Shown: in pieces, positions 1 through 64,000 of the stretch
How the letters are laid out: every line of letters begins with the position of its first letter
Numbering within the stretch: position 1 is the stretch's first letter
Assembly (NCBI RefSeq): GCF_016862935.1
Contig: NZ_BONX01000026.1
Span: forward strand, 1-64,000
Direction: 5' to 3'
DNA from: Plantactinospora mayteni
GTDB taxonomy: Bacteria > Actinomycetota > Actinomycetes > Mycobacteriales > Micromonosporaceae
Length of the DNA: 64,000 nt
Notes under the pieces: generated by a model
Seen by the model: the letters and a program-made list of their open reading frames with translations, nothing else
Databases searched by the model: none
Told to the model about the DNA's origin: nothing
Translations under genes and position numbers: made by a program

Positions 1-659
1 TGGCCGGCGGCCGGGAAACCGGTGGCGGCACCGGACCCGTCACCGGCGGAGGTGTCCGGGCCGGACCCGGCGGGCCAGCCGTCGTCGGTGCCCGGGGTGC
101 CGACCAGGAAGACCGCGGCCTCCTCGGCCACCTCGGTCAGCAGGTCCAGTTCGGCGGCGGCGACCGGCTGGTCGTCGGGGAGTACGTAGAGCAGCGCGCC
201 GCCCCGGCGTACCGCGTCGCGGACCACCCGGACGCCGGCCACACCGAGCGTGCCGGTGTCCGGCGCGTCGACCAGGGTGAAGCGCCGCAGCAGCGGGTCG
301 GGCACGGTCAGCTCGACCCGGCGTGGCGGGCGGGCCAGGGCCGGGCCGGCACCGACCGGCGCCGGCCGGTACTCCCGGGAGGAGCGCAGCCCGGGCACGT
401 AGGCGGCGCCGCCGACGCACGGCGCGTAGTCGACCACCAGGAAGCTGCCCGCCGGCACCCGCAGCGGCGGCGCGGCGGCGCCGAGCAGTCCGGCGAGTAC
501 GGCCCGGCGGTCCGCCGTGGACGGCCCGACCGTTATCACCGCGAGTGGTTCGTCGGGCGGGGACTCGACCAGGGCCGGTTCGTCGCCCGCCGTACGGCGG
601 GGCGTCCGGGTGCCGGATGCCCCCGGTGGCCCGGAGACGGGGAGCGACCGGAACTCCAT
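1..659 (-). CDS. GTPase-like hypothetical protein, C-terminus beyond window
   Basis: This reverse-strand frame is open to the window edge, so about 219 N-terminal residues are visible. The start is ATG at 659, preceded by a clear GGAGGTGGA ribosome site. The protein opens with a disordered stretch, then AVITVGPSTADRRAVL, which sits where a P-loop would be but lacks the Lys-Ser pair. It later shows FTLVDAPDTGTLG, resembling the DxxG switch of GTPases. These two segments suggest a degenerate dynamin or small-GTPase-like domain, but family membership is inference. It is divergent from the LuxR/LAL gene, with about 225 bp between. No catalytic P-loop is seen, so GTP hydrolysis is doubtful. Another possibility is an unrelated regulatory protein. 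Confidence 0.6.
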   Translation of the reverse strand, partial: MEFRSLPVSGPPGASGTRTPRRTAGDEPALVESPPDEPLAVITVGPSTADRRAVLAGLLGAAAPPLRVPAGSFLVVDYAPCVGGAAYVPGLRSSREYRPAPVGAGPALARPPRRVELTVPDPLLRRFTLVDAPDTGTLGVAGVRVVRDAVRRGGALLYVLPDDQPVAAAELDLLTEVAEEAAVFLVGTPGTDDGWPAGSGPDTSAGDGSGAATGFPAAG

Positions 660-872
660 CGCCGTCTCCACCTCCCAGCCGACCGGTACCTTCCGGTCGG
701 GACCGCTGCCGTCGGCCAGGCTCGACCGGTGACACCTGCCGAGGTCCCGCCGAATATCGGAACGCTACGTGTCGATGCCCGTACGCTACGAGCACCAACG
801 ATACTCATGGATGCCCGGCCGGCTACTCAAATTCATTCAGTCACCAGGCGCGCGCGGATGGCATCCGGTCTA

Positions 873-878
873 TATGCT
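873..878 (+). promoter_or_regulatory. -10 hexamer of leaderless LuxR gene
   Basis: TATGCT matches TANNNT and is followed by exactly 6 nt before ATG 885, so the predicted transcript starts at or next to the start codon. No Shine-Dalgarno sequence is present. This favours 885 over in-frame starts at 729 and 858. Confidence 0.45.
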
Positions 879-884
879 GCCTCG

Positions 885-3563
885 ATGGGGCGGTGGAGCT
901 TCGTTGGTCGAACGGATGAACTCAACCGGTTGGTGAGTGCCGCCACCAGCCCGGGCAGCCGAGGCATCTTCTTCAGCGGCACCGCCGGAGTCGGCAAGAG
1001 CCGGCTGCTCAGCGAGGGCCTGGCGGAGCTGCCCGCACACGGCTGCGCCGTCTGGTCCGCCTCCGCCAACATCGCCACCGCCGGCATCCCGTTCGGCGGG
1101 CTCGCCCAGGTGCTCCCGGCCGACCAGCCCGCCGGTCTCTCCCCGGCCGGCATCATGCGCTGGGCCGTCGACGCGCTGCACCAGCAGGCGGCCGGCCGGC
1201 GGATCGTGATCGGCATCGACGACGCGCACCTGCTCGACCCCTCCTCGGCCGCGCTGGTCTATCTGATCGCCCGCTCCGACAACGCCACGGTGCTGGGCAC
1301 GCTGCGCAGCGGCGAGGCGGTGCCGCTGCCGATCCGCGCGCTGTGGACGGACGACCTGGTCGACCACGCCGAGCTGGCGCCGCTGACCGCGGACGACAGC
1401 AACGACCTGCTCACCGCGATGCTCGGCGACCCGATGGACGCGCCCTCGGCGGACCGGCTCTACCGGCTCTCCGCCGGCAACGCCCTGATGCTCCGCGAGC
1501 TGGTGATCGCGGCGCACGCCAGCGACGAACTGAACCGGACGTACGGCGTCTGGCGGTGGACCGGCCGCAGCCAGCTCCCGGCCAGCCTCGACGAGCTGAT
1601 CGACGCCCGGATCGGCCAGCTCGACCCGGGGGTACGCGCCGTGGTCGAACTGGTCGCGATGGGCGAGCCGATCGGGCTGACCCTGCTGCACCGGGCCACC
1701 GACAGCTCCAGCGTGGAGACCGCCGAGGAGCGCGGCCTGATCCGGGTCGACGTGCACGACCGGCGCTCGGACGTCCGGCTCGCCCACCCGCTCTACGGCG
1801 AGGTGGTCCGGCGGCGCTGCCCGGTCACCCGGGCCCGCCGGCTCAACGCCCACCTCGCCGAGCTGGTCGAGCGGGCCGGCACCCGGCGCCGCGACGACCT
1901 GCTCCGGGTGGCGGTCTGGCGGCTCGACTCCGGTACCGCGCAGGATCCGGCCCTGCTGCTGCGCGCCGGCGGCCAGGCGTTCAGCCAGTTCGACGTACCG
2001 CTCGCCGCCAGGCTGGCCCGGGCCGCGCTGGAGGCCGGCGGGGGCTACCAGGCCGCCGAGTTGCTGGCCACCATCCTGATGTTCGGTGACCAGGCCGAGG
2101 AGGCGATCCGGGTACTCGACTCGGTCGCCGACCAGATCTCCACCGACGAGCGGCGCAGCCGGTGGCTGACCGTACGCGGGATGGTGTCGTACTGGGGGCT
2201 CGACCGGGAGTCCACGGTGGCCGAGATCGCGGCGGACGCCGCCCGGCTGACCGACCCGGCCGACCGGGCCCGGGTGGTCGCCTTCGAGGCGATCATGCGA
2301 CTGCACCGGCTGGAGTGCGCCGAGGCGCTCCGGCTGAGCCGCTCGGTACTCGACCGGCCGGCCGCCACGGTGGCCGCCCGGGGCCTGGCCCGGTGCACCA
2401 TCGCGCACCTCCAGGCCGCCCGGGGCGAGCTGACGCTCAGCGGCCGGGCCGTCGACGGGGTGGCCGCCGAGGCCGCGCAGTGGCGGGCCGAGATGCCCTA
2501 CCTGCAACTCGCGCTGGAGCTGGCCCGGGGCACCCGGCTGGCGCTCGCCGGCGATCTGGCCGGGATCGACGCGATCGTCGCCGCCGAGTTCGCCGACCTG
2601 GCCGACGCGGGCGACTTCCGGCTCGGCTCCGGCTACCTCTCCATCCTGCGCGCCCAGGCGGCCCGGCTGCGCGGCCAGACCGGCGAGGCGCTGCGGACCA
2701 GCCTCGGTGCCTGTGCCGTCCTCGCCACCAGCCGGGTCTTCGCCGGGCTGGCACACGCGGAGCGGGCCCAGGCGGCGGCGATGCGCGGCGACGTCGACTC
2801 CGCGGCCGAGGCGATGGCCGAGTCGGACCGGTCGCAGACCTCCGGGATGGCCGTGCTCTACCCCTGGCTCGAACAGGCCCGGGCCACCGTACGAGCCGCC
2901 ACCGGCGACCTCGCCGGCGCGGTCGGCACGCTCCGCGAGCTGGTACACCGGCTCCAGGCGGACGGTTTCGCCGGGCACGAGATACTGGCCCTGCACGACC
3001 TGGTCCGGTTCGGCCGGGCCGACATCGAGGTCGGCGAGCCGATCGTCACCGGCCGACGGCGGACCGTGGCCCAGCGGCTGACCGAGCTGAGCGAGACGGT
3101 CGACGGCCCGCTGCCGGCGCTGATGGCCCGGCACGCCCGGGCCGAGTACGGCCACTCCGGCGACCAGTTGCTCGCCGTCGCGGAGGACTTCGCCGCACTC
3201 GACCTCAACGTCTTCGCCGCCGAGGCGACCAGCCGGGCGGTGACCCGACTGCGGGCGGCCCGGTCGACCCGGTCACACGAGGCGAACCTGCGGCTCGCCG
3301 GGCTGCTCCGGCACTGCGACGTGCTGCGTACGCCCGCGCTGTCGGCACGCCAGCCGGCGCTGACCGAACGGGAGCGGCAGATCGCCAGGCTGGCCGCCCG
3401 AGGGCTGGCCAGCCGGAACATCGCGGAGCAGCTCTACATCTCCACCCGCACCGTGGAGAACCACCTCCAGCGGGTCTACAACAAGCTTGGCGTGGCCGGG
3501 CGCGGCGAGCTGTGGCCCGCGCTGAAGGCGATCCCGGAGCAGGACAGCGAGCCCGACGCCTGA
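885..3563 (+). CDS. LAL-type LuxR family transcriptional regulator
   Basis: A large ATP-binding LuxR regulator of 892 aa, within the usual 850-1000 aa of the family. The N-terminal AAA/STAND ATPase has a Walker A loop SGTAGVGKSRL (residues 31-41) and a Walker B segment IVIGIDDAHLLD. A long helical, TPR-like middle follows. The C-terminal GerE helix-turn-helix begins at LTERERQIARLAARG (about residue 826) and includes NIAEQLYISTRTVENH. Family knowledge says ATP and an effector drive DNA binding; the target here is unknown. The start at MGRWSFVGRTDEL was chosen because the conserved ATPase begins immediately after it and a -10 lies 6 nt upstream. The stop codon lies inside the first unit of a 13-bp tandem array. 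Confidence 0.9.
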   Translation: MGRWSFVGRTDELNRLVSAATSPGSRGIFFSGTAGVGKSRLLSEGLAELPAHGCAVWSASANIATAGIPFGGLAQVLPADQPAGLSPAGIMRWAVDALHQQAAGRRIVIGIDDAHLLDPSSAALVYLIARSDNATVLGTLRSGEAVPLPIRALWTDDLVDHAELAPLTADDSNDLLTAMLGDPMDAPSADRLYRLSAGNALMLRELVIAAHASDELNRTYGVWRWTGRSQLPASLDELIDARIGQLDPGVRAVVELVAMGEPIGLTLLHRATDSSSVETAEERGLIRVDVHDRRSDVRLAHPLYGEVVRRRCPVTRARRLNAHLAELVERAGTRRRDDLLRVAVWRLDSGTAQDPALLLRAGGQAFSQFDVPLAARLARAALEAGGGYQAAELLATILMFGDQAEEAIRVLDSVADQISTDERRSRWLTVRGMVSYWGLDRESTVAEIAADAARLTDPADRARVVAFEAIMRLHRLECAEALRLSRSVLDRPAATVAARGLARCTIAHLQAARGELTLSGRAVDGVAAEAAQWRAEMPYLQLALELARGTRLALAGDLAGIDAIVAAEFADLADAGDFRLGSGYLSILRAQAARLRGQTGEALRTSLGACAVLATSRVFAGLAHAERAQAAAMRGDVDSAAEAMAESDRSQTSGMAVLYPWLEQARATVRAATGDLAGAVGTLRELVHRLQADGFAGHEILALHDLVRFGRADIEVGEPIVTGRRRTVAQRLTELSETVDGPLPALMARHARAEYGHSGDQLLAVAEDFAALDLNVFAAEATSRAVTRLRAARSTRSHEANLRLAGLLRHCDVLRTPALSARQPALTERERQIARLAARGLASRNIAEQLYISTRTVENHLQRVYNKLGVAGRGELWPALKAIPEQDSEPDA

Positions 3564-3715
3564 GCCGAGCCCCTGAGCTGGGCGGCTGAGCCGAGTCACT
3601 GGGCCGAGTCACTGAGCTGGGCGGCTGGGCCGAGCCACTGAGCCGAGCCACTGGGCTGGGCGGCTGAGCCGAGCTACTGAGCCGAACTACTGGGCCGAGC
3701 CGCTGGGCCGAGGTG
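3560..3715. repeat. 13-bp tandem array, 12 units, starting at a stop codon
   Basis: Twelve consecutive 13-bp units occupy 156 bp with unbroken phase. Type A is CTGAGCCGAGCCA-like and type B is CTGAGCTGGGCGG. The order A-B-A-A-B-A-A-B-A-A-A-A gives a 39-bp higher-order period for much of the array. The first unit contains the TGA of the LuxR gene, and the array ends about 60 bp before pncB. The 13-bp period is not a multiple of three, so it does not encode a repeat protein. Confidence 0.9.
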
Positions 3716-3763
3716 GCCGTCGACGGTCGAGGTGACCGGCGGCCGGTGGCGGCGCGGCACGCT

Positions 3764-3769
3764 TAGGCT
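3764..3769 (+). promoter_or_regulatory. -10 hexamer of leaderless pncB
   Basis: TAGGCT lies 6 nt before GTG 3776 and 3 nt before the alternative GTG 3773. There is no ribosome-binding site, so a leaderless mRNA starting at GTG 3776 is the simplest reading. No convincing -35 was found. Confidence 0.45.
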
Positions 3770-3775
3770 GGCGTG

Positions 3776-5074
3776 GTGCCCAGTTCCCGCCCCGCGCTGC
3801 TCACCGACCACTACGAGCTGACCATGGTCAGCGCCGCCCTCCGGGACGGTACCGCCGACCGGCACTGCGTCTTCGAGGTCTTCACCCGCCGGCTGCCGAC
3901 CGGCCGCCGCTACGGCGTGGTCGCCGGTACCGCCCGGCTGGTCGACCTGCTGGCGGAGTTCCGGTTCGACGAGGCGGACGTGGCCTTCCTCCGGGACACC
4001 GGAGTGGTCGACGAGCCGACCGCCGAGTGGCTGTCGAGATATCGGTTCAGCGGCGACATCGACGGCTACGCCGAGGGTGAACTCTACTTCCCGGGCTCGC
4101 CGATCCTGACCGTCTCCGGCACCTTCGCCGAGTGCGTACTGCTGGAGACGCTGACGCTGTCGGTGCTCAACCACGACTCGGCGATCGCGGCGGCGGCGGC
4201 CCGGATGGTGACCGCGGCCCGCGGCCGTACGCTGATCGAGATGGGTGCCCGGCGGGCCAACGAGGAGGCGGCGGTGGCCGCGGCCCGGGCCAGCTATCTG
4301 GCCGGGTTCGGCTACACCTCCAACCTGGCCGCCGGGCAGCGCTACCGGATACCGACCGCCGGCACCGCCGCGCACGCGTTCACGCTGCTGCACGACGACG
4401 AGCCGACCGCGTTCGCCTCGCAGGTCGCGGCGCAGGGCAAGAGCACCACGCTGCTGGTCGACACCTACGACATCGCGCAGGGCATCCGGAACGCGATCGC
4501 GGTCGCCGGGCCCGATCTGCGGGCGGTACGGATCGACTCCGGCGACCTCGCCGTGCTGGCCCAGCACTCGCGGGAACTCCTGGACTCGCTCGGCGCCCTC
4601 GACACGAAGATCATCGTCTCCGGCGACCTCGACGAGTACGCCATCGCCGCGCTCGCCGCCGAGCCGGTCGACATGTACGGCGCCGGCACCGCCGTGGTGA
4701 CCGGCTCCGGCGCCCCGACCGCCGGGCTGGTCTACAAGCTGGTCGAGGTGGACGGCCGCTCCGTGGTCAAGCGCTCCGAGCACAAGGCGACCGTCGGCGG
4801 GCGCAAGACGGCCGCCCGGCGGCACAAGCCCAGCGGTACGGCGACCGAGGAGGTCGTCGTCTCGCAGGGCGCACCCGAACCACAGCCCGGCGACCGGGCG
4901 TTGCAGCAGCGGTACGTGACGAACGGCGAGCCGGAGCCGCTGCCGAGCCTGACCGAGTCGCGGGAGCACCTGCGGCAGTGCCTGATCTCCATCCCCTGGG
5001 AGGGACTCAAGCTCTCGGCGGGCGACCCGACCATCCCGGTCACCGTCGTCCACGCCGACCAGCCGGAAGGATAG
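3776..5074 (+). CDS. pncB: Nicotinate phosphoribosyltransferase
   Basis: Converts nicotinate and PRPP to nicotinate mononucleotide in the Preiss-Handler NAD salvage pathway, in the cytosol. The 432-aa length is normal for actinobacterial PncB. The N-terminal LTDHYELTMVSAAL and the central segments LIEMGARRANEEAA and LLVDTYDIAQGIRNA are characteristic of the family. GTG 3776 is chosen because a -10 hexamer sits 6 nt upstream; GTG 3773 would add one residue. The nicotinamidase gene follows after two bases, so the pair supplies consecutive steps from nicotinamide to nicotinate to NaMN and is almost certainly one transcript. Confidence 0.95.
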   Translation: MPSSRPALLTDHYELTMVSAALRDGTADRHCVFEVFTRRLPTGRRYGVVAGTARLVDLLAEFRFDEADVAFLRDTGVVDEPTAEWLSRYRFSGDIDGYAEGELYFPGSPILTVSGTFAECVLLETLTLSVLNHDSAIAAAAARMVTAARGRTLIEMGARRANEEAAVAAARASYLAGFGYTSNLAAGQRYRIPTAGTAAHAFTLLHDDEPTAFASQVAAQGKSTTLLVDTYDIAQGIRNAIAVAGPDLRAVRIDSGDLAVLAQHSRELLDSLGALDTKIIVSGDLDEYAIAALAAEPVDMYGAGTAVVTGSGAPTAGLVYKLVEVDGRSVVKRSEHKATVGGRKTAARRHKPSGTATEEVVVSQGAPEPQPGDRALQQRYVTNGEPEPLPSLTESREHLRQCLISIPWEGLKLSAGDPTIPVTVVHADQPEG

Positions 5075-5076
5075 CG

Positions 5077-5664
5077 ATGGGCCGAGCGCTGATCATCGTC
5101 GACGTACAGAACGACTTCTGCGAGGGCGGCTCCCTCGCCGTGGCCGGTGGCGGCGCGGTCGCGGCCGGGATCTCCCGGCTGCTCGCCGCCGAACCGGACC
5201 GCTGGGAGCACGTGGTGGCGACCAGGGACCACCACGTGGACCCGGGCGCGCACTTCGGCGACCCGCCCGACTACGCCACCTCCTGGCCCCGGCACTGCGT
5301 GGTCGGTACCGAGGGCGCCGAGTTCCACCCGGACCTGGCCACCGAGCGGGTCGAGGCGGTGTTCCACAAGGGAGCATGGGCGGCGGCGTACTCGGGGTTC
5401 GAGGGGAGCACCGTGGGCGACGAAGGGCTGGCCGACTGGCTCCGGCAGCGCTCCGTCGACACCGTCGAGGTGGTCGGGATCGCCACCGACCACTGTGTAC
5501 GGGCCACCGCGCTGGACGCGGCCCGGGAGGGTTTCGCCACCACCGTCCTGCTGGACCTCACCGCCGGGGTCGACCCGGGGACCACCGACGCGGCGCTGAC
5601 CATGCTCCGCGAGGCCGGTGTCACCCTGCGCGGCGCACCGCCGCCCGGCCGGCCGGAAGACTGA
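5077..5664 (+). CDS. pncA: Nicotinamidase (isochorismatase family)
   Basis: Hydrolyses nicotinamide to nicotinate and ammonia, feeding the adjacent PncB. The 195-aa protein carries the expected catalytic triad: D9 in IIVDVQNDF, K98 in VFHKGAW and C140 in GIATDHCVRATAL. The metal-binding region appears as RDHHVDPGAHF. The start ATG has GGAAGG about 6 nt upstream, which overlaps the end of pncB, so translation is likely coupled. Members of this family in actinobacteria also activate pyrazinamide, but that is family knowledge and not shown here. Confidence 0.95.
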   Translation: MGRALIIVDVQNDFCEGGSLAVAGGGAVAAGISRLLAAEPDRWEHVVATRDHHVDPGAHFGDPPDYATSWPRHCVVGTEGAEFHPDLATERVEAVFHKGAWAAAYSGFEGSTVGDEGLADWLRQRSVDTVEVVGIATDHCVRATALDAAREGFATTVLLDLTAGVDPGTTDAALTMLREAGVTLRGAPPPGRPED

Positions 5665-5742
5665 TCCGATGGCGTCCGCCCCTCCCCGCCGGAAGGAACT
5701 CCGGCCCGCTCCCCGGGATGACCGGGGAGGTACGGGCCGCTG

Positions 5743-6972
5743 ATGAAGCTCACGCCCTACCGGGAGGCGCTCGCGCTGCCCGGCGTACGGTCGCTGATGG
5801 TGGTCGCCCTGCTGGCCCGGATCCCGAAGACCATGACGGCCATCACGCTGACCATGTACGTCGTGCTGCACCTCGACCACGGGTACGCCGCCGCCGGACT
5901 CGCCGGTGCCGCGATGACGATCGGCTCCGCCGTCGGCGCCCCACTGCTGGGCCGGCTGGTCGACCGGCGTGGACTCCGGCCGGTACTCGCGTTGACCACC
6001 GTCACCGAGGCCGCCTTCTGGGCCACCGCGCAGTTCATGCCGTACCCGGTGCTGCTGGTCGGGGCGCTACTCGGCGGCCTGCTGACGCTGCCGGTCTTCG
6101 GCGTGGTCCGGCAGTCGGTCGCCGCGCTCGTCCCGGCGGCGAAGCGCCGGCCGGCGTACGCGCTGGACTCGATGGGCGTGGAGCTGTCGTTCATGGTCGG
6201 GCCGGCCCTGGCGGTGGTGCTGGCGACCAGCGTGTCGCCCCGGACCGTGCTGCTCGTGGTCAGCGGTGGCATCACGCTGGCCGGCCTGGCGCTGTTCTGG
6301 CTCGACCCGCCGACCCGGACCGACCACGAGCCGGTCGACCCGGCGCGGCCGGTCAGCCGTCGGGAGTGGCTGACGCCCCGGATGCTCGGACTGCTCGCCG
6401 TCAGCGCAGCCACCACGCTGACGCTCGGCGGCACCGACGTCGCCGTGGTGGCGGTACTCAGGACGGCCGGTCAGGTCGAGTGGACCGGCCTGGTGTTGAC
6501 AGTGTGGGCGGTCTACTCCCTGATCGGCGGCTTCGTCTACGGCATGGTGTCGCGGTCGATCTCCCCGGTGCTGATCGTCACCCTGCTCGGGCTCTGCACC
6601 ATCCCGGTCGGCTTCGCCGGTACGCAGTGGTGGTCGCTGGGTCTCGCGTTGCTGCCGGCCGGGGCACTCTGCGCGCCGGCCCTCGCCGCCAACACCAACG
6701 CGGTGAGCCAGCTCGTCCCGCCGGGGGTCCGGGGCGAGGCGATGGGCCTACAGAATTCCGCGATCACGACCGGCCTGGCCCTGGGCGCGCCGCTGGCCGG
6801 CGCGGTGATCGACGCCTCCGCGCCGCTCTGGGGTTTCGCCGCGACCGGCCTGGTCGGCGCACTGGTCGGGGTGGTCCTGCTCCCCACCGAGCTACGCCGC
6901 CACCGGGCCGGACGCGCCGGACGACCGGTCGGCGAACCACCCGCCAAACATCCGGCGTCCGTCCTGGACTAA
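5743..6972 (+). CDS. MFS transporter
   Basis: A 409-aa integral membrane protein with about 12 predicted hydrophobic helices. Between helices 2 and 3 is the MFS loop GAPLLGRLVDRRGLRPVLAL, which fits the GxxxDRxGRR signature. A hydrophilic central loop (about residues 187-210) splits the two six-helix halves. The substrate cannot be read from sequence. It lies 78 bp downstream of pncA on the same strand, with GGGGAGG upstream at a rather long 12-nt spacing. Membership of the NAD-salvage operon, for example as a precursor or drug transporter, is possible but unproven. Confidence 0.85.
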   Translation: MKLTPYREALALPGVRSLMVVALLARIPKTMTAITLTMYVVLHLDHGYAAAGLAGAAMTIGSAVGAPLLGRLVDRRGLRPVLALTTVTEAAFWATAQFMPYPVLLVGALLGGLLTLPVFGVVRQSVAALVPAAKRRPAYALDSMGVELSFMVGPALAVVLATSVSPRTVLLVVSGGITLAGLALFWLDPPTRTDHEPVDPARPVSRREWLTPRMLGLLAVSAATTLTLGGTDVAVVAVLRTAGQVEWTGLVLTVWAVYSLIGGFVYGMVSRSISPVLIVTLLGLCTIPVGFAGTQWWSLGLALLPAGALCAPALAANTNAVSQLVPPGVRGEAMGLQNSAITTGLALGAPLAGAVIDASAPLWGFAATGLVGALVGVVLLPTELRRHRAGRAGRPVGEPPAKHPASVLD

Positions 6973-7023
6973 TTGCCGCCGAAGGGACACCGGGGCAGAT
7001 CTTGTCGGTCGCACCCGCTAGCG

Positions 7024-7061
7024 TTCCGCCTTGTTCCGGAGCGGAATGCGGCGGAGCAAGG
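7024..7061 (+). promoter_or_regulatory. Two mutually exclusive hairpins before the DUF4132/MoxR operon
   Basis: TTCCGC (7024-7029) can pair with GCGGAA (7041-7046) across an 11-nt loop. CCTTGTTCCG (7029-7038) can pair with CGGAGCAAGG (7052-7061), 9 of 10 positions. The two share bases and cannot form together. They lie between the MFS stop and the AAAGGTG ribosome site of the first operon gene, so they could act as an operator or a leader RNA switch. Function is inference. Confidence 0.4.
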
Positions 7062-7085
7062 TGTCCTGGGGCGAAAGGTGAATTC

Positions 7086-7934
7086 GTGGGTTGGCTGTCG
7101 GCGGGTGACACGTACGAGGTCTCTCTGGTGGAGCACAAAGTGGTCGCCCGGCGCGGGTCCGGGCGTCCACTGAAGACATTGCCGAAGGCGTTGCGGGACC
7201 ATCCGGAGGTGGACCGGCTACGTCAGCTCGCGGAGTGGCTCGACCGGCACTCCGCGGCCTGCCTCGCCCAGGTCGACGCCTGGATGGTGTCGTCCGTGCC
7301 CGTCCCGACCGCCCTGCTGGGCCGGATCTGGCCGGACCCGGCGTGGCAGGACGTGTTGCGCGATCTCGTGGTCGTCGGCGACGACGAGGAGGCCGGCTTC
7401 CTCCGGGACGTCACCGGGGCCGGCGAGCTACGGGTGGTCGACCTCGACGGCGAGACGCTGCGGTTGGCGGCCGAGACCGTCACCCTGCCGCATCCGATCC
7501 TCCTGCCCGACCTCGACGAGCTGCGCGATTTCGCCGCCGACCTGGGCGTCACCCAGCGGGTCGAACAACTCCACCGGGCCACCTGGGCCAAGCCGGCCGA
7601 CGTCCGGGAGCGGGCGACCGAGGTGACCGACTTCGACGGAGCGAAGTTGCCGAGCCGGGCCACGCTGCTCGCCCGGGCCACCGCGCTGGGCTGTCAGGTG
7701 TCCGGCTCGATCATCACCTGCCGGGTGTACGAGTCCGGGCGGATCGTCGAGGCGACCGGCTGGCTCGACGGTGACTACTGGTCCGACTGGACCATGGGCA
7801 GCCTCTCCTGGCGACTCCGGGACGGCCGGCAGTTGCGGCTGCCGGAGGTCGGGCCGGTGGCCTGGTCTGAGGGGATGCGAATGGCCGCGGCGCTGGGCGG
7901 CGGCCAACCGGTCGAGGCGGAGAAGGGCGCGTGA
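7086..7934 (+). CDS. Small DUF4132-like protein, first gene of MoxR/VWA operon
   Basis: A 282-aa soluble protein starting at GTG 7086 behind GAAAGGTGAATTC. Residues about 130-200 (ETVTLPHPILLPDLDELRDF, then TQRVEQLHRATW) resemble the C-terminal DUF4132 block, in which a His-Pro-hydrophobic segment precedes a Q-R-x-Q-x-x-R stretch. The C-terminus (SGSIITCRVYESGRIVEATG) also resembles that domain. E. coli YehI carries DUF4132 in a much larger protein, so this looks like a stand-alone version. The match is from memory of the family. The next gene overlaps by the 4-nt GTGA. The molecular function of DUF4132 is unknown. Confidence 0.65.
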   Translation: MGWLSAGDTYEVSLVEHKVVARRGSGRPLKTLPKALRDHPEVDRLRQLAEWLDRHSAACLAQVDAWMVSSVPVPTALLGRIWPDPAWQDVLRDLVVVGDDEEAGFLRDVTGAGELRVVDLDGETLRLAAETVTLPHPILLPDLDELRDFAADLGVTQRVEQLHRATWAKPADVRERATEVTDFDGAKLPSRATLLARATALGCQVSGSIITCRVYESGRIVEATGWLDGDYWSDWTMGSLSWRLRDGRQLRLPEVGPVAWSEGMRMAAALGGGQPVEAEKGA

Positions 7935-10900
7935 CGACGATGACGACCGAGGTCGAGGAACTGCTCGCGGCCGGTGCGGTGCTGCCGCTGGACGCCACCG
8001 GGGCCGGCGAGCAGGCGGTGCCGCTGACCGCCCGCACCTACCGGCACCCGGTGCTGGACGACCGGCCGGTGGTCCGGCTGGTCGCCGCCGAACTGGGCAT
8101 CGCGGAGGACGCCGCCACCGGCTTCCTCGGACTGGACCGCACCGAGGAACCGCTCGTGGTCGGGCTGGGCCAGCGGCAGTCGCTCGGCTTCCCGGAGTGG
8201 GTGCTGGTGCACCACCCCGACGACGGCCGCGAGGCGCTGGCGATCGTGCCGGAGACGAAGCGGATCGCCCAGCAGGCGCGGTCCAAGCCGAAGCTGGCCG
8301 TCGAGGCATACCACGCGCTCGCCGGTCGGCTGGCCCGGTCGGTGCCACACTTCCTGCCGACCTTCTACGAGCAGGCCGGCCGGGTCTTCCTCGACCTGGA
8401 CGAGGAGACATGGGCGGGGCAGATGTTCAACCGGGCCCGCAAGGCCGAGGCGGAGCACGGGCTGACCGTCGACCCCGATCGCCTCGACGGCGTCTACCTG
8501 GAGTTCGCGCTGGCCGGGGCACTCTCCGCGACGACTCTCGCCGGATACGCCAAGGACCTGGCCGCCCGGCTGCCGGCCGACCAGGCCCTGGACCGGTTCT
8601 GCCAGCTCTGCGTACGCAGTGTCGCGGCTGGGCTCGTGCCGGCGGCGCAGACCTCGACCACCGTACGTCGACTCGTCCGGGCCGCCGCGAAGGCCGGCGA
8701 CGCGGCCGGGGCGGAGGAGCGCGAGCGGGCGTACCTGATCGAGTTGATCGGCCTGCCGGCGACGCTGAAGGCGACGGCGTGGTGGAAGGCGCACCTGCCG
8801 GAGCTGGTCAAGCTGGCCGGACACGACCGGTCCGTACGCGGGACGCTGCTCAACCTGATGCCCCGGGACGACTACGACGGCGACGTGATCCCGCAGTGGC
8901 TCGACATCCTCGTCCAGACCGGCGCCGCCGAGGGGCTGGTCGACGGTGCCCTGCCCGCCTCGGAGCGCCCGGCCGACGGGTCGAGCGGCTGGCTGCGGCG
9001 CCTCCTGGAGTCCCGGCACGCCAGCAGCTACCGCACACCCCGCCGGCTGCCGGCGTTGTACGAGCTGGTGACCGGGATGGCCGGCCGACTCCGCGCCGAA
9101 CTCGCCGAGTCCGGTGCGACCGTCGCCGCCGTCGCGGACCTCGACCTGGTCGACCTGCTGCTCTCGCTGGACGTGCCGGTGAGCGATCCCGAGAGCAGGA
9201 ACCTGCCCCTCGACACCTGGGCGAACGGCGAGGGGCAGCGTGACCTCCTCGGGGTGGCCGGCGACGCCCGGTTCCGCGCGGCGCTGCTCCGCTTGATCCC
9301 GCTGCCGAACAACGGGTCCGGCCGGCAGGTGATGGGGCGGCTGGCCGACTCCCCCGGTGGGCGCCCGGTGCTGGCCGAGTGGGTCCGCGCGCGGGCCCAG
9401 GAGTGCCACACGGCGGGCCTGCCGGACCTGGGGCAGGCGGCGGAGCTGATCCTCGCGCTGCCCGGCGAGGCGCTGGCGCTGGCCCCGGACGAGGTCGCCG
9501 CGGTGGCCGGCATCGATCTCGCCGAGGCGGTCGCCCGGGCGCTGCGCGGCGGCATCTACGACGAGCTGGGCTGGCCGGCCTGGGAGGAGGCCCTCGCCGA
9601 CGTGGTCGGGGGGGACCACCGCCTCGTGGCGGACGCCTGGCCCTACCTGGTCGTCGGCGGGCCGGCCCGGGCCCGGGTGATCGACGCGGACGGCACCGTA
9701 CTCAGCCACGACCTGCGGATCCCGGCCGGCGACATACAGGGCGGACCCCAGTTCCAGTACGTCGACGGCGCGCTGCTGGTCTACTGGACGTCCCGCGAAC
9801 TCGACTACGAGTCGCGCGGCTACTGGCACACCTCGGCAGACGCCCCGCAACCCATGCCGGACATGCCCGCCCGGGACCGGCGCAGTGGGAACGTCACCCT
9901 GCCGGTACCAGGTGGCGGGCGTACCACCGGCGACGGTCCGCTGCATGTGGGAGACACCGTGCTGCCCATCGATCGACCGGTGATCAGCGACGGTACGTCC
10001 TACTGGGTGCGGGCGCACGAAAAGGCCGGCGGCTACCAGTGGCGCGAGTTCGACCCGACCACCGGCACGTGCGGCCGGCCGAGCCTGCCCGGCTTCCTGG
10101 CCGACGCGCTGACGGACGCCCCGAGCGGCAGCACACTGCGGGACACGTCGAGCTGGCTGCTGCCCGCCCCGACGGACCGGGTCACCCCGCTCGGCGTACC
10201 GGTGGACGGGCTGCTCGGCTGGCGGGTGGTGAACCTGCCGGACGGGTCGAAGCGGGGCGAGGACCTCGCCGGCCGGTCGGTCACGGTCTCCCGCGGCGTG
10301 CCGGTCGCGGCGCTGACGCTGCCCGGCGACGACCGGCCCAGGGCCGTGCTCGACGACCTGAGCCTGGTCGACCCGGACGGGGTGGTCAGCGCGGCGGCCG
10401 GCCAGCGAGGTCAGAACCGGGACTACACACCCGACGCCATACCGCTGCCGCCCCGCAACCACTGGCACCAGCTCCGGCCCCGCGACCCGCAGGGCTCGGT
10501 GGCGCTGCGCCGGATCGACCACGAGACGGCTGCCGCACTGCTCAAGGGCGCCACCGAGGTGCAGTCGGCGAAGCCGGCAGAGGCAGATGCGAAGGCGGAT
10601 GCGAAGGCGAAAGCGAAGGCGAAGGCGGAGGCGAAGGCCGCCCGGACCGAGGCCCTGCTCGCCCTGGTCCGGACCACCCTGCCGCAGCTCACCCACGACG
10701 AGGTGCGGGCCGGGGTGGTCGGGGTGCTGCGGTTCGCCGTGGCCCGGCAGGCCACCCTCGACAATCTGGCGGAACGGCTGCGGAAGAAGCCGGCCGCCCG
10801 CCCGGCGGAGGAACCCGTCACCGGGCCGACCGACGGGGAACTCCACGAGGCGATGGACGGTCTGCTCGGCAGCGGCCACCACCGATCGAGAGCGGAGGGC

Positions 10901-12856
10901 AGGGAGGTGATGCGGCAGCTCCGGGCGATCCGTCGGGCCGTGGCCGCGCCGCTGCCGGACCCGCTCCCCGAACTGCACCACGAGGGGACGGCGGTGCCGC
11001 ACGCCCCGGTGAACTGGCCGGTCATGCTCGCCCACAGCGCGGCCCTGGCATACCGGGCCGTGGCCGCGACCACCGTCGAGCCGAGCCGGGAGGCACTGCG
11101 TGCCCTGCTCACCGGGCTGGACGAGCTGGGTCTGACCGCGTCGGACCAGTGGCGGCGCTTCACCCTGCACCTGGCCGACAGCCACCTGACGCTGCCGGAC
11201 GGGAAGAGGCGGGCCGGCAACTGGCGGGGCACCCTGCCGATCGCCGAGGGCACGTTCCTCAGCATGTACCACCACCAGCAGGCGGAGACGACCTCGCCCG
11301 GCTACCGCTTCTCCGCGCTGTACCGCGACCCGACCGGGGCGTTCGCCGTGCCGGCTCCCTACACGGTGCACTCCTCGGCTCCGGTCGGGGACGACCGGCC
11401 CGCCGGCTGGCTCGGGTCCTTCCTGGCCGAGTGGGCGACGCGCGGTCCGCTGCCGTGGCTGCCCGAGGCCGTCGACCGGTTCGTCGAACTCACCGGGGTC
11501 ACCCCGACGGTCGGCAAGCTGGTGCTGGCCGGGATGCTCCAGGTGGACACCGAGGCCCCGCTGTCGGCCGAGACCCGCAAGCTGTTGAAGGTCAAGGCGA
11601 CCGAGGTGGCGTACGCCTTCCGGACACTGGACAGGATCGGGCGCGGCGTCCGGCGTGACGTCGTCGCGGCGCTGCTGCCCGAGCAGCCCGCTCGACTGTG
11701 GACGGAGGGCCCGGACGTGGCCGCCGCGGCGGCGGTCTGGAACGCGGCGGTGGGCCGGACGATCGCCGTACCCGAGCAACTCCTCGCCGACGCGGCCAAG
11801 TCGGTACGGACGAGCTGGGGACCGGAGGGGGCGCTGCCGGCGCTGCTCGACCCGGCCGGTAGCCCGGTGCTGAACACCGACCTGGTCTGGACGGTCCGCG
11901 GCGACCGGGTGGTACCGGTGGACGGAAAGGCGAAGGGTTTCACCGCCGACATCCTGGTCGGTGCCGTCGCCACCGCCGCCTGGGTGGCCCAGCACACCCC
12001 GGCGGGCGACCCGGTACGCGCCGCGCTGCCCGGCGCGCTCGCCGCCGTCCGGGACCGGCTGGCCAACCCCGACCTGCTGCTCGGCCTCGGCAAGTACGTC
12101 CGGCTCGATGCCTTCCGGAAGGTGGCCGGCGCCCCGACCGAGACCGGGGACGGCTGGGAGCGGTACGGCGCCGTCGTCCTGGCCACCCACGACGACCAGC
12201 CCGACCCGGGGATCAAGGTCGCCCTGCTGGACGAGGCCGGCAGCGATCCGTTCCTGCCGGCGCTGCGCGGCGGATCCCAGCGGATGTTCCCGGTCGAGAC
12301 GGCCCTGTGGCTGGCCCGCGATCCGGGCTTCGCCGCGCTGCTCGCCGATCCCGGTGATCCGGTCGCCGGCACCCGGGACGCGACCGGCACCTGGTGGCCG
12401 CAGGACCCGGCACGGTCGGTGCCGGACCTGGTCGCCGAGGTCGCCGAGGCGCACGGGCTGGGCGGCGACGCCGCCGCGCTCTACCTGACGGTGCTGGCCC
12501 TGCCCGACCCGACCGACCGCAACGTGACCCGGTGGACCGGCTGGAAACCGACCCGGTTCAAGGCCGCGCACGCCGAACTGGCCGGCACCGACCTGGTCGT
12601 CCGGGCCACCCGTGCCCGGGCCGGTCGTTCGCTCTTCCTGCCCTGCGCCTGGTTCGACAACTCGAGCCCGCGACTGCCGATCGAGCAGTGGAAGGTGGAG
12701 CTGTACAGGATCCCGGGACAGCCGCTCCCGCCCTTCGACACGACCCTTCCCCTGGAGCCGGTGCCGGACCTCTACCGCCGGGCCTGGCAACGACTCCGGG
12801 ACGGCGACGTTCCCCGGTTCGAGGAACTGCGCACCCCCGGCCGTACCCGCCGCTGA
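7931..12856 (+). CDS. 1641-aa protein of unknown function in MoxR/VWA operon
   Basis: A very large soluble protein whose GTG start overlaps the previous stop as GTGA. I do not recognise a catalytic domain. The N-terminal third is helical, including SVPHFLPTFYEQAGRVFLDL and a WAGQMFNRARKAE segment. The middle is richer in beta strands and Gly, with YWTSRELDYESRGYWHT. An Ala-Lys low-complexity stretch (about residues 881-905) is followed by a helical C-terminal half ending with LPIEQWKVELYRIPGQ. The Lys-rich stretch could bind nucleic acid or act as a linker. Position within the operon points to a structural or client-binding partner of the MoxR ATPase. It is a real gene: GC3 is near maximal along its full length. 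Confidence 0.75.
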   Translation: MTTMTTEVEELLAAGAVLPLDATGAGEQAVPLTARTYRHPVLDDRPVVRLVAAELGIAEDAATGFLGLDRTEEPLVVGLGQRQSLGFPEWVLVHHPDDGREALAIVPETKRIAQQARSKPKLAVEAYHALAGRLARSVPHFLPTFYEQAGRVFLDLDEETWAGQMFNRARKAEAEHGLTVDPDRLDGVYLEFALAGALSATTLAGYAKDLAARLPADQALDRFCQLCVRSVAAGLVPAAQTSTTVRRLVRAAAKAGDAAGAEERERAYLIELIGLPATLKATAWWKAHLPELVKLAGHDRSVRGTLLNLMPRDDYDGDVIPQWLDILVQTGAAEGLVDGALPASERPADGSSGWLRRLLESRHASSYRTPRRLPALYELVTGMAGRLRAELAESGATVAAVADLDLVDLLLSLDVPVSDPESRNLPLDTWANGEGQRDLLGVAGDARFRAALLRLIPLPNNGSGRQVMGRLADSPGGRPVLAEWVRARAQECHTAGLPDLGQAAELILALPGEALALAPDEVAAVAGIDLAEAVARALRGGIYDELGWPAWEEALADVVGGDHRLVADAWPYLVVGGPARARVIDADGTVLSHDLRIPAGDIQGGPQFQYVDGALLVYWTSRELDYESRGYWHTSADAPQPMPDMPARDRRSGNVTLPVPGGGRTTGDGPLHVGDTVLPIDRPVISDGTSYWVRAHEKAGGYQWREFDPTTGTCGRPSLPGFLADALTDAPSGSTLRDTSSWLLPAPTDRVTPLGVPVDGLLGWRVVNLPDGSKRGEDLAGRSVTVSRGVPVAALTLPGDDRPRAVLDDLSLVDPDGVVSAAAGQRGQNRDYTPDAIPLPPRNHWHQLRPRDPQGSVALRRIDHETAAALLKGATEVQSAKPAEADAKADAKAKAKAKAEAKAARTEALLALVRTTLPQLTHDEVRAGVVGVLRFAVARQATLDNLAERLRKKPAARPAEEPVTGPTDGELHEAMDGLLGSGHHRSRAEGREVMRQLRAIRRAVAAPLPDPLPELHHEGTAVPHAPVNWPVMLAHSAALAYRAVAATTVEPSREALRALLTGLDELGLTASDQWRRFTLHLADSHLTLPDGKRRAGNWRGTLPIAEGTFLSMYHHQQAETTSPGYRFSALYRDPTGAFAVPAPYTVHSSAPVGDDRPAGWLGSFLAEWATRGPLPWLPEAVDRFVELTGVTPTVGKLVLAGMLQVDTEAPLSAETRKLLKVKATEVAYAFRTLDRIGRGVRRDVVAALLPEQPARLWTEGPDVAAAAAVWNAAVGRTIAVPEQLLADAAKSVRTSWGPEGALPALLDPAGSPVLNTDLVWTVRGDRVVPVDGKAKGFTADILVGAVATAAWVAQHTPAGDPVRAALPGALAAVRDRLANPDLLLGLGKYVRLDAFRKVAGAPTETGDGWERYGAVVLATHDDQPDPGIKVALLDEAGSDPFLPALRGGSQRMFPVETALWLARDPGFAALLADPGDPVAGTRDATGTWWPQDPARSVPDLVAEVAEAHGLGGDAAALYLTVLALPDPTDRNVTRWTGWKPTRFKAAHAELAGTDLVVRATRARAGRSLFLPCAWFDNSSPRLPIEQWKVELYRIPGQPLPPFDTTLPLEPVPDLYRRAWQRLRDGDVPRFEELRTPGRTRR
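10584..10641 (+). repeat. Short tandem GCGAAG repeat coding an Ala-Lys run
   Basis: Near-perfect 6-bp repeats of GCGAAG/GCGAAA with GAT and GAG variants encode alternating Ala and Lys/Asp/Glu. The 6-bp unit preserves frame, so copy number can change without disrupting the gene. Base composition here is clearly more A-rich than the surrounding sequence. Confidence 0.75.
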
Positions 12857-12934
12857 CCCGGCGGGCGGCACGGCCGAGCACCACCTGAGACAGAACCCCG
12901 CACGCCACCACAGAGAAGAGATCAGGGAACTCCG

Positions 12935-14149
12935 GTGACCACGACCGAACAGACGACTCCCCGCACCCCGACCACCCCCGCCGGTCCGGCGATCGGCGAT
13001 CCCGGCTGGCAGGTGCTGCCGGCCGAACGGCGGTACGCCGCCGAACTCGCCTTCCTCGCCGCGTACGACGACGGCCCCCGACCGCCCGGCTGGGCGCTGA
13101 CTCCGCGCGCCGTGGTCACGTTCATCCAGGGCAGCGACGGTGAACCGCTCACCCTGGCGACGGAGCGGCGGAGCGGCGCCGACGGCACCGAGCTGCCGGC
13201 CAGGCTGGAGATCCCGGCCAAGTTCGTCGGCGAGCGCGCCCTGGTCGAGCGCTGTGTGGTCACCTTGGCCGGCGAGCGTGGGCTGCTGCTGGTCGGCGAG
13301 CCGGGTACCGCCAAGTCGATGCTCTCCGAGCTGCTCGCGGCGGCGATCTGCGGTACCAGCGCGCTGACCGTGCAGGGCACCGCCGGCACCACCGAGGACG
13401 CCTTCCGGTACGGCTGGAACTACGCGCTGCTGCTCGCCCAGGGACCGACCCGACAGGCCCTGGTCGAGTCACCGGTGCTCACCGCGATGCGTACCGGCCG
13501 GTGCGTACGGGTCGAGGAGGTCACCCGCTGCCTGCCGGAGGTGCAGGACGCGCTGGTGTCGATCCTCTCCGACCGGCGGATCAACGTACCCGAACTCGCC
13601 GACACCACCGACGGCGTGATCCCGGCGGCGCCCGGCTTCACCGTGATCGCCACCGCCAACCTGCGGGACCGGGGCGTGTCGGAGATGTCGGCCGCGCTCA
13701 AGCGGCGGTTCAACTTCGAGACGATCCACCCGATCGCCGACGCCGGAACCGAGATGGAGCTGGTACGCCGGCAGGCCATCGCCGCGGTGCACCGGGCCGG
13801 TGCCTCGTTCACCGTCGACGATTCGGTGCTGGACGCCCTGGTCACGGTCTTCCGGGACCTGCGCGCCGGCCGCTCGGCGGAGGGCTGGTCGGTGGAGCGG
13901 CCGGGCACGGTGATGTCGACCGCCGAGGCGGTGCAGGTGGCCGCCTCACTCGGGCTCGCCACGGCGTACCTCTCCGGGGCCGACGCGCTCGACCTGATGC
14001 CCGGGCACCTGCTCGGGGTGGTCCGCAAGGACGACGAGGCCGACCACGGCCGGCTGATCGGCTACTGGGACGGCCCGGTACGGCGGCGTGCCGAGGAGGG
14101 TGCGTCGATGTGGCGGCGGCTCTGGGACCTGCGGGAGACGCTCCGGTGA
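12935..14149 (+). CDS. MoxR-family AAA+ ATPase (YehL-like)
   Basis: A 404-aa AAA+ ATPase of the MoxR group, predicted to work as a chaperone-like remodeler with VWA partners. The N-terminal ~90 residues are specific to this type. Walker A is GEPGTAKS (residues 121-128), Walker B is VRVEEVTR with E194/E195, sensor 1 is IATANLRDRG, and an arginine-finger region reads ALKRRFNFE. GTG 12935 follows AGGGA at about 6 nt. It lies 78 bp after the 1641-aa gene and overlaps the DUF5682-VWA gene by GTGA, so stoichiometric co-translation is likely. E. coli YehL is the closest match by domain order and neighbours. Confidence 0.92.
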   Translation: MTTTEQTTPRTPTTPAGPAIGDPGWQVLPAERRYAAELAFLAAYDDGPRPPGWALTPRAVVTFIQGSDGEPLTLATERRSGADGTELPARLEIPAKFVGERALVERCVVTLAGERGLLLVGEPGTAKSMLSELLAAAICGTSALTVQGTAGTTEDAFRYGWNYALLLAQGPTRQALVESPVLTAMRTGRCVRVEEVTRCLPEVQDALVSILSDRRINVPELADTTDGVIPAAPGFTVIATANLRDRGVSEMSAALKRRFNFETIHPIADAGTEMELVRRQAIAAVHRAGASFTVDDSVLDALVTVFRDLRAGRSAEGWSVERPGTVMSTAEAVQVAASLGLATAYLSGADALDLMPGHLLGVVRKDDEADHGRLIGYWDGPVRRRAEEGASMWRRLWDLRETLR

Positions 14150-17100
14150 CGAGTGCCGCATCGACCGATCCCCGGGCGGCGCTCGCCACCCTCGCCAGCT
14201 CGACCGAGCCGTACCTGATCGGGGTACGGCACCACAGTCCGGCGCTGGCGGCCGTCGTACCGGCACTGCTGGACGCCGCCGCTCCCGAGGTGGTCTGCGT
14301 CGAGCTGCCCACCGACTTCCAGCGCTGGCTGCCCTACCTGGCCGATCCGGCCACCCGGGCGCCGGTCGCATTGGCCGGAGCCCGGGACGACGGGCCGCTC
14401 GGCTTCTATCCGTTCGCCGACTTCTCGCCGGAGTTGGCCGCGATCCGGTGGGCCCGGGAGCACGGGGCCGAGGTGTTCTGCTGCGACCTCCCACTGACCG
14501 ATTCGGGCTGGTCCGCCGACGCCCCGGCGCCGACCGACCACTCCGGGCCGGCCCAGGGCGCCGGGCACGACAAGCCGGCCGCCGAACAGGCCAAGGCGGG
14601 TGCCGGGCACGACAAGCCGGGTGAAGAGCAGGAAAAGCTGGCCGCCGAACAGGCCAAGCCAAGTGCCGGGCAGGACAAGGCGGGTGCCGGGCAGGACGAG
14701 ACGGACGCCGGTACCGACCAGCCCGAGCAGGGCAGGCCGGGTGGACCGGCTTTCGCCGCCGCGCTCGCCGCCGGCGGCACCGGCCGGGACGGCGACGACC
14801 TGTGGGACCGGGCGGTCGAGGTACTCGCCCCGGGCTGTCCCGCCGACGCGGTGCGCCGGGCGGCACTCGGGGTCGGCTGGGCGATGCGCCAGGACGCCAC
14901 TGCCGGCCCCGGCGTACCGGCCCGGGACCTGGCCCGGGAGGAACACATGCGCCAGGTCATCGCGCGGGCCGGGGCCGAGGGCCGGCGAGTGGTCGCGGTG
15001 GTGGGCGCCTTCCACGCTCCCGCCCTCGCCACCGGCCCGGCCGGGCCCGGCACAGCGTCGCGGTCCGCCACCTCGATCCCGACCGCAGCCAGCAACGCCA
15101 GCACAGTCAGCGCTGGTACGGCCAACGCCAGCACAACCAGCGCTGGTACGGCCAACGGCGGCGCGGCCGGCAGCACGACCTCGGACGGCGCGGGCGCGGT
15201 CGCCACCTCGCTGGTGCCCTACGCCTTCGACCTGCTCGATTCCCGTTCCGGTTATGCGGCCGGCATCCGCGATCCCCGCTGGCAGCAGGCGGTCTTCACC
15301 TCGGGCGGCGACCCGGAGCGGATCCGGGAGGCCGCCGCGCGGGCCATCACCGAGCTGTGCCGGACCCTCCGGGCGGCGGGGCACACCGCCGGGACCGGGG
15401 AGGCGGCCGAGACCCTGCGGATGGCTGACGACCTGGCCCGACTGCGCGTACTGCCGGCGCCCGGCCGGGGCGAACTGCTGGAAGCGGTGACGACCGTACT
15501 CGGTCAGGGTGAGCCACTCGGTCGGGGGCGGGCACTGGCCCGGGCTCTCGACACCGTGCTGGTCGGCACCGACCGGGGTCGGGTCGCCCCCGGCGCGCCA
15601 CGGTCCGGTCTGGGCCCGTCGGTGGAGGCCGAACTCGTCGCGTTGCGACTGCCCCACCCCGGTGACCCGGCGTCCAGGGAACTCCGCCTCGACCCGCTCC
15701 GCTCGGAACTCGACGGCCGGCGGGAGACGTTGCTCCGCCGGCTCCAGATCTGCGGAATCGACTACGGTACGCCGATCGAGGTCTCCGGCACCGGTGACGG
15801 TACCGCGCTCACCACCCGCTGGGAGGTCTCCTGGAAGCCCTCCGTCGCCGCCCTGCTGGACCTGGTCGGCGTACGCGGGGTCACCGCGGCCCTCGCCGCC
15901 ACCGGCACGTTGCGGGAACGGTTCCGTCGCGAGGCGGCGGAGGGCGGGCCCACCTGCGCGCAGCTCATCGCCGGGCTGAACGCCGCCGCCCGGGGCGACC
16001 TGCCCGAGCTGGTCGCCGACCGGCTCGCCCTCGCCGCCGACGTGCTGCCGTCCACCGGCACCCTTGCCGAACTGCTCAGCGCCCTCGACCTGCTGGAGGC
16101 GCTGCGCCGGGAGCACCTGCCGGGCACCACCCCGGACGGGCGACGGCAGGCGGCCGACCTGGCCGTCGTCCTGCTGGACGCCGCGGTCCGCGGGCTGCCC
16201 GGGCTGGCCGGCAGCGATCAGCCGGAGGACGCCGCCGCGCTGGTCGCGCTCGCCGTCCGGGCCGGCGAGCACCGGATCGGCCTGCGCCTCGACGACGCCC
16301 TGGATCGGCTGGCCCAGGCCGGTTCCCCGCTCGTCCAGGGGGCCGCGCTGGCCGCCCGGGTACTGCTCGACCTGGACGGCGCGGACGCCCTCGGCACCCG
16401 CGCCGCCGGCTGGGTCGACGCCGGCTCGAGTCCGGACGGCCGGCGGCGGCTGCACCACCTGCTGGCCGGGATGCTCACCGCCGCCGGCCCGCTGCTCCAG
16501 TCCGCGCCGTCCGCGCTCGGCCCGTTGCTCGACCGGGTCGAGCGGCTGACCGACCAGGACTTTCTGGACCGGCTACCCGCGTTGCGCGGCGGCTTCGACA
16601 CTCTCTCACCGGCGGCCCGGGACCGACTGCTGCGGACCGTCACGGAACGTCTCGGCGATCGGATCGACCTGACCCTCGCCGCCCCGCCCGAGCTGCTGAT
16701 CCGCTGGGCCGCCGCCGATGCGGCCGGCTGGGCCGCGCTCTCCGCGCTCCGCCTGCCGATATCCGGACCCGACCCGACCGGACCCGACCCGACCGGAGCC
16801 GACCCGAACGGCGCTTCGCGCACCGCCACGGCCACCGTCGACCCGACGGCCCGGCCCGGTTCCGCGACGGATCTGTCGCCGGAGGTACGCCGGTACGGAC
16901 CCGCCGACCGGTGGCGGCTGCTCCTCGGCCGGGAGTCCGAACGGCTACCGGACGACGCCCGCCGGCACGCGCACGCGCTGGACGAACTGTACGGCGCGGG
17001 ACAGGGTGAGGGCGCGACCGACTTCGGCTCGGGACCGGCCGGTGCCGGCGGGGGCCAGGAGGCGTCCTTCCCGACCGCGCGGGAGTGGGCCGCTGAGCTG

Positions 17101-18012
17101 GAGGCCCTGTTCGGGGCGGGCATCCGGGAGGAGGTCCTGGCCCGGGCCGCCGAATCCGGGCGTACCGACGTGCTCGCCGAACTCGATCCGGCCGCGGTAC
17201 GCCCGTCGATGGAGTTGCTGACCTCGGTACTCTCGCTGGCCGGTGGCCTGCCCGAGCAACAGCTCGCCCGGTTGCGCCCCCTGGTCCGGCGACTCGTCGA
17301 CGAACTCGCCCGGCAACTCGCCACCCAGCTCCGTCCCGCACTGACCGGGGTGGCCACCCCACGGCCCACCCGTCGCCCCGGAGGTCGGCTCGACCTCGCC
17401 CGTACGCTCCGGGCCAACCTCGCGCACACCCGCCGGCTCGACGACGGCCGCACGGTGGTGATCCCGGAGCGGCCGATCTTCAAGACCCTCGCCCGGCGCG
17501 AGGCGGACTGGCGGCTGGTGCTGGTGGTCGACGTCTCCGGGTCGATGGAGGCGTCGGTGGTGTGGTCGGCGCTGACCGCCGCTGTGCTGGGCGGGGTGCC
17601 CACGCTGTCGACCCACTTCCTCGCGTTCTCGACCCAGGTGATCGACCTGACCGACCGGGTGAGCGACCCGCTCTCCCTGCTGCTGGAGGTACACGTCGGC
17701 GGCGGTACGCACATCGCCGCCGGGCTGGCCCACGCCCGCTCGTTGGTGACCGTGCCCAGCCGGACGATCGTGGTGGTGGTCAGCGACTTCGAGGAGGGGT
17801 ACCCGATCGCCGGGCTGCTCGGTGAGGTCCGTTCGCTGGCCACCTCCGGCGTCCAACTGCTCGGCTGCGCCGCGCTGGACGACGGCGGGGTGCCGCGCTA
17901 CTCGGTGCCGATCGCCCAACAACTCGTCGCGGCCGGCATGCCGGTGGCCGCGCTCAGTCCCCTCGAGCTCGCCCGGTGGGTGGGCGACCGGCTACGCGGA
18001 GGATCCCGATGA
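14146..18012 (+). CDS. DUF5682 - VWA domain fusion protein (YehM+YehP-like)
   Basis: One open frame of 1288 aa joins two domains that E. coli keeps as separate genes (YehM and YehP). The N-terminus (residues 22-60) reads YLIGVRHHSPALAAVVPALL, then VVCVELPTDF. A second block near residues 262-292 has REEHMRQVI and VVAVVGAFHAPAL. The paired GxxH motifs (G26-H29 and G287-H290), with E53 and R269, resemble the TraB/TIKI/EreA hydrolase superfamily. The C-terminus is a von Willebrand A domain with MIDAS motif DVSGSM (D1129, S1131, S1133) and GGGTHIAAGL. Low-complexity inserts occur near residues 130-200, 300-345 and 870-905. The start is GTG 14146 overlapping the MoxR stop. MoxR ATPases classically remodel VWA partners. 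Confidence 0.88.
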   Translation: MTSAASTDPRAALATLASSTEPYLIGVRHHSPALAAVVPALLDAAAPEVVCVELPTDFQRWLPYLADPATRAPVALAGARDDGPLGFYPFADFSPELAAIRWAREHGAEVFCCDLPLTDSGWSADAPAPTDHSGPAQGAGHDKPAAEQAKAGAGHDKPGEEQEKLAAEQAKPSAGQDKAGAGQDETDAGTDQPEQGRPGGPAFAAALAAGGTGRDGDDLWDRAVEVLAPGCPADAVRRAALGVGWAMRQDATAGPGVPARDLAREEHMRQVIARAGAEGRRVVAVVGAFHAPALATGPAGPGTASRSATSIPTAASNASTVSAGTANASTTSAGTANGGAAGSTTSDGAGAVATSLVPYAFDLLDSRSGYAAGIRDPRWQQAVFTSGGDPERIREAAARAITELCRTLRAAGHTAGTGEAAETLRMADDLARLRVLPAPGRGELLEAVTTVLGQGEPLGRGRALARALDTVLVGTDRGRVAPGAPRSGLGPSVEAELVALRLPHPGDPASRELRLDPLRSELDGRRETLLRRLQICGIDYGTPIEVSGTGDGTALTTRWEVSWKPSVAALLDLVGVRGVTAALAATGTLRERFRREAAEGGPTCAQLIAGLNAAARGDLPELVADRLALAADVLPSTGTLAELLSALDLLEALRREHLPGTTPDGRRQAADLAVVLLDAAVRGLPGLAGSDQPEDAAALVALAVRAGEHRIGLRLDDALDRLAQAGSPLVQGAALAARVLLDLDGADALGTRAAGWVDAGSSPDGRRRLHHLLAGMLTAAGPLLQSAPSALGPLLDRVERLTDQDFLDRLPALRGGFDTLSPAARDRLLRTVTERLGDRIDLTLAAPPELLIRWAAADAAGWAALSALRLPISGPDPTGPDPTGADPNGASRTATATVDPTARPGSATDLSPEVRRYGPADRWRLLLGRESERLPDDARRHAHALDELYGAGQGEGATDFGSGPAGAGGGQEASFPTAREWAAELEALFGAGIREEVLARAAESGRTDVLAELDPAAVRPSMELLTSVLSLAGGLPEQQLARLRPLVRRLVDELARQLATQLRPALTGVATPRPTRRPGGRLDLARTLRANLAHTRRLDDGRTVVIPERPIFKTLARREADWRLVLVVDVSGSMEASVVWSALTAAVLGGVPTLSTHFLAFSTQVIDLTDRVSDPLSLLLEVHVGGGTHIAAGLAHARSLVTVPSRTIVVVVSDFEEGYPIAGLLGEVRSLATSGVQLLGCAALDDGGVPRYSVPIAQQLVAAGMPVAALSPLELARWVGDRLRGGSR

Positions 18013-20048
18013 CGCGTTCCCTGTCGGCCGAGGCGCCGACCGCCGTACCGGCCGCCCTCCCGCCGGTGGTGCCGCAGGTGGTCGCGGCGGCCACCGAGGC
18101 ACTTGGCCCACGGCTGCTCAAGAAGCTGGACGCGACGGTCGAACGGGTCGGCGCGCTGCCCCGCACCGTGGCGGACGAGGGCGTCCGGCTGGACTTCGGT
18201 CCGGACACCGTCGTCACCCTGGCACCCGGACCGTCCGGCGTGATCACCGATGCCGACCAGGCCCGCTGCGGTTGCCTGCTGGCGCCGCGCTGCCTGCACT
18301 TGGTGGCCGTGTTGACCGCCTGCCCGGTCGCCGATCCGGTCATGGTTCCGGCACCGCACACCACTACCGGCGCAGGCGCGCCGGAGACCGGCACCGGAAC
18401 TCCCCCGGACACCGAAGGCCCAGACACCGAAGGCCATCGAGACAACGAAGGCCGAGACAGCAACGGCCGGAGCAGCGCGGGTCGGGGCGGCGCCGGAGGA
18501 AAGGGCGCGAAGCGTACCGGCGACCGGACCGGCTCGGCAGTCGGGGCCGACGACCCCGCGTCCAGCTCGGGATCGGCGGGCCGAGGTGCCCGGAACAGTG
18601 CTCCCAGCGCCGCCGCGCGGGCTGCGGCGGAGGACCTGTGGCGCGCGGCGGCGGCGGTGCTCGCCGCCGGGGTTCCCGGCTCGGGTGCGGTGCCCCAGGC
18701 CGAACTGCTCCGGGCCGCGCACAGCGCCCGGGTGGCCGGGCTGCACCGCGCGGAGAGCGCCGCGCTGCGGGTGGTCCGCGGTCTACGGGCCGCCCGGGGC
18801 CGCCACGACAGCCACCGGTTGGCCGATCTGGTCCAGGTGCTGCACGAACTCCTGCTCACCGCCGGTCGGCTCGCCGCCGGCGACCCCGACCCGGCCCTGG
18901 TCGGGATATCCCGCCGCAGCTACCGGCCGGGCGGCGGTCTCCGGGTGTACGGCGTCTGCCGCGAGCCGGTGATCAGCGCGACCGGTTACGGCGGAGTGGT
19001 CACCCATCTCGTGGACGACGAGGGCCGGTGGTTCTCCATCCCGGACGTGCAGCCCGGCGGGCCGGATCGGGCCCGCAGCTCCGCGACGGCGCTGGTCGAG
19101 GTCGGCTCGGCCGGGCTCACCCATGCCCGACTGGCCCGCGCCGGACTGGTGATCACGGGTACGACCGTCTCGCCGGACGGCCGGCTCGGTGCGGGTCGGG
19201 GGGTACGGGCCAGCCCGATCAGCGGGCCGAGCTGGTCGGGGGGTGCACTGGACCGGCTGTTCGCCCGCCCGCTCACGGCGACGGTGGGCGCCCAGCTCGA
19301 TCCGGCGGCCGACACCGCCGGCCCGGCCGAACAGGGTGGTGCCGGAGCCGAACTCGTCGGTGCCGATCTCGTGCTGATCGGCGCGACCGGTGACCACGTA
19401 CTCGCCCGTGAGCTGTCGGCGCTCGAAGCCGGGCCGGTGATCCGGCTGGTACCGGCCAACGCCCATCCCGCGCTGGCGCACCTGGCCAACCTGCGCCGGC
19501 TGGCGAGCCGTCCCGGCCTGCGGATCCGGGTGGTCGCCCGGCTGGACCCCGATCGGGCGAGCACGCTGGTCCCGCTCGCGGTCGGTCCGGTGCCGGGATC
19601 CGAGCAGACGCTACGGCTGCCGGACGACTGGCAGGGCCACGCCGATCTCGGGTACGACCTGCTCCAGGGCGCACACCTCCCGCCGCTCGCCAGCGTGCTG
19701 GACGTACCGGTCGACCGCCCCGGGCCCGACCCGGTGGCCAGCGCACCGCTGTGGCGGGTACGCCGGCTCGTGGAGCTGGCCGTGGCCGGTGGACGTCGGG
19801 CCGTCGGCGAGTCTGCCCGGGGCGACGGCCCCGGTCTGGTCACTCCGTTGCGGCGGGCCGGGTTCCAGGTCGCCGCCGAACTCACCACCGCGCTCGCCGC
19901 GGAGTCGGACCGGCAGGGCCGGGACGCCTTCGGCCGGCTGACCGAACCGGATCCGGACCGGTACGCCTGGGCCTGGGTCGCCGCCGTCACCCACCTCGCG
20001 GCCACCGAGCGGGCGCTGGTCCGTGCCTCCTGGAGCGACGACGCGTAA
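18009..20048 (+). CDS. SWIM zinc-finger protein (YehQ-like)
   Basis: A 679-aa protein starting at ATG 18009, which overlaps the previous stop as ATGA. The SWIM motif CGCLLAPRCLH (C87, C89, C95, H97) fits CxCx(n)CxH and predicts a zinc-bound DNA- or protein-binding module. Residues about 118-165 form a Gly/Asp/Glu/Thr-rich linker with repeated DTEG units. The C-terminal 450 residues are alpha/beta with no motif that I recognise. As last gene of the operon it is followed by a 17-bp hairpin. E. coli YehQ has the same SWIM type and the same MoxR/VWA neighbours. Confidence 0.88.
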   Translation: MTRSLSAEAPTAVPAALPPVVPQVVAAATEALGPRLLKKLDATVERVGALPRTVADEGVRLDFGPDTVVTLAPGPSGVITDADQARCGCLLAPRCLHLVAVLTACPVADPVMVPAPHTTTGAGAPETGTGTPPDTEGPDTEGHRDNEGRDSNGRSSAGRGGAGGKGAKRTGDRTGSAVGADDPASSSGSAGRGARNSAPSAAARAAAEDLWRAAAAVLAAGVPGSGAVPQAELLRAAHSARVAGLHRAESAALRVVRGLRAARGRHDSHRLADLVQVLHELLLTAGRLAAGDPDPALVGISRRSYRPGGGLRVYGVCREPVISATGYGGVVTHLVDDEGRWFSIPDVQPGGPDRARSSATALVEVGSAGLTHARLARAGLVITGTTVSPDGRLGAGRGVRASPISGPSWSGGALDRLFARPLTATVGAQLDPAADTAGPAEQGGAGAELVGADLVLIGATGDHVLARELSALEAGPVIRLVPANAHPALAHLANLRRLASRPGLRIRVVARLDPDRASTLVPLAVGPVPGSEQTLRLPDDWQGHADLGYDLLQGAHLPPLASVLDVPVDRPGPDPVASAPLWRVRRLVELAVAGGRRAVGESARGDGPGLVTPLRRAGFQVAAELTTALAAESDRQGRDAFGRLTEPDPDRYAWAWVAAVTHLAATERALVRASWSDDA

Positions 20049-20051
20049 CGA

Positions 20052-20089
20052 CTCGCGGCCGGTACCCCGCTCGGGGTACCGGCCGCGAG
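20052..20089. terminator. Perfect 17-bp hairpin between convergent operon and ctaD
   Basis: CTCGCGGCCGGTACCCC pairs perfectly with its complement across a GCTC loop. No U-tract follows, as is usual in actinobacteria. It lies in the 57-bp gap between the SWIM gene and ctaD, which converge, so it can serve both strands. Confidence 0.85.
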
Positions 20090-20105
20090 ATCGAACCGGG
20101 TGGGA

Positions 20106-21866
20106 CTACCGCTGGTCGATGTCGCTGGCGGTGTCCTCGGTGTAACTGGCGCCGTGGTCGGATTCGCTGGTCAGCGGCTTGGCGCCACCCTCGGGCGGAC
20201 CGGCCAGCGACTGCCCGCCGGCGGCCAGCTCCGGGAACTTCGCGTCGAAGGCCGGCCGCTCGGAGCGGATCCGGGGCATCCGGTCGAAGTTGCGCAGCGG
20301 CGGCGGCGAGCTGGTCGCCCACTCCAGCGAGTTGCCGTGACCCCACGGGTCGTCGACCTCCACCAGCGGCCCGGCCTTGTACGACTTCCAGACGTTGTAG
20401 AGGAACGGCAGGGTCGAGATGCCGGTGATGAACGAACCGATCGTGGAGATCATGTTCAGCGTGGTCCAGCCGTCGATCACCTGGTAGTCGGCGTACCGCC
20501 GGGGCATGCCCTCGTTGCCGAGCCAGTGCTGCACCAGGAACGTGGTGTGGAAGCCGACGAAGGTCAGCCAGAAGTGCACCTTGCCGAGGCGCTCGTCCAG
20601 CATCCGGCCGAACATCTTCGGGAACCAGAAGTAGATGCCGGCGTAGACGGCGAAGACGATGGTGCCGAAGAGCACGTAGTGGAAGTGCGCCACCACGAAG
20701 TAGGAGTCGGAGACGTGGAAGTCGACCGGCGGGCTGGCCAGCAGTACGCCGGTGAGGCCGCCGAAGAGGAAGGTGACCAGGAAGCCGACCGCCCAGAGCA
20801 TCGGGGTCTCGAAGCTGATCTGGCCGCGCCACATCGTGCCGATCCAGTTGAAGAACTTCATGCCGGTCGGCACCGCGATCAGGAAGCTCAGGAACGAGAA
20901 GAACGGCAGCAGCACCTGGCCGGTGGCGAACATGTGGTGCGCCCAGACGCTCATCGAGAGCGCCGCGATCGCGATGGTCGCGCCGACCAGACCCTTGTAG
21001 CCGAAGATCGGCTTACGGGAGAAGACCGGGATGACCTCGCTGATGATGCCGAAGAACGGCAGCGCGACGATGTAGACCTCGGGGTGCCCGAAGAACCAGA
21101 AGAGGTGCTGCCAGAGCATCGGGCCGCCGGTCTCGGCGTCGAAGATGTGTGCGCCGAGGATCCGGTCCGCGGCGAGCGCGAAGAGGGCCGCCGCCAGCAG
21201 CGGGAAGACCATGATCACCAGGAGGCTGGTGACCAGGATGTTCCAGGTGAAGATCGGCATCCGGAACATCGTCATGCCGGGCGCCCGCAGCGTCAGGATC
21301 GTGGTGATCATGTTGACGCCACCGAGGATCGTGCCCAGACCGGAGATGGCCAGGCCGACGATCCACATGTTCGCGCCGACCCCGGGCGAGTGCTCCACGT
21401 TGCTCAGCGGGGTGTACGCGAACCAGCCGAAGTCGGCCGCCCCGCCGGGGGTGAGGAAGCCGCCCAGCGCCAGCGTCCCGCCGAACAGATAGAGCCAGTA
21501 CGCGAAGCTGTTCAGCCGGGGGAACGACACGTCCGGGGCACCGATCTGGATCGGCACCACGAAGTTCGCGAACGCGAAGACGATCGGCGTGGCGAAGAAC
21601 AGCAGCATGATCGTGCCGTGCATGGTGAATAGCTGGTTGTACTGCTCCGGCGACAGGAACTGGAGTCCCGGCCGGGCCAGCTCGGCGCGCATCAGCAGCG
21701 CCATCAGGCCACCGATCATGAAGAACGCGAACGCCGTGACCATATACATGATCCCGATCTGCTTCGCGTCCGTCGTACGCAGCAGCCGCGCGAGTGCCGA
21801 GCCCTTGACCGGCTGGCGTACCGGCCAGGGCCGGGTCACGATCGGCTTGGGTGCGACGGTGGTCAC
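20106..21866 (-). CDS. ctaD: Cytochrome c oxidase subunit I
   Basis: Catalytic subunit of the aa3 terminal oxidase in the cytoplasmic membrane, reducing oxygen and pumping protons. About 12 transmembrane helices are visible. Heme and copper ligand regions are [11 protein letters not shown], the [14 protein letters not shown] Tyr-His segment, [10 protein letters not shown], and [14 protein letters not shown] 21866 is preferred because GGAGG lies 6 nt before it. An upstream in-frame GTG at 21902 would place this ribosome site inside the gene. The product has 586 aa with a hydrophilic, charged C-terminal tail. Subunit II and III genes are not in the window, a common arrangement in actinobacteria. 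Confidence 0.97.
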
Positions 21867-22070
21867 GAGTGGCCTCCGGTTCTCGTTAGTCCCACTCGGC
21901 ACGCGCTGTTGATCTGCGAGCCGTACCTCGCAGGCAGAATAGTCCCCGGCAGCGGCGCCTCCCTCCTCGGGTACGCCCCGACCCGCCGTACGGCCCCGCC
22001 AGGCCCGCTCGGCACCGCCACGCGGGGCAGCGATCCGCGCTCCGGATCACTGGTCCCCGCACCGACACCG

Positions 22071-23177
22071 TCACGCCGGGTCGACGAGGAGCCGGTAGTG
22101 CTCCTGGAAGATCCGGTTGCCCCGGATCCGCAACAGCGGATCGCGCAGCGGCGGGGGTACGTCCCGGGTCCGGTTCCGGTCGCGGGTCCGGTCCAGCACC
22201 CACTTGATCCGGGGCCGCCGCCGGCTCTCGTAGCTGTCCAGCGCCTCGGGTACGCCCGTCGACCGGCACAGCGAACGGGCCAGTACCAGCGCGTCCTCCA
22301 GGGCCATCGCGGCGCCCTGGGCCAGCGTCGGCGCGGTGGCGTGTGCGGCGTCACCGACCAGCACCACCCGGCCCCTCGACCACGCGCCCAACTCCACCTC
22401 GTCGGTAGGGGTCACCTGCACCTGGTCCAGCGCGTCCAGGATGGCCGGCACCGGACCGCCGTACCCGCCGAACAGTTCCCGTACCCGGGCCAGCGGGTCG
22501 GCCGGTGGTGCGGTACCGACCTCGTCGGCATAGCAGTGCAGCCGGCCGGCTCCCATCGGCACGGCGACGAACGCGGCCCGCTCGCCGAGCAGCCCGGTCC
22601 AGTCGGTCAGCGGCGGCCCACCACTGACCACGGCGCGGTAGACGACCTGCCCCGCCGGCCGGGCGGGTCCGCCGAGCGCGGCCAGCGCGCGGACCGCCGA
22701 GCGGCGCCCGTCGGCACCGACCACCAGGTCGTACTCGGCCTGGCCGCCGTCGCCGAAGGTGACCGTCACGGCGTCCCGGTGCAGGTCCAGGGCGCGGACC
22801 TCGGTCTCGTACCGCACCTCGCCGCCGGCACCGCTCAACAGCACCCGGTGCAGGTCGGACCGGGGCAGCGCCCGGCACTCGCCGACCCCGGACCAGAGTT
22901 TGTCGAGGTCGACCTCGCACAGTTCGCCGCCCCGGGCGTCCAGGAACCGCTGGCAGCGGATGACCTGGCCGAGCGGTCGCACCGGATCGTCCAGCCCGAT
23001 CTCCCGGAGCGCCCGCTCGGCGTTGCCGGGCAGGTAGAGACCGATCTCGGGAGCACCGGTCCCGGAGGACCGCTCGGTGACCTCCGGCCGGAACCCGGCG
23101 AGCCGGAGGGTACGCGCGACCGCCAGGCCGGCGATCCCTGCGCCGACGACGAGAACGCGCAGCTGGGATGCGGCCAT
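22071..23177 (-). CDS. FAD-dependent monooxygenase (PHBH fold)
   Basis: A 368-aa flavoprotein of the para-hydroxybenzoate-hydroxylase group. It has the N-terminal Rossmann motif VVGAGIAGLAVARTLRLAGF, the internal YDLVVGADGRRSAVR (DG motif) and the late VVLVGDAAHATAP (GD motif), all in the expected order. Such enzymes hydroxylate or epoxidise aromatic or polyketide substrates with NAD(P)H; the substrate cannot be inferred. GGAGG lies 8 nt before the ATG. The gene stands alone upstream of ctaD on the same strand with about 200 bp between, so co-transcription is possible but not required. Confidence 0.9.
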   Translation of the reverse strand: MAASQLRVLVVGAGIAGLAVARTLRLAGFRPEVTERSSGTGAPEIGLYLPGNAERALREIGLDDPVRPLGQVIRCQRFLDARGGELCEVDLDKLWSGVGECRALPRSDLHRVLLSGAGGEVRYETEVRALDLHRDAVTVTFGDGGQAEYDLVVGADGRRSAVRALAALGGPARPAGQVVYRAVVSGGPPLTDWTGLLGERAAFVAVPMGAGRLHCYADEVGTAPPADPLARVRELFGGYGGPVPAILDALDQVQVTPTDEVELGAWSRGRVVLVGDAAHATAPTLAQGAAMALEDALVLARSLCRSTGVPEALDSYESRRRPRIKWVLDRTRDRNRTRDVPPPLRDPLLRIRGNRIFQEHYRLLVDPA

Positions 23178-23482
23178 CTGGTGACGCCTCCGGGGGGATC
23201 GGCACGCGTTGAAGGCAAGACACTACTCCGCGCTATCACCCCAGCGGAAGATCCGATCGGATGTGCCCAGCTCACGGCCGGGTAACCCGCATCGGCCACA
23301 AGATCAGCGGCGCCGACCCAGGGACCAGGTAGTCGCGTCGACGGACGATGCCGGGACGCCGCCCGGGTGAACCTTTCTCGACCTGAACCGGGTCCCGACT
23401 TCCACCTACGGCCACGACGGACCGGCAGGGGAGGTGGAGAAAGGTTCAGTGACGCGTCCCGGGCTCCGGGCCGGTCACCGCC
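23178..23482. other. 305-bp intergenic region with palindromic element copy 1
   Basis: The gap between the start of the FAD monooxygenase gene and the stop of the KDG kinase gene (both reverse strand) contains no supportable gene. Its kinase-proximal third is occupied by an 81-bp palindromic element, listed separately. The remainder should hold the monooxygenase promoter; no confident -10/-35 pair was assigned. Confidence 0.6.
23368..23448 (-). repeat. Palindromic intergenic element, copy 1 (inverted)
   Basis: Bounded by TGAACCTTTCTCGACCT and AGGTGGAGAAAGGTTCA, a 17-bp terminal inverted repeat with one mismatch. Read on the reverse strand it aligns with copies at 36468 and 46237, sharing the CACCTCCCCT start, CGGTCCG core and CGGTTCAGGT before the right end. 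The arm differs from copy 2 at matched positions (CTC opposite GAG), which keeps pairing. Confidence 0.8.
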
Positions 23483-24580
23483 TCACCGCTGGACCCGGGC
23501 GCCCGCCCCCCGGACGAGTGCCTCGACCTCCTTCAGGCTGGCCATCGAGGTGTCGCCCGGGGTGGTCATCGCCAGCGCGCCGTGCGCGGCGCCGTACTCC
23601 ACCGCGCTGGCCAGGTCTCCTCCGGTCAGCAGCCGGTAGATCAGCCCGGAGGCGAAACTGTCGCCGCCGCCGACCCGGTCGAGGATCTCCAGGCCGGGCC
23701 GATGGGTCGCCTGCACGAAGCCGCTGCCGGCGGACCAGGCGATCGCACCCCAGTCGTTGACGGTCGCGCTGCGTACGGTGCGCAGCGTGGTCGCCACCAC
23801 CCGGAAGTTGTCGTACTCCTTGCCGACCGCCTCGATCATCCGCTGGAAGTTCGCCACCTCCAGCTCGGCGAGGGACTCGTCGGTGTCCGGCACCTCGAAG
23901 CCGAGCGAGGCGGTGAAGTCCTCCTCGTTGCCGATCATCACGTCGACGTACCGGGCGAGTCGCCGGTTGACCTCCTGCGCCCTGGCCTGGCCGCCGACCG
24001 CCTTCCAGAGGCTGGGCCGGTAGTTGAGGTCGTACGAGATCAGGGTGCCGTGCCGGCGCGCGGCGGTCATCGCGGCCTCGATCGTCTCCGGGGTGCCCTC
24101 GGAGAGCGCCGCGTAGATGCCCCCGGTGTGCAGCCAGCGCACACCCAGGGTGCCGAAGAGGTGCTCCCAGTCGACGTCGTCCGGGCGGAGCTGGCTGGCC
24201 GCGGTGTGCCCCCGGTCGGAGGTGCCGACGGCGCCGCGTACCCCGAAACCCCGCTCGGTGAAGTTGAGCCCGTTGCGGACGCTCCGGCCGATACCGTCGT
24301 ACGGCACCCACGTCACGAACGAGGTGTCCACCCCGCCGGTGAGGATCAGGTCCTCCAGCAGCCGTCCCACCTCGTTGTCGGCGAACGCGCTGACCAGCGC
24401 CGTACGCAGCCCGAAGCACCGGCGCAGCCCACGTGCGACGTTGTACTCGCCGCCGCCCTCCCAGGCCCGGAACGTCCGCGCCGTGCGTACCCGCCCTTCA
24501 CCCGGGTCGAGCCGGAGCATCACCTCGCCGAGCGAGACCAGGTCGAAGCGGCAGTCGTCGGCGGAGCGGATCGTCAACAT
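23483..24580 (-). CDS. kdgK: 2-keto-3-deoxygluconate kinase (PfkB family)
   Basis: Phosphorylates 2-keto-3-deoxygluconate to KDPG, feeding the aldolase encoded just upstream. The 365-aa protein shows the PfkB ribokinase layout: VSLGEVMLRLDPGEG near the start, WEGGGEYNVARGLRR for sugar binding, and the C-terminal catalytic DRVGGGDSFASGL with its GGGD anion-hole motif. ATG 24580 is preceded by AAAGG at 8 nt. The gap to the aldolase is 106 bp on the same strand. Assignment as KDG kinase, not fructokinase, rests on this pairing and on the divergent IclR regulator. Confidence 0.88.
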   Translation of the reverse strand: MLTIRSADDCRFDLVSLGEVMLRLDPGEGRVRTARTFRAWEGGGEYNVARGLRRCFGLRTALVSAFADNEVGRLLEDLILTGGVDTSFVTWVPYDGIGRSVRNGLNFTERGFGVRGAVGTSDRGHTAASQLRPDDVDWEHLFGTLGVRWLHTGGIYAALSEGTPETIEAAMTAARRHGTLISYDLNYRPSLWKAVGGQARAQEVNRRLARYVDVMIGNEEDFTASLGFEVPDTDESLAELEVANFQRMIEAVGKEYDNFRVVATTLRTVRSATVNDWGAIAWSAGSGFVQATHRPGLEILDRVGGGDSFASGLIYRLLTGGDLASAVEYGAAHGALAMTTPGDTSMASLKEVEALVRGAGARVQR

Positions 24581-24686
24581 GGGCGAACCTTTCGGGCGGG
24601 CCGGACACCGCACGGGCGCGGGGACGGCGGTCAGCGGCGGACGGGGACGCGGGTCGACCTGGACTGAGCCGGCCTGGGCCAGACAG

Positions 24687-25346
24687 TCAGCCGGCGGGAC
24701 GGCTGGCCCGGACTGCGGCGGTGGTCAGCCGGGTTACCTCGTCCCAGCGGCCCTCGGCGAGCAGTGCGGGGGCGACCATCCAGGTGCCGCCGACCGCGAG
24801 CACGGCCGGCAGCGCCAGGTAGTCACCGAGGTTGCCGGTGTTGACCCCGCCGGTCGGGATGAACCGGACCGACCGGAACGGGGCGGCCAGCGCCTTGACC
24901 ATGCCGACCCCGCCGAGTTGCTCGGCCGGGAAGAACTTGACCGTCTCCAGTCCGGCGTCCAGCGCCATCTGGATCTCGGTGGCGGTGGCGGCGCCGGGGA
25001 AGACCGGCAGCCCACGCTGCTGGCAGTGCCGTACCACCGCCGGCGAGAAGCCGGGGCTGACCACGAACCGGGCGCCCGCGTCGGCAGCCTGGTCGACCTG
25101 GGCCGGGGTCAGCACGGTGCCGGCGCCCACCAGCAGGTCGGGGCGCTCGGCCATCAACCGGATGGCCTCGGCGGCGGCGGCCGTCCGGAAGGTCACCTCG
25201 ATGGCCCGCAGGCCGCCCTCGGTGAGCGCGGCGGCCAGCGCCGGCGCCGAGGCAGCATCTTCGAGGACCACGACCGGCAGGATCCGGGTCGCCGCGATGG
25301 TCTCGGTTACGCCGACAATCTGTTCATCATCTTGAACGCTGGTCAC
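24687..25346 (-). CDS. eda: KDPG/KHG aldolase
   Basis: Cleaves 2-keto-3-deoxy-6-phosphogluconate to pyruvate and glyceraldehyde-3-phosphate. The 219-aa class I aldolase contains IEVTFR (E50), LLVGAGTVLT, FVVSPGFSP and the Schiff-base lysine K137 in ETVKFFPAEQLGG. GTG 25346 is inferred as a leaderless start because a strong promoter ends 7 nt upstream and no ribosome site exists. With kdgK it forms the distal part of a uronate or Entner-Doudoroff route. The divergent IclR gene is the likely regulator. Confidence 0.93.
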   Translation of the reverse strand: MTSVQDDEQIVGVTETIAATRILPVVVLEDAASAPALAAALTEGGLRAIEVTFRTAAAAEAIRLMAERPDLLVGAGTVLTPAQVDQAADAGARFVVSPGFSPAVVRHCQQRGLPVFPGAATATEIQMALDAGLETVKFFPAEQLGGVGMVKALAAPFRSVRFIPTGGVNTGNLGDYLALPAVLAVGGTWMVAPALLAEGRWDEVTRLTTAAVRASRPAG

Positions 25347-25353
25347 GTACGCG

Positions 25354-25381
25354 ACCCTACTGTGCTCGTCCACGCTGTCAA
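25354..25381 (-). promoter_or_regulatory. Strong sigma-70-type promoter of leaderless eda
   Basis: On the reverse strand, TTGACA (25376-25381) and TAGGGT (25354-25359) are separated by 16 bp, and the -10 ends 7 nt before GTG 25346. The -35 end lies 6 bp from the opposing -10 of the IclR gene, so the two promoters are back to back and a single bound repressor could control both. Confidence 0.7.
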
Positions 25382-25387
25382 GCCGAC

Positions 25388-25393
25388 TAGAGT
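25388..25393 (+). promoter_or_regulatory. -10 hexamer of leaderless IclR-family gene
   Basis: TAGAGT is followed by GGCCGCC and then ATG 25401, giving a 7-nt leaderless spacing. The -35 is weak (CTCGTC region). The short segment between the two divergent promoters (25376-25393) is the natural place for an IclR operator. Confidence 0.5.
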
Positions 25394-25400
25394 GGCCGCC

Positions 25401-26324
25401 ATGACGACGGGTACGACCAGCGGCGCGGAACTCCGGCCCGAACCGGCCGGCCAGCCCGCGCCCGACCGGTCGGACCAGGACGACCCGACCGTCTCCAGCC
25501 GGTCGGACCAGACCAACGCGGTGGCGCCGGCCGGCGCGATCGCCCCGGTCGGGGCGGTGGAGGCGTTCCAGCCGGTGAAGTCGGCCGGCCGGACCCTCGA
25601 CGTACTGGAGGCGCTGGCCGACGCGCCGCGGCGCCGCTCCCTGGTCGAGCTGGCCCGGGCACTCGGGATCCCGAAGAGCAGCCTGCACGGCCTGCTGCGC
25701 ACGATGATCCAGCGCGGCTGGGTGGAGGCGGACGCCACCGGTACCCGGTTCGGGCTGGGCGTACGCGCCCTCCAGGTCGGTGCCGCCTATCTGGAGGCGG
25801 ACGACGCCACCGGCCTGCTGGCCGGGGTACTCGACGACCTCGCCGGCCAGTTCGGCGAGACCGTACACCTGGGCCGGCTGGACGGACCGCACGTCGTCTA
25901 CCTGGCCAAGCGCGAGTCGGTGCACCGGTTGCGGCTCTACAGCGCGATCGGCCGGCAGCTTCCGGCGCACGCGACCGCGCTCGGCAAGGTGCTGCTCGCA
26001 CAGCGTACCGACGAGGCGGTGGACCGGCTGCTGAGCTGGCCGCTCCCGGCGCTCACCCGGCACACCATCACCGATCCGGAGCTGCTGCACGTCGAGCTGG
26101 CCTCGGTGCGGGACCGGGGTTACGCGGTGGACCGCGAGGAGAACACCGACGGCATCGTCTGCTTCGCGATGGCGGTGCCGCTGCACTCCCCGGCCGTGGA
26201 CGCGATCAGCCTCTCCGTACCGGCGACCAGGCTGGACGCCGAGAGCGAGGAACGGATCGCCGCCGCGCTGCACGGCGCGGTCCGGCAGGTGCGGGCCGCC
26301 CGCACCCTGCTGTCCGGCGCCTGA
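25401..26324 (+). CDS. IclR-family regulator, likely KdgR
   Basis: A 307-aa regulator with an unusually long disordered N-terminus (about 55 residues rich in Pro, Asp and Ser). The winged HTH follows (SLVELARALGIPKSSLHGLL, about residues 77-96), then an effector-binding domain with FGETVHLGRLDGPHVVYLAK and the IclR signature VDREENTDGIVCFAM. The leaderless ATG 25401 was chosen over upstream in-frame codons. It is divergent from eda-kdgK across 54 bp. This arrangement and family precedent suggest it senses KDG or KDPG and represses the kinase-aldolase genes; this is inference. Confidence 0.88.
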   Translation: MTTGTTSGAELRPEPAGQPAPDRSDQDDPTVSSRSDQTNAVAPAGAIAPVGAVEAFQPVKSAGRTLDVLEALADAPRRRSLVELARALGIPKSSLHGLLRTMIQRGWVEADATGTRFGLGVRALQVGAAYLEADDATGLLAGVLDDLAGQFGETVHLGRLDGPHVVYLAKRESVHRLRLYSAIGRQLPAHATALGKVLLAQRTDEAVDRLLSWPLPALTRHTITDPELLHVELASVRDRGYAVDREENTDGIVCFAMAVPLHSPAVDAISLSVPATRLDAESEERIAAALHGAVRQVRAARTLLSGA

Positions 26325-26457
26325 CCCGGCCACCGCCGCGCCCACCCGCCGGCACCGCCACCGCTCACCCTCTTCCGCCGGTACGCCGTTCAGCCTGGCG
26401 ACGCAACCGCCATAACCGGCCCATCGGCACGAACAACCCCGGCCGACCCTCGCCCGG

Positions 26458-26485
26458 TTGCTTTCCGAATTCAAGCATGTAAATG
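26458..26485 (+). promoter_or_regulatory. Promoter of the cellulase gene
   Basis: TTGCTT (26458-26463) and TAAATG (26480-26485) are spaced by 16 bp in an unusually A+T-rich patch. The predicted start near 26492 puts the CebR-like palindrome just downstream of transcription initiation, where repressor binding would block elongation. Confidence 0.45.
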
Positions 26486-26500
26486 TGTCTCCAGCTGCTA

Positions 26501-26514
26501 TGGGAGCGCTCCCC
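26501..26514 (+). promoter_or_regulatory. CebR-type operator
   Basis: TGGGAGCGCTCCCC matches the established actinobacterial CebR operator TGGGAGCGCTCCCA at 13 of 14 bases. It lies 77 bp before the cellulase start. CebR is a LacI-family repressor released by cello-oligosaccharides, so the cellulase should be cellulose-inducible. Confidence 0.85.
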
Positions 26515-26590
26515 GCACCACCACCCGCCGCACGCCCGGTACCTCGCGGCACCGCACCACTCCACGGACACCCACCACCCAAGGAGCATC

Positions 26591-27739
26591 ATGAGACGTT
26601 CCGTCCCCGTCTTCGCGGCGGTCGCCGGCCTGTTGGCCAGCGCCGCCATCGCCGTACTCAGCGCCGCCGGTCCGGCCCAGGCCGACGTGCAGATCTGCGA
26701 GCAGTACGGCTCGACCACCATCCAGGGCAGGTACGTGGTCCAGAACAACCGCTGGGGCACCACCGCCCAGCAGTGCATCAACGTCACCGACACCGGGTTC
26801 TCCATCACCCGGCAGGACGGCGTCGGCAACACCAGCGGCGCCCCGGTGTCGTACCCGTCGGTCTTCCTCGGCTGCCACTACACCAACTGCTCGCCGGGAA
26901 CCAACCTGCCGATGCAGGTGAGTCAGATCAGCAGCGCGAGCAGCAGCATCAACTACAACTTCGTCGGCGGCGCCACCTACAACGCCTCGTACGACATCTG
27001 GCTGGACCCGACGCCCAAGCGGGACGGCGTCAACCAGATGGAGATCATGATCTGGTTCAACCGGCAGGGCTCGATCCAGCCGATCGGCTCCTCGGTCGGC
27101 AGTGCCACCGTCGCCGGGCGTACCTGGGACGTGTGGCGCGGCAACAACGGTGGCAACAACGTCATCTCGTACCTCGCGCCGTCCCCGATCAACAGTTGGA
27201 ACTTCAGCGTGCTGGACTTCATCAACGACGTCCGCAACCGGGGTGCGATCACCAACTCGTGGTACCTGACCAGCATCCAGGCCGGCTTCGAGCCGTGGCA
27301 GGGCGGCGCCGGCCTCGGGGTGAACTCGTTCTCCGCGTCGGTGAACGGCGGCGGCAACCCGCAGCCGACCAACCCGCCCACCGGCCAGCCGACGACCCCG
27401 CCGACCAACCCGCCGGGCGGCACCCCCTGCCGGGTGGCCTACACGGCGAACTCCTGGAACAACGGGTTCACCGCGTCGGTCACCATCTCCAACACCGGCT
27501 CCAGCACGATCAACAACTGGTCGCTGACCTACAACCTGCCCTCCGGGCAGCAGGTCGGCAACGCCTGGAACGCCACCGTCACGCAGAGCGGATCAGCAGT
27601 GACCGCCCGCAACATCAGCTGGAACGGCACCATAGCACCGGGCGGTACGGCGTCCTTCGGCTACCAGGGCACCTTCACCGGCACCTACTCCTCACCAACC
27701 TCCTTCACCCTAAACGGCACCCCCTGCAACCGCGCCTAA
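26591..27739 (+). CDS. Secreted GH12 endoglucanase with CBM2
   Basis: A 382-aa exported endo-beta-1,4-glucanase. The signal peptide ([20 protein letters not shown] to about residue 31) ends at AQA-DV. The GH12 domain (about residues 32-250) holds the two expected catalytic glutamates: E151 in [13 protein letters not shown] and E234 in [10 protein letters not shown] Pro/Thr/Gly-rich linker (about 257-283) leads to a family 2 cellulose-binding module with paired cysteines and [23 protein letters not shown] lies 4 nt before the ATG. A CebR-like site upstream predicts induction by cellobiose. A hairpin follows the stop. Confidence 0.95.
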
Positions 27740-27756
27740 CGAGCTCAGCTCAGATC

Positions 27757-27796
27757 GTGTGCTCCTACTGCCCCTCCCGGGGTAGTAGGAGCACAC
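27757..27796. terminator. 18-bp bidirectional hairpin after the cellulase gene
   Basis: GTGTGCTCCTACTGCCCC pairs with GGGGTAGTAGGAGCACAC at 17 of 18 positions across a TCCC loop. It lies 17 nt past the cellulase stop and 20 nt before the end of the convergent reverse-strand gene, so it can stop transcription from both sides. Confidence 0.85.
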
Positions 27797-27815
27797 GCAG
27801 CGGGGAGCCCGGCGG

Positions 27816-28817
27816 TCAGTGGGTGGTGAGGCCGGGGCCGAGGTGTAGGGGTTGGGCGGGGAGGTGGGGGTGCAGCGTGCGGGGGTCGGCGAAGACCACC
27901 CGGCTCAGGTCGTGCCCGCCGGGGTCGCCGGCCAGCACCCCGGGCACCGCCGACAGCATCGCCGAGCCGGCCGGCGGCACCGTGGGCAGCGCACCCGGTT
28001 GCCCGGGCGGCAGTACCGGCGCCAGAGCGCGGAAGGCCGCGCGTACCCGGTCGGCGCGGTAGTCGGCCGGATCGTCGGTCGCCCGGAGCAGCACACCCCC
28101 GTGCCGCAGCGGTCGTACCTCGGCGAAGGCGCCGGCCACCCGGAGCCGCTCCGGTCCGCCCAGCCCGGCGACCAGCTCCCGGGGGCACACCGTCACCCAG
28201 TCGTAACCGCGCAGGTACGTACGGCTCTGCTCGGCCGAGGACTCCGCGGACCGGCCGAGCGCCGCGTCCAGCATCGTCGCCGGGGAGAGCAGGCCGGCGT
28301 TGACCACGATCTCGCCGTACGCCGGGTCGGTGGCGTCGCCGACCAGCCGGGCCAGCTCGACCAGGGCCGGCAGTACCAGCGGCAGCCCGCCGGACCGGCC
28401 CTCGAAGCCGATCGAGATCTGTAGCCGGACGTGCCGCCGACCGGCGAACCGGGCCAGGAAGACGTCCAACTCGGAGGCGATCGCGGTCGGTGCGACGTCG
28501 AACCACCGGGCCGAGAGCTGGGCGAAGTCGTCGGTGATCCCGTCCACCCAGCGCGCCGGCCGGCGCCGCCGCCCGCGCCCGCCGGCATCCTGCTCGAACG
28601 CGGTCAGCGAGGTGGCCGGGGCGTTGGCGCCGACCGGATGGACGAACGGCAGCAGGGCCCGGCACACCTCGTCGTGCCACCAGTGGGCAAGCGAACCCAG
28701 CCAGCCCGGATCCTCGGCCCGGTCGAGATAGAGCAGCCAGGTGACGAAGTCCGGCTCCGGCCCGTTCTCCTCCGGCCCGGGTCGGCCGAAGCTCCCGCCG
28801 AGCAGCTGGTCGTACAT
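27816..28817 (-). CDS. Hypothetical protein, possibly DUF3396-like
   Basis: A 333-aa soluble protein with ATG 28817 preceded by GGGGAAGG. No signal peptide or membrane segment is seen. Tryptophan-rich early segments (FVTWLLYLDRAEDPGWLGSL, AHWWHDEVC) and a late segment (YLRGYDWVTVCPRELVAGLG, then VRPLRHGGVLLRATDDPAD) recall DUF3396, a family that includes immunity proteins of type VI secretion toxins. This resemblance is from memory and weak. No adjacent toxin or secretion gene is present. GC3 is high throughout, so the gene is real; function unknown. Confidence 0.6.
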   Translation of the reverse strand: MYDQLLGGSFGRPGPEENGPEPDFVTWLLYLDRAEDPGWLGSLAHWWHDEVCRALLPFVHPVGANAPATSLTAFEQDAGGRGRRRRPARWVDGITDDFAQLSARWFDVAPTAIASELDVFLARFAGRRHVRLQISIGFEGRSGGLPLVLPALVELARLVGDATDPAYGEIVVNAGLLSPATMLDAALGRSAESSAEQSRTYLRGYDWVTVCPRELVAGLGGPERLRVAGAFAEVRPLRHGGVLLRATDDPADYRADRVRAAFRALAPVLPPGQPGALPTVPPAGSAMLSAVPGVLAGDPGGHDLSRVVFADPRTLHPHLPAQPLHLGPGLTTH

Positions 28818-28934
28818 CCCGCACCTTCCCCTCACGCCGCCACGTCAGGTCGACGGCCCGTGGGCCGGACGGCGCGGTACGCGCGATGCCCCGGGTGGCG
28901 GTTGCCGGCCAGGGTAGTCGCTCGGCAGCGCATT

Positions 28935-29060
28935 GGCTCAACGGCTCAAGAGAGCCCAGCGGCTCAAGCGGGCTCCAACGGTCCAGCAACTCAGGAGAGC
29001 AGCGACAGCGGCGCAAAGGCTCTGGAGAGCGCAGCGACCCAGCGGCTCCAGGCTGTGCGG
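28935..29060. repeat. Degenerate repeats and small hairpins after aldo/keto reductase gene
   Basis: This gap has imperfect repeats of GGCTCAAG and GGAGAGC, plus several small inverted repeats such as GGCTC-AAGA-GAGCC and GCTCT-GG-AGAGC. Unlike the array at 3560, no fixed period could be assigned. It may terminate the reductase transcript. Confidence 0.4.
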
Positions 29061-29064
29061 CGGT

Positions 29065-29853
29065 TCAGCGGCCCATCGCGTCGAGTTGGCGCAGCTCGCT
29101 CTCGCTCAGCGAGAAGCCGAAGAGGTCGAAGTTCTCCCGGATCCGGGACGGCGTACCCGACTTCGGGATCACCACGATGCCGTGGTCGAGGTGCCAGCGA
29201 AGCACCACCTGGCCCGGGGTGACCCCGTGGGTACGAGCGATCTCCCCGAGTACCGGATCGGCCAGGTCGGTGGTCTTCAGCGGGCTGTACCCCTCCAGTA
29301 CCACCCCCCGCTCCCGGTGCTCGTCGAGCCGGCGCGGATCGTGCAGCGCCGGACCCCAGCGGACCTGGTTCACCGCCGGTGCCTCCTCGGTCGCCTCGAT
29401 CAGCATGTCGAGCTGGCCGGTGTCGTAGTTGCTCACCCCGACCGCCCGGACCAGGCCCTCGTCCCGGACGGCCAGCAGCTCCCGCCAGCTCGCGATGCTG
29501 GCCCGGTCCTGCGACGGCGGCCAGTGGATCAGCCACAGGTCGACGTACCCGGTGTCGAGCGCGGCGAGGCTGGCCGCGATGGTCTGCCGCTCCCGACCGG
29601 CCTGCTCCGGCGGGAGCTTGGTGGTGACGAAGATGTCCTCCCGGGGTACCCCGCTGTCCTGGATCGCCCGGCCCACCTCGTCCTCGTTGCCGTACATGGT
29701 GGCGGTGTCGAGGTGCCGGTAACCGACGTCGAGCGCCTCCCGCACGGCGTCGTAGGCGCGCCGACCGCGCAGCTGCCAGGTGCCGAAGCCGAGCATCGGC
29801 ATCCGGACCTCGCTCGGCAACGGGACGGTGGGCTGGTCGATCGCAGAGGTCAT
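29065..29853 (-). CDS. Aldo/keto reductase
   Basis: A 262-aa NADPH-dependent oxidoreductase of the TIM-barrel AKR family (AKR5-like). The catalytic tetrad is intact: D49 in YRHLDTATMYG, Y54, K79 in FVTTKLPPE and H110 in LWLIHWPPS. The NADP-binding end carries VVIPKSGTPSRIRENF. The substrate may be 2,5-diketo-gluconate or general aldehydes; sequence alone does not decide. It is transcribed alone on the reverse strand, divergent from threonine synthase. Confidence 0.92.
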   Translation of the reverse strand: MTSAIDQPTVPLPSEVRMPMLGFGTWQLRGRRAYDAVREALDVGYRHLDTATMYGNEDEVGRAIQDSGVPREDIFVTTKLPPEQAGRERQTIAASLAALDTGYVDLWLIHWPPSQDRASIASWRELLAVRDEGLVRAVGVSNYDTGQLDMLIEATEEAPAVNQVRWGPALHDPRRLDEHRERGVVLEGYSPLKTTDLADPVLGEIARTHGVTPGQVVLRWHLDHGIVVIPKSGTPSRIRENFDLFGFSLSESELRQLDAMGR

Positions 29854-30028
29854 GGTGCTTTTCTACCCGGGTACGCCCGCACCACACATTCCGGTGTACG
29901 GCGCCGGATCGGCGGAGAATGGGCGGCATGGGTGACCGGCTGGACGAGATCGAAAACGCGGCCGTTGGCGCCCGGGCCGGCCGCCCGGCAGGGATCATGG
30001 GGGAAACCGAGGAGTCGGAGGCCGCCCG

Positions 30029-31231
<1,203 letters not shown>

Positions 31232-31249
31232 CGCCGGGCGGACCGGAAT

Positions 31250-31279
31250 TTGACAACGACGGCGTACTGGCACTAAGCG
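31250..31279 (+). promoter_or_regulatory. Candidate promoter of the GH63-like gene
   Basis: TTGACA (31250-31255) with TAAGCG (31274-31279) at 18-bp spacing. The predicted start falls near 31286, between the possible start codons GTG 31284 and ATG 31290, with no ribosome site, so the mRNA has little or no leader. The -10 lacks its final T. Confidence 0.4.
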
Positions 31280-31289
31280 TTGAGTGGTT

Positions 31290-32852
31290 ATGTCTCACGC
31301 CGCGAAGCACGTCCGGGCGACCGGATCGACCGAACCAGTTGACGTACCAGAGCACCTCGGCGAGGCCGACGCGGAGACCTGGCGCGGCGCGACCGCGATC
31401 CTGGCCGCCAACTGGACCGGTACCCACACGGTGCCGTCCCGTACCCTCTATCCGCACCAGTGGAGTTGGGACGCCGCGTTCATCAGCATCGGGCTGGCCC
31501 ACGTCGCACCGGAGCGGGCCTGGCGCGACCTGCGCAGCCTCTTCGCGGCGCAGTGGCCGGACGGGCGGGTGCCGCACATCGTCTTCGACCCCGGGGTCAC
31601 CGACCGCGACTACTTCCCCGGCCCGACCTTCTGGAGCGGCGGCGGCCCGACCGGCTCCGACGGCGGCGGCCCGAAGCCCGACGGCGACCTCCCGACCGCA
31701 GGCCGTGCTGCCGCACCCGGCGGTCTCCCGATCCCCACCGGCCGGACGGCGAAGGGCGACGCCAGCACCTCGGGCAACCGCAGCATCGGGCCGGCCAGCT
31801 CAGGCAACGGCGCCGGGGCAGCCCGCTCAGGCAACGGCGCCGGGGCAGCCAGGCTGGGCAGCGGGATAGTGCAGCCACCGGTGCATGCCGTCGGCGCCTG
31901 GGAGGTCTACCGGCGCGCACCGGACGAGGCGGCCACCGCCGAACTCCGCTGGCTCTATCCGCGACTCGTCGCCCAGCAGGAATACCTGGCCACCGCCCGG
32001 GACGTCGGCGGCGCCGGGCTCGCCGCCATCGTGCACCCGTGGGAGTCCGGGCTCGACAACAGCCCGGCCTGGGACGAGGCGCTCGCCGGCGTACCGGTGG
32101 CGGTGGAGGTACTGCGCCGGTACGCCCGGCGGGACAACCAGGTGGTCTCCTCCGACCACCGCCCCACCGACGACGACTACGCCCGCTACCTGACGATCGC
32201 GCTGTCGTACCGGGACGGGGGTTACCGGGACGCCGACCTGGCGGTACGGCACCCGTTCCTGGTCGAGTGCCCGGGGTTCAACGCGCTGCGCGGCGCGGCC
32301 GAACTGGCGCTGGCCCGGATCGCCGAGGTGGTCGGCGCCGACCCGGCACCGCACCGGGAACGGGCCGCCTCGATCACCCGGCAGTTGCTGGACCGGCTCT
32401 TCGTCCCGGCCACCGGCATGTTCCACGCGCTGGACGTCCGGACCGGCCTGCACAGCCCGGCCCGGTGCGTCAACGGACTGCTGCCGCTGGTCCTGCCGGA
32501 GTTGCCGGCCGGGCAGGTGGCGAGCCTGGTGACCGCGCTGGAGTCGGCCCGGTTCGGGGTCGGCCCCCGGATGCCGGTACCCAGCTACGACCGCTCCGCC
32601 GTCGACTTCGACCCGTTCCGGTACTGGCGGGGCCCGGTCTGGTTCAACATCAACTGGCTGCTCCGGGCCGGTCTGCGTACGCACGGCCGGGACGGGCTGG
32701 CCGACACGCTGCGCTCGGCCCTGCTCGACCTGGTCCGGCACTCGGGCTACTACGAGTACTTCCACCCCGACAACGGGGCCGGGATCGGCTCTCCGGCGTT
32801 CAGTTGGACCGCCGCGCTCACCCTCGACCTCCTCGCGGAGCCGATGAGCTGA
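31290..32852 (+). CDS. GH63 / MGH-like alpha-toroid glycoside hydrolase
   Basis: A 520-aa cytosolic protein of the (alpha/alpha)6 barrel class related to GH63 C-terminal domains and mannosylglycerate hydrolases. Family-type blocks are YPHQWSWDAAFISIG, FDPGVTDRDYFPGP, GIVQPPVHAVGAWEVYRRA, ECPGFNALRGAAELAL and YWRGPVWFNINWLL. Between residues about 112 and 192 is a Gly/Ala/Ser/Asn-rich insert with a duplicated SGNGAGAAR unit, absent from what I know of the family. The substrate is unclear, possibly glucosylglycerate or mannosylglycerate. The start is ATG 31290, with GTG 31284 as alternative. The stop lies within a 22-bp tandem duplication. Confidence 0.8.
   Translation: MSHAAKHVRATGSTEPVDVPEHLGEADAETWRGATAILAANWTGTHTVPSRTLYPHQWSWDAAFISIGLAHVAPERAWRDLRSLFAAQWPDGRVPHIVFDPGVTDRDYFPGPTFWSGGGPTGSDGGGPKPDGDLPTAGRAAAPGGLPIPTGRTAKGDASTSGNRSIGPASSGNGAGAARSGNGAGAARLGSGIVQPPVHAVGAWEVYRRAPDEAATAELRWLYPRLVAQQEYLATARDVGGAGLAAIVHPWESGLDNSPAWDEALAGVPVAVEVLRRYARRDNQVVSSDHRPTDDDYARYLTIALSYRDGGYRDADLAVRHPFLVECPGFNALRGAAELALARIAEVVGADPAPHRERAASITRQLLDRLFVPATGMFHALDVRTGLHSPARCVNGLLPLVLPELPAGQVASLVTALESARFGVGPRMPVPSYDRSAVDFDPFRYWRGPVWFNINWLLRAGLRTHGRDGLADTLRSALLDLVRHSGYYEYFHPDNGAGIGSPAFSWTAALTLDLLAEPMS
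31799..31852 (+). repeat. In-frame 27-bp duplication inside the GH63-like gene
   Basis: CTCAGGCAACGGCGCCGGGG and the following 7 bases are repeated head to tail, encoding SGNGAGAAR twice. The 27-bp unit preserves frame. It lies in the low-complexity insert of the enzyme, consistent with slippage-driven expansion. Confidence 0.8.
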
Positions 32853-32888
32853 CGCGGCCGTACCGGTGAGCTGACGCGGCCGTACCCC
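32845..32888. repeat. 22-bp tandem duplication containing a stop codon
   Basis: TGAGCTGACGCGGCCGTACC with two more bases is repeated immediately, 20 of 22 identical. The TGA that ends the GH63-like gene is within the first copy, and the second copy ends where the convergent cupin gene stops. AGCTGAC in either unit can pair with GTCAGCT at the cupin end, possibly giving a weak terminator. Confidence 0.8.
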
Positions 32889-32890
32889 GG

Positions 32891-33280
32891 TCAGCTTGTC
32901 GGCGGTTCGTCCTTGCCGGCCTGCTCCATCGCCTCGGCCTGCTCCTTGCTGTGGTGCACCGCCTGGTCGGCGTGCTCCGGAGGGCCGTAGATGGTGTAGA
33001 GCACCAGCGGGTTGGGGCCGGCGTTGACGAAGTTGTGCTTCTGCCCGGCCGGTACGATCACCAGGTCGCCCTGGGTCACCTTGCGGGTCTGGCCGTTGAC
33101 CCGGGCCTCGCCGGTACCACTGACGAAGGTGAGGATCTGGTCGACCTCGTGCACCTCCTCGCCGATCTCGCCGTCCGGCGGGATCGTCATGATGACCAAC
33201 TGGGTGTGCTTGCCGGTCCACAACACCCGGCGGAAGTCCGGGCTCTCCTCGGCGACGGTGGCGATCGTGAAGTGCTCCAT
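32891..33280 (-). CDS. Cupin domain protein
   Basis: A 129-aa single-domain cupin. The first motif appears as EIGEEVHEVDQILTFVSGTG and the second as GDLVIVPAGQKHNFVNAG, placing candidate metal ligands at H44, the neighbouring Glu/Asp residues and a C-terminal His. The C-terminal tail is charged and rich in Glu, Gln and Lys. AGGAAGGGGC lies just before the ATG. Small cupins of this type include isomerases, dioxygenases and stress proteins; nothing here narrows that. It converges on the GH63-like hydrolase, so a shared sugar-related role is only a guess. Confidence 0.85.
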   Translation of the reverse strand: MEHFTIATVAEESPDFRRVLWTGKHTQLVIMTIPPDGEIGEEVHEVDQILTFVSGTGEARVNGQTRKVTQGDLVIVPAGQKHNFVNAGPNPLVLYTIYGPPEHADQAVHHSKEQAEAMEQAGKDEPPTS

Positions 33281-33724
33281 GCCCCTTCCTTACCCAGGAA
33301 CCGAGGCGTTGATTCCGCGCCGGCTGGGGCAGATGTGACCGCTGGGACCGCCCGAACCCATCCGGGTGACGTTCTACCAGGTCCGGCCGGGCGTCGGGTT
33401 TGCTTCCGGGCACGGTGGGAAACCCCACATCTAGCCGGATCGACCTCGACGAGTCGGACCGGTCGAGCCAGGTCCCCGCTGGCGTACCGCCGATGGGCTG
33501 CGCGGACGGGAGACGGCCAGAGCGCGGCGACGCCACGTTGCACCGGCGGCGCCGCGCGCTCGTGGTCGGCCACGGCTCGGCCGGCGGCCAGGACTCACAG
33601 TTGGCAGCGGGCCGGTCCCCGCGGCACCGGGCCGCACCGCGGGGACCGGGGGCCAGGCGGTAGCGCCTGGCCGGTGGGACGCCCGGCCGGTGGCGCGCCG
33701 GCCAGGCGTCGCGGTGCGTACGGC
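33281..33724. other. 444-bp gene-free region with strong hairpins
   Basis: The gap between the start of the cupin gene and the stop of the next reverse-strand gene holds no supportable gene. Short open frames lack a ribosome site and a consistent GC3 pattern. The distal 110 bp are dominated by perfect inverted repeats, listed as a terminator. Confidence 0.6.
33612..33672 (-). terminator. Double hairpin after the beta-domain protein gene
   Basis: CCGGTCCCCGCGG (33612-33624) pairs perfectly with CCGCGGGGACCGG (33637-33649). A second perfect hairpin GGCCAGGCG/CGCCTGGCC (33651-33659, 33664-33672) follows directly. They lie 50-110 bp past the stop of the reverse-strand gene ending at 33725 and probably terminate it. 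Confidence 0.65.
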
Positions 33725-34162
33725 TCAGGAGGAGACGTGCAGGTGGAACGCGCGGTCGGCGGGTACGCCGGAGCTGTTCCAGGTCTGCACGAAGACTCCG
33801 GCCGGAACGCCGGCCCGGCCGACCACGGCGATCTCGCCGGACGGTGAGGTGCCGACGCTGCCGGTCAGGCCGATGGTCGCGGTGAAGGCCGAGGAGGCCA
33901 CGTTCTGGATGAAGACCACCTGGTACTGGCCAAGGGCGAGCCGGGTGGACGAGACCGCGCCGAAGCCCCTGGCGAGGGTTCCGTTCGCGTTCACCACGGC
34001 GAAGTGGCCCTGGGCGGTGGCCGGCAGTCCGGCGACGGTGGCGGGTACGGCCGCGACGCCGACCCCGTCCGCCTCGGTGCCCACGGCGGGTGGTTGTTCG
34101 TCGGTGGCGACGGTCGGCTGTTCGTCGGCTGCGGTGTGCTTGGCGTCGCTGGTCTCGGACAT
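33725..34162 (-). CDS. Small beta-rich domain protein, function unknown
   Basis: A 145-aa protein with ATG 34162 behind AAGGAG. The first 50 residues are disordered, rich in Glu, Asp, Thr and Ala, with no signal peptide. The rest (GHFAVVNANGTLARGFGAVS to FHLHVSS) is a compact beta domain. It has a recurring actinobacterial pattern: VVNxxGxLxRG, GxYQVVFxxxV, AxxATIG, GVFVQTWNSxGxPADRxFHL. I have seen this pattern in uncharacterised proteins, but I know no function. The absence of cysteines and export signals argues for an intracellular or unconventional location. It is divergent from the sirtuin gene. Confidence 0.7.
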   Translation of the reverse strand: MSETSDAKHTAADEQPTVATDEQPPAVGTEADGVGVAAVPATVAGLPATAQGHFAVVNANGTLARGFGAVSSTRLALGQYQVVFIQNVASSAFTATIGLTGSVGTSPSGEIAVVGRAGVPAGVFVQTWNSSGVPADRAFHLHVSS

Positions 34163-34394
34163 GGCGGTACTCCTTGCTGGTCGGGCCGTTCGTGGCCCGT
34201 CGACGAGGGATTGCGGGCGTGGCCACGGCGAGCGGTGGCGCGAACCCACGGGCGGTACCTGCCCCGAGACGACATTACTCTCCGTCAACATATGACCACA
34301 CTTAGTACGCCTGTCCGATCGAAGACACGAACCGGTGGCTCGCCGTGCGTCGCCGCGCTCGCCGCGAGGGCGTACGGCGAGGCAGCATGGACGG

Positions 34395-35339
34395 GTGGAG
34401 AACCGGAGCGCCGAACGCTACGCCCCGCTGGCGCGACTCCTGACCGGCGGCGGCGTCGTGCTGCTCAGCGGTGCCGGCCTGTCGACCGACTCCGGGATCC
34501 CCGACTACCGGGGGCCGAGCGGGGCGCTGCGCCGGCACACCCCGATGACGTACCAGACGTTCGTCGGTGATCCGCTGGCCCGGCGCCGGTACTGGGCGCG
34601 CAGCCACCTCGGTTGGCGGACCGTCGCCCGGGCCGCCCCGAACGCCGGGCACCGGGCGGTCGCCGACCTCGACCGGCGCGGACTGCTGGCCGGCATCCTC
34701 ACCCAGAACGTGGACGGCCTGCACCAGGCGGGCGGCGCCCGGTCCGTGGTCGAACTGCACGGCAGCCTGGCCCGGGTGATCTGCCTCGGCTGCGGCGAGA
34801 CCACCGACCGGGAGACGCTGGACCGCCGGCTGCGGGCCGCCAATCCCCGGTTCGCCGCCCGCTCCGGCACGGTCAACCCGGACGGCGACGTCGAGCTGCC
34901 GGACGAGTTGGTCGAGGGCTTCCGGACCGTGGACTGCCAGGCGTGTCCGGACGGCCTACTCAAGCCGGACGTGGTCTTCTTCGGCGAGTCCGTACCGCCG
35001 GACCGGGTCCGGGCCTGCTTCGACCTGGTCGAGCGGGCCCGGCTGCTACTGGTGCTCGGGTCGTCCCTGACGGTGATGTCCGGCCGCCGGTTCGTGATCC
35101 GGGCGGCGAAGCTCGACATCCCGGTGGTGATCGTCAACCGGGGCCCGACCCGGGGCGACGACTACGCCGAGCTGACCATCGACGCGCCGCTCGGCCAGGT
35201 GCTGCCGGAGTTGGTCCGGCTCGCCGGTTCCGCCGACCCGGCCGGCCGCCGCACCGCCGGTCCGACAGAGCCGGACGGGAGCGCGCCGGGCGGCACCGGG
35301 CTGGCCCCGGCCGGCGCCGCCAGCGCCGCCAGCCGGTAG
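34395..35339 (+). CDS. SIR2-family NAD-dependent protein deacylase
   Basis: A 314-aa sirtuin. NAD binding is shown by [18 protein letters not shown] (residues 23-40) and TQNVDGLH. The catalytic histidine is in [11 protein letters not shown]. Zinc is bound by CLGC and, further on, CQAC. GIPDYRG is the class II (SIRT4-like) form. The catalytic core ends near residue 275; the last 35 residues are a Pro/Gly/Ala low-complexity tail. The start is uncertain: GTG 34395 precedes the conserved region directly, while GTG 34335 would add 20 Arg-rich residues. It may regulate acetylated metabolic enzymes; the target is unknown. Confidence 0.92.
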
Positions 35340-35475
35340 CCCCGCATCCGGTACGACCCGATGCGCGGATCGTCCGGCCGGCGGTAGTCGTCGTGCACCC
35401 ACCCGCTGCGGGCGTGGCAGCAGCGGGCCCGCTCGTTGAAGTCCCAGACGACGAGCCGGGCCGAGCCGACCCCGG

Positions 35476-36399
35476 CTACGCAGCCGCGACCGGCGACCGG
35501 GCGGCCAGCACCACGGCCGTGCCGAGCAGCGCCGCGCCGAGCAGCCCGACCGGGCCGAGCCGGTCCCCGAGCAGCAGTGCGGCGAGTACCGCGCCGACCA
35601 GCGGCTCCAGCAGCGCCAACAGCGCCGCGGTGCCGGGCCGGACGGTACGCAGCCCACGGAAGTAGAGCAGGTACGCGACCGCGGTCGGCCCGGTGCCCAG
35701 CGCGATCAGCAGCCCGAGGGCGGCGGGACCGGGCTGGAAGCCGAGCCCCACCGTGCCGGCGGCCAGTGGTGCCACCAGCAGACCGCCGAGGGTGAAGCCG
35801 TACCCGGTGCCGGCGAGTTCGTCGAGATCCGGCACCGGCCGGGCGCCGACCAGCGTGATCGCGGCGAACCCGGCGGCGGAGACCAGCGCGAGCAGCGCGC
35901 TGGAGAGCACCGCGAGTGCCCCGAAGCCACCGGCCGGCAGCCCGACCAGCAGCACCAGCCCGGCCACCGCCAGCGCGCAGGTTCCGGCGGTACGGCGGTC
36001 CACCCGGCGCCGGCCGGTCACCGCCTCCGCACCGAGCACCAGCAGTGGCGCGGCACCGATGGTGATCAGTGTGGCGAGGCTGACCGAGGTCAGCGACACC
36101 GCGCCGAAGTAACAGACCTGGTAGAGCGCGGCCAGTACACCGAAGACGGCGATCCGGGTCCAGGCCGCCCGACCGCGCGGCGGGCGGCGTCCGGTGAGGG
36201 CGAGGAAGGCCACGATCAGGGTGCCGCCGACGGCCAGCCGGTATCCGGCGACCGCGACCGGGGAGAGCCCGGTGTGCTGACCCAGCAGGCTGCCGGTGAG
36301 TCCACCGGTGCCCCACAAGGTGCCAGAGACGATCAGAAACCACAGGCCGGCACCGGACCGGTGACGCACGGCAGCCAGTGGTGCGGAAGAGGTGTGCAT
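35476..36399 (-). CDS. EamA-family (DMT) transporter
   Basis: A 307-aa membrane protein with about 10 hydrophobic helices in two EamA repeats. Marker segments are WGTGGLTGSLLG in helix 1, YQVCYFGAVSLTSVSLATLI in the first repeat, and the closing PLVGAVLAALLLGDRLGPVG, typical of drug/metabolite exporters. It is the reverse-strand gene next to a palindromic element copy, which lies 69 bp upstream of its ATG. Substrates of this family include amino acids and their analogues; none can be assigned. About 140 bp separate its stop from the convergent sirtuin. Confidence 0.9.
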   Translation of the reverse strand: MHTSSAPLAAVRHRSGAGLWFLIVSGTLWGTGGLTGSLLGQHTGLSPVAVAGYRLAVGGTLIVAFLALTGRRPPRGRAAWTRIAVFGVLAALYQVCYFGAVSLTSVSLATLITIGAAPLLVLGAEAVTGRRRVDRRTAGTCALAVAGLVLLVGLPAGGFGALAVLSSALLALVSAAGFAAITLVGARPVPDLDELAGTGYGFTLGGLLVAPLAAGTVGLGFQPGPAALGLLIALGTGPTAVAYLLYFRGLRTVRPGTAALLALLEPLVGAVLAALLLGDRLGPVGLLGAALLGTAVVLAARSPVAAA

Positions 36400-36749
36400 G
36401 AGGGTTCGCGCTCCTGCGACGAGAGGGAAAGTGGTCGCGGAAGCGGGGCGAGCCCAGGATCACCCGGTGAACCTTTTTCCACCTCCCCTTGCGGTCCGAC
36501 GGACCGCAAGGTCGGAAGCGGTGCGCTGAGCGCCGCGCGGTTCAGGTGGAAAAAGGTTCAGCAAGGAACAGCGCATCGGCCGGATCGGTACGACGCCGCT
36601 GGGGGTGTCGCCCCGCTCAGGAGCGCGGCGGCGGGGTGATGGGGAAGCAACGGTGCACGGCTGGACTGTACCGGACCGGGGCCGGGTCGCCCGCCGCTGA
36701 TCCCAGCCGGCGGGAGACCCGATCCAGGTCGTCGGGGGTACGTACGGCG
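36400..36749. other. 350-bp intergenic region with palindromic element copy 2
   Basis: Between the EamA start and the stop of the HesB-like gene there is no supportable gene. A 93-bp palindromic element fills 36468-36560. The remaining 190 bp contain short GC-rich inverted repeats but no clear promoter or ORF with a ribosome site. Confidence 0.6.
36468..36560 (+). repeat. Palindromic intergenic element, copy 2
   Basis: A perfect 17-bp terminal inverted repeat (TGAACCTTTTTCCACCT and complement) encloses an 11-bp inner hairpin CCTTGCGGTCC-GAC-GGACCGCAAGG and a second weaker hairpin GCGGTGCGC-TGA-GCGCCGC. The whole can fold as a cloverleaf. No target-site duplication was seen. Confidence 0.9.
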
Positions 36750-37040
36750 TCAGGTCGCCGGGCGCTGCTCCGCGAAGCCGAACTGCACCGCACCCTGTGC
36801 GTCGACCGCGGCGTCCAGGGCCTTGTCGTCGAGGATCTGCGCGGCCTGCGGGTCGAGGAAGACCCGGGCGCCGTCGCTGTCCACCACCTGGTCACCCTGG
36901 GTGGGGCTCTCCGCCAGGGTGAGGTTGAGCGACCCGGCGGTGAGGTCGCTGGCGATACGCAGCCCGGCGCCGTCCGGTACTTCCTGCTGCGCGGTCAGGT
37001 CCCGGATCACGAGTACGGCGTTCTCGGTCATGGTGAGCAT
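36750..37040 (-). CDS. HesB/IscA-like protein lacking cysteines
   Basis: A 96-aa protein of the A-type Fe-S carrier fold. The pattern LRIASDLTAGSLNLTLAESP, followed by GARVFLDPQAAQILDDKALD and a terminal VQFGFAEQ, resembles HesB/IscA. A-type carriers normally use one Cys near residue 35 and a C-terminal CxC. This protein has no cysteine at all, so it cannot hold a cluster in the usual way. ATG 37040 has GAGGAG 5 nt upstream. It stands alone, with 640 bp of non-coding DNA on its 5' side. Confidence 0.75.
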   Translation of the reverse strand: MLTMTENAVLVIRDLTAQQEVPDGAGLRIASDLTAGSLNLTLAESPTQGDQVVDSDGARVFLDPQAAQILDDKALDAAVDAQGAVQFGFAEQRPAT

Positions 37041-37682
37041 GCAGACTCCTCGTGGATTGTTCGTGTGCTCGGCCCGGTGCGCCCATCCGGCGGGCTGCTC
37101 CGGGCACCCGCGTCAGGCCAGCAGGGGCCTTCGGACATCGCGGCGGCCATCGGTCATGTAGTCAGCCCGTTCGTCTGGTCCCCACACGCTGCGCGGACCA
37201 GGCTGACGCCTTGGGTACGGCCGGTGCACGTCGCACCGAGTCCCCAACTCGTGGCGACAGGCCGTACTTGCCCTACGTTGCCGCTTCCAACCCGATTCGT
37301 CAAATGCGGTGAGCCGCCCGGCGGAGCGTGTTAGGGAGTGCACGGGGTCCGCCAAGCGGGACGTTTAAGCAGGTCAGCGCGGCATTCCGACCGGAGTCGA
37401 CACCGGGTCGAGCAATCGTCGGATCTCCCGTACGGCGGACCGGCCGGCCCGGTTCGCGCCGATCGTGCTCGCCGACGGCCCGTAACCGATCAGGTGCACC
37501 CGGTCGTCGGCGACCACCCGGGTTCCGTCCATCACGATCCCCCGCCCGGGCCGCGCAGTTTCAACGGCGCGAGGTGGTCGAGCACGGCCCGACCGCTCAC
37601 CTCCGGGACAACCGCGCAGGGCGGCCGATCAGTACCAGGAGCGGAGGTTCCGTCGGTCACGGTTCGATGCAATCATCTAGCC
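37041..37682. other. 642-bp intergenic region with gene remnant
   Basis: No intact gene is present between the divergent HesB-like and PLD genes. The PLD-proximal half holds a frameshifted reverse-strand remnant of an oxidoreductase, listed separately. The other half (37041-37370) shows no recognised feature and should contain the HesB-like promoter. It is less GC-rich than the coding flanks. Confidence 0.6.
37374..37618 (-). pseudogene. C-terminal remnant of an FAD/NAD(P)-dependent oxidoreductase
   Basis: The reverse strand encodes EVSGRAVLDHLAPLKLRGPG in one frame. After a one-base shift near 37535-37545 it continues as IVMDGTRVVADDRVHLIGYG and then PSASTIGANRAGRSAVREI. The last part is the typical C-terminal Rossmann segment (VHLxGYGPSASTIGANRAG) of flavin-containing oxidoreductases. 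There is no N-terminal FAD domain and no start signal. The reading ends at the stop 37374-37376. A decayed gene tail is the best explanation; its close relatives are not in the window. Confidence 0.65.
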
Positions 37683-38993
37683 ATGCGGATACGTAGATTT
37701 TCTTCACGCTTGGCAGCCCGCTCGGCACTCGTCTTCATGCTCACCGCCGGCACGCTCGGCGTACCAGCGCTCGGGGCGGGACCGGCCAGCGCCGCCGAGC
37801 CGGATCCGACGATGAACGACGCGGTCTTCAACCGGCCTACCGGCTCGGCCGCCCAGCAGAACGCGATCTTCATCCAGCTCGCCCGGATCATCGACCGGGT
37901 ACCGGCCGGTGGCGAGATCCAGATGTCCTGGTTCGGGTTCGGCGTCACCGACGTCACCGACTCGGAGACCACTCCCGACCTGCCCGGACGACTGCTGAAC
38001 GCGCACCAGCGGGGGGTACGCGTCAAGATCATCCTGGATCACGAGCAGGTCACCCAGCGGCCCTACCAGCGCCTGTTGCCGGTGCTCGGCGGCAACGACA
38101 CCGCCGGGTCGTACATCGTGCACTGTGCCGACAAGTTCCCGACCGCCGACCGGGGCTGCATCGGCACCCGCCGGATCGACTACACCGAATCGTCGGTGAC
38201 GGCCTACAACCACAACAAGTTCCTGATCGCGTCCGGCATCGTGCTGAACAACGGCTCGACGGTGTCCAACGTGGTCTTCCAGGGCTCGGCGAACCTGGGC
38301 TGGTGGGACGCGAACGAGGCGTACAACAACGGGCTGACGTTCAGCGACGCCACCACCTACCAGGCGTACCGGCAGTACTTCGCGGACCTGCGGTCCTACC
38401 GCTACAACTCGGCCGGCAACAACGACTACTACTGGGGCACCCCGACCGGGACCACCTACCGGGCGTACTTCTTCCCCCGGCGGGAGCGGTCCGGGCAGCC
38501 GGTCAGCGACCCGGCCACCGACACCGTCGTCAGCGTGCTCGACTCGGTCGCCTCCTGCTCCTACGACGACAACGGCACCCGCCGGCAGACCGACGTACGG
38601 GTCAACATGTTCTCGTTCAACCGGCCCGAGGTGGCCAAGAAGCTCACCGCGCTGCGCAACGCCGGCTGCTGGGTCGACGTCGTCTACAGCGAGGCGAACG
38701 ACGGAGTACTGAACGCGCTGGGCAGCAACGTCCAGCTCACCAAGTGCGACTACAACGTCGGGCCGGGCCGGGACATCCGCACGCACAACAAGTACATGCT
38801 GATCGACGGCGCGTACGACGACGACATCGTGCCCCGGGTCTTCACCGGCAGCCACAACTACAACGTCTCCGCGCTGCGCCAGGCCGACGAGGCGATGCTG
38901 CGGGTGATGGGCCGGGGCATCCACGACGACTACCTCAGCGACTTCTGGCACGTCCGGGACACCTGCCGGGCCAACGGCGGCGCGATCCGCTGA
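37683..38993 (+). CDS. Secreted phospholipase D-like protein
   Basis: A 436-aa exported protein. The signal peptide (MRIRRFSSRLAARSALVFML to about residue 38) ends near GPASAAEP. Two PLD half-sites are present. The first, NHNKFLIAS (H177, K179), has Ser184 where HxKxxxxD expects Asp; it is followed by FQGSANLGWWD. The second, HNKYMLID (H368, K370, D375), is complete and followed by FTGSHNYNVSAL. One consensus aspartate is therefore missing, though the His-Lys pairs remain. Likely substrates are phospholipids or other phosphodiesters outside the cell. No clear ribosome site precedes ATG 37683. Confidence 0.9.
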   Translation: MRIRRFSSRLAARSALVFMLTAGTLGVPALGAGPASAAEPDPTMNDAVFNRPTGSAAQQNAIFIQLARIIDRVPAGGEIQMSWFGFGVTDVTDSETTPDLPGRLLNAHQRGVRVKIILDHEQVTQRPYQRLLPVLGGNDTAGSYIVHCADKFPTADRGCIGTRRIDYTESSVTAYNHNKFLIASGIVLNNGSTVSNVVFQGSANLGWWDANEAYNNGLTFSDATTYQAYRQYFADLRSYRYNSAGNNDYYWGTPTGTTYRAYFFPRRERSGQPVSDPATDTVVSVLDSVASCSYDDNGTRRQTDVRVNMFSFNRPEVAKKLTALRNAGCWVDVVYSEANDGVLNALGSNVQLTKCDYNVGPGRDIRTHNKYMLIDGAYDDDIVPRVFTGSHNYNVSALRQADEAMLRVMGRGIHDDYLSDFWHVRDTCRANGGAIR

Positions 38994-39008
38994 CCCGGTC
39001 GGCAGCGC

Positions 39009-39080
39009 GATCCCCGTGATCCGGGTGGATCACGCCGCGCCGGAACGCCCGGAGCGTCGTACCCTGATCACGGGGATCAC
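39009..39080 (+). promoter_or_regulatory. Repeated GATCAC half-sites around the aceB promoter
   Basis: GTGATCC-GGGT-GGATCAC (39016-39033) is a perfect palindrome. GATCCCCGTGATC (39009-39021) is repeated as its exact complement at 39066-39078, overlapping a possible -10 TACCCT (39060-39065). Four GATCAC half-sites in 72 bp suggest cooperative regulator binding with looping. The regulator is unknown. Confidence 0.6.
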
Positions 39081-39097
39081 CTAGCAGGAGGTCGGCG

Positions 39098-40678
<1,581 letters not shown>

Positions 40679-40804
40679 GCCGGACCGACCCGAGGTCGAC
40701 GACGAACGGAAACCCAGCAGCAGAGCCCTGAGACCCGACGCGTGGAGGCCGAGGCGCCGAGCGGCGCCGGTCACCGCGCCCGCGCAGAGACCCGGAGGTC
40801 GGCG

Positions 40805-42271
40805 ATGCCCACAGCGGTGATCGAGAGGTTGGCCGGCGAACTGCGCGGCGCGCTCGGCGACGAGCAGGTGATCGACGACCGGGCCCGGCTACGGACCTAC
40901 GAGTGCGACGGGCTGGCGCAGTACCGGGTGGTGCCGGCGCTGGTGGTGCTGCCTCGGACCGCGCAGGAGTGCGCCCGGGTGGTCCGAGCCTGCGTGGCCG
41001 CGCGGGTGCCGTTCGTGGCCCGGGGCTCCGGTACCGGGCTCTCCGGCGGCGCCCTGCCGCACCCCGACGGGGTACTGATCGTCACCTCCCGGCTGCGCAC
41101 CATCCGCGAGGTGCTGCCGGCCGACGAACGGGCGGTGGTCGAGCCGGGCGTGATCAACCTGGCGGTCACCCGGGCCGCCACCCCGTACGGCTACTACTAC
41201 GCCCCCGACCCGTCCAGCCAGCAGATCTGTTCGATCGGCGGGAACGTGGCGGAGAACTCCGGCGGGGCACACTGCCTCAAGTACGGCTTCACCACGAATC
41301 ACGTGCTCGGCTTGCAGATCGTCACCCCGGACGGCGACCTCGTCCGGCTCGGCGGGGCGGCACCGGACAGCCCCGGTTACGACCTGGTCGGCGCCTTCGT
41401 CGGCTCGGAGGGCACCCTCGGGATCGCCACCGAGGTCACCGTACGGCTGGTCCGGCTGCCGGAGTCGGTGCGTACCCTGCTGGCCGCCTTCGCCACGACG
41501 GACGCGGCCGGTGCGGCGACCTCGGCGATCATCGCCGCCGGGGTGGTGCCGGCGGCGGTGGAGATGATGGACGCGCTCGCCATCGAGGCGGCCGAGGCGG
41601 CGGTGCGGTGCGGCTATCCGGCCGGCGCGGGCGCGGTGCTGATCGTCGAGCTGGACGGCCCGGCCGCCGAGGTCGAGGCGCAGTTCGCCGAGGTGGAGCG
41701 GCTCTGCCGGGCCAATGCCGCGTTCGAGATCCGGATCGCCGCCGACGACGCCGAGCGGGCACTCTTCTGGAAGGGGCGGAAGTCGGCGTTCGCCGCCGTC
41801 GGCCGGATCAGCCCGGACTACATCGTGCAGGACGGGGTGATCCCGCGTACCGCCCTGCCGGAGGTGCTGCGCCGGATCGGTGAACTCGCCGCCGAGCGCG
41901 GCATCCGGGTGGCGAACGTCTTCCACGCCGGAGACGGCAACCTGCACCCGCTGGTCCTCTTCGACGACGCGATCGACGGGCAGGCCGAGCGGGCCGAGGA
42001 ACTCTCCGGCGCCATCCTCGACCTCTGCGTCGGGTACGGCGGGTCGATCACCGGGGAGCACGGTGTCGGGATGGACAAGGCGAAGTACCTGCCCCGGATG
42101 TACACCGACGACGACCTGGACACCATGCAACTGCTGCGCTGCGCCTTCGACCCGCGCTCGCTGGCCAACCCCGGCAAGATCTTCCCCACTCCCCGGCTCT
42201 GCGGCGAGGTGCCCGGCCGGCACAAGGGCGCACACCCGCTCCAGGAGGCCGGTCTCGCGGAGGTGTTCTGA
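40805..42271 (+). CDS. glcD: Glycolate oxidase subunit GlcD (FAD-linked)
   Basis: Catalytic FAD subunit that oxidises glycolate to glyoxylate. The 488-aa protein has the PCMH-type FAD domain with VVLPRTAQECARVVRA, ARGSGTGLSGGALP, and GGNVAENSGGAHCLKYG. The C-terminal domain contains VFHAGDGNLHPLVLFD and GSITGEHGVGMDKAKYL. ATG 40805 has GGAGG about 6 nt upstream; 126 bp separate it from aceB. D-lactate dehydrogenases share this fold, but the glcD-glcE-glcF order directly after malate synthase supports glycolate. Confidence 0.93.
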   Translation: MPTAVIERLAGELRGALGDEQVIDDRARLRTYECDGLAQYRVVPALVVLPRTAQECARVVRACVAARVPFVARGSGTGLSGGALPHPDGVLIVTSRLRTIREVLPADERAVVEPGVINLAVTRAATPYGYYYAPDPSSQQICSIGGNVAENSGGAHCLKYGFTTNHVLGLQIVTPDGDLVRLGGAAPDSPGYDLVGAFVGSEGTLGIATEVTVRLVRLPESVRTLLAAFATTDAAGAATSAIIAAGVVPAAVEMMDALAIEAAEAAVRCGYPAGAGAVLIVELDGPAAEVEAQFAEVERLCRANAAFEIRIAADDAERALFWKGRKSAFAAVGRISPDYIVQDGVIPRTALPEVLRRIGELAAERGIRVANVFHAGDGNLHPLVLFDDAIDGQAERAEELSGAILDLCVGYGGSITGEHGVGMDKAKYLPRMYTDDDLDTMQLLRCAFDPRSLANPGKIFPTPRLCGEVPGRHKGAHPLQEAGLAEVF

Positions 42272-42274
42272 CCC

Positions 42275-43597
42275 ATGCCCCGACTCGACACCGACACCAA
42301 CACCACCGCACAGATGGACACGCTCCGGGCCGCGATCGCCGCGCACGACGGCTCGGGTCCGGAGGGTGCGGAGATCGGGGTGGTCCGGCCGGCCGGGCCG
42401 GCGGACGCGGTCGGCGGCGTACCGGCCCGGATCGTCGCCGCGCCCGGCTCGACCGCGCAGGCGGCGGCACTGCTCCGGGCCGCTGCCGGACTCGGGCTCA
42501 GCGTGGTCTTCGCCGGCGGCGGCAGCAGGTCGGACTGGGGCAACCCGCCGCGCACCCTCGACCTGGTGGTGCAGACCCGGCGGCTCACCGGAGTGGTCGA
42601 GCACGCCGCCGGCGACCTGATCGTGGTGGTCCGGGCCGGCACCCCGCTGGCCGAACTCCAGAGCGCGCTCGCCCCGGCCGGGCAGCAGCTCGGGCTGGAC
42701 GATCCGGTCGGCGGCGCCACCGTGGGCGGCACCGTCGCGGTGAACGGCAGCGGGCCGCGCCGGATGCTCTACGGCACTGTCCGGGACCTGCTGATCGGGG
42801 TCACCCTGGTCCGCGCCGACGGAGTGGTGGCGCACGCCGGGGGCAAGGTGGTGAAGAACGTCGCCGGCTACGACCTGGGCAAGCTGGTCACCGGGGCGTA
42901 CGGCACCCTTGGCCTGGTCACCGAGTGCGTGTTCCGGCTGCACCCGGTACCGGCCGCCCGGTCGTACGTGCGCTGCCGGGTCACCGCCGCCGGGGCGGAC
43001 GGGGTGGCAAGGGTCGGCCGGCTGCTCCGCACCGTGCTCGGGGCCCAACTGGTGCCGGCCGCCCTGGAGGTCGAGGCGCCGCCGGAGGGCGGTTACGACG
43101 TGGTGCTGCTGCTGGAGGGGACGCCTGCCGGAGTCGCCGGAAGGGCCGAGGTCGCCGCCCGGCTGCTCGGTGCCGACGCGCTGCCCGGCACGGCGGCGCC
43201 ACCCTGGTGGGGGCGGTACCCGTGGCAGCCCGGCGACACCGGGCTCAAGCTCACCGGGGTGCTCTCCGGCGTACCCGACCTGCTGGCCGCGGGCCGGGCG
43301 GCGGCCGACCGACACGGCGTGCCGGTCGGGGTACGCGGCTCGGCCGGCACCGGAGTGCTCTACGCCGGTCTGCCGGCGGCGGCCGACCCGGACCGGGTGG
43401 CCCGGATCGTCGAGGAGTTGCGGGGCGCCACCGCCGAGGCCGGTGGGCACGCCGTGGTGCTGACCGCGCCGGATCCGGTACGCGACCGGGTCGACCTGTG
43501 GGGTCCGGTGGAGGGGCTGGAGCTGATGCGCCGGGTCAAGCACCGGTTCGATCCCGACGCACGGCTGGCACCCGGACGTTTCGTGGGAGCAATCTGA
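42275..43597 (+). CDS. glcE: Glycolate oxidase subunit GlcE (FAD-binding)
   Basis: Second FAD-domain subunit of the glycolate oxidase complex, 440 aa. It contains IVAAPGSTAQAAALLRAAAG, the glycine-rich FAGGGSRSDWGNPP, and PVGGATVGGTVAVNGSGPRR, followed by VVKNVAGYDLGKLVTGAYG, all in GlcE order. The C-terminus RVKHRFDPDARLAPGRFVG is the typical ending of the family. It begins 3 nt after glcD and its stop overlaps the glcF start as TGATG, so the three genes are translationally coupled. Confidence 0.93.
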   Translation: MPRLDTDTNTTAQMDTLRAAIAAHDGSGPEGAEIGVVRPAGPADAVGGVPARIVAAPGSTAQAAALLRAAAGLGLSVVFAGGGSRSDWGNPPRTLDLVVQTRRLTGVVEHAAGDLIVVVRAGTPLAELQSALAPAGQQLGLDDPVGGATVGGTVAVNGSGPRRMLYGTVRDLLIGVTLVRADGVVAHAGGKVVKNVAGYDLGKLVTGAYGTLGLVTECVFRLHPVPAARSYVRCRVTAAGADGVARVGRLLRTVLGAQLVPAALEVEAPPEGGYDVVLLLEGTPAGVAGRAEVAARLLGADALPGTAAPPWWGRYPWQPGDTGLKLTGVLSGVPDLLAAGRAAADRHGVPVGVRGSAGTGVLYAGLPAAADPDRVARIVEELRGATAEAGGHAVVLTAPDPVRDRVDLWGPVEGLELMRRVKHRFDPDARLAPGRFVGAI

Positions 43598-45090
43598 TGC
43601 CGTCACCCGACCCGCTCCCGCCCGAACCCGCCGTACCCGAGGCGATCCCGGCCGCTGCCGCCCCGCCCGCGCCGCCCGGGCCTGACGCGCCGTCGGCGGG
43701 CGGTGCCCGACCGGCCAGCGTGCCCCGGGACGTGCTCGGGCTGCTCGGGGCGGCGTCCGGCGGGCCCGCCTTCGACGAGTACCGGCCGCCGCCGGCCGAC
43801 CTCGTCGCCGACTGTGTGCACTGTGGATTCTGCCTGCCCACCTGCCCGACGTACGTGCTGTGGGGCGAGGAGATGGACTCGCCCCGGGGCCGGATCCACC
43901 TGATGCGGCAGGGGCTGGAGGGCGAACCGCTCAGCGACTCCATGGTGGGGCACTTCGACGCCTGCCTGGGCTGCATGGCCTGCGTCACCGCCTGCCCGTC
44001 CGGGGTGCGCTACGACACGCTGATCGAGAACACCCGGCAGCAGGTGGAGCGCCGGCACCGCCGCCCCGCCCGGGAGCGGGTGCTCCGGGCAGCCGTCTTC
44101 GCGCTCTTCCCGTACCCGAAGCGGCTGCGGTTGCTGCGCGGGCCGCTGCGGGCGTACCAGGCCAGCGGGTTGCGCCGGCTGGTGGCCGGGAGTGGGCTGC
44201 TGCCCCGGCTGGCGCCGACCCTGGCCACCCTGGAGTCGTTGGCCCCCCGGCTGACCCGGGCACCGAAGGCCCCGGACCGGGTGCCGGCGTACGGGCGACG
44301 CCGGGCAGTGGTCGGGATGCTCACCGGGTGTGTGCAGAGCGCGTTCTTCCCGGGGGTGAACTCGGCGACCGCGCGGGTGCTGGCCGCCGAAGGTTGTGAG
44401 GTGGTGATCCGGCCCGACCGGCAGGGCTGTTGCGGCGCGCTCAGTGTGCACAATGGACGCCAGGAGGAAGCGCGTCGATTCGCCCGGGACCTGATCGACG
44501 CCTTTGCCGACGCCGGCATCGACTACTTCGTGGTCAACGCCGCCGGCTGTGGCTCTTCACTCAAGGAATACGGCGAACTGCTCGCCGACGACCCGGCGTA
44601 CGCCGAACCGGCCGCCACCTTCGCCGCCCGGGTCCGCGACCTCTCCGAACTACTGGTCGAACTGGGGCCGGTGGCGAAACGGCATCCGCTGCCGGTCAGC
44701 GTCGCCTACCACGACGCCTGCCACCTCGGCCATGCCCAGGGAATCCGGAGTCAGCCCCGGGAACTGCTCCGGGCCATCCCGGAGCTGGAGCTGCGGGAGA
44801 TCGCCGATCCGGAACTGTGCTGCGGCTCGGCCGGGATCTGGAACGTACTCAACCCGGAGCCGGCGGCCCGGCTCGGCGAGCGCAAGGCCCGAGACGTGCT
44901 CGCCACCGGCGCCCGGCTGCTGGTGACCGCCAATCCGGGCTGCCTGATGCAGATCGCCGCCGCGATCCCCCGGCTCGGCGGTACGGGCTCGGCGGAACCC
45001 GCCGGAGCCGGTGGCGTCGCCGTGGCGCACACCGCGCAGGTGCTCGACGCCTCCATCCGGCGGCTACCGGTCGAACGCCTGCTGTCGTGA
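43597..45090 (+). CDS. glcF: Glycolate oxidase iron-sulfur subunit GlcF
   Basis: Electron-transfer subunit of the complex, 497 aa. Two 4Fe-4S motifs appear as CVHCGFCLPTCP and CLGCMACVTACP. Two CCG domains follow, marked by RQGCCGALSVHNG and ELCCGSAGIWNVL. The first ~60 residues are a Pro/Ala-rich extension not usual in GlcF. Electrons probably pass to menaquinone at the membrane (family knowledge). Its start overlaps glcE. Confidence 0.94.
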   Translation: MPSPDPLPPEPAVPEAIPAAAAPPAPPGPDAPSAGGARPASVPRDVLGLLGAASGGPAFDEYRPPPADLVADCVHCGFCLPTCPTYVLWGEEMDSPRGRIHLMRQGLEGEPLSDSMVGHFDACLGCMACVTACPSGVRYDTLIENTRQQVERRHRRPARERVLRAAVFALFPYPKRLRLLRGPLRAYQASGLRRLVAGSGLLPRLAPTLATLESLAPRLTRAPKAPDRVPAYGRRRAVVGMLTGCVQSAFFPGVNSATARVLAAEGCEVVIRPDRQGCCGALSVHNGRQEEARRFARDLIDAFADAGIDYFVVNAAGCGSSLKEYGELLADDPAYAEPAATFAARVRDLSELLVELGPVAKRHPLPVSVAYHDACHLGHAQGIRSQPRELLRAIPELELREIADPELCCGSAGIWNVLNPEPAARLGERKARDVLATGARLLVTANPGCLMQIAAAIPRLGGTGSAEPAGAGGVAVAHTAQVLDASIRRLPVERLLS

Positions 45091-45138
45091 CAGCCCAGCA
45101 AGCTGGACCCGGCAGACCCACCGGCCGGGTCGATCGTC

Positions 45139-45230
45139 CGCACTCCGACCGGCAACCTCCGGCTGGCGCCGTGAGCCGGGCCTACGCACTCCCACCGGCA
45201 ACGTCCGGCCAGCGCCGTGAGCCGGGCCTA
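45139..45230. repeat. 46-bp tandem duplication ending at a stop codon
   Basis: Two adjacent 46-bp copies differ at 4 positions, and each ends with the conserved GCGCCGTGAGCCGGGCCTA. The CTA closing the second copy is the reverse-strand TAG of the LLM oxidoreductase gene, so the array starts at that gene's stop and extends into its 3' flank, towards glcF. Confidence 0.85.
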
Positions 45231-46172
45231 CCCGGCGAGCTGCGGCAGCACCTCGGCGGCGATGAGTTCCAGGTGGTCGAGGTCGTCGATCTCGGTCAGG
45301 CGCAGGTGCACCCGGACAGTGCCGACCTCGGCGAACTCGCCGATCCGCTCGACGAGCCGGGCCGGCGAACCGGCCACCGGATCCTCCGGTGGCAGGGCGC
45401 TCTTCTCGTGTAGCGGTGCGAGGCGCCGCCGTACCTCGGCGTCGGTCCGGCCGATCGCCACCACGATTCCGGCGGAGAGGACCAGCGGATCGCGGCCGGC
45501 CGCCTGTCGGTCGAGCCGGTCGCACGCCTCGCGGACCCGCGCGTACGCCTCGGCCGTCTCCTTGACCGTCCGGAACGGCATGTTGAACTCGTCCCCGTAC
45601 CGGGCGGCCAGCTCCGGGGTCCGCTTCGGGCCCCGGCCACCGACGATGATCGGCGGCCCTGGCCGCTGGATCGGCTTGGGCAGGCCGAGGGCGTCCTCCA
45701 GCCGGTAGTGGTCGCCGGCGTAGCTGAACCGGGAGCCGGTCGGAGTGCGCCACAGTCCGGTGACGATCGCGAGCTGCTCCGCGAGCCGGTCGAACCGCTC
45801 CCCCACGGCGGGGAACGGGATCCCGAGCGAGCGGTGCTCCCGCTCGTACCAGCCGGCGCCGAGGCCCAGGTCGACCCGGCCGCCGCTCATCTGGTCGACC
45901 TGGGCGACCAGTACGGCGAGCGGGCCGGGGAGTCGGAACGTGGCCGAGGTGACGAGCGTGCCGAGCCGGATCCGCGAGGTCTCCCGGGCCAGGCCGGCGA
46001 GGGTGAGCCAGGCGTCGGTGGGGCCGGGTAGCCCGGGGTCGTCGCCCATCGCCTGGTAGTGGTCCGCCCGCAGCCAGCCGTCGAATCCGGAGTCCTCGGC
46101 CAGTCGCGCCATCCGGAGCTGGTCGTCGTAGCTGGCGCCGCGGTGCGGCTCGGTGAAGATCGCTACGCGCAT
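45228..46172 (-). CDS. LLM-class (F420-type) flavin-dependent oxidoreductase
   Basis: A 314-aa luciferase-like monooxygenase. It starts with MRVAIFTEP. Family segments are ARLAEDSGFDGWLRADHYQ, RIRLGTLVTSATFRLPGPLA, VDLGLGAGWYEREHRSLGI and PPIIVGGRGPKRTPELAARY. Many actinobacterial members use coenzyme F420 in place of FMN, but the sequence alone does not decide. GGGAGGGG lies 6 nt before ATG 46172. It is convergent with glcF. An 91-bp palindromic element lies about 65 bp upstream of its start. Confidence 0.9.
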   Translation of the reverse strand: MRVAIFTEPHRGASYDDQLRMARLAEDSGFDGWLRADHYQAMGDDPGLPGPTDAWLTLAGLARETSRIRLGTLVTSATFRLPGPLAVLVAQVDQMSGGRVDLGLGAGWYEREHRSLGIPFPAVGERFDRLAEQLAIVTGLWRTPTGSRFSYAGDHYRLEDALGLPKPIQRPGPPIIVGGRGPKRTPELAARYGDEFNMPFRTVKETAEAYARVREACDRLDRQAAGRDPLVLSAGIVVAIGRTDAEVRRRLAPLHEKSALPPEDPVAGSPARLVERIGEFAEVGTVRVHLRLTEIDDLDHLELIAAEVLPQLAG

Positions 46173-46538
46173 GTCATGCCCCTCCCACCCCACCGGCGTT
46201 GTCGGCGGGCAGCAGTCCGGTAATGATCCACGTCATTGAACCTTTTTCAACCTCCCCTTGCGGTCCGGCGGACCGCAAGGTCGGACGCGGTGCCTGAGCG
46301 CCACGCGGTTCAGGTTGAAAAGGTTCATTGTTACCCGGCGCAAGGTTTGCCCCGTTCGCTGGTCCAGTGTGGCATTGCGCTGGTGTGGACCGGACCTCGC
46401 AGGCAGAATGGCCTTTCCCACGCTCTACTCGGACTCTCCCGCCTTCCCCGCCCCGGCCGTGCTTCGACCAGGCTCCCGTACTCACCCAACCCCCCACTCC
46501 GGACGGTCGGGTACCGCCGGATCGAAAGGACGGTTCCC
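46173..46538. other. 366-bp divergent intergenic region with element copy 3
   Basis: The gap between the divergent LLM oxidoreductase and ABC substrate-binding protein genes has no supportable ORF. A 91-bp palindromic element fills 46237-46327. No TPP riboswitch consensus was found, although the transporter resembles thiamine-precursor or sulfonate systems. ACCTCGCAGGCAGAAT at 46394-46409 also occurs upstream of ctaD. Confidence 0.6.
46237..46327 (+). repeat. Palindromic intergenic element, copy 3
   Basis: TGAACCTTTTTCAACCT and AGGTTGAAAAGGTTCA form the terminal inverted repeat with one base of slippage. The inner CCTTGCGGTCC-GGC-GGACCGCAAGG hairpin matches copy 2 except in the loop. C-A in the left arm and T-T in the right arm changed together relative to copy 2, which preserves pairing. 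Confidence 0.9.
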
Positions 46539-47558
46539 GTGAGACTCGCGCGTACGACCGCAGCCGCCGCTCTGGCTACGACGTTGCTGCTCAGCGCTGC
46601 CGCCTGCTCGGACTCCTCCGACGACGGCACCGACGGCAGCGGCTCCGGCTCGCTGGAGCGGGTGGAGTACCTGACCAGTTTCGGGAACTTCGGGCGTGAC
46701 GCGTACGCCTGGGTCGCCCGTGAGAAGGGGTACTTCCGGGAGGCCGGGTTGGAGGTGGAGATCAAGCCCGGCAACGCCACCGCCGAGAACCTCAAGATGA
46801 TTGCCGCCGGGCAGGCGGCGTTCAGCCCGCTCGACCTCACCGGTCTACTCCTCGCCGCCGGGCAGGGACAGGCCAAGGACGTCGTCGCGGTTGCCGCCAT
46901 CCAGCAGAAGACCATGGCCGCGATCATGAGTCTGGAGGGCAACGGGATCGCCGTACCGAAGGACCTGGAAGGCAAGACGCTGGCCGACAGCCCCAGTTCG
47001 GTCGTCCGGAACCTCTTCCCGACGTACGCCAAGCTGGCGGCGATCGACGCGAGCAAGGTCAAGTGGGTGAACGGCACCCCGCAGACCCTGATCGGCACGC
47101 TGGCCGGTGGGGGCGTCCAGGGCATCGGGCAGTTCGTGGTCGGCAAGCCCACCGTCGAGGCCGCCGCGAAGGGCCGGAAGGCGGTCGTCCTGCCGTACAG
47201 CGACGTCATGCGGGACCTCTACGGCAACGTGCTGGTCACCTCGAAGAAGATCGCGACGGAACAGCCGGACCTGGCCAAGCGGTTCACCGCCGCCCTGCTC
47301 AAGGGACTGGAATACAGCATCGCGAACCCCGCGGAGGCCGGGGAGATTCTGCACAGGAACGTGCCGGCCGCGGCTGCCGCACCGGCCGCCGCCGAGTTGG
47401 AGCTGATGGCCGCGTACGTGACCTCGGAGATCGGAGTCGGCGGGATCGACCTGGGCCGGGTGGCCGGCAGCATCGCCCTGTTGGAGACCGCCGGGTCGAT
47501 CCCCCCGGGTGTGACGCCGGAGCAGATCGTCGACGCCAGCCTGACGCCGAAGCGCTGA
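46539..47558 (+). CDS. ABC transporter substrate-binding lipoprotein (NMT1/SsuA-like)
   Basis: A 339-aa exported binding protein. The signal peptide ends at C23 in LLLSAAACSDSS, a plausible though non-canonical lipobox, followed by a Gly/Ser/Asp linker. The mature domain (YLTSFGNFGRDAYAWVAREK, GLEVEIKPGNATAENLKMIA) belongs to the NMT1/THI5-SsuA group, which binds pyrimidine precursors, sulfonates or nitrate. GTG 46539 has AAAGGA about 8 nt upstream. The permease follows after one base. No ATPase gene accompanies them. Confidence 0.88.
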   Translation: MRLARTTAAAALATTLLLSAAACSDSSDDGTDGSGSGSLERVEYLTSFGNFGRDAYAWVAREKGYFREAGLEVEIKPGNATAENLKMIAAGQAAFSPLDLTGLLLAAGQGQAKDVVAVAAIQQKTMAAIMSLEGNGIAVPKDLEGKTLADSPSSVVRNLFPTYAKLAAIDASKVKWVNGTPQTLIGTLAGGGVQGIGQFVVGKPTVEAAAKGRKAVVLPYSDVMRDLYGNVLVTSKKIATEQPDLAKRFTAALLKGLEYSIANPAEAGEILHRNVPAAAAAPAAAELELMAAYVTSEIGVGGIDLGRVAGSIALLETAGSIPPGVTPEQIVDASLTPKR

Positions 47559-47559
47559 G

Positions 47560-48390
47560 ATGGTCGACGTTCGATCCGAGGTATCCGAGGTGCGCGCGAC
47601 CCGGTGGCGGTACGGCGCCGCCCGGGTGGCGTACGCCGCGGTGTGGCCCGTCCTCGGGCTGCTACTCGCGATCACCGCCTGGTGGCTCGTCACCACCGCG
47701 TACCCGCTGGTCCACCCGGCGGTGCTGCCGCCGCCGACCGACGTCCTCGCGGCGTTCCGGCGCAGGCCCGGAGAGCTCCTCGACGGCACCTGGACCACCA
47801 CCCTGGAAACCGTGATCGGTTTCCTGCTCGCCACCGTGGCGGGAGTCCTGATCGGCATCTCCCTGGCCGCCTCCCGGGCGACCGAGCGGATGTTCTCGCC
47901 ACTGCTCGTGGCCGTCAACGCGGTCCCGAAGATCACTCTTGCGCCGCTGCTGGTCATCGCCCTGGACTTCGGTCAGAAGCCGATCCTGACGATGGTCATC
48001 CTGCTCGCGTTCTTCCCCGTCGCCCTGGCCACGACGACCGGACTCACCACCACCCCCGCGGACCTGGCCGAGTTGGCCAGGTCCCTGGACGCCTCGCGCT
48101 GGCAGGCGTTCTCCAAGGTCCGGTTCCCGGCCGCGCTGCCGCAGATATTCATCGGCCTGAAGGTCGCCATGCCGCTGGCAGCCATCGGCGCCGTCCTCGG
48201 TGAGTTCTACGCCGCGGACGGCGCGGGGCTGGGCTTCCAGATCCTTCAATACAGCGGGGTCGCCGACAGCGCGACCGCCTGGGCCGCGATCATCCTGGTC
48301 GGAGTCATGAGCATCGTGCTCTACAACGCCCTGGTCGTCATCGAGTGGTTGGCCCTGCCATGGGTACGGGAGACGACCTCGGCCCGGTGA
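47560..48390 (+). CDS. ABC transporter permease (SsuC/ThiX-like)
   Basis: A 276-aa membrane protein with about six helices. The cytoplasmic coupling loop EAA-type segment is LARSLDASRWQAFSKVRFPA, followed by ALPQIFIGLKVAMPLAAIG. It is translated directly after the binding protein. Related systems have a SsuB-type ATPase as third gene, but here the next gene is a convergent Nramp-like transporter. The complex must use an ATPase encoded elsewhere or be incomplete. Confidence 0.9.
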   Translation: MVDVRSEVSEVRATRWRYGAARVAYAAVWPVLGLLLAITAWWLVTTAYPLVHPAVLPPPTDVLAAFRRRPGELLDGTWTTTLETVIGFLLATVAGVLIGISLAASRATERMFSPLLVAVNAVPKITLAPLLVIALDFGQKPILTMVILLAFFPVALATTTGLTTTPADLAELARSLDASRWQAFSKVRFPAALPQIFIGLKVAMPLAAIGAVLGEFYAADGAGLGFQILQYSGVADSATAWAAIILVGVMSIVLYNALVVIEWLALPWVRETTSAR

Positions 48391-48426
48391 GCGCTCGTCA
48401 CCGGCCACCGGCATGCCTCCGAAGAA

Positions 48427-48464
48427 GGGCCCCTTCCGGTCGCGTTCTGCCTGGGAAGGGACCC
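48427..48464. terminator. Hairpin between convergent permease and Nramp genes
   Basis: GGGCCCCTTCC (48427-48437) pairs with GGAAGGGACCC (48454-48464) with one mismatch across 16 nt. It lies 37 nt after the permease stop and 12 nt before the end of the opposing gene. Similar GGAAGGGGCCC palindromes are, from memory, common in Micromonosporaceae intergenic DNA. Confidence 0.65.
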
Positions 48465-48475
48465 CTCCGGACACC

Positions 48476-49984
48476 TCAGAAGGTGATCAACGGGTCACCG
48501 ACGAGGTCGGCGACGAAGTTGACGAAGAAGAAGCCGAAGAACAGCACGTTGGCGACGAGCAGTACGTAGTGCCACGGGCGGGGTCGGGCCGGCCGGGGCA
48601 GCCGGCTGTTCAGATAGATCAGCAGGAACGGATAGAACAGGGCACCCAGGTTCGACATGTTCGCCGACCACTGCACCAGGTTGACCGGCACCGCCAGGTG
48701 CAGGATCACCGAGATGATCACCAGTAGCACCAGCATGAACGGGTAGTAGAACCGGCGCGGGTCGCCCTCCAGCAGCCGGCGCAGCCGGGGACTGGTCCCG
48801 TGTGCCGCGTCGGTGCTGACCCGGACCATGCCCTCGAAGATGCCGAGCTGGGTGCTGAACAGCACCAGTACGCCGATCAGCAGCATGCCGTAGAACATCA
48901 GTGGCCCGTAGTCGGGTTCGAGCGCGGTCGCCACGAACGTCGGTACGTCCTGCGCGGTCGGCACCGTGCCGGAGACCTGCACCGCGTGCGCCATCAGGAT
49001 GGTGGGCAGCAGCATCCCGAGCATCGCGCCGACGAAGAAGATCCCCCACATGTCGGTGAGCAGCAGGCGGTACCACCGCCGCCACCGGGCCGCGTTCGCC
49101 GGGTCGTCCCGGAAGGTGACCCCGGTGGCCAGCAGTTCCCGCCGGTCGCCGCGCAGCCCGGAGAGGTAACCGGTGCGGTGGCCCATCCCGTAGCCCTTGT
49201 CGCGGTAGTGGCCCATCACATACCAGTTGAGTCCGGAGGCGAGGGCGGTGAACCCGGCCAGCCCGCCGAGCTGGGTGGCGGTGATCCCCTCCGGCGGCGC
49301 GGCCGGGGTGACGAAGCCCCGGATCCCCTCCCACCAGATGTCCCAGGGCACCACCAGCAGCGCCACGACCAGCAGCACGATCAGGATGGTGCCGACCATC
49401 ACCCAGTTGGCGAGTTCCAGGGCCCGGCTGATCCGCTTCGCTCCGGCGGTGATCAGGAAGACCAGCACCAGCAGGGCGATCGCCCACAGGCGCGGTTCCT
49501 CGGCACCGGCGGGCGCGACCTCGCCGTGCACCAACGCGTAGACGCCCTGGCCGGCCGAGGCCGCCCACCCCCCGGCGATGAACGCGAAGATGACCAGGAA
49601 CACCGACACCGGTACCCAGAGCAGGTAGCCGGGCGGCACCCGGCCCCAGCCGACCACCGGAGCCTCGCCGGTGGCCATCACGTACCGGGAGCACTCGACG
49701 TTGTAGAAGGTCTGGAGCAGCGCCGAGACCAGGATGACCCAGCCCACTCCGACGAAGCCGAACTGGCCGACCGCCTGCGGGCCGAGCAGCCACTCGCCGC
49801 TGCCGATCGAGATGCCCAGCGCGATCAGGCTGGGACCGAGGGCGTACTTGAACAGCTCGCGGGGGCCGAGCCGGCGGACCTTGAAGACCTCCTCGGGTTC
49901 GGGAAGGTCGGCCACGGCGAGCGGGGGACGGCTGGTGCCGAGTGGATAGGAGTGGACGTCCGGGACCTGAGTTGCTTCCGCCAT
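48476..49984 (-). CDS. Nramp-family-like divalent metal transporter
   Basis: A 502-aa membrane protein with about 11-12 helices and the LeuT-like Nramp layout. Helix 1 reads GPSLIALGISIGSGEWLLGP, where classical Nramp proteins have the metal-binding DPGN. That motif is missing, as in divergent Nramp-related groups. Helix 6 (around GIFFVGAMLGMLLPTILMAH) also departs from the MPHN consensus. Metal specificity is therefore doubtful and Mg or a non-metal substrate is possible. AAGGAGG lies 6 nt before the ATG. It is monocistronic. Confidence 0.8.
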   Translation of the reverse strand: MAEATQVPDVHSYPLGTSRPPLAVADLPEPEEVFKVRRLGPRELFKYALGPSLIALGISIGSGEWLLGPQAVGQFGFVGVGWVILVSALLQTFYNVECSRYVMATGEAPVVGWGRVPPGYLLWVPVSVFLVIFAFIAGGWAASAGQGVYALVHGEVAPAGAEEPRLWAIALLVLVFLITAGAKRISRALELANWVMVGTILIVLLVVALLVVPWDIWWEGIRGFVTPAAPPEGITATQLGGLAGFTALASGLNWYVMGHYRDKGYGMGHRTGYLSGLRGDRRELLATGVTFRDDPANAARWRRWYRLLLTDMWGIFFVGAMLGMLLPTILMAHAVQVSGTVPTAQDVPTFVATALEPDYGPLMFYGMLLIGVLVLFSTQLGIFEGMVRVSTDAAHGTSPRLRRLLEGDPRRFYYPFMLVLLVIISVILHLAVPVNLVQWSANMSNLGALFYPFLLIYLNSRLPRPARPRPWHYVLLVANVLFFGFFFVNFVADLVGDPLITF

Positions 49985-50082
49985 GGATCGCCTCCTTGGG
50001 AAAGATCCCCCCGGACATCAATCGTCATCCATCAGAAACCGGTAAGCAATAATCGATCTCTGTCAGCACGCTCCCTGGTCGG

Positions 50083-50862
50083 TCAATCCCGGATCAGGTA
50101 GTCGACCCGGTTGTTGGACTGGTCGGGGTCACGGCCGGTGCCGCGTACCGTCACCGTTGCCGGGGTCTTGTCGACCGGGCCGGGCGGTGCGACGAAGCCG
50201 AACCGGAACCGTACGGTCGCCCCGGCGGCCAGCGGGCCGGCCGTACACCGGAAGGTGCCGGCGGATCCGGAAAGCCGGCACCCGTCGCGCGGCTCCCCGA
50301 GTTCCACCGTGGCCGGTGTGGTCACCACCACGGAGAGCGTGTCGACGTCGGCCGGACCGGCGTTCACGACCATGACGGACAGGGATCCCTCGCGCACGTC
50401 GGCGCTGGGCGGACCGAACGTCAGGTAGGTGCTGCTGGCCGAGACGTCCGCCGTGTCGGGTGCCGAACTCGTCGGGGTGCTGCCGTGCTGCGCCACACCG
50501 GACGGCCGACCCGTCGGCGTCGCCGAGGCCGGCCTGGTGGGCGCGGTCGGGCCGGCCGAACTGTCCGGACTGGCCAGACCGGTCGGGGTCGGCGCGGCGG
50601 ACGTGGTCACCGGAACGGCCGGCGGTACGACCGCGGTCGACTGGTGGGGCGACGTCCGCTGCACCAGGGCGGTACCGGACACCGCGGCGACGACCGCCAG
50701 CACCCCGGCCGCACCGGTCAGCGCCGACCGCCGGACCACCCGCCGCCGCCGGACCCGCGCCCGTACGTCGGCCATCCCCGGCGCCGTCAGGTACGGCCGC
50801 CCGACCCGGTCGAACTCGGCGAAGGCGGCGCCGACCGCGCGCTCGTCGTCGAATCCGGTCAT
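50083..50862 (-). CDS. Membrane-anchored protein with DUF11-like domain, sigma-linked
   Basis: A 259-aa protein starting at ATG 50862, which overlaps the sigma-factor stop as ATGA. A ~70-residue cytoplasmic N-terminus (MTGFDDERAVGAAFAEFDRV, with an Arg-rich RARVRRRRVVRR) is followed by one membrane helix (about residues 48-68). A Thr/Ser/Pro/Ala linker and an extracytoplasmic beta domain (LSVMVVNAGPADVDTLSVVV, with two cysteines) follow. The position directly after a sigma gene suggests an anti-sigma or signalling role. It lacks the HxxxCxxC zinc motif of common anti-sigma factors. Confidence 0.75.
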   Translation of the reverse strand: MTGFDDERAVGAAFAEFDRVGRPYLTAPGMADVRARVRRRRVVRRSALTGAAGVLAVVAAVSGTALVQRTSPHQSTAVVPPAVPVTTSAAPTPTGLASPDSSAGPTAPTRPASATPTGRPSGVAQHGSTPTSSAPDTADVSASSTYLTFGPPSADVREGSLSVMVVNAGPADVDTLSVVVTTPATVELGEPRDGCRLSGSAGTFRCTAGPLAAGATVRFRFGFVAPPGPVDKTPATVTVRGTGRDPDQSNNRVDYLIRD

Positions 50863-51443
50863 CGCTGCTCCTCCCCCCGCTCGGCCAGCCGGGCGGCGAG
50901 AACCGCCCGTCCCCGGTGCAGCCATGACTTGACCGTGCCGGCCGAGACACCCTCCTGGACCGCGATCTCCGCGATGGAGAGGTCGCCGAGGTGGAACTTG
51001 ACCAGGGCACGGCGCTGGGTGGCGGGCAGTTCGGCGAGCGCCGCCACCAGCATCACCCGGTCCGGGCTCGGCTCCGGCACGTGGCTCTCGCGTTGCCGCT
51101 GCGCCCACCGCAGAAAGGTACGGGACCGCCGGAACCGGTTGGTGGCGCGGTTCCAGGCGACCCGGCGTACCCAGGCGGTCGGGTCGTCGTACTGGGAAAT
51201 CCGGTCCCACCGCTCGAACAGCGCGCAGAAGGCGTCCTGGACCACGTCCTGCGCCTGGGCCAGATCCCCCGTGTACGCCCAGAGCTGCATGGTCAGCGGG
51301 TGGAACGTCAGTGCGTAGAACTCCTGGAAGGTGGCGACCTCCGGCCTGGCCCCACCGCCGGTCCGGTCGACGGCCTCGCCGCCCGGCACGCTCGGCGTGG
51401 CAGCACGGAAGGTACTCCGGGGCGGATCAGCACGGGAGGTCAC
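50859..51443 (-). CDS. ECF-type RNA polymerase sigma factor
   Basis: About 194 aa with sigma region 2 (DLAQAQDVVQDAFCALFERW, WVRRVAWNRATNRFRR) and region 4 (LPATQRRALVKFHLGDLSIA, EGVSAGTVKSWLHRGRAVL). This is the SigE-like ECF layout of actinobacteria. GTG 51443 is 13 nt after the lipoprotein stop. GTG 51464 is another in-frame start, and neither has a strong ribosome site. The three-gene order lipoprotein, sigma, membrane protein suggests envelope sensing. Target promoters were not identified. Confidence 0.88.
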   Translation of the reverse strand: MTSRADPPRSTFRAATPSVPGGEAVDRTGGGARPEVATFQEFYALTFHPLTMQLWAYTGDLAQAQDVVQDAFCALFERWDRISQYDDPTAWVRRVAWNRATNRFRRSRTFLRWAQRQRESHVPEPSPDRVMLVAALAELPATQRRALVKFHLGDLSIAEIAVQEGVSAGTVKSWLHRGRAVLAARLAERGEEQR

Positions 51444-51456
51444 CAGAGCGATGGTG

Positions 51457-52209
51457 TCAGGCACGGTAAACCAGGAAGATGCGCCGATTGTCGTCCGGCC
51501 CGAGATCCCGGTAGATCTCGCCACGCTTTCCGCCGGACCAGACGTCGACCAGCCACCGGGAGATCAAGCTGTCCGCGCCGTCCTTGGCGGCCGGCGACTT
51601 CATGCCCAACCGGTACACCCGGGACTCGCCCGGTGCCAGGTAGCCCTTCTCGCACTTCGACCCGGCCGGGAAGTCGACCCGCTTCGACCGCAGCGGGGTG
51701 CAGCCGGACCAGTCGCCGCCGTCCGCCGTCATGCTCTCCGGCACCTCGACGATGAAGGTCAGCCCCCACACCGGCTGCGGTCCGGTGTTCCGGATGGTCA
51801 CCGTCACGTCGCCGTGCCGTACGCCGTTGACCGGCGCCCTGAGCCGCAGGCCGGGAGTCTGCGCCGACAGGTCGGTGATGTCCTCGGCCGGGTCGTACGA
51901 CGCCGGTGGCTTCGGCATACCGGTCGACCGCGCCGGAGCCGGCCGACGTGGGGTGGTCGCCCCGGTCCCGCTCGTCCGGGGCGCCCCGGTCGGCGCCGCC
52001 GTGGCCGGGCTGCTCTCCCCCGCCGGCGTCGCCGGTACACCGGTGGGTGTCACTGGTACGCCGGTCACCGTCGGTGTGCCGCTCGGTCCGGCTGTCGGCG
52101 CGGCGTCGGAGCCGCAGCCCGCCAGCGCCACGGTCAGCGCGGCAGCCAGCAGAACCGCCGACGTCGCCACCGGGTGGCGCCGGCCGGTTCCGAACCCGAT
52201 CTTTCGCAT
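51457..52209 (-). CDS. Putative lipoprotein preceding the sigma factor
   Basis: A 250-aa exported protein. The signal peptide ends with lipobox VALAGC (C32). A Thr/Pro/Gly/Ala-rich spacer of about 70 residues follows. The C-terminal domain (VTVTIRNTGPQPVWGLTFIV, ESRVYRLGMKSPAAKDG) looks like an Ig-like adhesion or DUF11-type fold with two cysteines. This domain style matches the product of the last gene of the operon, so the two may interact outside the membrane. GAGGGGGG lies just before the ATG. Function unknown. Confidence 0.8.
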   Translation of the reverse strand: MRKIGFGTGRRHPVATSAVLLAAALTVALAGCGSDAAPTAGPSGTPTVTGVPVTPTGVPATPAGESSPATAAPTGAPRTSGTGATTPRRPAPARSTGMPKPPASYDPAEDITDLSAQTPGLRLRAPVNGVRHGDVTVTIRNTGPQPVWGLTFIVEVPESMTADGGDWSGCTPLRSKRVDFPAGSKCEKGYLAPGESRVYRLGMKSPAAKDGADSLISRWLVDVWSGGKRGEIYRDLGPDDNRRIFLVYRA

Positions 52210-52467
52210 CGTCCCCCCTCGAAGCTCGTGTCCGGGCTCGCTCGTCGTGCCCGGTCGCGGCATACACATCCGTCCCCGCGTCGCGGTTGCACCCGATCGG
52301 GACCAAGGTGGTGCCGTGTCGGAGAACCGACTCGAACCGTTGACCAGACCGGAGCACGGATGAGGTGACAGGATCCGTTCACGTTCCGGGTGCCCCGAGG
52401 TTCGCCGGCCGGGCCGGCAAGCGGGCGCACCACCTGCCGCGGACCCGAAAACCCCAGGTGGTACGCC

Positions 52468-54870
52468 ATGCCGTTGCAGCGCTACGACACGTCCCCGGTC
52501 CCGCGCCCGTCCGGGCTGGTCCCGCCGGGCACCGACCTGACCGGGATCACCGAACTCCGGTTGCACGGGGTCGGCGGCACGACGCCGGAGGACCTGCTCG
52601 CCGACGCGGCCCCGCAGCACGTCTCCGGCGACCGGATCGCCGGCTTCTACCGCACCGCCGACCTGCCCGGCCGGCACGTCGAGGCGTACTCGTGGGGTGG
52701 GTTGACCTCGCGCAGCGGGGCCCGGGTGCTCTGGCTGCTGCTCTTCCCGTTCGCGCTGGCGAACGTGGCCGGCTGGATGTGCAGCCCGGGTACCCACCGA
52801 CGGCCGGCGCTGTTCCGGCTGCACCGAACGGCGGTCCGCTGGGCGGCCCTCGGCCTCACCCTCAACCTCCTGCTCATCGCCGCGATGACCGGGATGGAAC
52901 TGCTCGGCTACCAGTGCGGCGGGCAGTCCGGCTGCGCCGACGACACCTGGCCGGTACGGCTGCTGCACGACCCACTGCTCGCCGACCACCCGGCCCGGCG
53001 GATCCTGGCCGGCACCCTGGTACCGCTGGCCATGGTGGTCCTGCTGGCGGTCCTCGCGTTACGCACCATCGGCCGCTACGAGGCGACCAGCCCCGGCGCA
53101 CCCGGTTCCGGGCGGGGGCGGGAGTTGCGGGGTGCGGCGCGGTGCGGGATCGGTTTGGCCGATCCGGGTTTCTGGGACGGTCGGCGCAGTGCGCTCGAAC
53201 AGGGGTACCTGCACATCGCCGCCGGTCTCGGCTTCGTCGCACTGGTGCTCGGGCACACCGTACGGGAGGCGGCGCGGCTGGCCGGCGCACCGGTACACGC
53301 CCCGGTGCTGGCCCGGGTGGCGCTCGCCCTCGGCGTACTGGTGCTGGTCGGTGCACTGGTGTTCGTGGCCGCCGGACGCTGCCCGCTGGCGGTTCCGCCC
53401 GTACTGCTCGGGGTGGCGGCGACGGCGGTCTGCTGCGCCGGCTGGTTCGCCGCCGTGCAGCCGGCGTACCCGCAGTCGTTCGGCTACCTGCCCGGGATGG
53501 GCGCGGTGGCCGGGCTGACCCTCGGCGGGGTACTCGGCACCCTGTTGCTGGTGCTCGCGGCCGTGCTGCCGGGCGGCTGGCGGCGGGGTACCTTCGTGGC
53601 CTTCGGCCCGTTCGTCGCGCTCACCCTCAGCGTCTTCGCGCTCAACGTGGTGCTGGTCAGCGTGATGTCCCGGGTCGCCGCGGTCACCGCCGAGGTGTCG
53701 ACCCGGGTGCACCTGCCGACCGGGCCACCCGAGCGGGTCGAGCTGTATCTCTATCCGATCCTCGGCCGGCTGGTCCACTACCTGACCCTGTTTCCGCTGG
53801 CGCTGATCCTGCTCTTCGCCGCCTACGAACTGGTCAGCTACTGGCGGGCCGGAGCGGACCGGGCCGAGCGGGCGCGGATCCGGGCGTGGTACCGGGAGCA
53901 CTCGCCCCGGCCCCGGACCGAGCCGCGCTGGCAGCGCAGCACAGTGGCGGACGAGGGCCGGGAGCGGCAGCGGATAGCCCGGCTCTGGCCGGCGATGCTC
54001 GGCCGGGGCTGGGAGGCCCGGATCGCCCGGGCCCGCCGGTTCGCCCGGATGCCGCACGACCTCGACAAGCTGCTCACCGCCATCGCGGCGATCGGCACGG
54101 TCCTGCTGGTCGTACTCCAGATCCGGTACTGGGTCTTCGGCAAGCTGCCCTGGGGGACACAGTGGACGTTCACCCTCGGCAGCTACCTGGCGGCCGGCAT
54201 TCCCGTCGTGATCATCCTGGTACTCCGGAAGGGCTGGCGGGATCTGCACAGCCGACGCCGGATCGGGGTGCTCTGGGACGTACTCACCTTCTGGCCGCGC
54301 GCCTACCACCCGCTGGCTCCGCCGTCGTACGCCGAACGGGCCGTTCCGGAGTTGCAGCAGCGGCTGTGGCGGATCCACGACAGTGGCGGGCGGGTGGTGC
54401 TGGCCGCGCACAGCCAGGGCACCGTACTCGCCGCCGCCGCGCTGCTGCAACGGGAGAACCGGCCGGACGACGACGTGGTCGCCCTGGTCACCTTCGGTTC
54501 ACCACTGTCCACACTGTATGGCTGGGCGTTCCCGGCCTACTTCGGCGAACGGGTGCTGGGCAGGCTCGCCCCGACCGGTGGCGCTCCCGGAGTGGCGCTG
54601 CACGCCTGGCGGAACTTCTACTACCGGACCGACTACATCGGCGGCCGGATCTTCCCCGCCGGTCGACCTCCGGCCGAGGTCGACGTGGAGTTGCCGGACC
54701 CGGTCAGCAACTGGTACATCCACGGGCAGCCGGCCCCGGCGGCGGCCCGGCACTCGGGGTACTGGGTCGACCCCGCCGTCTGGCGGACCGTGGACGACCT
54801 CGCCGAGGCGGTCGGCGCCGTACGTCGGGTGCCCCGGCAGGGCCGGGCCGCGCTGCACGAGGAGGCGTAG
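52468..54870 (+). CDS. Polytopic membrane protein with lipase-like Ser hydrolase motifs
   Basis: An 800-aa protein with about ten transmembrane helices between residues 85 and 600. The N-terminus has ITELRLHGVGGTTPEDLL (HGVGG at 33-37), as in an oxyanion hole. Near the C-terminus, GGRVVLAAHSQGTVLAAAAL carries the nucleophile elbow HSQG with Ser649. A membrane-embedded alpha/beta hydrolase acting on lipids or cell-wall esters is the best inference; I do not know a named family. ATG 52468 follows AGGTGG. It is divergent from the sigma operon by about 260 bp. Confidence 0.75.
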   Translation: MPLQRYDTSPVPRPSGLVPPGTDLTGITELRLHGVGGTTPEDLLADAAPQHVSGDRIAGFYRTADLPGRHVEAYSWGGLTSRSGARVLWLLLFPFALANVAGWMCSPGTHRRPALFRLHRTAVRWAALGLTLNLLLIAAMTGMELLGYQCGGQSGCADDTWPVRLLHDPLLADHPARRILAGTLVPLAMVVLLAVLALRTIGRYEATSPGAPGSGRGRELRGAARCGIGLADPGFWDGRRSALEQGYLHIAAGLGFVALVLGHTVREAARLAGAPVHAPVLARVALALGVLVLVGALVFVAAGRCPLAVPPVLLGVAATAVCCAGWFAAVQPAYPQSFGYLPGMGAVAGLTLGGVLGTLLLVLAAVLPGGWRRGTFVAFGPFVALTLSVFALNVVLVSVMSRVAAVTAEVSTRVHLPTGPPERVELYLYPILGRLVHYLTLFPLALILLFAAYELVSYWRAGADRAERARIRAWYREHSPRPRTEPRWQRSTVADEGRERQRIARLWPAMLGRGWEARIARARRFARMPHDLDKLLTAIAAIGTVLLVVLQIRYWVFGKLPWGTQWTFTLGSYLAAGIPVVIILVLRKGWRDLHSRRRIGVLWDVLTFWPRAYHPLAPPSYAERAVPELQQRLWRIHDSGGRVVLAAHSQGTVLAAAALLQRENRPDDDVVALVTFGSPLSTLYGWAFPAYFGERVLGRLAPTGGAPGVALHAWRNFYYRTDYIGGRIFPAGRPPAEVDVELPDPVSNWYIHGQPAPAAARHSGYWVDPAVWRTVDDLAEAVGAVRRVPRQGRAALHEEA

Positions 54871-54907
54871 CGCCCGGCCGCAGGTGCCGCCGCTTCGTCA
54901 GGTGTGC

Positions 54908-54926
54908 GATCCGGAGCCGCCGGATC
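54908..54926. terminator. Small hairpin between convergent genes
   Basis: GATCCGG and CCGGATC form a 7-bp stem with a 5-nt loop in the 107-bp gap between the convergent lipase-like and membrane protein genes. It is short for a terminator, so the role is tentative. Confidence 0.4.
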
Positions 54927-54977
54927 GCCGCGTCGTCGTAGTCCCGAACCGGAAGCGGAGGGCGCGGGCGGCGGGCG

Positions 54978-55955
54978 TCAGCTCCGGGTACGCCGCCGGT
55001 AGGCCAGCGCCGCCACCGTCAGCCCCAGCCCCCAGAGCAGGTACGCCGGCATCGAGACCCAGAAGAACCAGAGCGGGTACGTCCCGTCGCCCGGATCCCA
55101 GCTCCCGGCGACCGTCTCCACCGCCAACTGCCCGGTGCCGACGCCGAAGTAGCCGACCAGCAGGAGTCCGAGCCCGAAGCCCGGGCCGAGCAGCAGCCAA
55201 CGGGGTACCCGCCGACCGGCCAGCAGCGGCAGCCAGCGCGGGAACACCCGGCCCCAGGAGTGCACCAGGGCCAGCGGCAGCAGTACTCCGGCGAGCAGGA
55301 ATCCCGCCTCGAAGACCAGTACGGCCGGCCCGGCCGCGAACGGGATCTCCGCCACCCCGACGGCGTACTGCGCGGCCAGCCGGGTCAGGCAGCCGGCCAC
55401 CGCCAGGTAGGCCGCCGCCCAGGCCCACCGGGGCGTACCGGCGAGGGGGCCGCCGAACAGCGGGCGGTCGCCCCGGAAGCGTCGCCGGTATCCGTTGGTG
55501 GCCACCGCCAGCAGCACCCCGCCGGCCAGGCAGCCGAGCCGGCCGGCGATCCCGGCCGGGTCGACGGTGAGACCCAGCCCGGGGATGAGCACGGCGACGG
55601 CGTCCAGCAACAGCAGTGGGCAGAGCGTCGCCAGGGCCGTGCTCACCCCCCAGGCCGCCCCGGCCAGCGGCCACCACCAGCGGTCCGCCCGATCCAGCGC
55701 GACCGCCAGCGGTGCCGCCGCGCCGACCAGGGCGACCGCGCCCCAGCCGGCCACCGGGAAGAGATCGGTGCCCAGCGGCGGAAACTCCGGGGCGTTCCCC
55801 AGCGCCCAGTAGACCCGCAGCCCCCCGTACCCGATCGCCCAGAGCAGGACCGCGTACGGCACCCAGGCCGTCGCGCTCCGGCCCGGCGCCGGCCCGGCCG
55901 GCGACCGCTGCGGTCGCCGCGACAGTACGTCGATGCCGTGCCGTCTCCTGGTCAT
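54978..55955 (-). CDS. Integral membrane protein, unknown function
   Basis: A 325-aa protein with about eight hydrophobic helices (WVPYAVLLWAIGYGGLRVYW to YLLWGLGLTVAALAYRR). No catalytic motif or known transporter signature was recognised. ATG 55955 (MTRRRHGIDVLS) follows GGGGGAC. It is divergent from the TPR protein, with about 235 bp between. Similar multi-spanning proteins in actinobacteria are usually annotated only as hypothetical. Confidence 0.75.
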   Translation of the reverse strand: MTRRRHGIDVLSRRPQRSPAGPAPGRSATAWVPYAVLLWAIGYGGLRVYWALGNAPEFPPLGTDLFPVAGWGAVALVGAAAPLAVALDRADRWWWPLAGAAWGVSTALATLCPLLLLDAVAVLIPGLGLTVDPAGIAGRLGCLAGGVLLAVATNGYRRRFRGDRPLFGGPLAGTPRWAWAAAYLAVAGCLTRLAAQYAVGVAEIPFAAGPAVLVFEAGFLLAGVLLPLALVHSWGRVFPRWLPLLAGRRVPRWLLLGPGFGLGLLLVGYFGVGTGQLAVETVAGSWDPGDGTYPLWFFWVSMPAYLLWGLGLTVAALAYRRRTRS

Positions 55956-56129
55956 GTCCCCCAGCGTCGCCGACGGCCGGCGGAGCGGGATCCCCCGCAC
56001 GACGGTCCGGCCTCCCCCGCCGGAGGGAGGCCGGGCCGGTGCGGAAACCACTGGTACGGGCGGGTCGCGACCACCCCAACGAGACGCCCGAGAACGGGCA
56101 TTCCGGACCGCAGTCGTTACCACGATCTC

Positions 56130-56135
56130 TAGCCT
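56130..56135 (+). promoter_or_regulatory. Candidate -10 of the TPR protein gene
   Basis: TAGCCT occurs in the TCTAGCCTGG context with a predicted start near 56142, giving a leader of about 50 nt that contains AAAGGGGAG. No clear -35 was found. Confidence 0.35.
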
Positions 56136-56190
56136 GGAGGTGCGGGTTTGTCACGAAAGGGGAGCGAGCCGAGACTCGTCGGTGGCCGAG

Positions 56191-59085
56191 ATGCCTCATC
56201 GAGCACGAAGAACGTCGCACGGTATCCAACGGTCCGAGCAGTGGGAGCAGCCAACGCCCCGGCGGATCGGCAGAGAATCTCGGGCCGCGCCCGCCGCGCT
56301 GCCGCTCCCCCGGACCGGACGGGCGCTCGGCTGGCAACTCCTCAGCACCCTGGCCCTGCTCGCCGCGCTGGTCTGGATCGGCCGGGCGCACCTGCGGGCC
56401 GGTCGCCCCGACACCTGGCTGCTCGGCCCGCTGGACGGGCTCGCCATCGCCCTCGGCGGCGACGGGCCGCACCCGCTGCGGCAGCGACTCGGGCTGCTCC
56501 TGCTGGCCCTGATCTGCTTCGCCGCCTGGCGGCACCGGCGCCGGGTCCGGCTCGCCTACCGGCCCGGCCCGGTGGACGTACACGAGTTCACCGACGCCAC
56601 CCCGGACCGCAGCGCGCCGGTCGACGACCTGAAGAGCCAGTTCTGCCAGCGGCTCTCCGAGACGCACATCTATCCGCCGTACGCCGGGCCGGCCGACCCG
56701 CCGCCGGAGACCTTCCTCGACGTGGCCAGCGGGGTCGACCCGCGCAGCGGCAACCCGCTGGTCATCCTGCTCCAGATGCTGCCCCGGCTCTGGCCGAGGA
56801 TCGGCTACCGGGTGACCGGGGTGTTGCAGGTCCGGGCCCAGGCACCCTGCTACGGCGTCTCCGCCACCGTCACCTCCTTCCTCGGCGGCGGCCGGAGCGC
56901 GATGACCACCCAGTGGGGCGGCACCTGGGAGGAGGCGACCCGGCGGACCGCGTACTGGGTGCTGGCCACGATCCTGCCGGTGACCCGGCTGGGCCGGGCC
57001 GCCCCGTGGCGGAACTGGTGCGGTCGGGAACTGCCGGCGGCGCTCTTCGCCGCGTACAACAAGGGCAAGGAGTTGCAGGACCGGCGGCAGTTCGACGAGG
57101 CGCTGCGCTACTACGGCGAGGCGCTCCGGCTCGACCCGTTCAACGCCGACCTGCGGGTGATGGTGGCCAGCGTGCAGGAGGAGATGGGGCTCTTCCTGGA
57201 CGCGCTGGACACCTACCAGTCGGCACTGGTACTGCGCGAGCAGGGCGGCTGGTATGACGACCACATCTGGACCACCCGGGCCGACCGGCTCCGCGACCTG
57301 CCCCGGCACCTGCTCGGTACGCTGCGCTATCTGCGCCGCCGACCCGACTCGATCAGGCTCCGCTACCAGTACGCCTGCACGCTCGCGTACACCGAACGGA
57401 CCGTGCACCAGTGGTTCAAGCAGGACGGGGTCGGCGACCGGGAGAAGGTACGCCGGCAGATGCGGCAACGCCTGGAGAAGGCGTTCGTCGACCGGTACTG
57501 GCCGGTGGTGGTGACCTTCGCCGACGCGCCCGGTGAGCCGTCCGCCAAGGAGTGGCTGCGCCGGGTGCTGCGGGAGTGTCCGGAGGCGACCCGGGTGGTC
57601 TTCCAGGTCGCCGCCGCCCAGGAGCTGTACCGGCTGCGCGAGGACACCGTGCTCGCCTGGTTCGTCCGGGCCACCCGCTCCGAGGTGACCCACTCGGCGC
57701 TGCTGCTGCTCCGGGACGTCTGGGCACCGCTGCGGCTGGCCAAGGCGTGGCACGACTGGGCCGCCACCGGCTGGCGACCGGTGCACCGTCCCGGGGTGGT
57801 CAGGCTGGCCGACCCGACCGGTGACGGCGGTGACGGCGGAGGGCCGGTCGCACCGGTCGGACCGTTCGACGACGGGGGCTGCCTCGCCGGCTGGTGGCGG
57901 CGCGGGCCGCGTAGGCGGGCCCAGGCACTGAGCCGGGAGTGGCCGTGCGGCGGCGTGCTGCTGGACCGGGCGATCCGGCGGGCCCAGCGCCGGAGGTGGC
58001 CGAGGCACCCGCTCCGGTCCTTCGACTTCTACAACGCGGCCTGCACCTACGCCTTCGCGCTCAAGGGGTACTTCCCGGAGCGGGAGCGGTCCGCTCCGGC
58101 GTACCTCTCGGCGGCCGGGCGGGCGCTGTGGCGGGGCCGCCGGCTGATCGCCGACGCGCTGCCGCTGGCGTACCCGCCCCGCTGGCACCGCCGGCCGGCC
58201 ACCCCGACCGGTCCGCTGGCGACGGGGCCGACTCCGCACCCGTTGCCGCCGCCGGTCGCGCCGCTGGTGGCGAGGGCCGTGGAGCAGCTCCGGGCCGCGC
58301 TGGCCTGCACCGAGAGCGGGGTCGCCGCCGACCGGCTGCGGCGGTGGATCCTGAGCAGCGAGCCCGATCTGGCGCCGCTGCGCCGGTTGCAGGACTTCGG
58401 GTACTTCGAGGAGGAGGTGTACCCGAGCCTCAAGGTGGTGCTGCCGCGCCCGGACAAGGTGATCAACTCCCGGATGTCGGCGTACGCCAAGGAGCTGCTC
58501 TGCCAGGGTGCCGTACTCCTCGAACAGACCTGGCACGACCGCGCCCTGCCGCCGCAGACCGCCGACCCGCACCAGCTCATCCGCTGGCTCGACCTGGACG
58601 CGGAGACCTGGGACACGCTCTGCCGGATCGCCCTGGACCACGCCCGGTACTGGCGGGACCGGGCCGAGTTCATCCGGCTGCTGCGCGAGGCGGTCGACCC
58701 GATCCGGATCGCCGAGGCCCGGTTCCCGCCGGCGATCCCGCGCTACGACGACCTCTGCCTGGCCGGCGCCGACCGGCTGGTCGGGGACGGCAGCCGGACC
58801 GAGGAGAACATCGAGCGGCTGGCCCGGCACAACATCGCGCTGGTGGACCGGCGGCTCAACGCCATCTACCAGACCGTGGCCGAGCACGCCGGGGACGGCA
58901 GCCTGCGGGCCCGACGCCGGATGGCCGAGCTGGACTACAAGGGCGAGCCGCTGCGCGGCGACGAGGCACAGGGCATCTGCACCCGGCAGGCCGGGCGGTG
59001 GCACCAGGTGGCCGAGCGGATGCGCGAGACCGGCCCGGTGGTCGACACGAGCGGCCTGGACCTGCTCCGCCTGCGGGAGCGCTGA
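56191..59085 (+). CDS. Large membrane-anchored TPR protein
   Basis: About 964 aa. Two hydrophobic helices lie near the N-terminus (LGWQLLSTLALLAALVWIGR and LGLLLLALICFAAWR). A soluble domain then carries VTGVLQVRAQAPCYGVSATV, and TPR-like repeats follow (AYNKGKELQDRRQFDEALRY, YGEALRLDPFNADLRVMVAS). The long remainder is Arg-rich and helical, with YNAACTYAFALKGYFPERER, also TPR-like. It probably scaffolds other proteins at the inner membrane. The start is uncertain: ATG 56191 or GTG 56182 both precede the first helix. It ends 21 bp before the convergent response regulator. Confidence 0.75.
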   Translation: MPHRARRTSHGIQRSEQWEQPTPRRIGRESRAAPAALPLPRTGRALGWQLLSTLALLAALVWIGRAHLRAGRPDTWLLGPLDGLAIALGGDGPHPLRQRLGLLLLALICFAAWRHRRRVRLAYRPGPVDVHEFTDATPDRSAPVDDLKSQFCQRLSETHIYPPYAGPADPPPETFLDVASGVDPRSGNPLVILLQMLPRLWPRIGYRVTGVLQVRAQAPCYGVSATVTSFLGGGRSAMTTQWGGTWEEATRRTAYWVLATILPVTRLGRAAPWRNWCGRELPAALFAAYNKGKELQDRRQFDEALRYYGEALRLDPFNADLRVMVASVQEEMGLFLDALDTYQSALVLREQGGWYDDHIWTTRADRLRDLPRHLLGTLRYLRRRPDSIRLRYQYACTLAYTERTVHQWFKQDGVGDREKVRRQMRQRLEKAFVDRYWPVVVTFADAPGEPSAKEWLRRVLRECPEATRVVFQVAAAQELYRLREDTVLAWFVRATRSEVTHSALLLLRDVWAPLRLAKAWHDWAATGWRPVHRPGVVRLADPTGDGGDGGGPVAPVGPFDDGGCLAGWWRRGPRRRAQALSREWPCGGVLLDRAIRRAQRRRWPRHPLRSFDFYNAACTYAFALKGYFPERERSAPAYLSAAGRALWRGRRLIADALPLAYPPRWHRRPATPTGPLATGPTPHPLPPPVAPLVARAVEQLRAALACTESGVAADRLRRWILSSEPDLAPLRRLQDFGYFEEEVYPSLKVVLPRPDKVINSRMSAYAKELLCQGAVLLEQTWHDRALPPQTADPHQLIRWLDLDAETWDTLCRIALDHARYWRDRAEFIRLLREAVDPIRIAEARFPPAIPRYDDLCLAGADRLVGDGSRTEENIERLARHNIALVDRRLNAIYQTVAEHAGDGSLRARRRMAELDYKGEPLRGDEAQGICTRQAGRWHQVAERMRETGPVVDTSGLDLLRLRER

Positions 59086-59106
59086 CCCTGCGAGCAGGGC
59101 GCGTCC

Positions 59107-59832
59107 TCAGACCAGTTCCGCGTCGTGCACGAGCAGGGCCACCTGGACCCGGTTGGTCAGCTCCAGCTTGGTGAGCAGCCGGGAGACGTACGCCTTCACG
59201 GTCGCCACGCTCATGAAGAGCGCGGCGGAGATCTCCGCGTTGGACCAGCCCCGCCCGATCGCGACCGCGACCTCCCGCTCCCGGACGCTCAGGGCGTCGA
59301 GCCGGCGTACCGCGCGGTCCCGCCGGAGGTCGGCGTCCCGCCTCCCCGGCGTACCCGTGCCGGTCACGTGCGCGATCAGTTTGCGGGTGACCGTCGGGGA
59401 GAGCGTCGCCTCGCCGGCCGCCACCCGGCCGATCGCCGCGACGATCTCGGCCGGCGGGGTGTCCTTGAGCAGGAAGCCGCCGGCCCCGGCCCGCAACGCC
59501 CGCAGCACGTACTCGTCGACGTCGAAAGTGGTCAGCACCAGCACCTCCGGCGGCTGCGGCAGTTTGCGCAGCGCCTCGGTGGCGGCCAGCCCGTCCATCC
59601 GGGGCATCCGGATGTCCATCAGCACCACGTCGGGGCGGTGTGCCTCGACCGCCGCCAGCACCCCGCTGCCGTCGGCCACCTCGCCGACCACCCGCAGCTC
59701 CGGTACCCCGCCGAGGATCATCGACAGCCCGGCCCGGACCAGCGCGTCGTCGTCGACGATCAGCACCCGTACCGGTCCGGTCGACGGCTCCGGGTGCGGT
59801 CCCGGTGTCGGGTCGACGTCTGCTCCGCTCAC
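59107..59832 (-). CDS. NarL/LuxR-family response regulator
   Basis: A 241-aa regulator with receiver residues D27-D29 in LIVDDDALV, phosphoacceptor D73 in VVLMDIRMPRMDG, and the conserved Lys in GFLLKDTPP. The C-terminal HTH is LSVREREVAVAIGRGWSNAE plus MSVATVKAYVSRLL. GTG 59832 overlaps the kinase stop as GTGA, indicating translational coupling; GTG 59841 is an alternative. The kinase is its obvious partner, and the divergent ABC exporter genes are the likely target, by analogy with other DesK-type systems. Confidence 0.93.
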   Translation of the reverse strand: MSGADVDPTPGPHPEPSTGPVRVLIVDDDALVRAGLSMILGGVPELRVVGEVADGSGVLAAVEAHRPDVVLMDIRMPRMDGLAATEALRKLPQPPEVLVLTTFDVDEYVLRALRAGAGGFLLKDTPPAEIVAAIGRVAAGEATLSPTVTRKLIAHVTGTGTPGRRDADLRRDRAVRRLDALSVREREVAVAIGRGWSNAEISAALFMSVATVKAYVSRLLTKLELTNRVQVALLVHDAELV

Positions 59833-61229
59833 GGTGGCCACGGTAGCCAGGCCGCCAGCCGGAAGTCACCCGAGTCGGTACGCCCGTGCTCCAGCCACCC
59901 GCCGAGCAGCGCGGTCCGTTCGCCGAGCCCGACCAGCCCGGTGCCGGTACCCGGGATCCGGGGCTCGACCGGCTGACCGACCGGCCACCGGTTGCGTACC
60001 TCCACGCTGAGTCCCAGCCCCGGCCGTCCCCGCGCGGTCACCAGCACACTGGTCCCGGGAGCGTGCTTGCGGGCGTTGGTCAGCCCCTCCTGCACGATCC
60101 GGTACGCACCCCGCCCGAGCCCGGCCGGCGCGGTCTCCGTGGAGGTCAACTCGGTACGCAGGTCCACCCGCATGCCCGCCTCCCGGGACTCGGCCACCAG
60201 CGCCGGCAGGTCGTCCAGGGTCGGCTGCGGGCGCTCGGGTGCCCGGGGCGGCGGAACCGGCGTACCCGACTCTTCGCCCGACGGCACCGGCACCGCCGGG
60301 TACGGCGGGTCCGGCGGGTAGGCCTTCGGCCCCGAGCCCCAGCCGGCGGAGACCGGAGCCGGCTCGACCGGCTGATCCGGCTCCGCCCCGCCCTCCGGCG
60401 GGTCCTCCCGGAGCACGCTGATCACCTCGCGCAGGTCCTGCAACGCCTGGTGCGCGCTGCTCCGGATCACCCCGGCCGCCCGGGCGATCTCGTCCGGCGG
60501 CGCGTCGGGGCGGAACTCCAGCGCCCCGGCGTGCAGGCTGAGCAGCGAGATCCGGTGCGCGAGCACGTCGTGCATCTCACCGGCGATCCGGGTCCGTTCC
60601 AGCCGCCGGGCCGCCTCGACCCGCAACCGCTGCTCCGCCTCGGCCCGGTACGCCCGGTCCCGCCAGGAGAGCACGAGCTGCCGCCGGGCCCGGATGAACA
60701 TCCCCCAGGCCAGTACCGAGGCGGTGAGGATCCCGCTGAGCGCCATCCCGATCCACGGCCCGTCGGCCGGGTCGGGATTCCGGTACTCGTAGAGCAGCGC
60801 GACCCCGAAGTGCGCCACGACCAGCGGGCCGGCCACCGATAGCGGCCGGTGCACCACCAGGGTCAGCAGGATGATCAGAATGGCGATCCCCGACGGGGTG
60901 GAGAAGAGCGCCACCGGCAGGGCGGCGGCGGCCAGCGCGACCGGCCAGCGGCGACGTACCCAGAGCGCGAGGCAGAGCGCGGTGGTCAGTACCGCGTCGA
61001 TCGCGATCGCGAGTCCCGAGTCGGCCCGGTCCGCCACCAGGGTCGGCTGCGGGCGCAGTACGTCCCAGAAGGCGATGAACGCGTAACCGGAGCCGATCAG
61101 GAAACAGATCGTGTCGACGATCCAGTCCCGGGTCGACCGGCGGGGCCGGTGCCGGCCGGTGGCCGGGTCGGCGGTCAGGGTGGCCGGCAGCAGCCAGGGG
61201 TGCTCGGGGCGGGCCGCCACACCAGTCAT
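59829..61229 (-). CDS. DesK-type sensor histidine kinase (HisKA_3)
   Basis: A 466-aa sensor with a membrane N-terminus of about five helices (TICFLIGSGYAFIAFWDVL onward) and no large extracellular loop. The dimerisation box RTRIAGEMHDVLAHRISLLS holds the phosphoacceptor His. The HATPase domain shows EGLTNARKHAPGTSVLVT and GTGTGLVGLGERTALLGG. An unusual ~60-residue Pro/Gly/Glu-rich insert lies between the two. ATG 61229 is 6 nt from a TACAGT -10, so the mRNA is probably leaderless. It likely senses membrane state or an antimicrobial. Confidence 0.93.
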   Translation of the reverse strand: MTGVAARPEHPWLLPATLTADPATGRHRPRRSTRDWIVDTICFLIGSGYAFIAFWDVLRPQPTLVADRADSGLAIAIDAVLTTALCLALWVRRRWPVALAAAALPVALFSTPSGIAILIILLTLVVHRPLSVAGPLVVAHFGVALLYEYRNPDPADGPWIGMALSGILTASVLAWGMFIRARRQLVLSWRDRAYRAEAEQRLRVEAARRLERTRIAGEMHDVLAHRISLLSLHAGALEFRPDAPPDEIARAAGVIRSSAHQALQDLREVISVLREDPPEGGAEPDQPVEPAPVSAGWGSGPKAYPPDPPYPAVPVPSGEESGTPVPPPRAPERPQPTLDDLPALVAESREAGMRVDLRTELTSTETAPAGLGRGAYRIVQEGLTNARKHAPGTSVLVTARGRPGLGLSVEVRNRWPVGQPVEPRIPGTGTGLVGLGERTALLGGWLEHGRTDSGDFRLAAWLPWPP

Positions 61230-61235
61230 GGACCA

Positions 61236-61241
61236 ACTGTA
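61236..61241 (-). promoter_or_regulatory. -10 hexamer of leaderless histidine kinase gene
   Basis: Read on the reverse strand, TACAGT is followed by 6 nt and ATG 61229. No ribosome site precedes that ATG. No -35 at normal spacing was recognised, so an activator or another sigma factor may be needed. Confidence 0.45.
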
Positions 61242-61359
61242 CGAACCGACGCCGGCACCGGACACCGACCAAAGTCGACGTCCGGAACTAGCCGAAGGTC
61301 GCCGGGTATGGACTCCGGACCGCAGCGCCGGACCGACCGGACCCGGCAGGCTCGACCAC

Positions 61360-62259
61360 ATGATTAGCGTCGAACACCTGACGAAACGGTACGGCCGGCA
61401 CACCGCGGTCAACGACGTCTCGTTCCGCTGCGAACCGGGCACGGTGACCGGGTTCCTCGGACCGAACGGGGCCGGCAAGTCCACCACCATGCGGATGATC
61501 TGCGGTTTCACCCCGCCGACCGCCGGCACCGCCACGGTCGAGTCGGTCGACTACCGCCGACTGCCGAACCCAGGTCGGCGGGTCGGGCTGCTGCTCGACG
61601 CCGGTGCCCAGCACCCGGGCCGGACCGGGCGGGAGACGTTGACGATCTCGGCCCACACGATCGGGGTGTCCCGGCGTCGGGTCGACGAGTGCCTCGACCA
61701 GGTCGGGTTGAACGCGGTCGCGGCCCGGCGACGGGTCCGGGCGTACTCGCTGGGGATGCGCCAGCGGCTCGGCCTGGCGCAGGCGCTGCTCGGCGACCCC
61801 CGGGTGCTGATCCTGGACGAGCCGGCGAACGGCCTCGACCCGGAGGGGATCTTCTGGATGCGCGGCCTGCTGCGCGACTTCGCCGACCGGGGCGGCACGG
61901 TACTGCTCTCCTCGCACCTGCTCCGCGAGGTCGAGGCGGTCGCAGACCGGCTGGTGGTGATCGGTGGCGGCCGGGTGGTGGCGCAGGGCAGCAAGGACGA
62001 GTTGCTGGCCGGCGCGGGTGCGCTGGTCCGGGCCCGGGACCCGGAGGCACTGCGCGGCGCCCTGGACCGGGCCGGGCTGCCGGTACGGTCCAGCACCGAC
62101 GGCGGCCTGCTGGTCGAGGCCGACCCCGGCGCCGTCGGGCAGGCCGCCGCCGACTCCGGCGTGGCGCTGCTGGAGCTGCGGCCGGCGGAGAGCGCCGGAC
62201 TGGAACAGATCTTCCTGACCCTGACCGCTAACGACTCCGTCCGAGAGGCCGTCAGATGA
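61360..62259 (+). CDS. ABC exporter ATP-binding protein
   Basis: A 299-aa ATPase of the bacitracin/daunorubicin-exporter type. Walker A is GPNGAGKST with K40, the signature is YSLGMRQRLGLAQAL, Walker B is VLILDEPANGLDPEG, and the switch His is in VLLSSHLLREVEAVADR. The ~80-residue C-terminal extension is typical of drug or lantibiotic exporters. Its stop overlaps the permease start as ATGA. It is divergent from the DesK-type kinase, which probably controls it. The ribosome site before ATG 61360 is weak. Confidence 0.94.
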   Translation: MISVEHLTKRYGRHTAVNDVSFRCEPGTVTGFLGPNGAGKSTTMRMICGFTPPTAGTATVESVDYRRLPNPGRRVGLLLDAGAQHPGRTGRETLTISAHTIGVSRRRVDECLDQVGLNAVAARRRVRAYSLGMRQRLGLAQALLGDPRVLILDEPANGLDPEGIFWMRGLLRDFADRGGTVLLSSHLLREVEAVADRLVVIGGGRVVAQGSKDELLAGAGALVRARDPEALRGALDRAGLPVRSSTDGGLLVEADPGAVGQAAADSGVALLELRPAESAGLEQIFLTLTANDSVREAVR

Positions 62260-63083
62260 CCACCGACACCACCGCACGCCTCGACACCAGAGCCCCACGC
62301 CCCGCCGCCGACCTCGCCCCCGAAACCGACGCGTACGGCCGACCGACGCTGCTCCGGCTGACCCTGGTCGAACTGCGCAAACTCGCCGACACCCGGGCCG
62401 GCTACTGGCTGTTGATCACCATCGGCCTGGTCTCGGCGATCATCGTGGCCGTACTGCTCTTCACCGCACCCGACCCCGACCAGCGGTTCGAGAACTTCTT
62501 CGCGCTCTCCCAGCTCCCGGTCGGCATCCTGCTGCCGATCCTCGGCATCCTGCTGGTGACCAGCGAGTTCTCCCAGCGCACCGTGCTGACCACCTTCGCC
62601 CTGGTGCCGCAGCGACACCGGGTGATCGTGGCCAAACTCGGCGCCGGGGCGGTCGCGGCGCTGCTCTCCGTACTGGCCAGCATGGCGACGGCGGCTCTCG
62701 GCACCGTGATCGCCGGGCTGGCCGGCGACGGCGGGTCCTGGTCCACCGGCGTGTCGGCGTTCGTCGGCGCGGCGGTCTTCCAGGTGGTCAACGTACTGCT
62801 GGGCATCGCGTTCGGCCTGCTGCTCCAGAGCACCCCGCTGGCGATCGTGCTCTCCCTGGTACTGCCGATCGTCTGGTCCACCCTCGGCGGGATGATCGAG
62901 CGACTGCGCGGTGCCGCCGAGTGGCTGGACACCGGGCTCACCACGGCCGCGCTGGTGGAGCCGCCGAACCCCGGGGACCTCGACGGCGGCCAGTGGGCCC
63001 GGCTCGGCGTCTCGGTCGCGGTCTGGGTACTGGTGCCGCTGGTCGCCGGGCTGATCCGGACGGTACGCCGGGAGGTGTCCTGA
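62256..63083 (+). CDS. ABC exporter permease
   Basis: A 275-aa membrane protein with about six helices (WLLITIGLVSAIIVAVLLFT, LPVGILLPILGILLVTSEFS and others) of the ABC-2 permease group. A soluble N-terminal ~40 residues precede the first helix. LVTSEFSQRTVLTTFALVPQ matches the cytoplasmic coupling region of this family. It overlaps the ATPase gene by four bases. The pair forms a minimal exporter; the substrate is unknown, antimicrobial export being the usual role beside such sensors. Confidence 0.9.
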   Translation: MTTDTTARLDTRAPRPAADLAPETDAYGRPTLLRLTLVELRKLADTRAGYWLLITIGLVSAIIVAVLLFTAPDPDQRFENFFALSQLPVGILLPILGILLVTSEFSQRTVLTTFALVPQRHRVIVAKLGAGAVAALLSVLASMATAALGTVIAGLAGDGGSWSTGVSAFVGAAVFQVVNVLLGIAFGLLLQSTPLAIVLSLVLPIVWSTLGGMIERLRGAAEWLDTGLTTAALVEPPNPGDLDGGQWARLGVSVAVWVLVPLVAGLIRTVRREVS

Positions 63084-63084
63084 G

Positions 63085-63924
63085 GTGACCGCCGACCCGG
63101 CCCCGCCGGACCACACCAGGGCGCCCGGCGAGCCCACCCCGGACCGCAGCAGGGCACCGGGCGAGCCGAGCCCGCACCGCACCCCGGCGCCGGCGCATGG
63201 CCAGCCGACGGTGGTGGCCGAGCCGGCCGGCCTGGTGGCGCTGGTCTGGATCCTCTTCCCGGTGCTCGGTGCCGCCCTGCTCTGGCTGGTGCAGTTCTCG
63301 GCCGGCTGGGTGGCGTCGCTGCGCTGGATCCCGATGCGCGGCCCGTTCATGTTGATCGACGCGGTGGACCAGCCCTGGGCCACCGGCGGGGCCCTGGTCC
63401 TCGGCACGCTCGGCGGGCTGCTGGTGGCCGGGATCGCCGACGCCGAGCGGTTGACCGTCACGGTCGCCGGGGACGGGGTGACCCTGGTCCGGGGCACCGC
63501 CACCCGGCGGGTCGGCCGGGACGAGATCACCGGGGCGTTCCGGGACGGCAAGCGGCTCGTCCTGCTCGGACCGGCCGCCGAGGAACTGGCCCGGGAGCCG
63601 TCGGACCTGCCCGCCGACCGGCTCCGGGCCGCCTTCGAGGCGTACGGCTACCGCTGGTACGCCGACGGCGACCCGTACCGGGCGGAGTTCCGGCGCTGGA
63701 CCGACGGCGGCCCGGAGCTGCCCCCCGGGGCGAACTCGCTGCTCAAGGCCCGGCAGCGGGCGCTGGACAAGGGTGACAAGGCGGACGTGGCCGAGCTGCG
63801 GACCGAGCTGACCCGACTCGGCGTGGTGGTCCGGGACGACGGCAAGCGGCAGTACTGGCGCCGGACCCGGCCGCCCGGACAACCGCAGGACGGATCGGTC
63901 GGTCGGCCGACGGAGCCCGGCTGA
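63085..63924 (+). CDS. YqeB-like membrane protein
   Basis: A 279-aa protein beginning one base after the permease stop, at GTG 63085 with GGGAGG about 10 nt upstream. After a Pro/Ala/Gly-rich N-terminus with a repeated RAPGEP unit come two membrane helices (LVALVWILFPVLGAALLWLV and GGALVLGTLGGLLVAGIADA). A cytoplasmic domain follows with ATRRVGRDEITGAFRDGKRL and FRRWTDGGPELPPGANSLLK. This layout matches proteins annotated as YqeB-like in actinobacteria, whose role is unknown. Operon position suggests involvement with the exporter. Confidence 0.8.
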   Translation: MTADPAPPDHTRAPGEPTPDRSRAPGEPSPHRTPAPAHGQPTVVAEPAGLVALVWILFPVLGAALLWLVQFSAGWVASLRWIPMRGPFMLIDAVDQPWATGGALVLGTLGGLLVAGIADAERLTVTVAGDGVTLVRGTATRRVGRDEITGAFRDGKRLVLLGPAAEELAREPSDLPADRLRAAFEAYGYRWYADGDPYRAEFRRWTDGGPELPPGANSLLKARQRALDKGDKADVAELRTELTRLGVVVRDDGKRQYWRRTRPPGQPQDGSVGRPTEPG

Positions 63925-64000
63925 CCCGGTGGCCGCAGGTGCCGACCCGGGGCCGGGGTGTGCCGCGACCGGCAGCCGACGGTCGTTGCCGCCCTTTCCG

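Follow-up and report, generated by a model that had tools for sequence, protein, structure and literature searches.

The locus described here lies within a window of 64,000 nucleotides, the whole stretch of Plantactinospora mayteni DNA that was analysed, and comprises five genes on the plus strand, a putative promoter, and a closing hairpin (Table 1). The four gene junctions measure −4 (GTGA), +78, −4 (GTGA), and −4 nt (ATGA) in turn; the ORF coordinates thus agree with a preliminary description of five co-directional genes overlapping by 4 nt at three of four junctions. Pfam profile searches likewise bear out the DUF4132, MoxR, DUF5682-VWA, and SWIM assignments made there, the SWIM score being sub-threshold. 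The hairpin, with a 17-bp stem and a 4-nt loop, sits between convergent genes and has no T-run after the stem; none of 200 shuffled sequences was equally stable, which confirms the terminal structure noted earlier. Judged from its sequence, the unit begins not at gene 1, as first described, but 5′ of it at the putative promoter, from which all five genes would be read as a single transcript, an arrangement that the sequence supports.

Table 1. Features of the five-gene operon (7086–20048) and its flanking elements
Feature	Position	Strand	Description	Evidence
Putative RecA-NDp/PafBC-type DNA-damage promoter	7002..7024	+	TTGTCGGTC-N8-TAGCGT	61 nt 5′ of gene 1 GTG
Gene 1	7086..7934	+	Short DUF4132 protein, 282 aa, GTG start	PF13569, 4.7e-29
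Gene 2	7931..12856	+	Giant protein, 1641 aa, without known family	No Pfam match at E ≤ 1; collected in 79 loci
Predicted beta-propeller of giant	9623..10396	+	About residues 565–822	AlphaFold2, Foldseek
C-terminal module of giant	12371..12850	+	Highly conserved (DPTDRN..RWTGWKP..)	22-sequence alignment, 68% mean column identity
Gene 3	12935..14149	+	YehL-type MoxR AAA+ ATPase, 404 aa	AAA_5, 1.8e-35; tree clade; motifs
Gene 4	14146..18012	+	DUF5682-VWA fusion, 1288 aa (YehM and YehP in a single chain)	Pfam; hhalign
DUF5682 region	14257..17232	+		PF18934, 3.7e-206
CoxE-type VWA	17317..17982	+	MIDAS motif DVSGSM	PF05762 (VWA_CoxE), 6.6e-64
Gene 5	18009..20048	+	SWIM zinc-finger protein, 679 aa	PF04434, 0.0091, sub-threshold; CxC-x(3-20)-CxH
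Hairpin	20052..20089	.	17 bp, terminator-like, no T-run	−42.4 kcal/mol, z −6.9

Related regions were fetched from 79 actinobacterial loci, the best 79 of 452 matching stretches, and all five genes were matched in 58 of them, a count that, given this selection, holds for close relatives. The other 21 loci comprise 11 truncated where the contig or fetched stretch ends, one that appears broken (L073), and nine true departures. In the 58 complete sets, the window included, the called genes are collinear on one strand, and the −4 overlap recurs at the four junctions in 52, 1, 47, and 35 sets, respectively. The initial grouping of the five genes, which relatives seldom found together would have contradicted, stands for the 79 closest loci, where they mostly occur together, and sequence comparison supports a real cassette, i.e., one conserved genetic unit. 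When up to four flanking genes per side were compared, no conserved sixth gene emerged; the most widespread cluster spans 10 loci and takes varying positions in them. In five loci the operon lacks MoxR, and DUF4132 and the giant alone are left in four; thus, the five genes do not always have to work together in cis. The distribution is patchy, with the giant present in 40 of 394 genomes of the class, which argues against a universal repair function.

YehL is a named subfamily of MoxR ATPases. In a tree of 25 MoxR sequences with RavA as the outgroup, the MoxRs of the five-gene type formed one clade with YehL and the proteins of loci L043 and L170 (support 1.0), and the gene 3 product was sister to YehL and apart from RavA, to which it is only 20% identical. 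It carries the YehL-type motifs GEPGTAKS (Walker A), EEVTR (Walker B, EE[IV]TR), and TANLRDRG (TANxRDRG), as derived from these very alignments. At E ≤ 0.001 it matches five PDB sequences, every one of them midasin. Gene 4 aligns by hhalign with both YehM (3.8e-81) and YehP (2.7e-80), and 62 of the 75 members above 900 aa share its DVSGSM motif. The Pfam match of gene 5 scores 16.0 bits, under the cut-off of 19.6; the pattern CxC-x(3-20)-CxH of the SWIM motif is present in all 65 gene 5 homologues longer than 550 aa. SWIM domains are also found in the Shu complex, and the gene 5 product may serve as a nucleic-acid-binding subunit.

RavA-ViaA, NorQ-NorD, CoxD-CoxE, and midasin likely work by the same principle, in which an AAA+ MoxR ring is coupled to a VWA/MIDAS adaptor, although we know of no partners that these systems have in common with the operon. 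By analogy with them, remodelling by the MoxR-VWA pair is probable, and this part of the earlier proposal, a VWA-MoxR machine, is upheld by the domains and the MoxR tree. The CoxE family membership of the VWA also brings to mind a chaperone pair for metal-cofactor insertion or enzyme maturation, of the CoxD-CoxE or NorQ-NorD type, with a client encoded elsewhere in the genome, and metal insertion is among the MoxR-VWA roles given in PMC7159879, PMC9976466, and PMC13036017. However, there is no conserved neighbour gene and hence no conserved client, and a DNA-damage-type promoter would be a poor fit for such a pair, as would SWIM, WGR, and DUF4132 partners; we consider this explanation quite improbable.

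The operon most closely resembles the E. coli yeh cluster (yehF/yehH-yehI-yehK-yehL-yehM-yehP-yehQ), an uncharacterised set of genes in the molR region, molR being the yehF/yehH region. The order yehI-L-M-P-Q, encoding DUF4132, MoxR, DUF5682, VWA, and SWIM proteins, is that of the operon, and the link to these genes drawn in the preliminary description is borne out by Pfam, gene order, hhalign, and the MoxR tree. The SWIM proteins of the two systems are only weakly alike in hhalign. In contrast to E. coli, where YehI is long and YehM and YehP are separate, the operon has a 282-aa DUF4132 protein and a VWA fused to DUF5682. Residues 10–265 of gene 1 align to YehI 935–1203 (hhalign, E 1.1e-9); at the sequence level, gene 1 is the equivalent of the C-terminal, DUF4132 part of YehI. 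No counterpart of the extra 1641-aa protein was found in the yeh cluster, and the idea that it represents the missing part of YehI was rejected (best hhalign E 0.28). With its short DUF4132 protein, fused VWA, and a giant without a YehI relationship by hhalign, the operon is thus a variant of yeh in a different arrangement.

The giant had been described as a plain unknown, and it still falls in no Pfam family at E ≤ 1; what had been overlooked is a predicted beta-propeller. An AlphaFold2 model of residues 465–1640 (mean pLDDT 89.1) has strands at model positions 101–358, and its Foldseek list contains many propellers of several kinds, with weak E-values and a non-propeller as the top match. 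A DNA-binding domain was considered for the conserved C-terminus and set aside, as no PDB relative was found by sequence at E ≤ 0.5.

A further feature absent from the preliminary description is a TIKI/TraB-like signature in the N-terminal third of gene 4 (GxRHH, E53, GAFH). Its residues, G26xRH29H30, E53, and G287xxH290, occur in the order expected for TIKI/TraB; E53, G287, and H290 are invariant in 18 diverse DUF5682 members, and G26 is absent in one, from locus L045. Among 75 fusion proteins, the first GxxH motif is present in 74 and the second in all. In a full-length, low-threshold alignment, the two GxxH motifs, the conserved Glu, and R[NE]xx[MW] of TIKI/TraB/ChaN proteins align with DUF5682, which differs in having a long alpha-helical extension. 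The profile comparison scored 27.4–27.9, with 0 of 60 shuffles reaching 27, whereas the hhalign probability was only 3–10%. TraB proteins were found in only one of 60 actinobacterial genomes, and E. coli and plasmid records therefore supplied the comparison sequences. A low-confidence structure model (pLDDT 66.7) predicts an alpha/beta core and has no TIKI protein among its 50 listed Foldseek matches; by sequence, no DUF5682 relative in the PDB is better than E 0.08. That DUF5682 is an active hydrolase seems doubtful.

The element at 7002–7024, likewise missed at first, fits the RecA-NDp promoter consensus tTGTCRgtg-N8-TannnT (PMC5656591) apart from one lower-case position. The strict form, TTGTCRGT-N9-TANNNT, stands 5′ of gene 1 in 51 of 86 loci (none on the reverse strand) and ahead of 2 of 1141 other genes in those loci. 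It is lacking at the other 35, several of them Micromonospora loci that carry C/GTGTC variants, and relaxing the first position (NTGTCRGT) raises the count to 71 of 86 upstream regions vs 4 of 1141. A loose form, NTGTC-N12-TANNNT, is found in 82 of 86 vs 8 of 1141 and is missing even so from four loci. The organism's own 9.84-Mb genome has only three strict sites, 7002–7024 among them, and none for the reversed-pattern control; neither its second DUF5682 locus (C45) nor a genome of the same family (G204) carries a strict site. A PafC (HTH_PafC, 5.7e-44) with a WYL neighbour is encoded near a Pup-ligase gene of this genome, which thus holds both hallmarks of a PafBC/RecA-NDp regulon, a motif close 5′ of the first gene and PafC itself. 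These data support the identification of 7002–7024 as a putative RecA/LexA-independent, PafBC-type DNA-damage promoter, and the operon very probably belongs to the DNA-damage response. LexA control was rejected as a candidate: the actinobacterial box CGAAC-N4-GTTCG (up to one mismatch) was found in only 1 of 96 upstream regions. An initial motif search described in PMC9380542 found that S. venezuelae does not conserve the PafBC motif of mycobacteria.

All eight Streptomyces genomes searched contain strict sites, 11–45 each, and the reversed control gave 0–1 each. Thirty such sites were fetched, and 28 of them are followed by a co-directional gene within 450 bp; some of these 28 genes are the same gene recurring across genomes, and at least three belong to the MoxR-VWA system itself. 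They include UDG (twice), RuvC (twice), UvrB_inter, exonuclease VII, and a UvrD-type helicase, along with S6, WGR, and DUF4132; ssb comes after rpsF, and WGR binds DNA breaks in PARPs. One of the 28 is a Cas3-HD-like gene. A fair share are non-repair genes, which could suggest that the match is a housekeeping-type promoter, or reflects the oxidative-stress side of PafBC, and that the operon encodes a general stress chaperone; in mycobacteria, PafBC also governs oxidative-stress genes (PMC8223512). The rarity of the pattern, evident from the site counts and reversed controls above, and the prominence of repair genes among its targets make this reading highly unlikely. In M. smegmatis without pafBC, the MoxR1 and MoxR2 proteins are lowered (−1.6 and −1.7), as given in PMC5656591.

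The association of the motif extends to other arrangements. In the five Streptomyces genomes for which all sites were listed, a strict site lies no more than 8 kb away from 10 of the 11 DUF5682 loci, a limit chosen after inspection, where about 0.05 per locus would be expected. The strict motif occurs at −78 in a yeh-type locus (L043), ahead of the operon of L049, and ahead of the divergent SWIM gene in L051 and L052; among the 12 DUF5682 loci of other types (L043–L045, L047, L049–L056), eight show no such motif in the sequence fetched. L051 and L052 are three-gene MoxR-DUF5682-VWA units that share MoxR, DUF5682, VWA, SWIM, and promoter type with the operon. They differ in that the SWIM gene is divergent, MoxR falls in a separate clade, and neither DUF4132 nor the giant adjoins, L051 having DUF5691 in place of these neighbours.

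A different use of such a promoter would be as the alarm of a conflict system, anti-phage or suicidal, in which MoxR-VWA would act as the switch and the effector would be DUF5682 or the giant. The patchy presence, freely varying flanks, and big scaffolds recall the MoxR-vWA conflict systems described by Kaur et al. 2020, as does the GXXXTAKS P-loop, which is common to two of their classes and the operon MoxR (PMC7159879), and the Cas3-HD-like gene behind one of the 28 strict sites points the same way. Those systems share with the operon a MoxR-vWA core and a beta-propeller; here, however, the propeller lies in the separate giant, with none C-terminal to the vWA, which itself forms the C-terminus of gene 4. 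Profile searches reveal no VMAP, iSTAND, FtsH, above-cut-off EAD, or known effector domain, and in Pfam bpMoxR reaches 21.5 bits against a cut-off of 27; none of the defining third components was found, and the promoter is of a DNA-damage type. Against PADLOC, the best match of the five proteins is E 0.042, and at 1e-10 the flanks give 4 of 61 nearest genes vs 1 of 50 further out, mad2 and ZorD being plausible and the other two generic enzymes. With the third components absent and few defence matches in the flanks, the conflict-system suggestion of the preliminary description is not supported, and on the domain profiles, PADLOC, and flank scan it was rejected as first choice and is judged improbable.

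Signs of DNA-damage control appear in the yeh cluster as well, there of LexA type rather than the PafBC type of the operon. For example, molR is given as an E. coli SOS gene (PMC3978071), and a CTG-N10-CAG sequence starts 25 bp upstream of yehF (one of five upstream regions, with a chance expectation of about 0.07 per 300 bp). According to PMC8533742, DdrO depletion in D. radiodurans strongly raises DRA0166 (DUF4132) and DR2173 (WGR), neither of which goes up in irradiated cells without irrE, a pattern consistent with DdrO/IrrE control.

Lying behind an apparent DNA-damage switch, the operon is probably a stress-induced machine that remodels protein and thereby helps the cell to deal with damaged DNA. 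The reading that we favour on balance, with modest confidence, takes it for a protein-remodelling machine induced by DNA damage and for the actinobacterial version of the E. coli yeh (molR) system. Upon DNA damage, the PafBC-type promoter would turn on all five genes, yielding a YehL-type MoxR, a DUF5682-VWA (MIDAS) adaptor, a SWIM zinc protein, a DUF4132 protein, and a large, predicted propeller protein. Following the precedents of NorQ-NorD, RavA-ViaA, and midasin, an ATP-driven MoxR ring would pull on a target held by the VWA. The SWIM, DUF4132, and giant proteins may recognise or scaffold a nucleoprotein made by the damage, which the ring would dislodge or refold; a nucleoprotein as the target is a tentative choice, a little short of an even chance. 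More weakly still, the TIKI/TraB-like part of DUF5682 might hydrolyse the target or a regulator.

On a broader and more speculative level, which we doubt somewhat more than we believe, the MoxR-DUF5682-VWA-SWIM sets of the yeh/molR, five-gene, and DUF5691 types could be one widespread, hitherto unrecognised DNA-damage-response machine that three unrelated regulators, LexA (E. coli), PafBC (actinobacteria), and DdrO (Deinococcus), have captured, and that strips, perhaps cleaves through its TIKI/TraB-like domain, protein obstacles on damaged DNA. No described role for the DUF4132, DUF5682, YehL-type MoxR, or SWIM families was found in the literature searched, and the present reading of the operon offers a testable function for all four.

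The five genes run in the same direction, left to right, with junctions of -4, +78, -4 and -4 nt. Pfam searches assign DUF4132 to gene 1, AAA_5 to gene 3 and DUF5682 followed by VWA_CoxE to gene 4, with a sub-threshold SWIM match in gene 5. No Pfam family was found in the giant protein encoded by gene 2, none of the five proteins reached the cut-off of an NCBIfam member, and the best match to PADLOC had an E-value of only 0.042. Gene 1 starts at GTG 7086; the longer open frame to the left of this codon runs into an MFS gene, which looks sound in its own right. The coordinates of the operon, its neighbors and related loci are collected below.

Coordinates of the operon, adjoining features and related loci
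Feature	Location	Strand	Remarks
Nicotinate phosphoribosyltransferase, isochorismatase-type and MFS genes	window 3773-6972		Directly adjoin the operon upstream; order found elsewhere only in L057 and L134 among the fetched loci
Five-gene operon	window 7086-20048	+	
Hairpin	window 20052-20089		17-bp stem; 3' of gene 5
Cytochrome oxidase subunit I gene	window 20106-21866	-	Convergent with the operon across the hairpin
Giant paralogue, locus L146	G000:C54:89268-91055		Window's own genome; none of the other four genes recognized in the fetched stretch
Divergent DUF5682-VWA-MoxR arrangement	G000:C45:126566-128347		Window's own genome; also in L047, L049 and L055
Three-gene-clade MoxR adjoining a 1249-aa DUF5682-VWA fusion	L171:9388-14538		

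The five genes are one unit. A profile of the giant (A1, seven sequences) searched against a collection of 84,980 species gave 452 related stretches, of which the best 80 were kept, yielding 79 loci; the counts therefore describe the closer relatives. All five genes were matched in 58 of the 79 loci, and called genes lie in order on one strand in 58 sets, the window counted in. By our reading, the 21 incomplete loci comprise 11 clipped by the end of a contig or fetched stretch, one that looks broken (L073) and nine true departures. The operon lacks MoxR in five loci (L117, L128, L130, L132 and L133), and DUF4132 and the giant stand alone in four (L112, L113, L122 and L123). MoxR was searched for in seven of the nine genomes with departing loci (those of L117, L128, L122, L133, L112, L123 and L113). 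In three of the seven (L117, L128 and L122), a complete five-gene locus is present as well, suggesting that MoxR can be supplied in trans for shortened loci. The L133 genome has a close MoxR (72% identical) near a contig end, with the other four genes absent from the 12 kb fetched, and the top MoxRs in the genomes of L112, L123 and L113 are of other types.

The genes flanking the operon are not conserved: with as many as four neighbors per side compared, no cluster exceeded 10 loci, and the one of that size lay at mixed positions. The operon could possibly be a conflict system, but the defining components are absent and the neighborhood does not match. At class level, 40 of the 394 genomes carry the giant, paralogues counted; at phylum level, DUF5682 is present in 21 of 296. 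Giant copies without the other four genes also exist, including one on contig C54 of the window's own genome; lone copies resembling it are found at L147-L150 and L153-L157. L075 contains four frames that match the giant and may therefore carry it in tandem.

The 113-bp gap upstream of gene 1 contains TTGTCGGTCGCACCCGCTAGCGT. The RecA-independent DNA-damage promoter of mycobacteria is described as tTGTCRgtg-8 nt-TannnT (PMC5656591), with PafBC reported as its activator (PMC8223512). The match was first noticed in the window and tested across loci afterwards, using the strict pattern TTGTCRGT-N9-TANNNT. Among 86 loci (85 distinct upstream sequences, many from related species and hence not 86 independent events), the pattern precedes gene 1 in 51 and occurs on the opposite strand in none, versus 2 of the 1141 remaining genes in these loci and 33 of 17061 randomly drawn 310-bp windows. 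Of those two genes, one encodes the L075 giant and is itself part of such an operon. Leaving the first base unspecified gives 71/86 before gene 1 and 4/1141 before other genes; requiring only TGTC and TANNNT at the correct spacing gives 82/86 and 8/1141. A cofactor-insertion chaperone is a possible reading of the operon, but it has no conserved client, and this promoter would be unexpected. A general stress chaperone is also possible, because PafBC is reported to reach oxidative-stress genes too (PMC8223512).

Strict sites of this DNA-damage type number three in the window's own genome (reversed control, 0). A SAV_6107-type HEPN gene follows the second at a distance of about 450 bp, and no gene with an evident repair role follows the third. 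The genome also encodes PafC, close to a Pup-ligase gene; its second DUF5682 locus has no strict site. Eight genomes of a genus taken as Streptomyces (G161, G023, G193, G107, G182, G128, G246 and G171; site loci L184-L213) contain 11-45 strict sites each, with 0-1 for the reversed control; G204, a genome of the window's family, has none. A co-directional gene start lies within 450 bp at 28 of 30 fetched sites. Pfam searches of these 28 genes (25 of 29 families listed) found repair-type genes (two UDG, two RuvC, exonuclease VII, a UvrB interaction domain and a UvrD-type helicase), together with ribosomal S6 (rpsF), WGR, DUF4132, three YjbR, two sigma-70-type factors, a single Cas3 HD and a number of unrelated genes; some entries represent one gene seen in several genomes, and the system itself supplies at least three of them (DUF4132 and two SWIM genes). 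The rpsF gene is presumably adjoined by ssb. One IS605/Cas12f-like domain also lies behind a strict site. Given the Cas3-HD, IS605/Cas12f-like, YjbR and sigma-70-type genes, this control may also extend to defense, mobile and regulatory genes.

In the five genomes for which all 144 sites were listed (G023, G107, G161, G182 and G246), we count a strict site within 8 kb of 10 of 11 DUF5682 loci. The exception, the five-gene locus of G023, carries CTGTCAGTG-N8-TACAGT. Among 12 DUF5682 loci of other types, eight had no strict site in the stretch fetched. For S. venezuelae, a first search is reported not to have found the PafBC motif conserved (PMC9380542). The counts here, from other genomes of the genus, differ from that statement and, contrary to the remark, Streptomyces seems to have a PafBC regulon.

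The same theme recurs outside actinobacteria. In one account, molR is among the listed SOS genes (PMC3978071). CTG-N10-CAG begins 25 bp upstream of E. coli yehF, one match among five upstream regions and weak alone. In D. radiodurans, DdrO depletion is reported to raise one DUF4132 gene and one WGR gene strongly, with no rise of either in irradiated irrE-less cells (PMC8533742), as expected for the DdrO damage regulon.

The gene order in E. coli K-12 is yehI (DUF4132), yehK, yehL (MoxR), yehM, yehP (VWA) and yehQ (SWIM). The window's MoxR matches YehL at 7e-83, the DUF5682-VWA fusion matches YehM and YehP (3e-17 and 2e-61 by phmmer; 3.8e-81 and 2.7e-80 by hhalign), and gene 1 aligns to YehI 935-1203 (E 1.1e-9). 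Similarity between the SWIM proteins is only weak (E 0.007), and no relation of the giant to YehI, YehM or YehQ was detected. In a tree of 25 MoxR sequences, the five-gene type lies beside YehL (support 1.0), the three-gene and divergent types form a second clade (0.98), and L045 falls outside both, poorly supported. The Walker B motif EE[IVL]TR is common to 24 of the 25, RavA excepted, and the PDB sequences matched by MoxR at E<=0.001 are all midasin. A yeh-type operon in an actinobacterial genome (L043) encodes a YehI-like protein with a WGR domain (7.7e-15); Pfam found none in E. coli YehI, and E. coli YehF is annotated PF05406. In the three-gene type, the SWIM gene is divergent, and in L051 DUF5691 comes after it. 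Since the L171 fusion adjoins a three-gene-clade MoxR, the DUF5682-VWA fusion may have had more than one origin. Two small upstream proteins of L049 matched no Pfam family at E<=0.01.

The predicted fold of giant residues 465-1640 (mean pLDDT 89.1, pTM 0.73) has strands at about residues 565-822. The Foldseek list holds many propellers of varied families (neuraminidase, WD40, Kelch, EPTP and prolyl-oligopeptidase type), with weak E-values and a top match that is not a propeller. Together, the strands and the propeller-rich list indicate a predicted beta-propeller. The model of DUF5682 residues 1-905 is poor as a whole (pLDDT 66.7), and confidence is higher in its N-terminal alpha/beta core; among the Foldseek matches listed, most were helical-repeat proteins and none was of the TIKI kind. 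The core carries GxRHH, E53 and GxxH290; E53, G287 and H290 show no variation across 18 diverse DUF5682 members, E. coli included, and the first motif almost none. In these 18, Pfam gave weak ChaN matches in three (best E 0.056) and TraB in two (best E 0.024). A nine-row TraB profile scored 27.4 against DUF5682 (E 0.005, probability 7.6%, 3-10% across variants), versus at most 18.1 for 60 column shuffles, 13.8 for the reversed profile and at most 20.7 for seven unrelated profiles. At default settings the alignment is confined to 33-68 columns flanking the second GxxH; at a low threshold it spans the full length, and all four motifs line up. Membership of DUF5682 in the TIKI/TraB superfamily is likely but unproven.

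PafBC is reportedly activated by single-stranded DNA (PMC11804915), so the operon would be expected to switch on once damage exposes such DNA. This induction step draws on sequence statistics; the remaining steps we infer from the families. In the characterized MoxR-VWA cases considered here, such as NorQ-NorD, RavA-ViaA and midasin, the two proteins act as a pair, the ring pulling a partner held by VWA, and by analogy the MoxR ring would pull on a VWA-held partner here. SWIM proteins are a zinc class often linked to nucleic acid. The partners would be the SWIM zinc protein, DUF4132 (joined to WGR in the sister system) and the giant as scaffold; from these families, a nucleoprotein is the natural guess for the target, and the TIKI-like core of DUF5682 would add hydrolysis.
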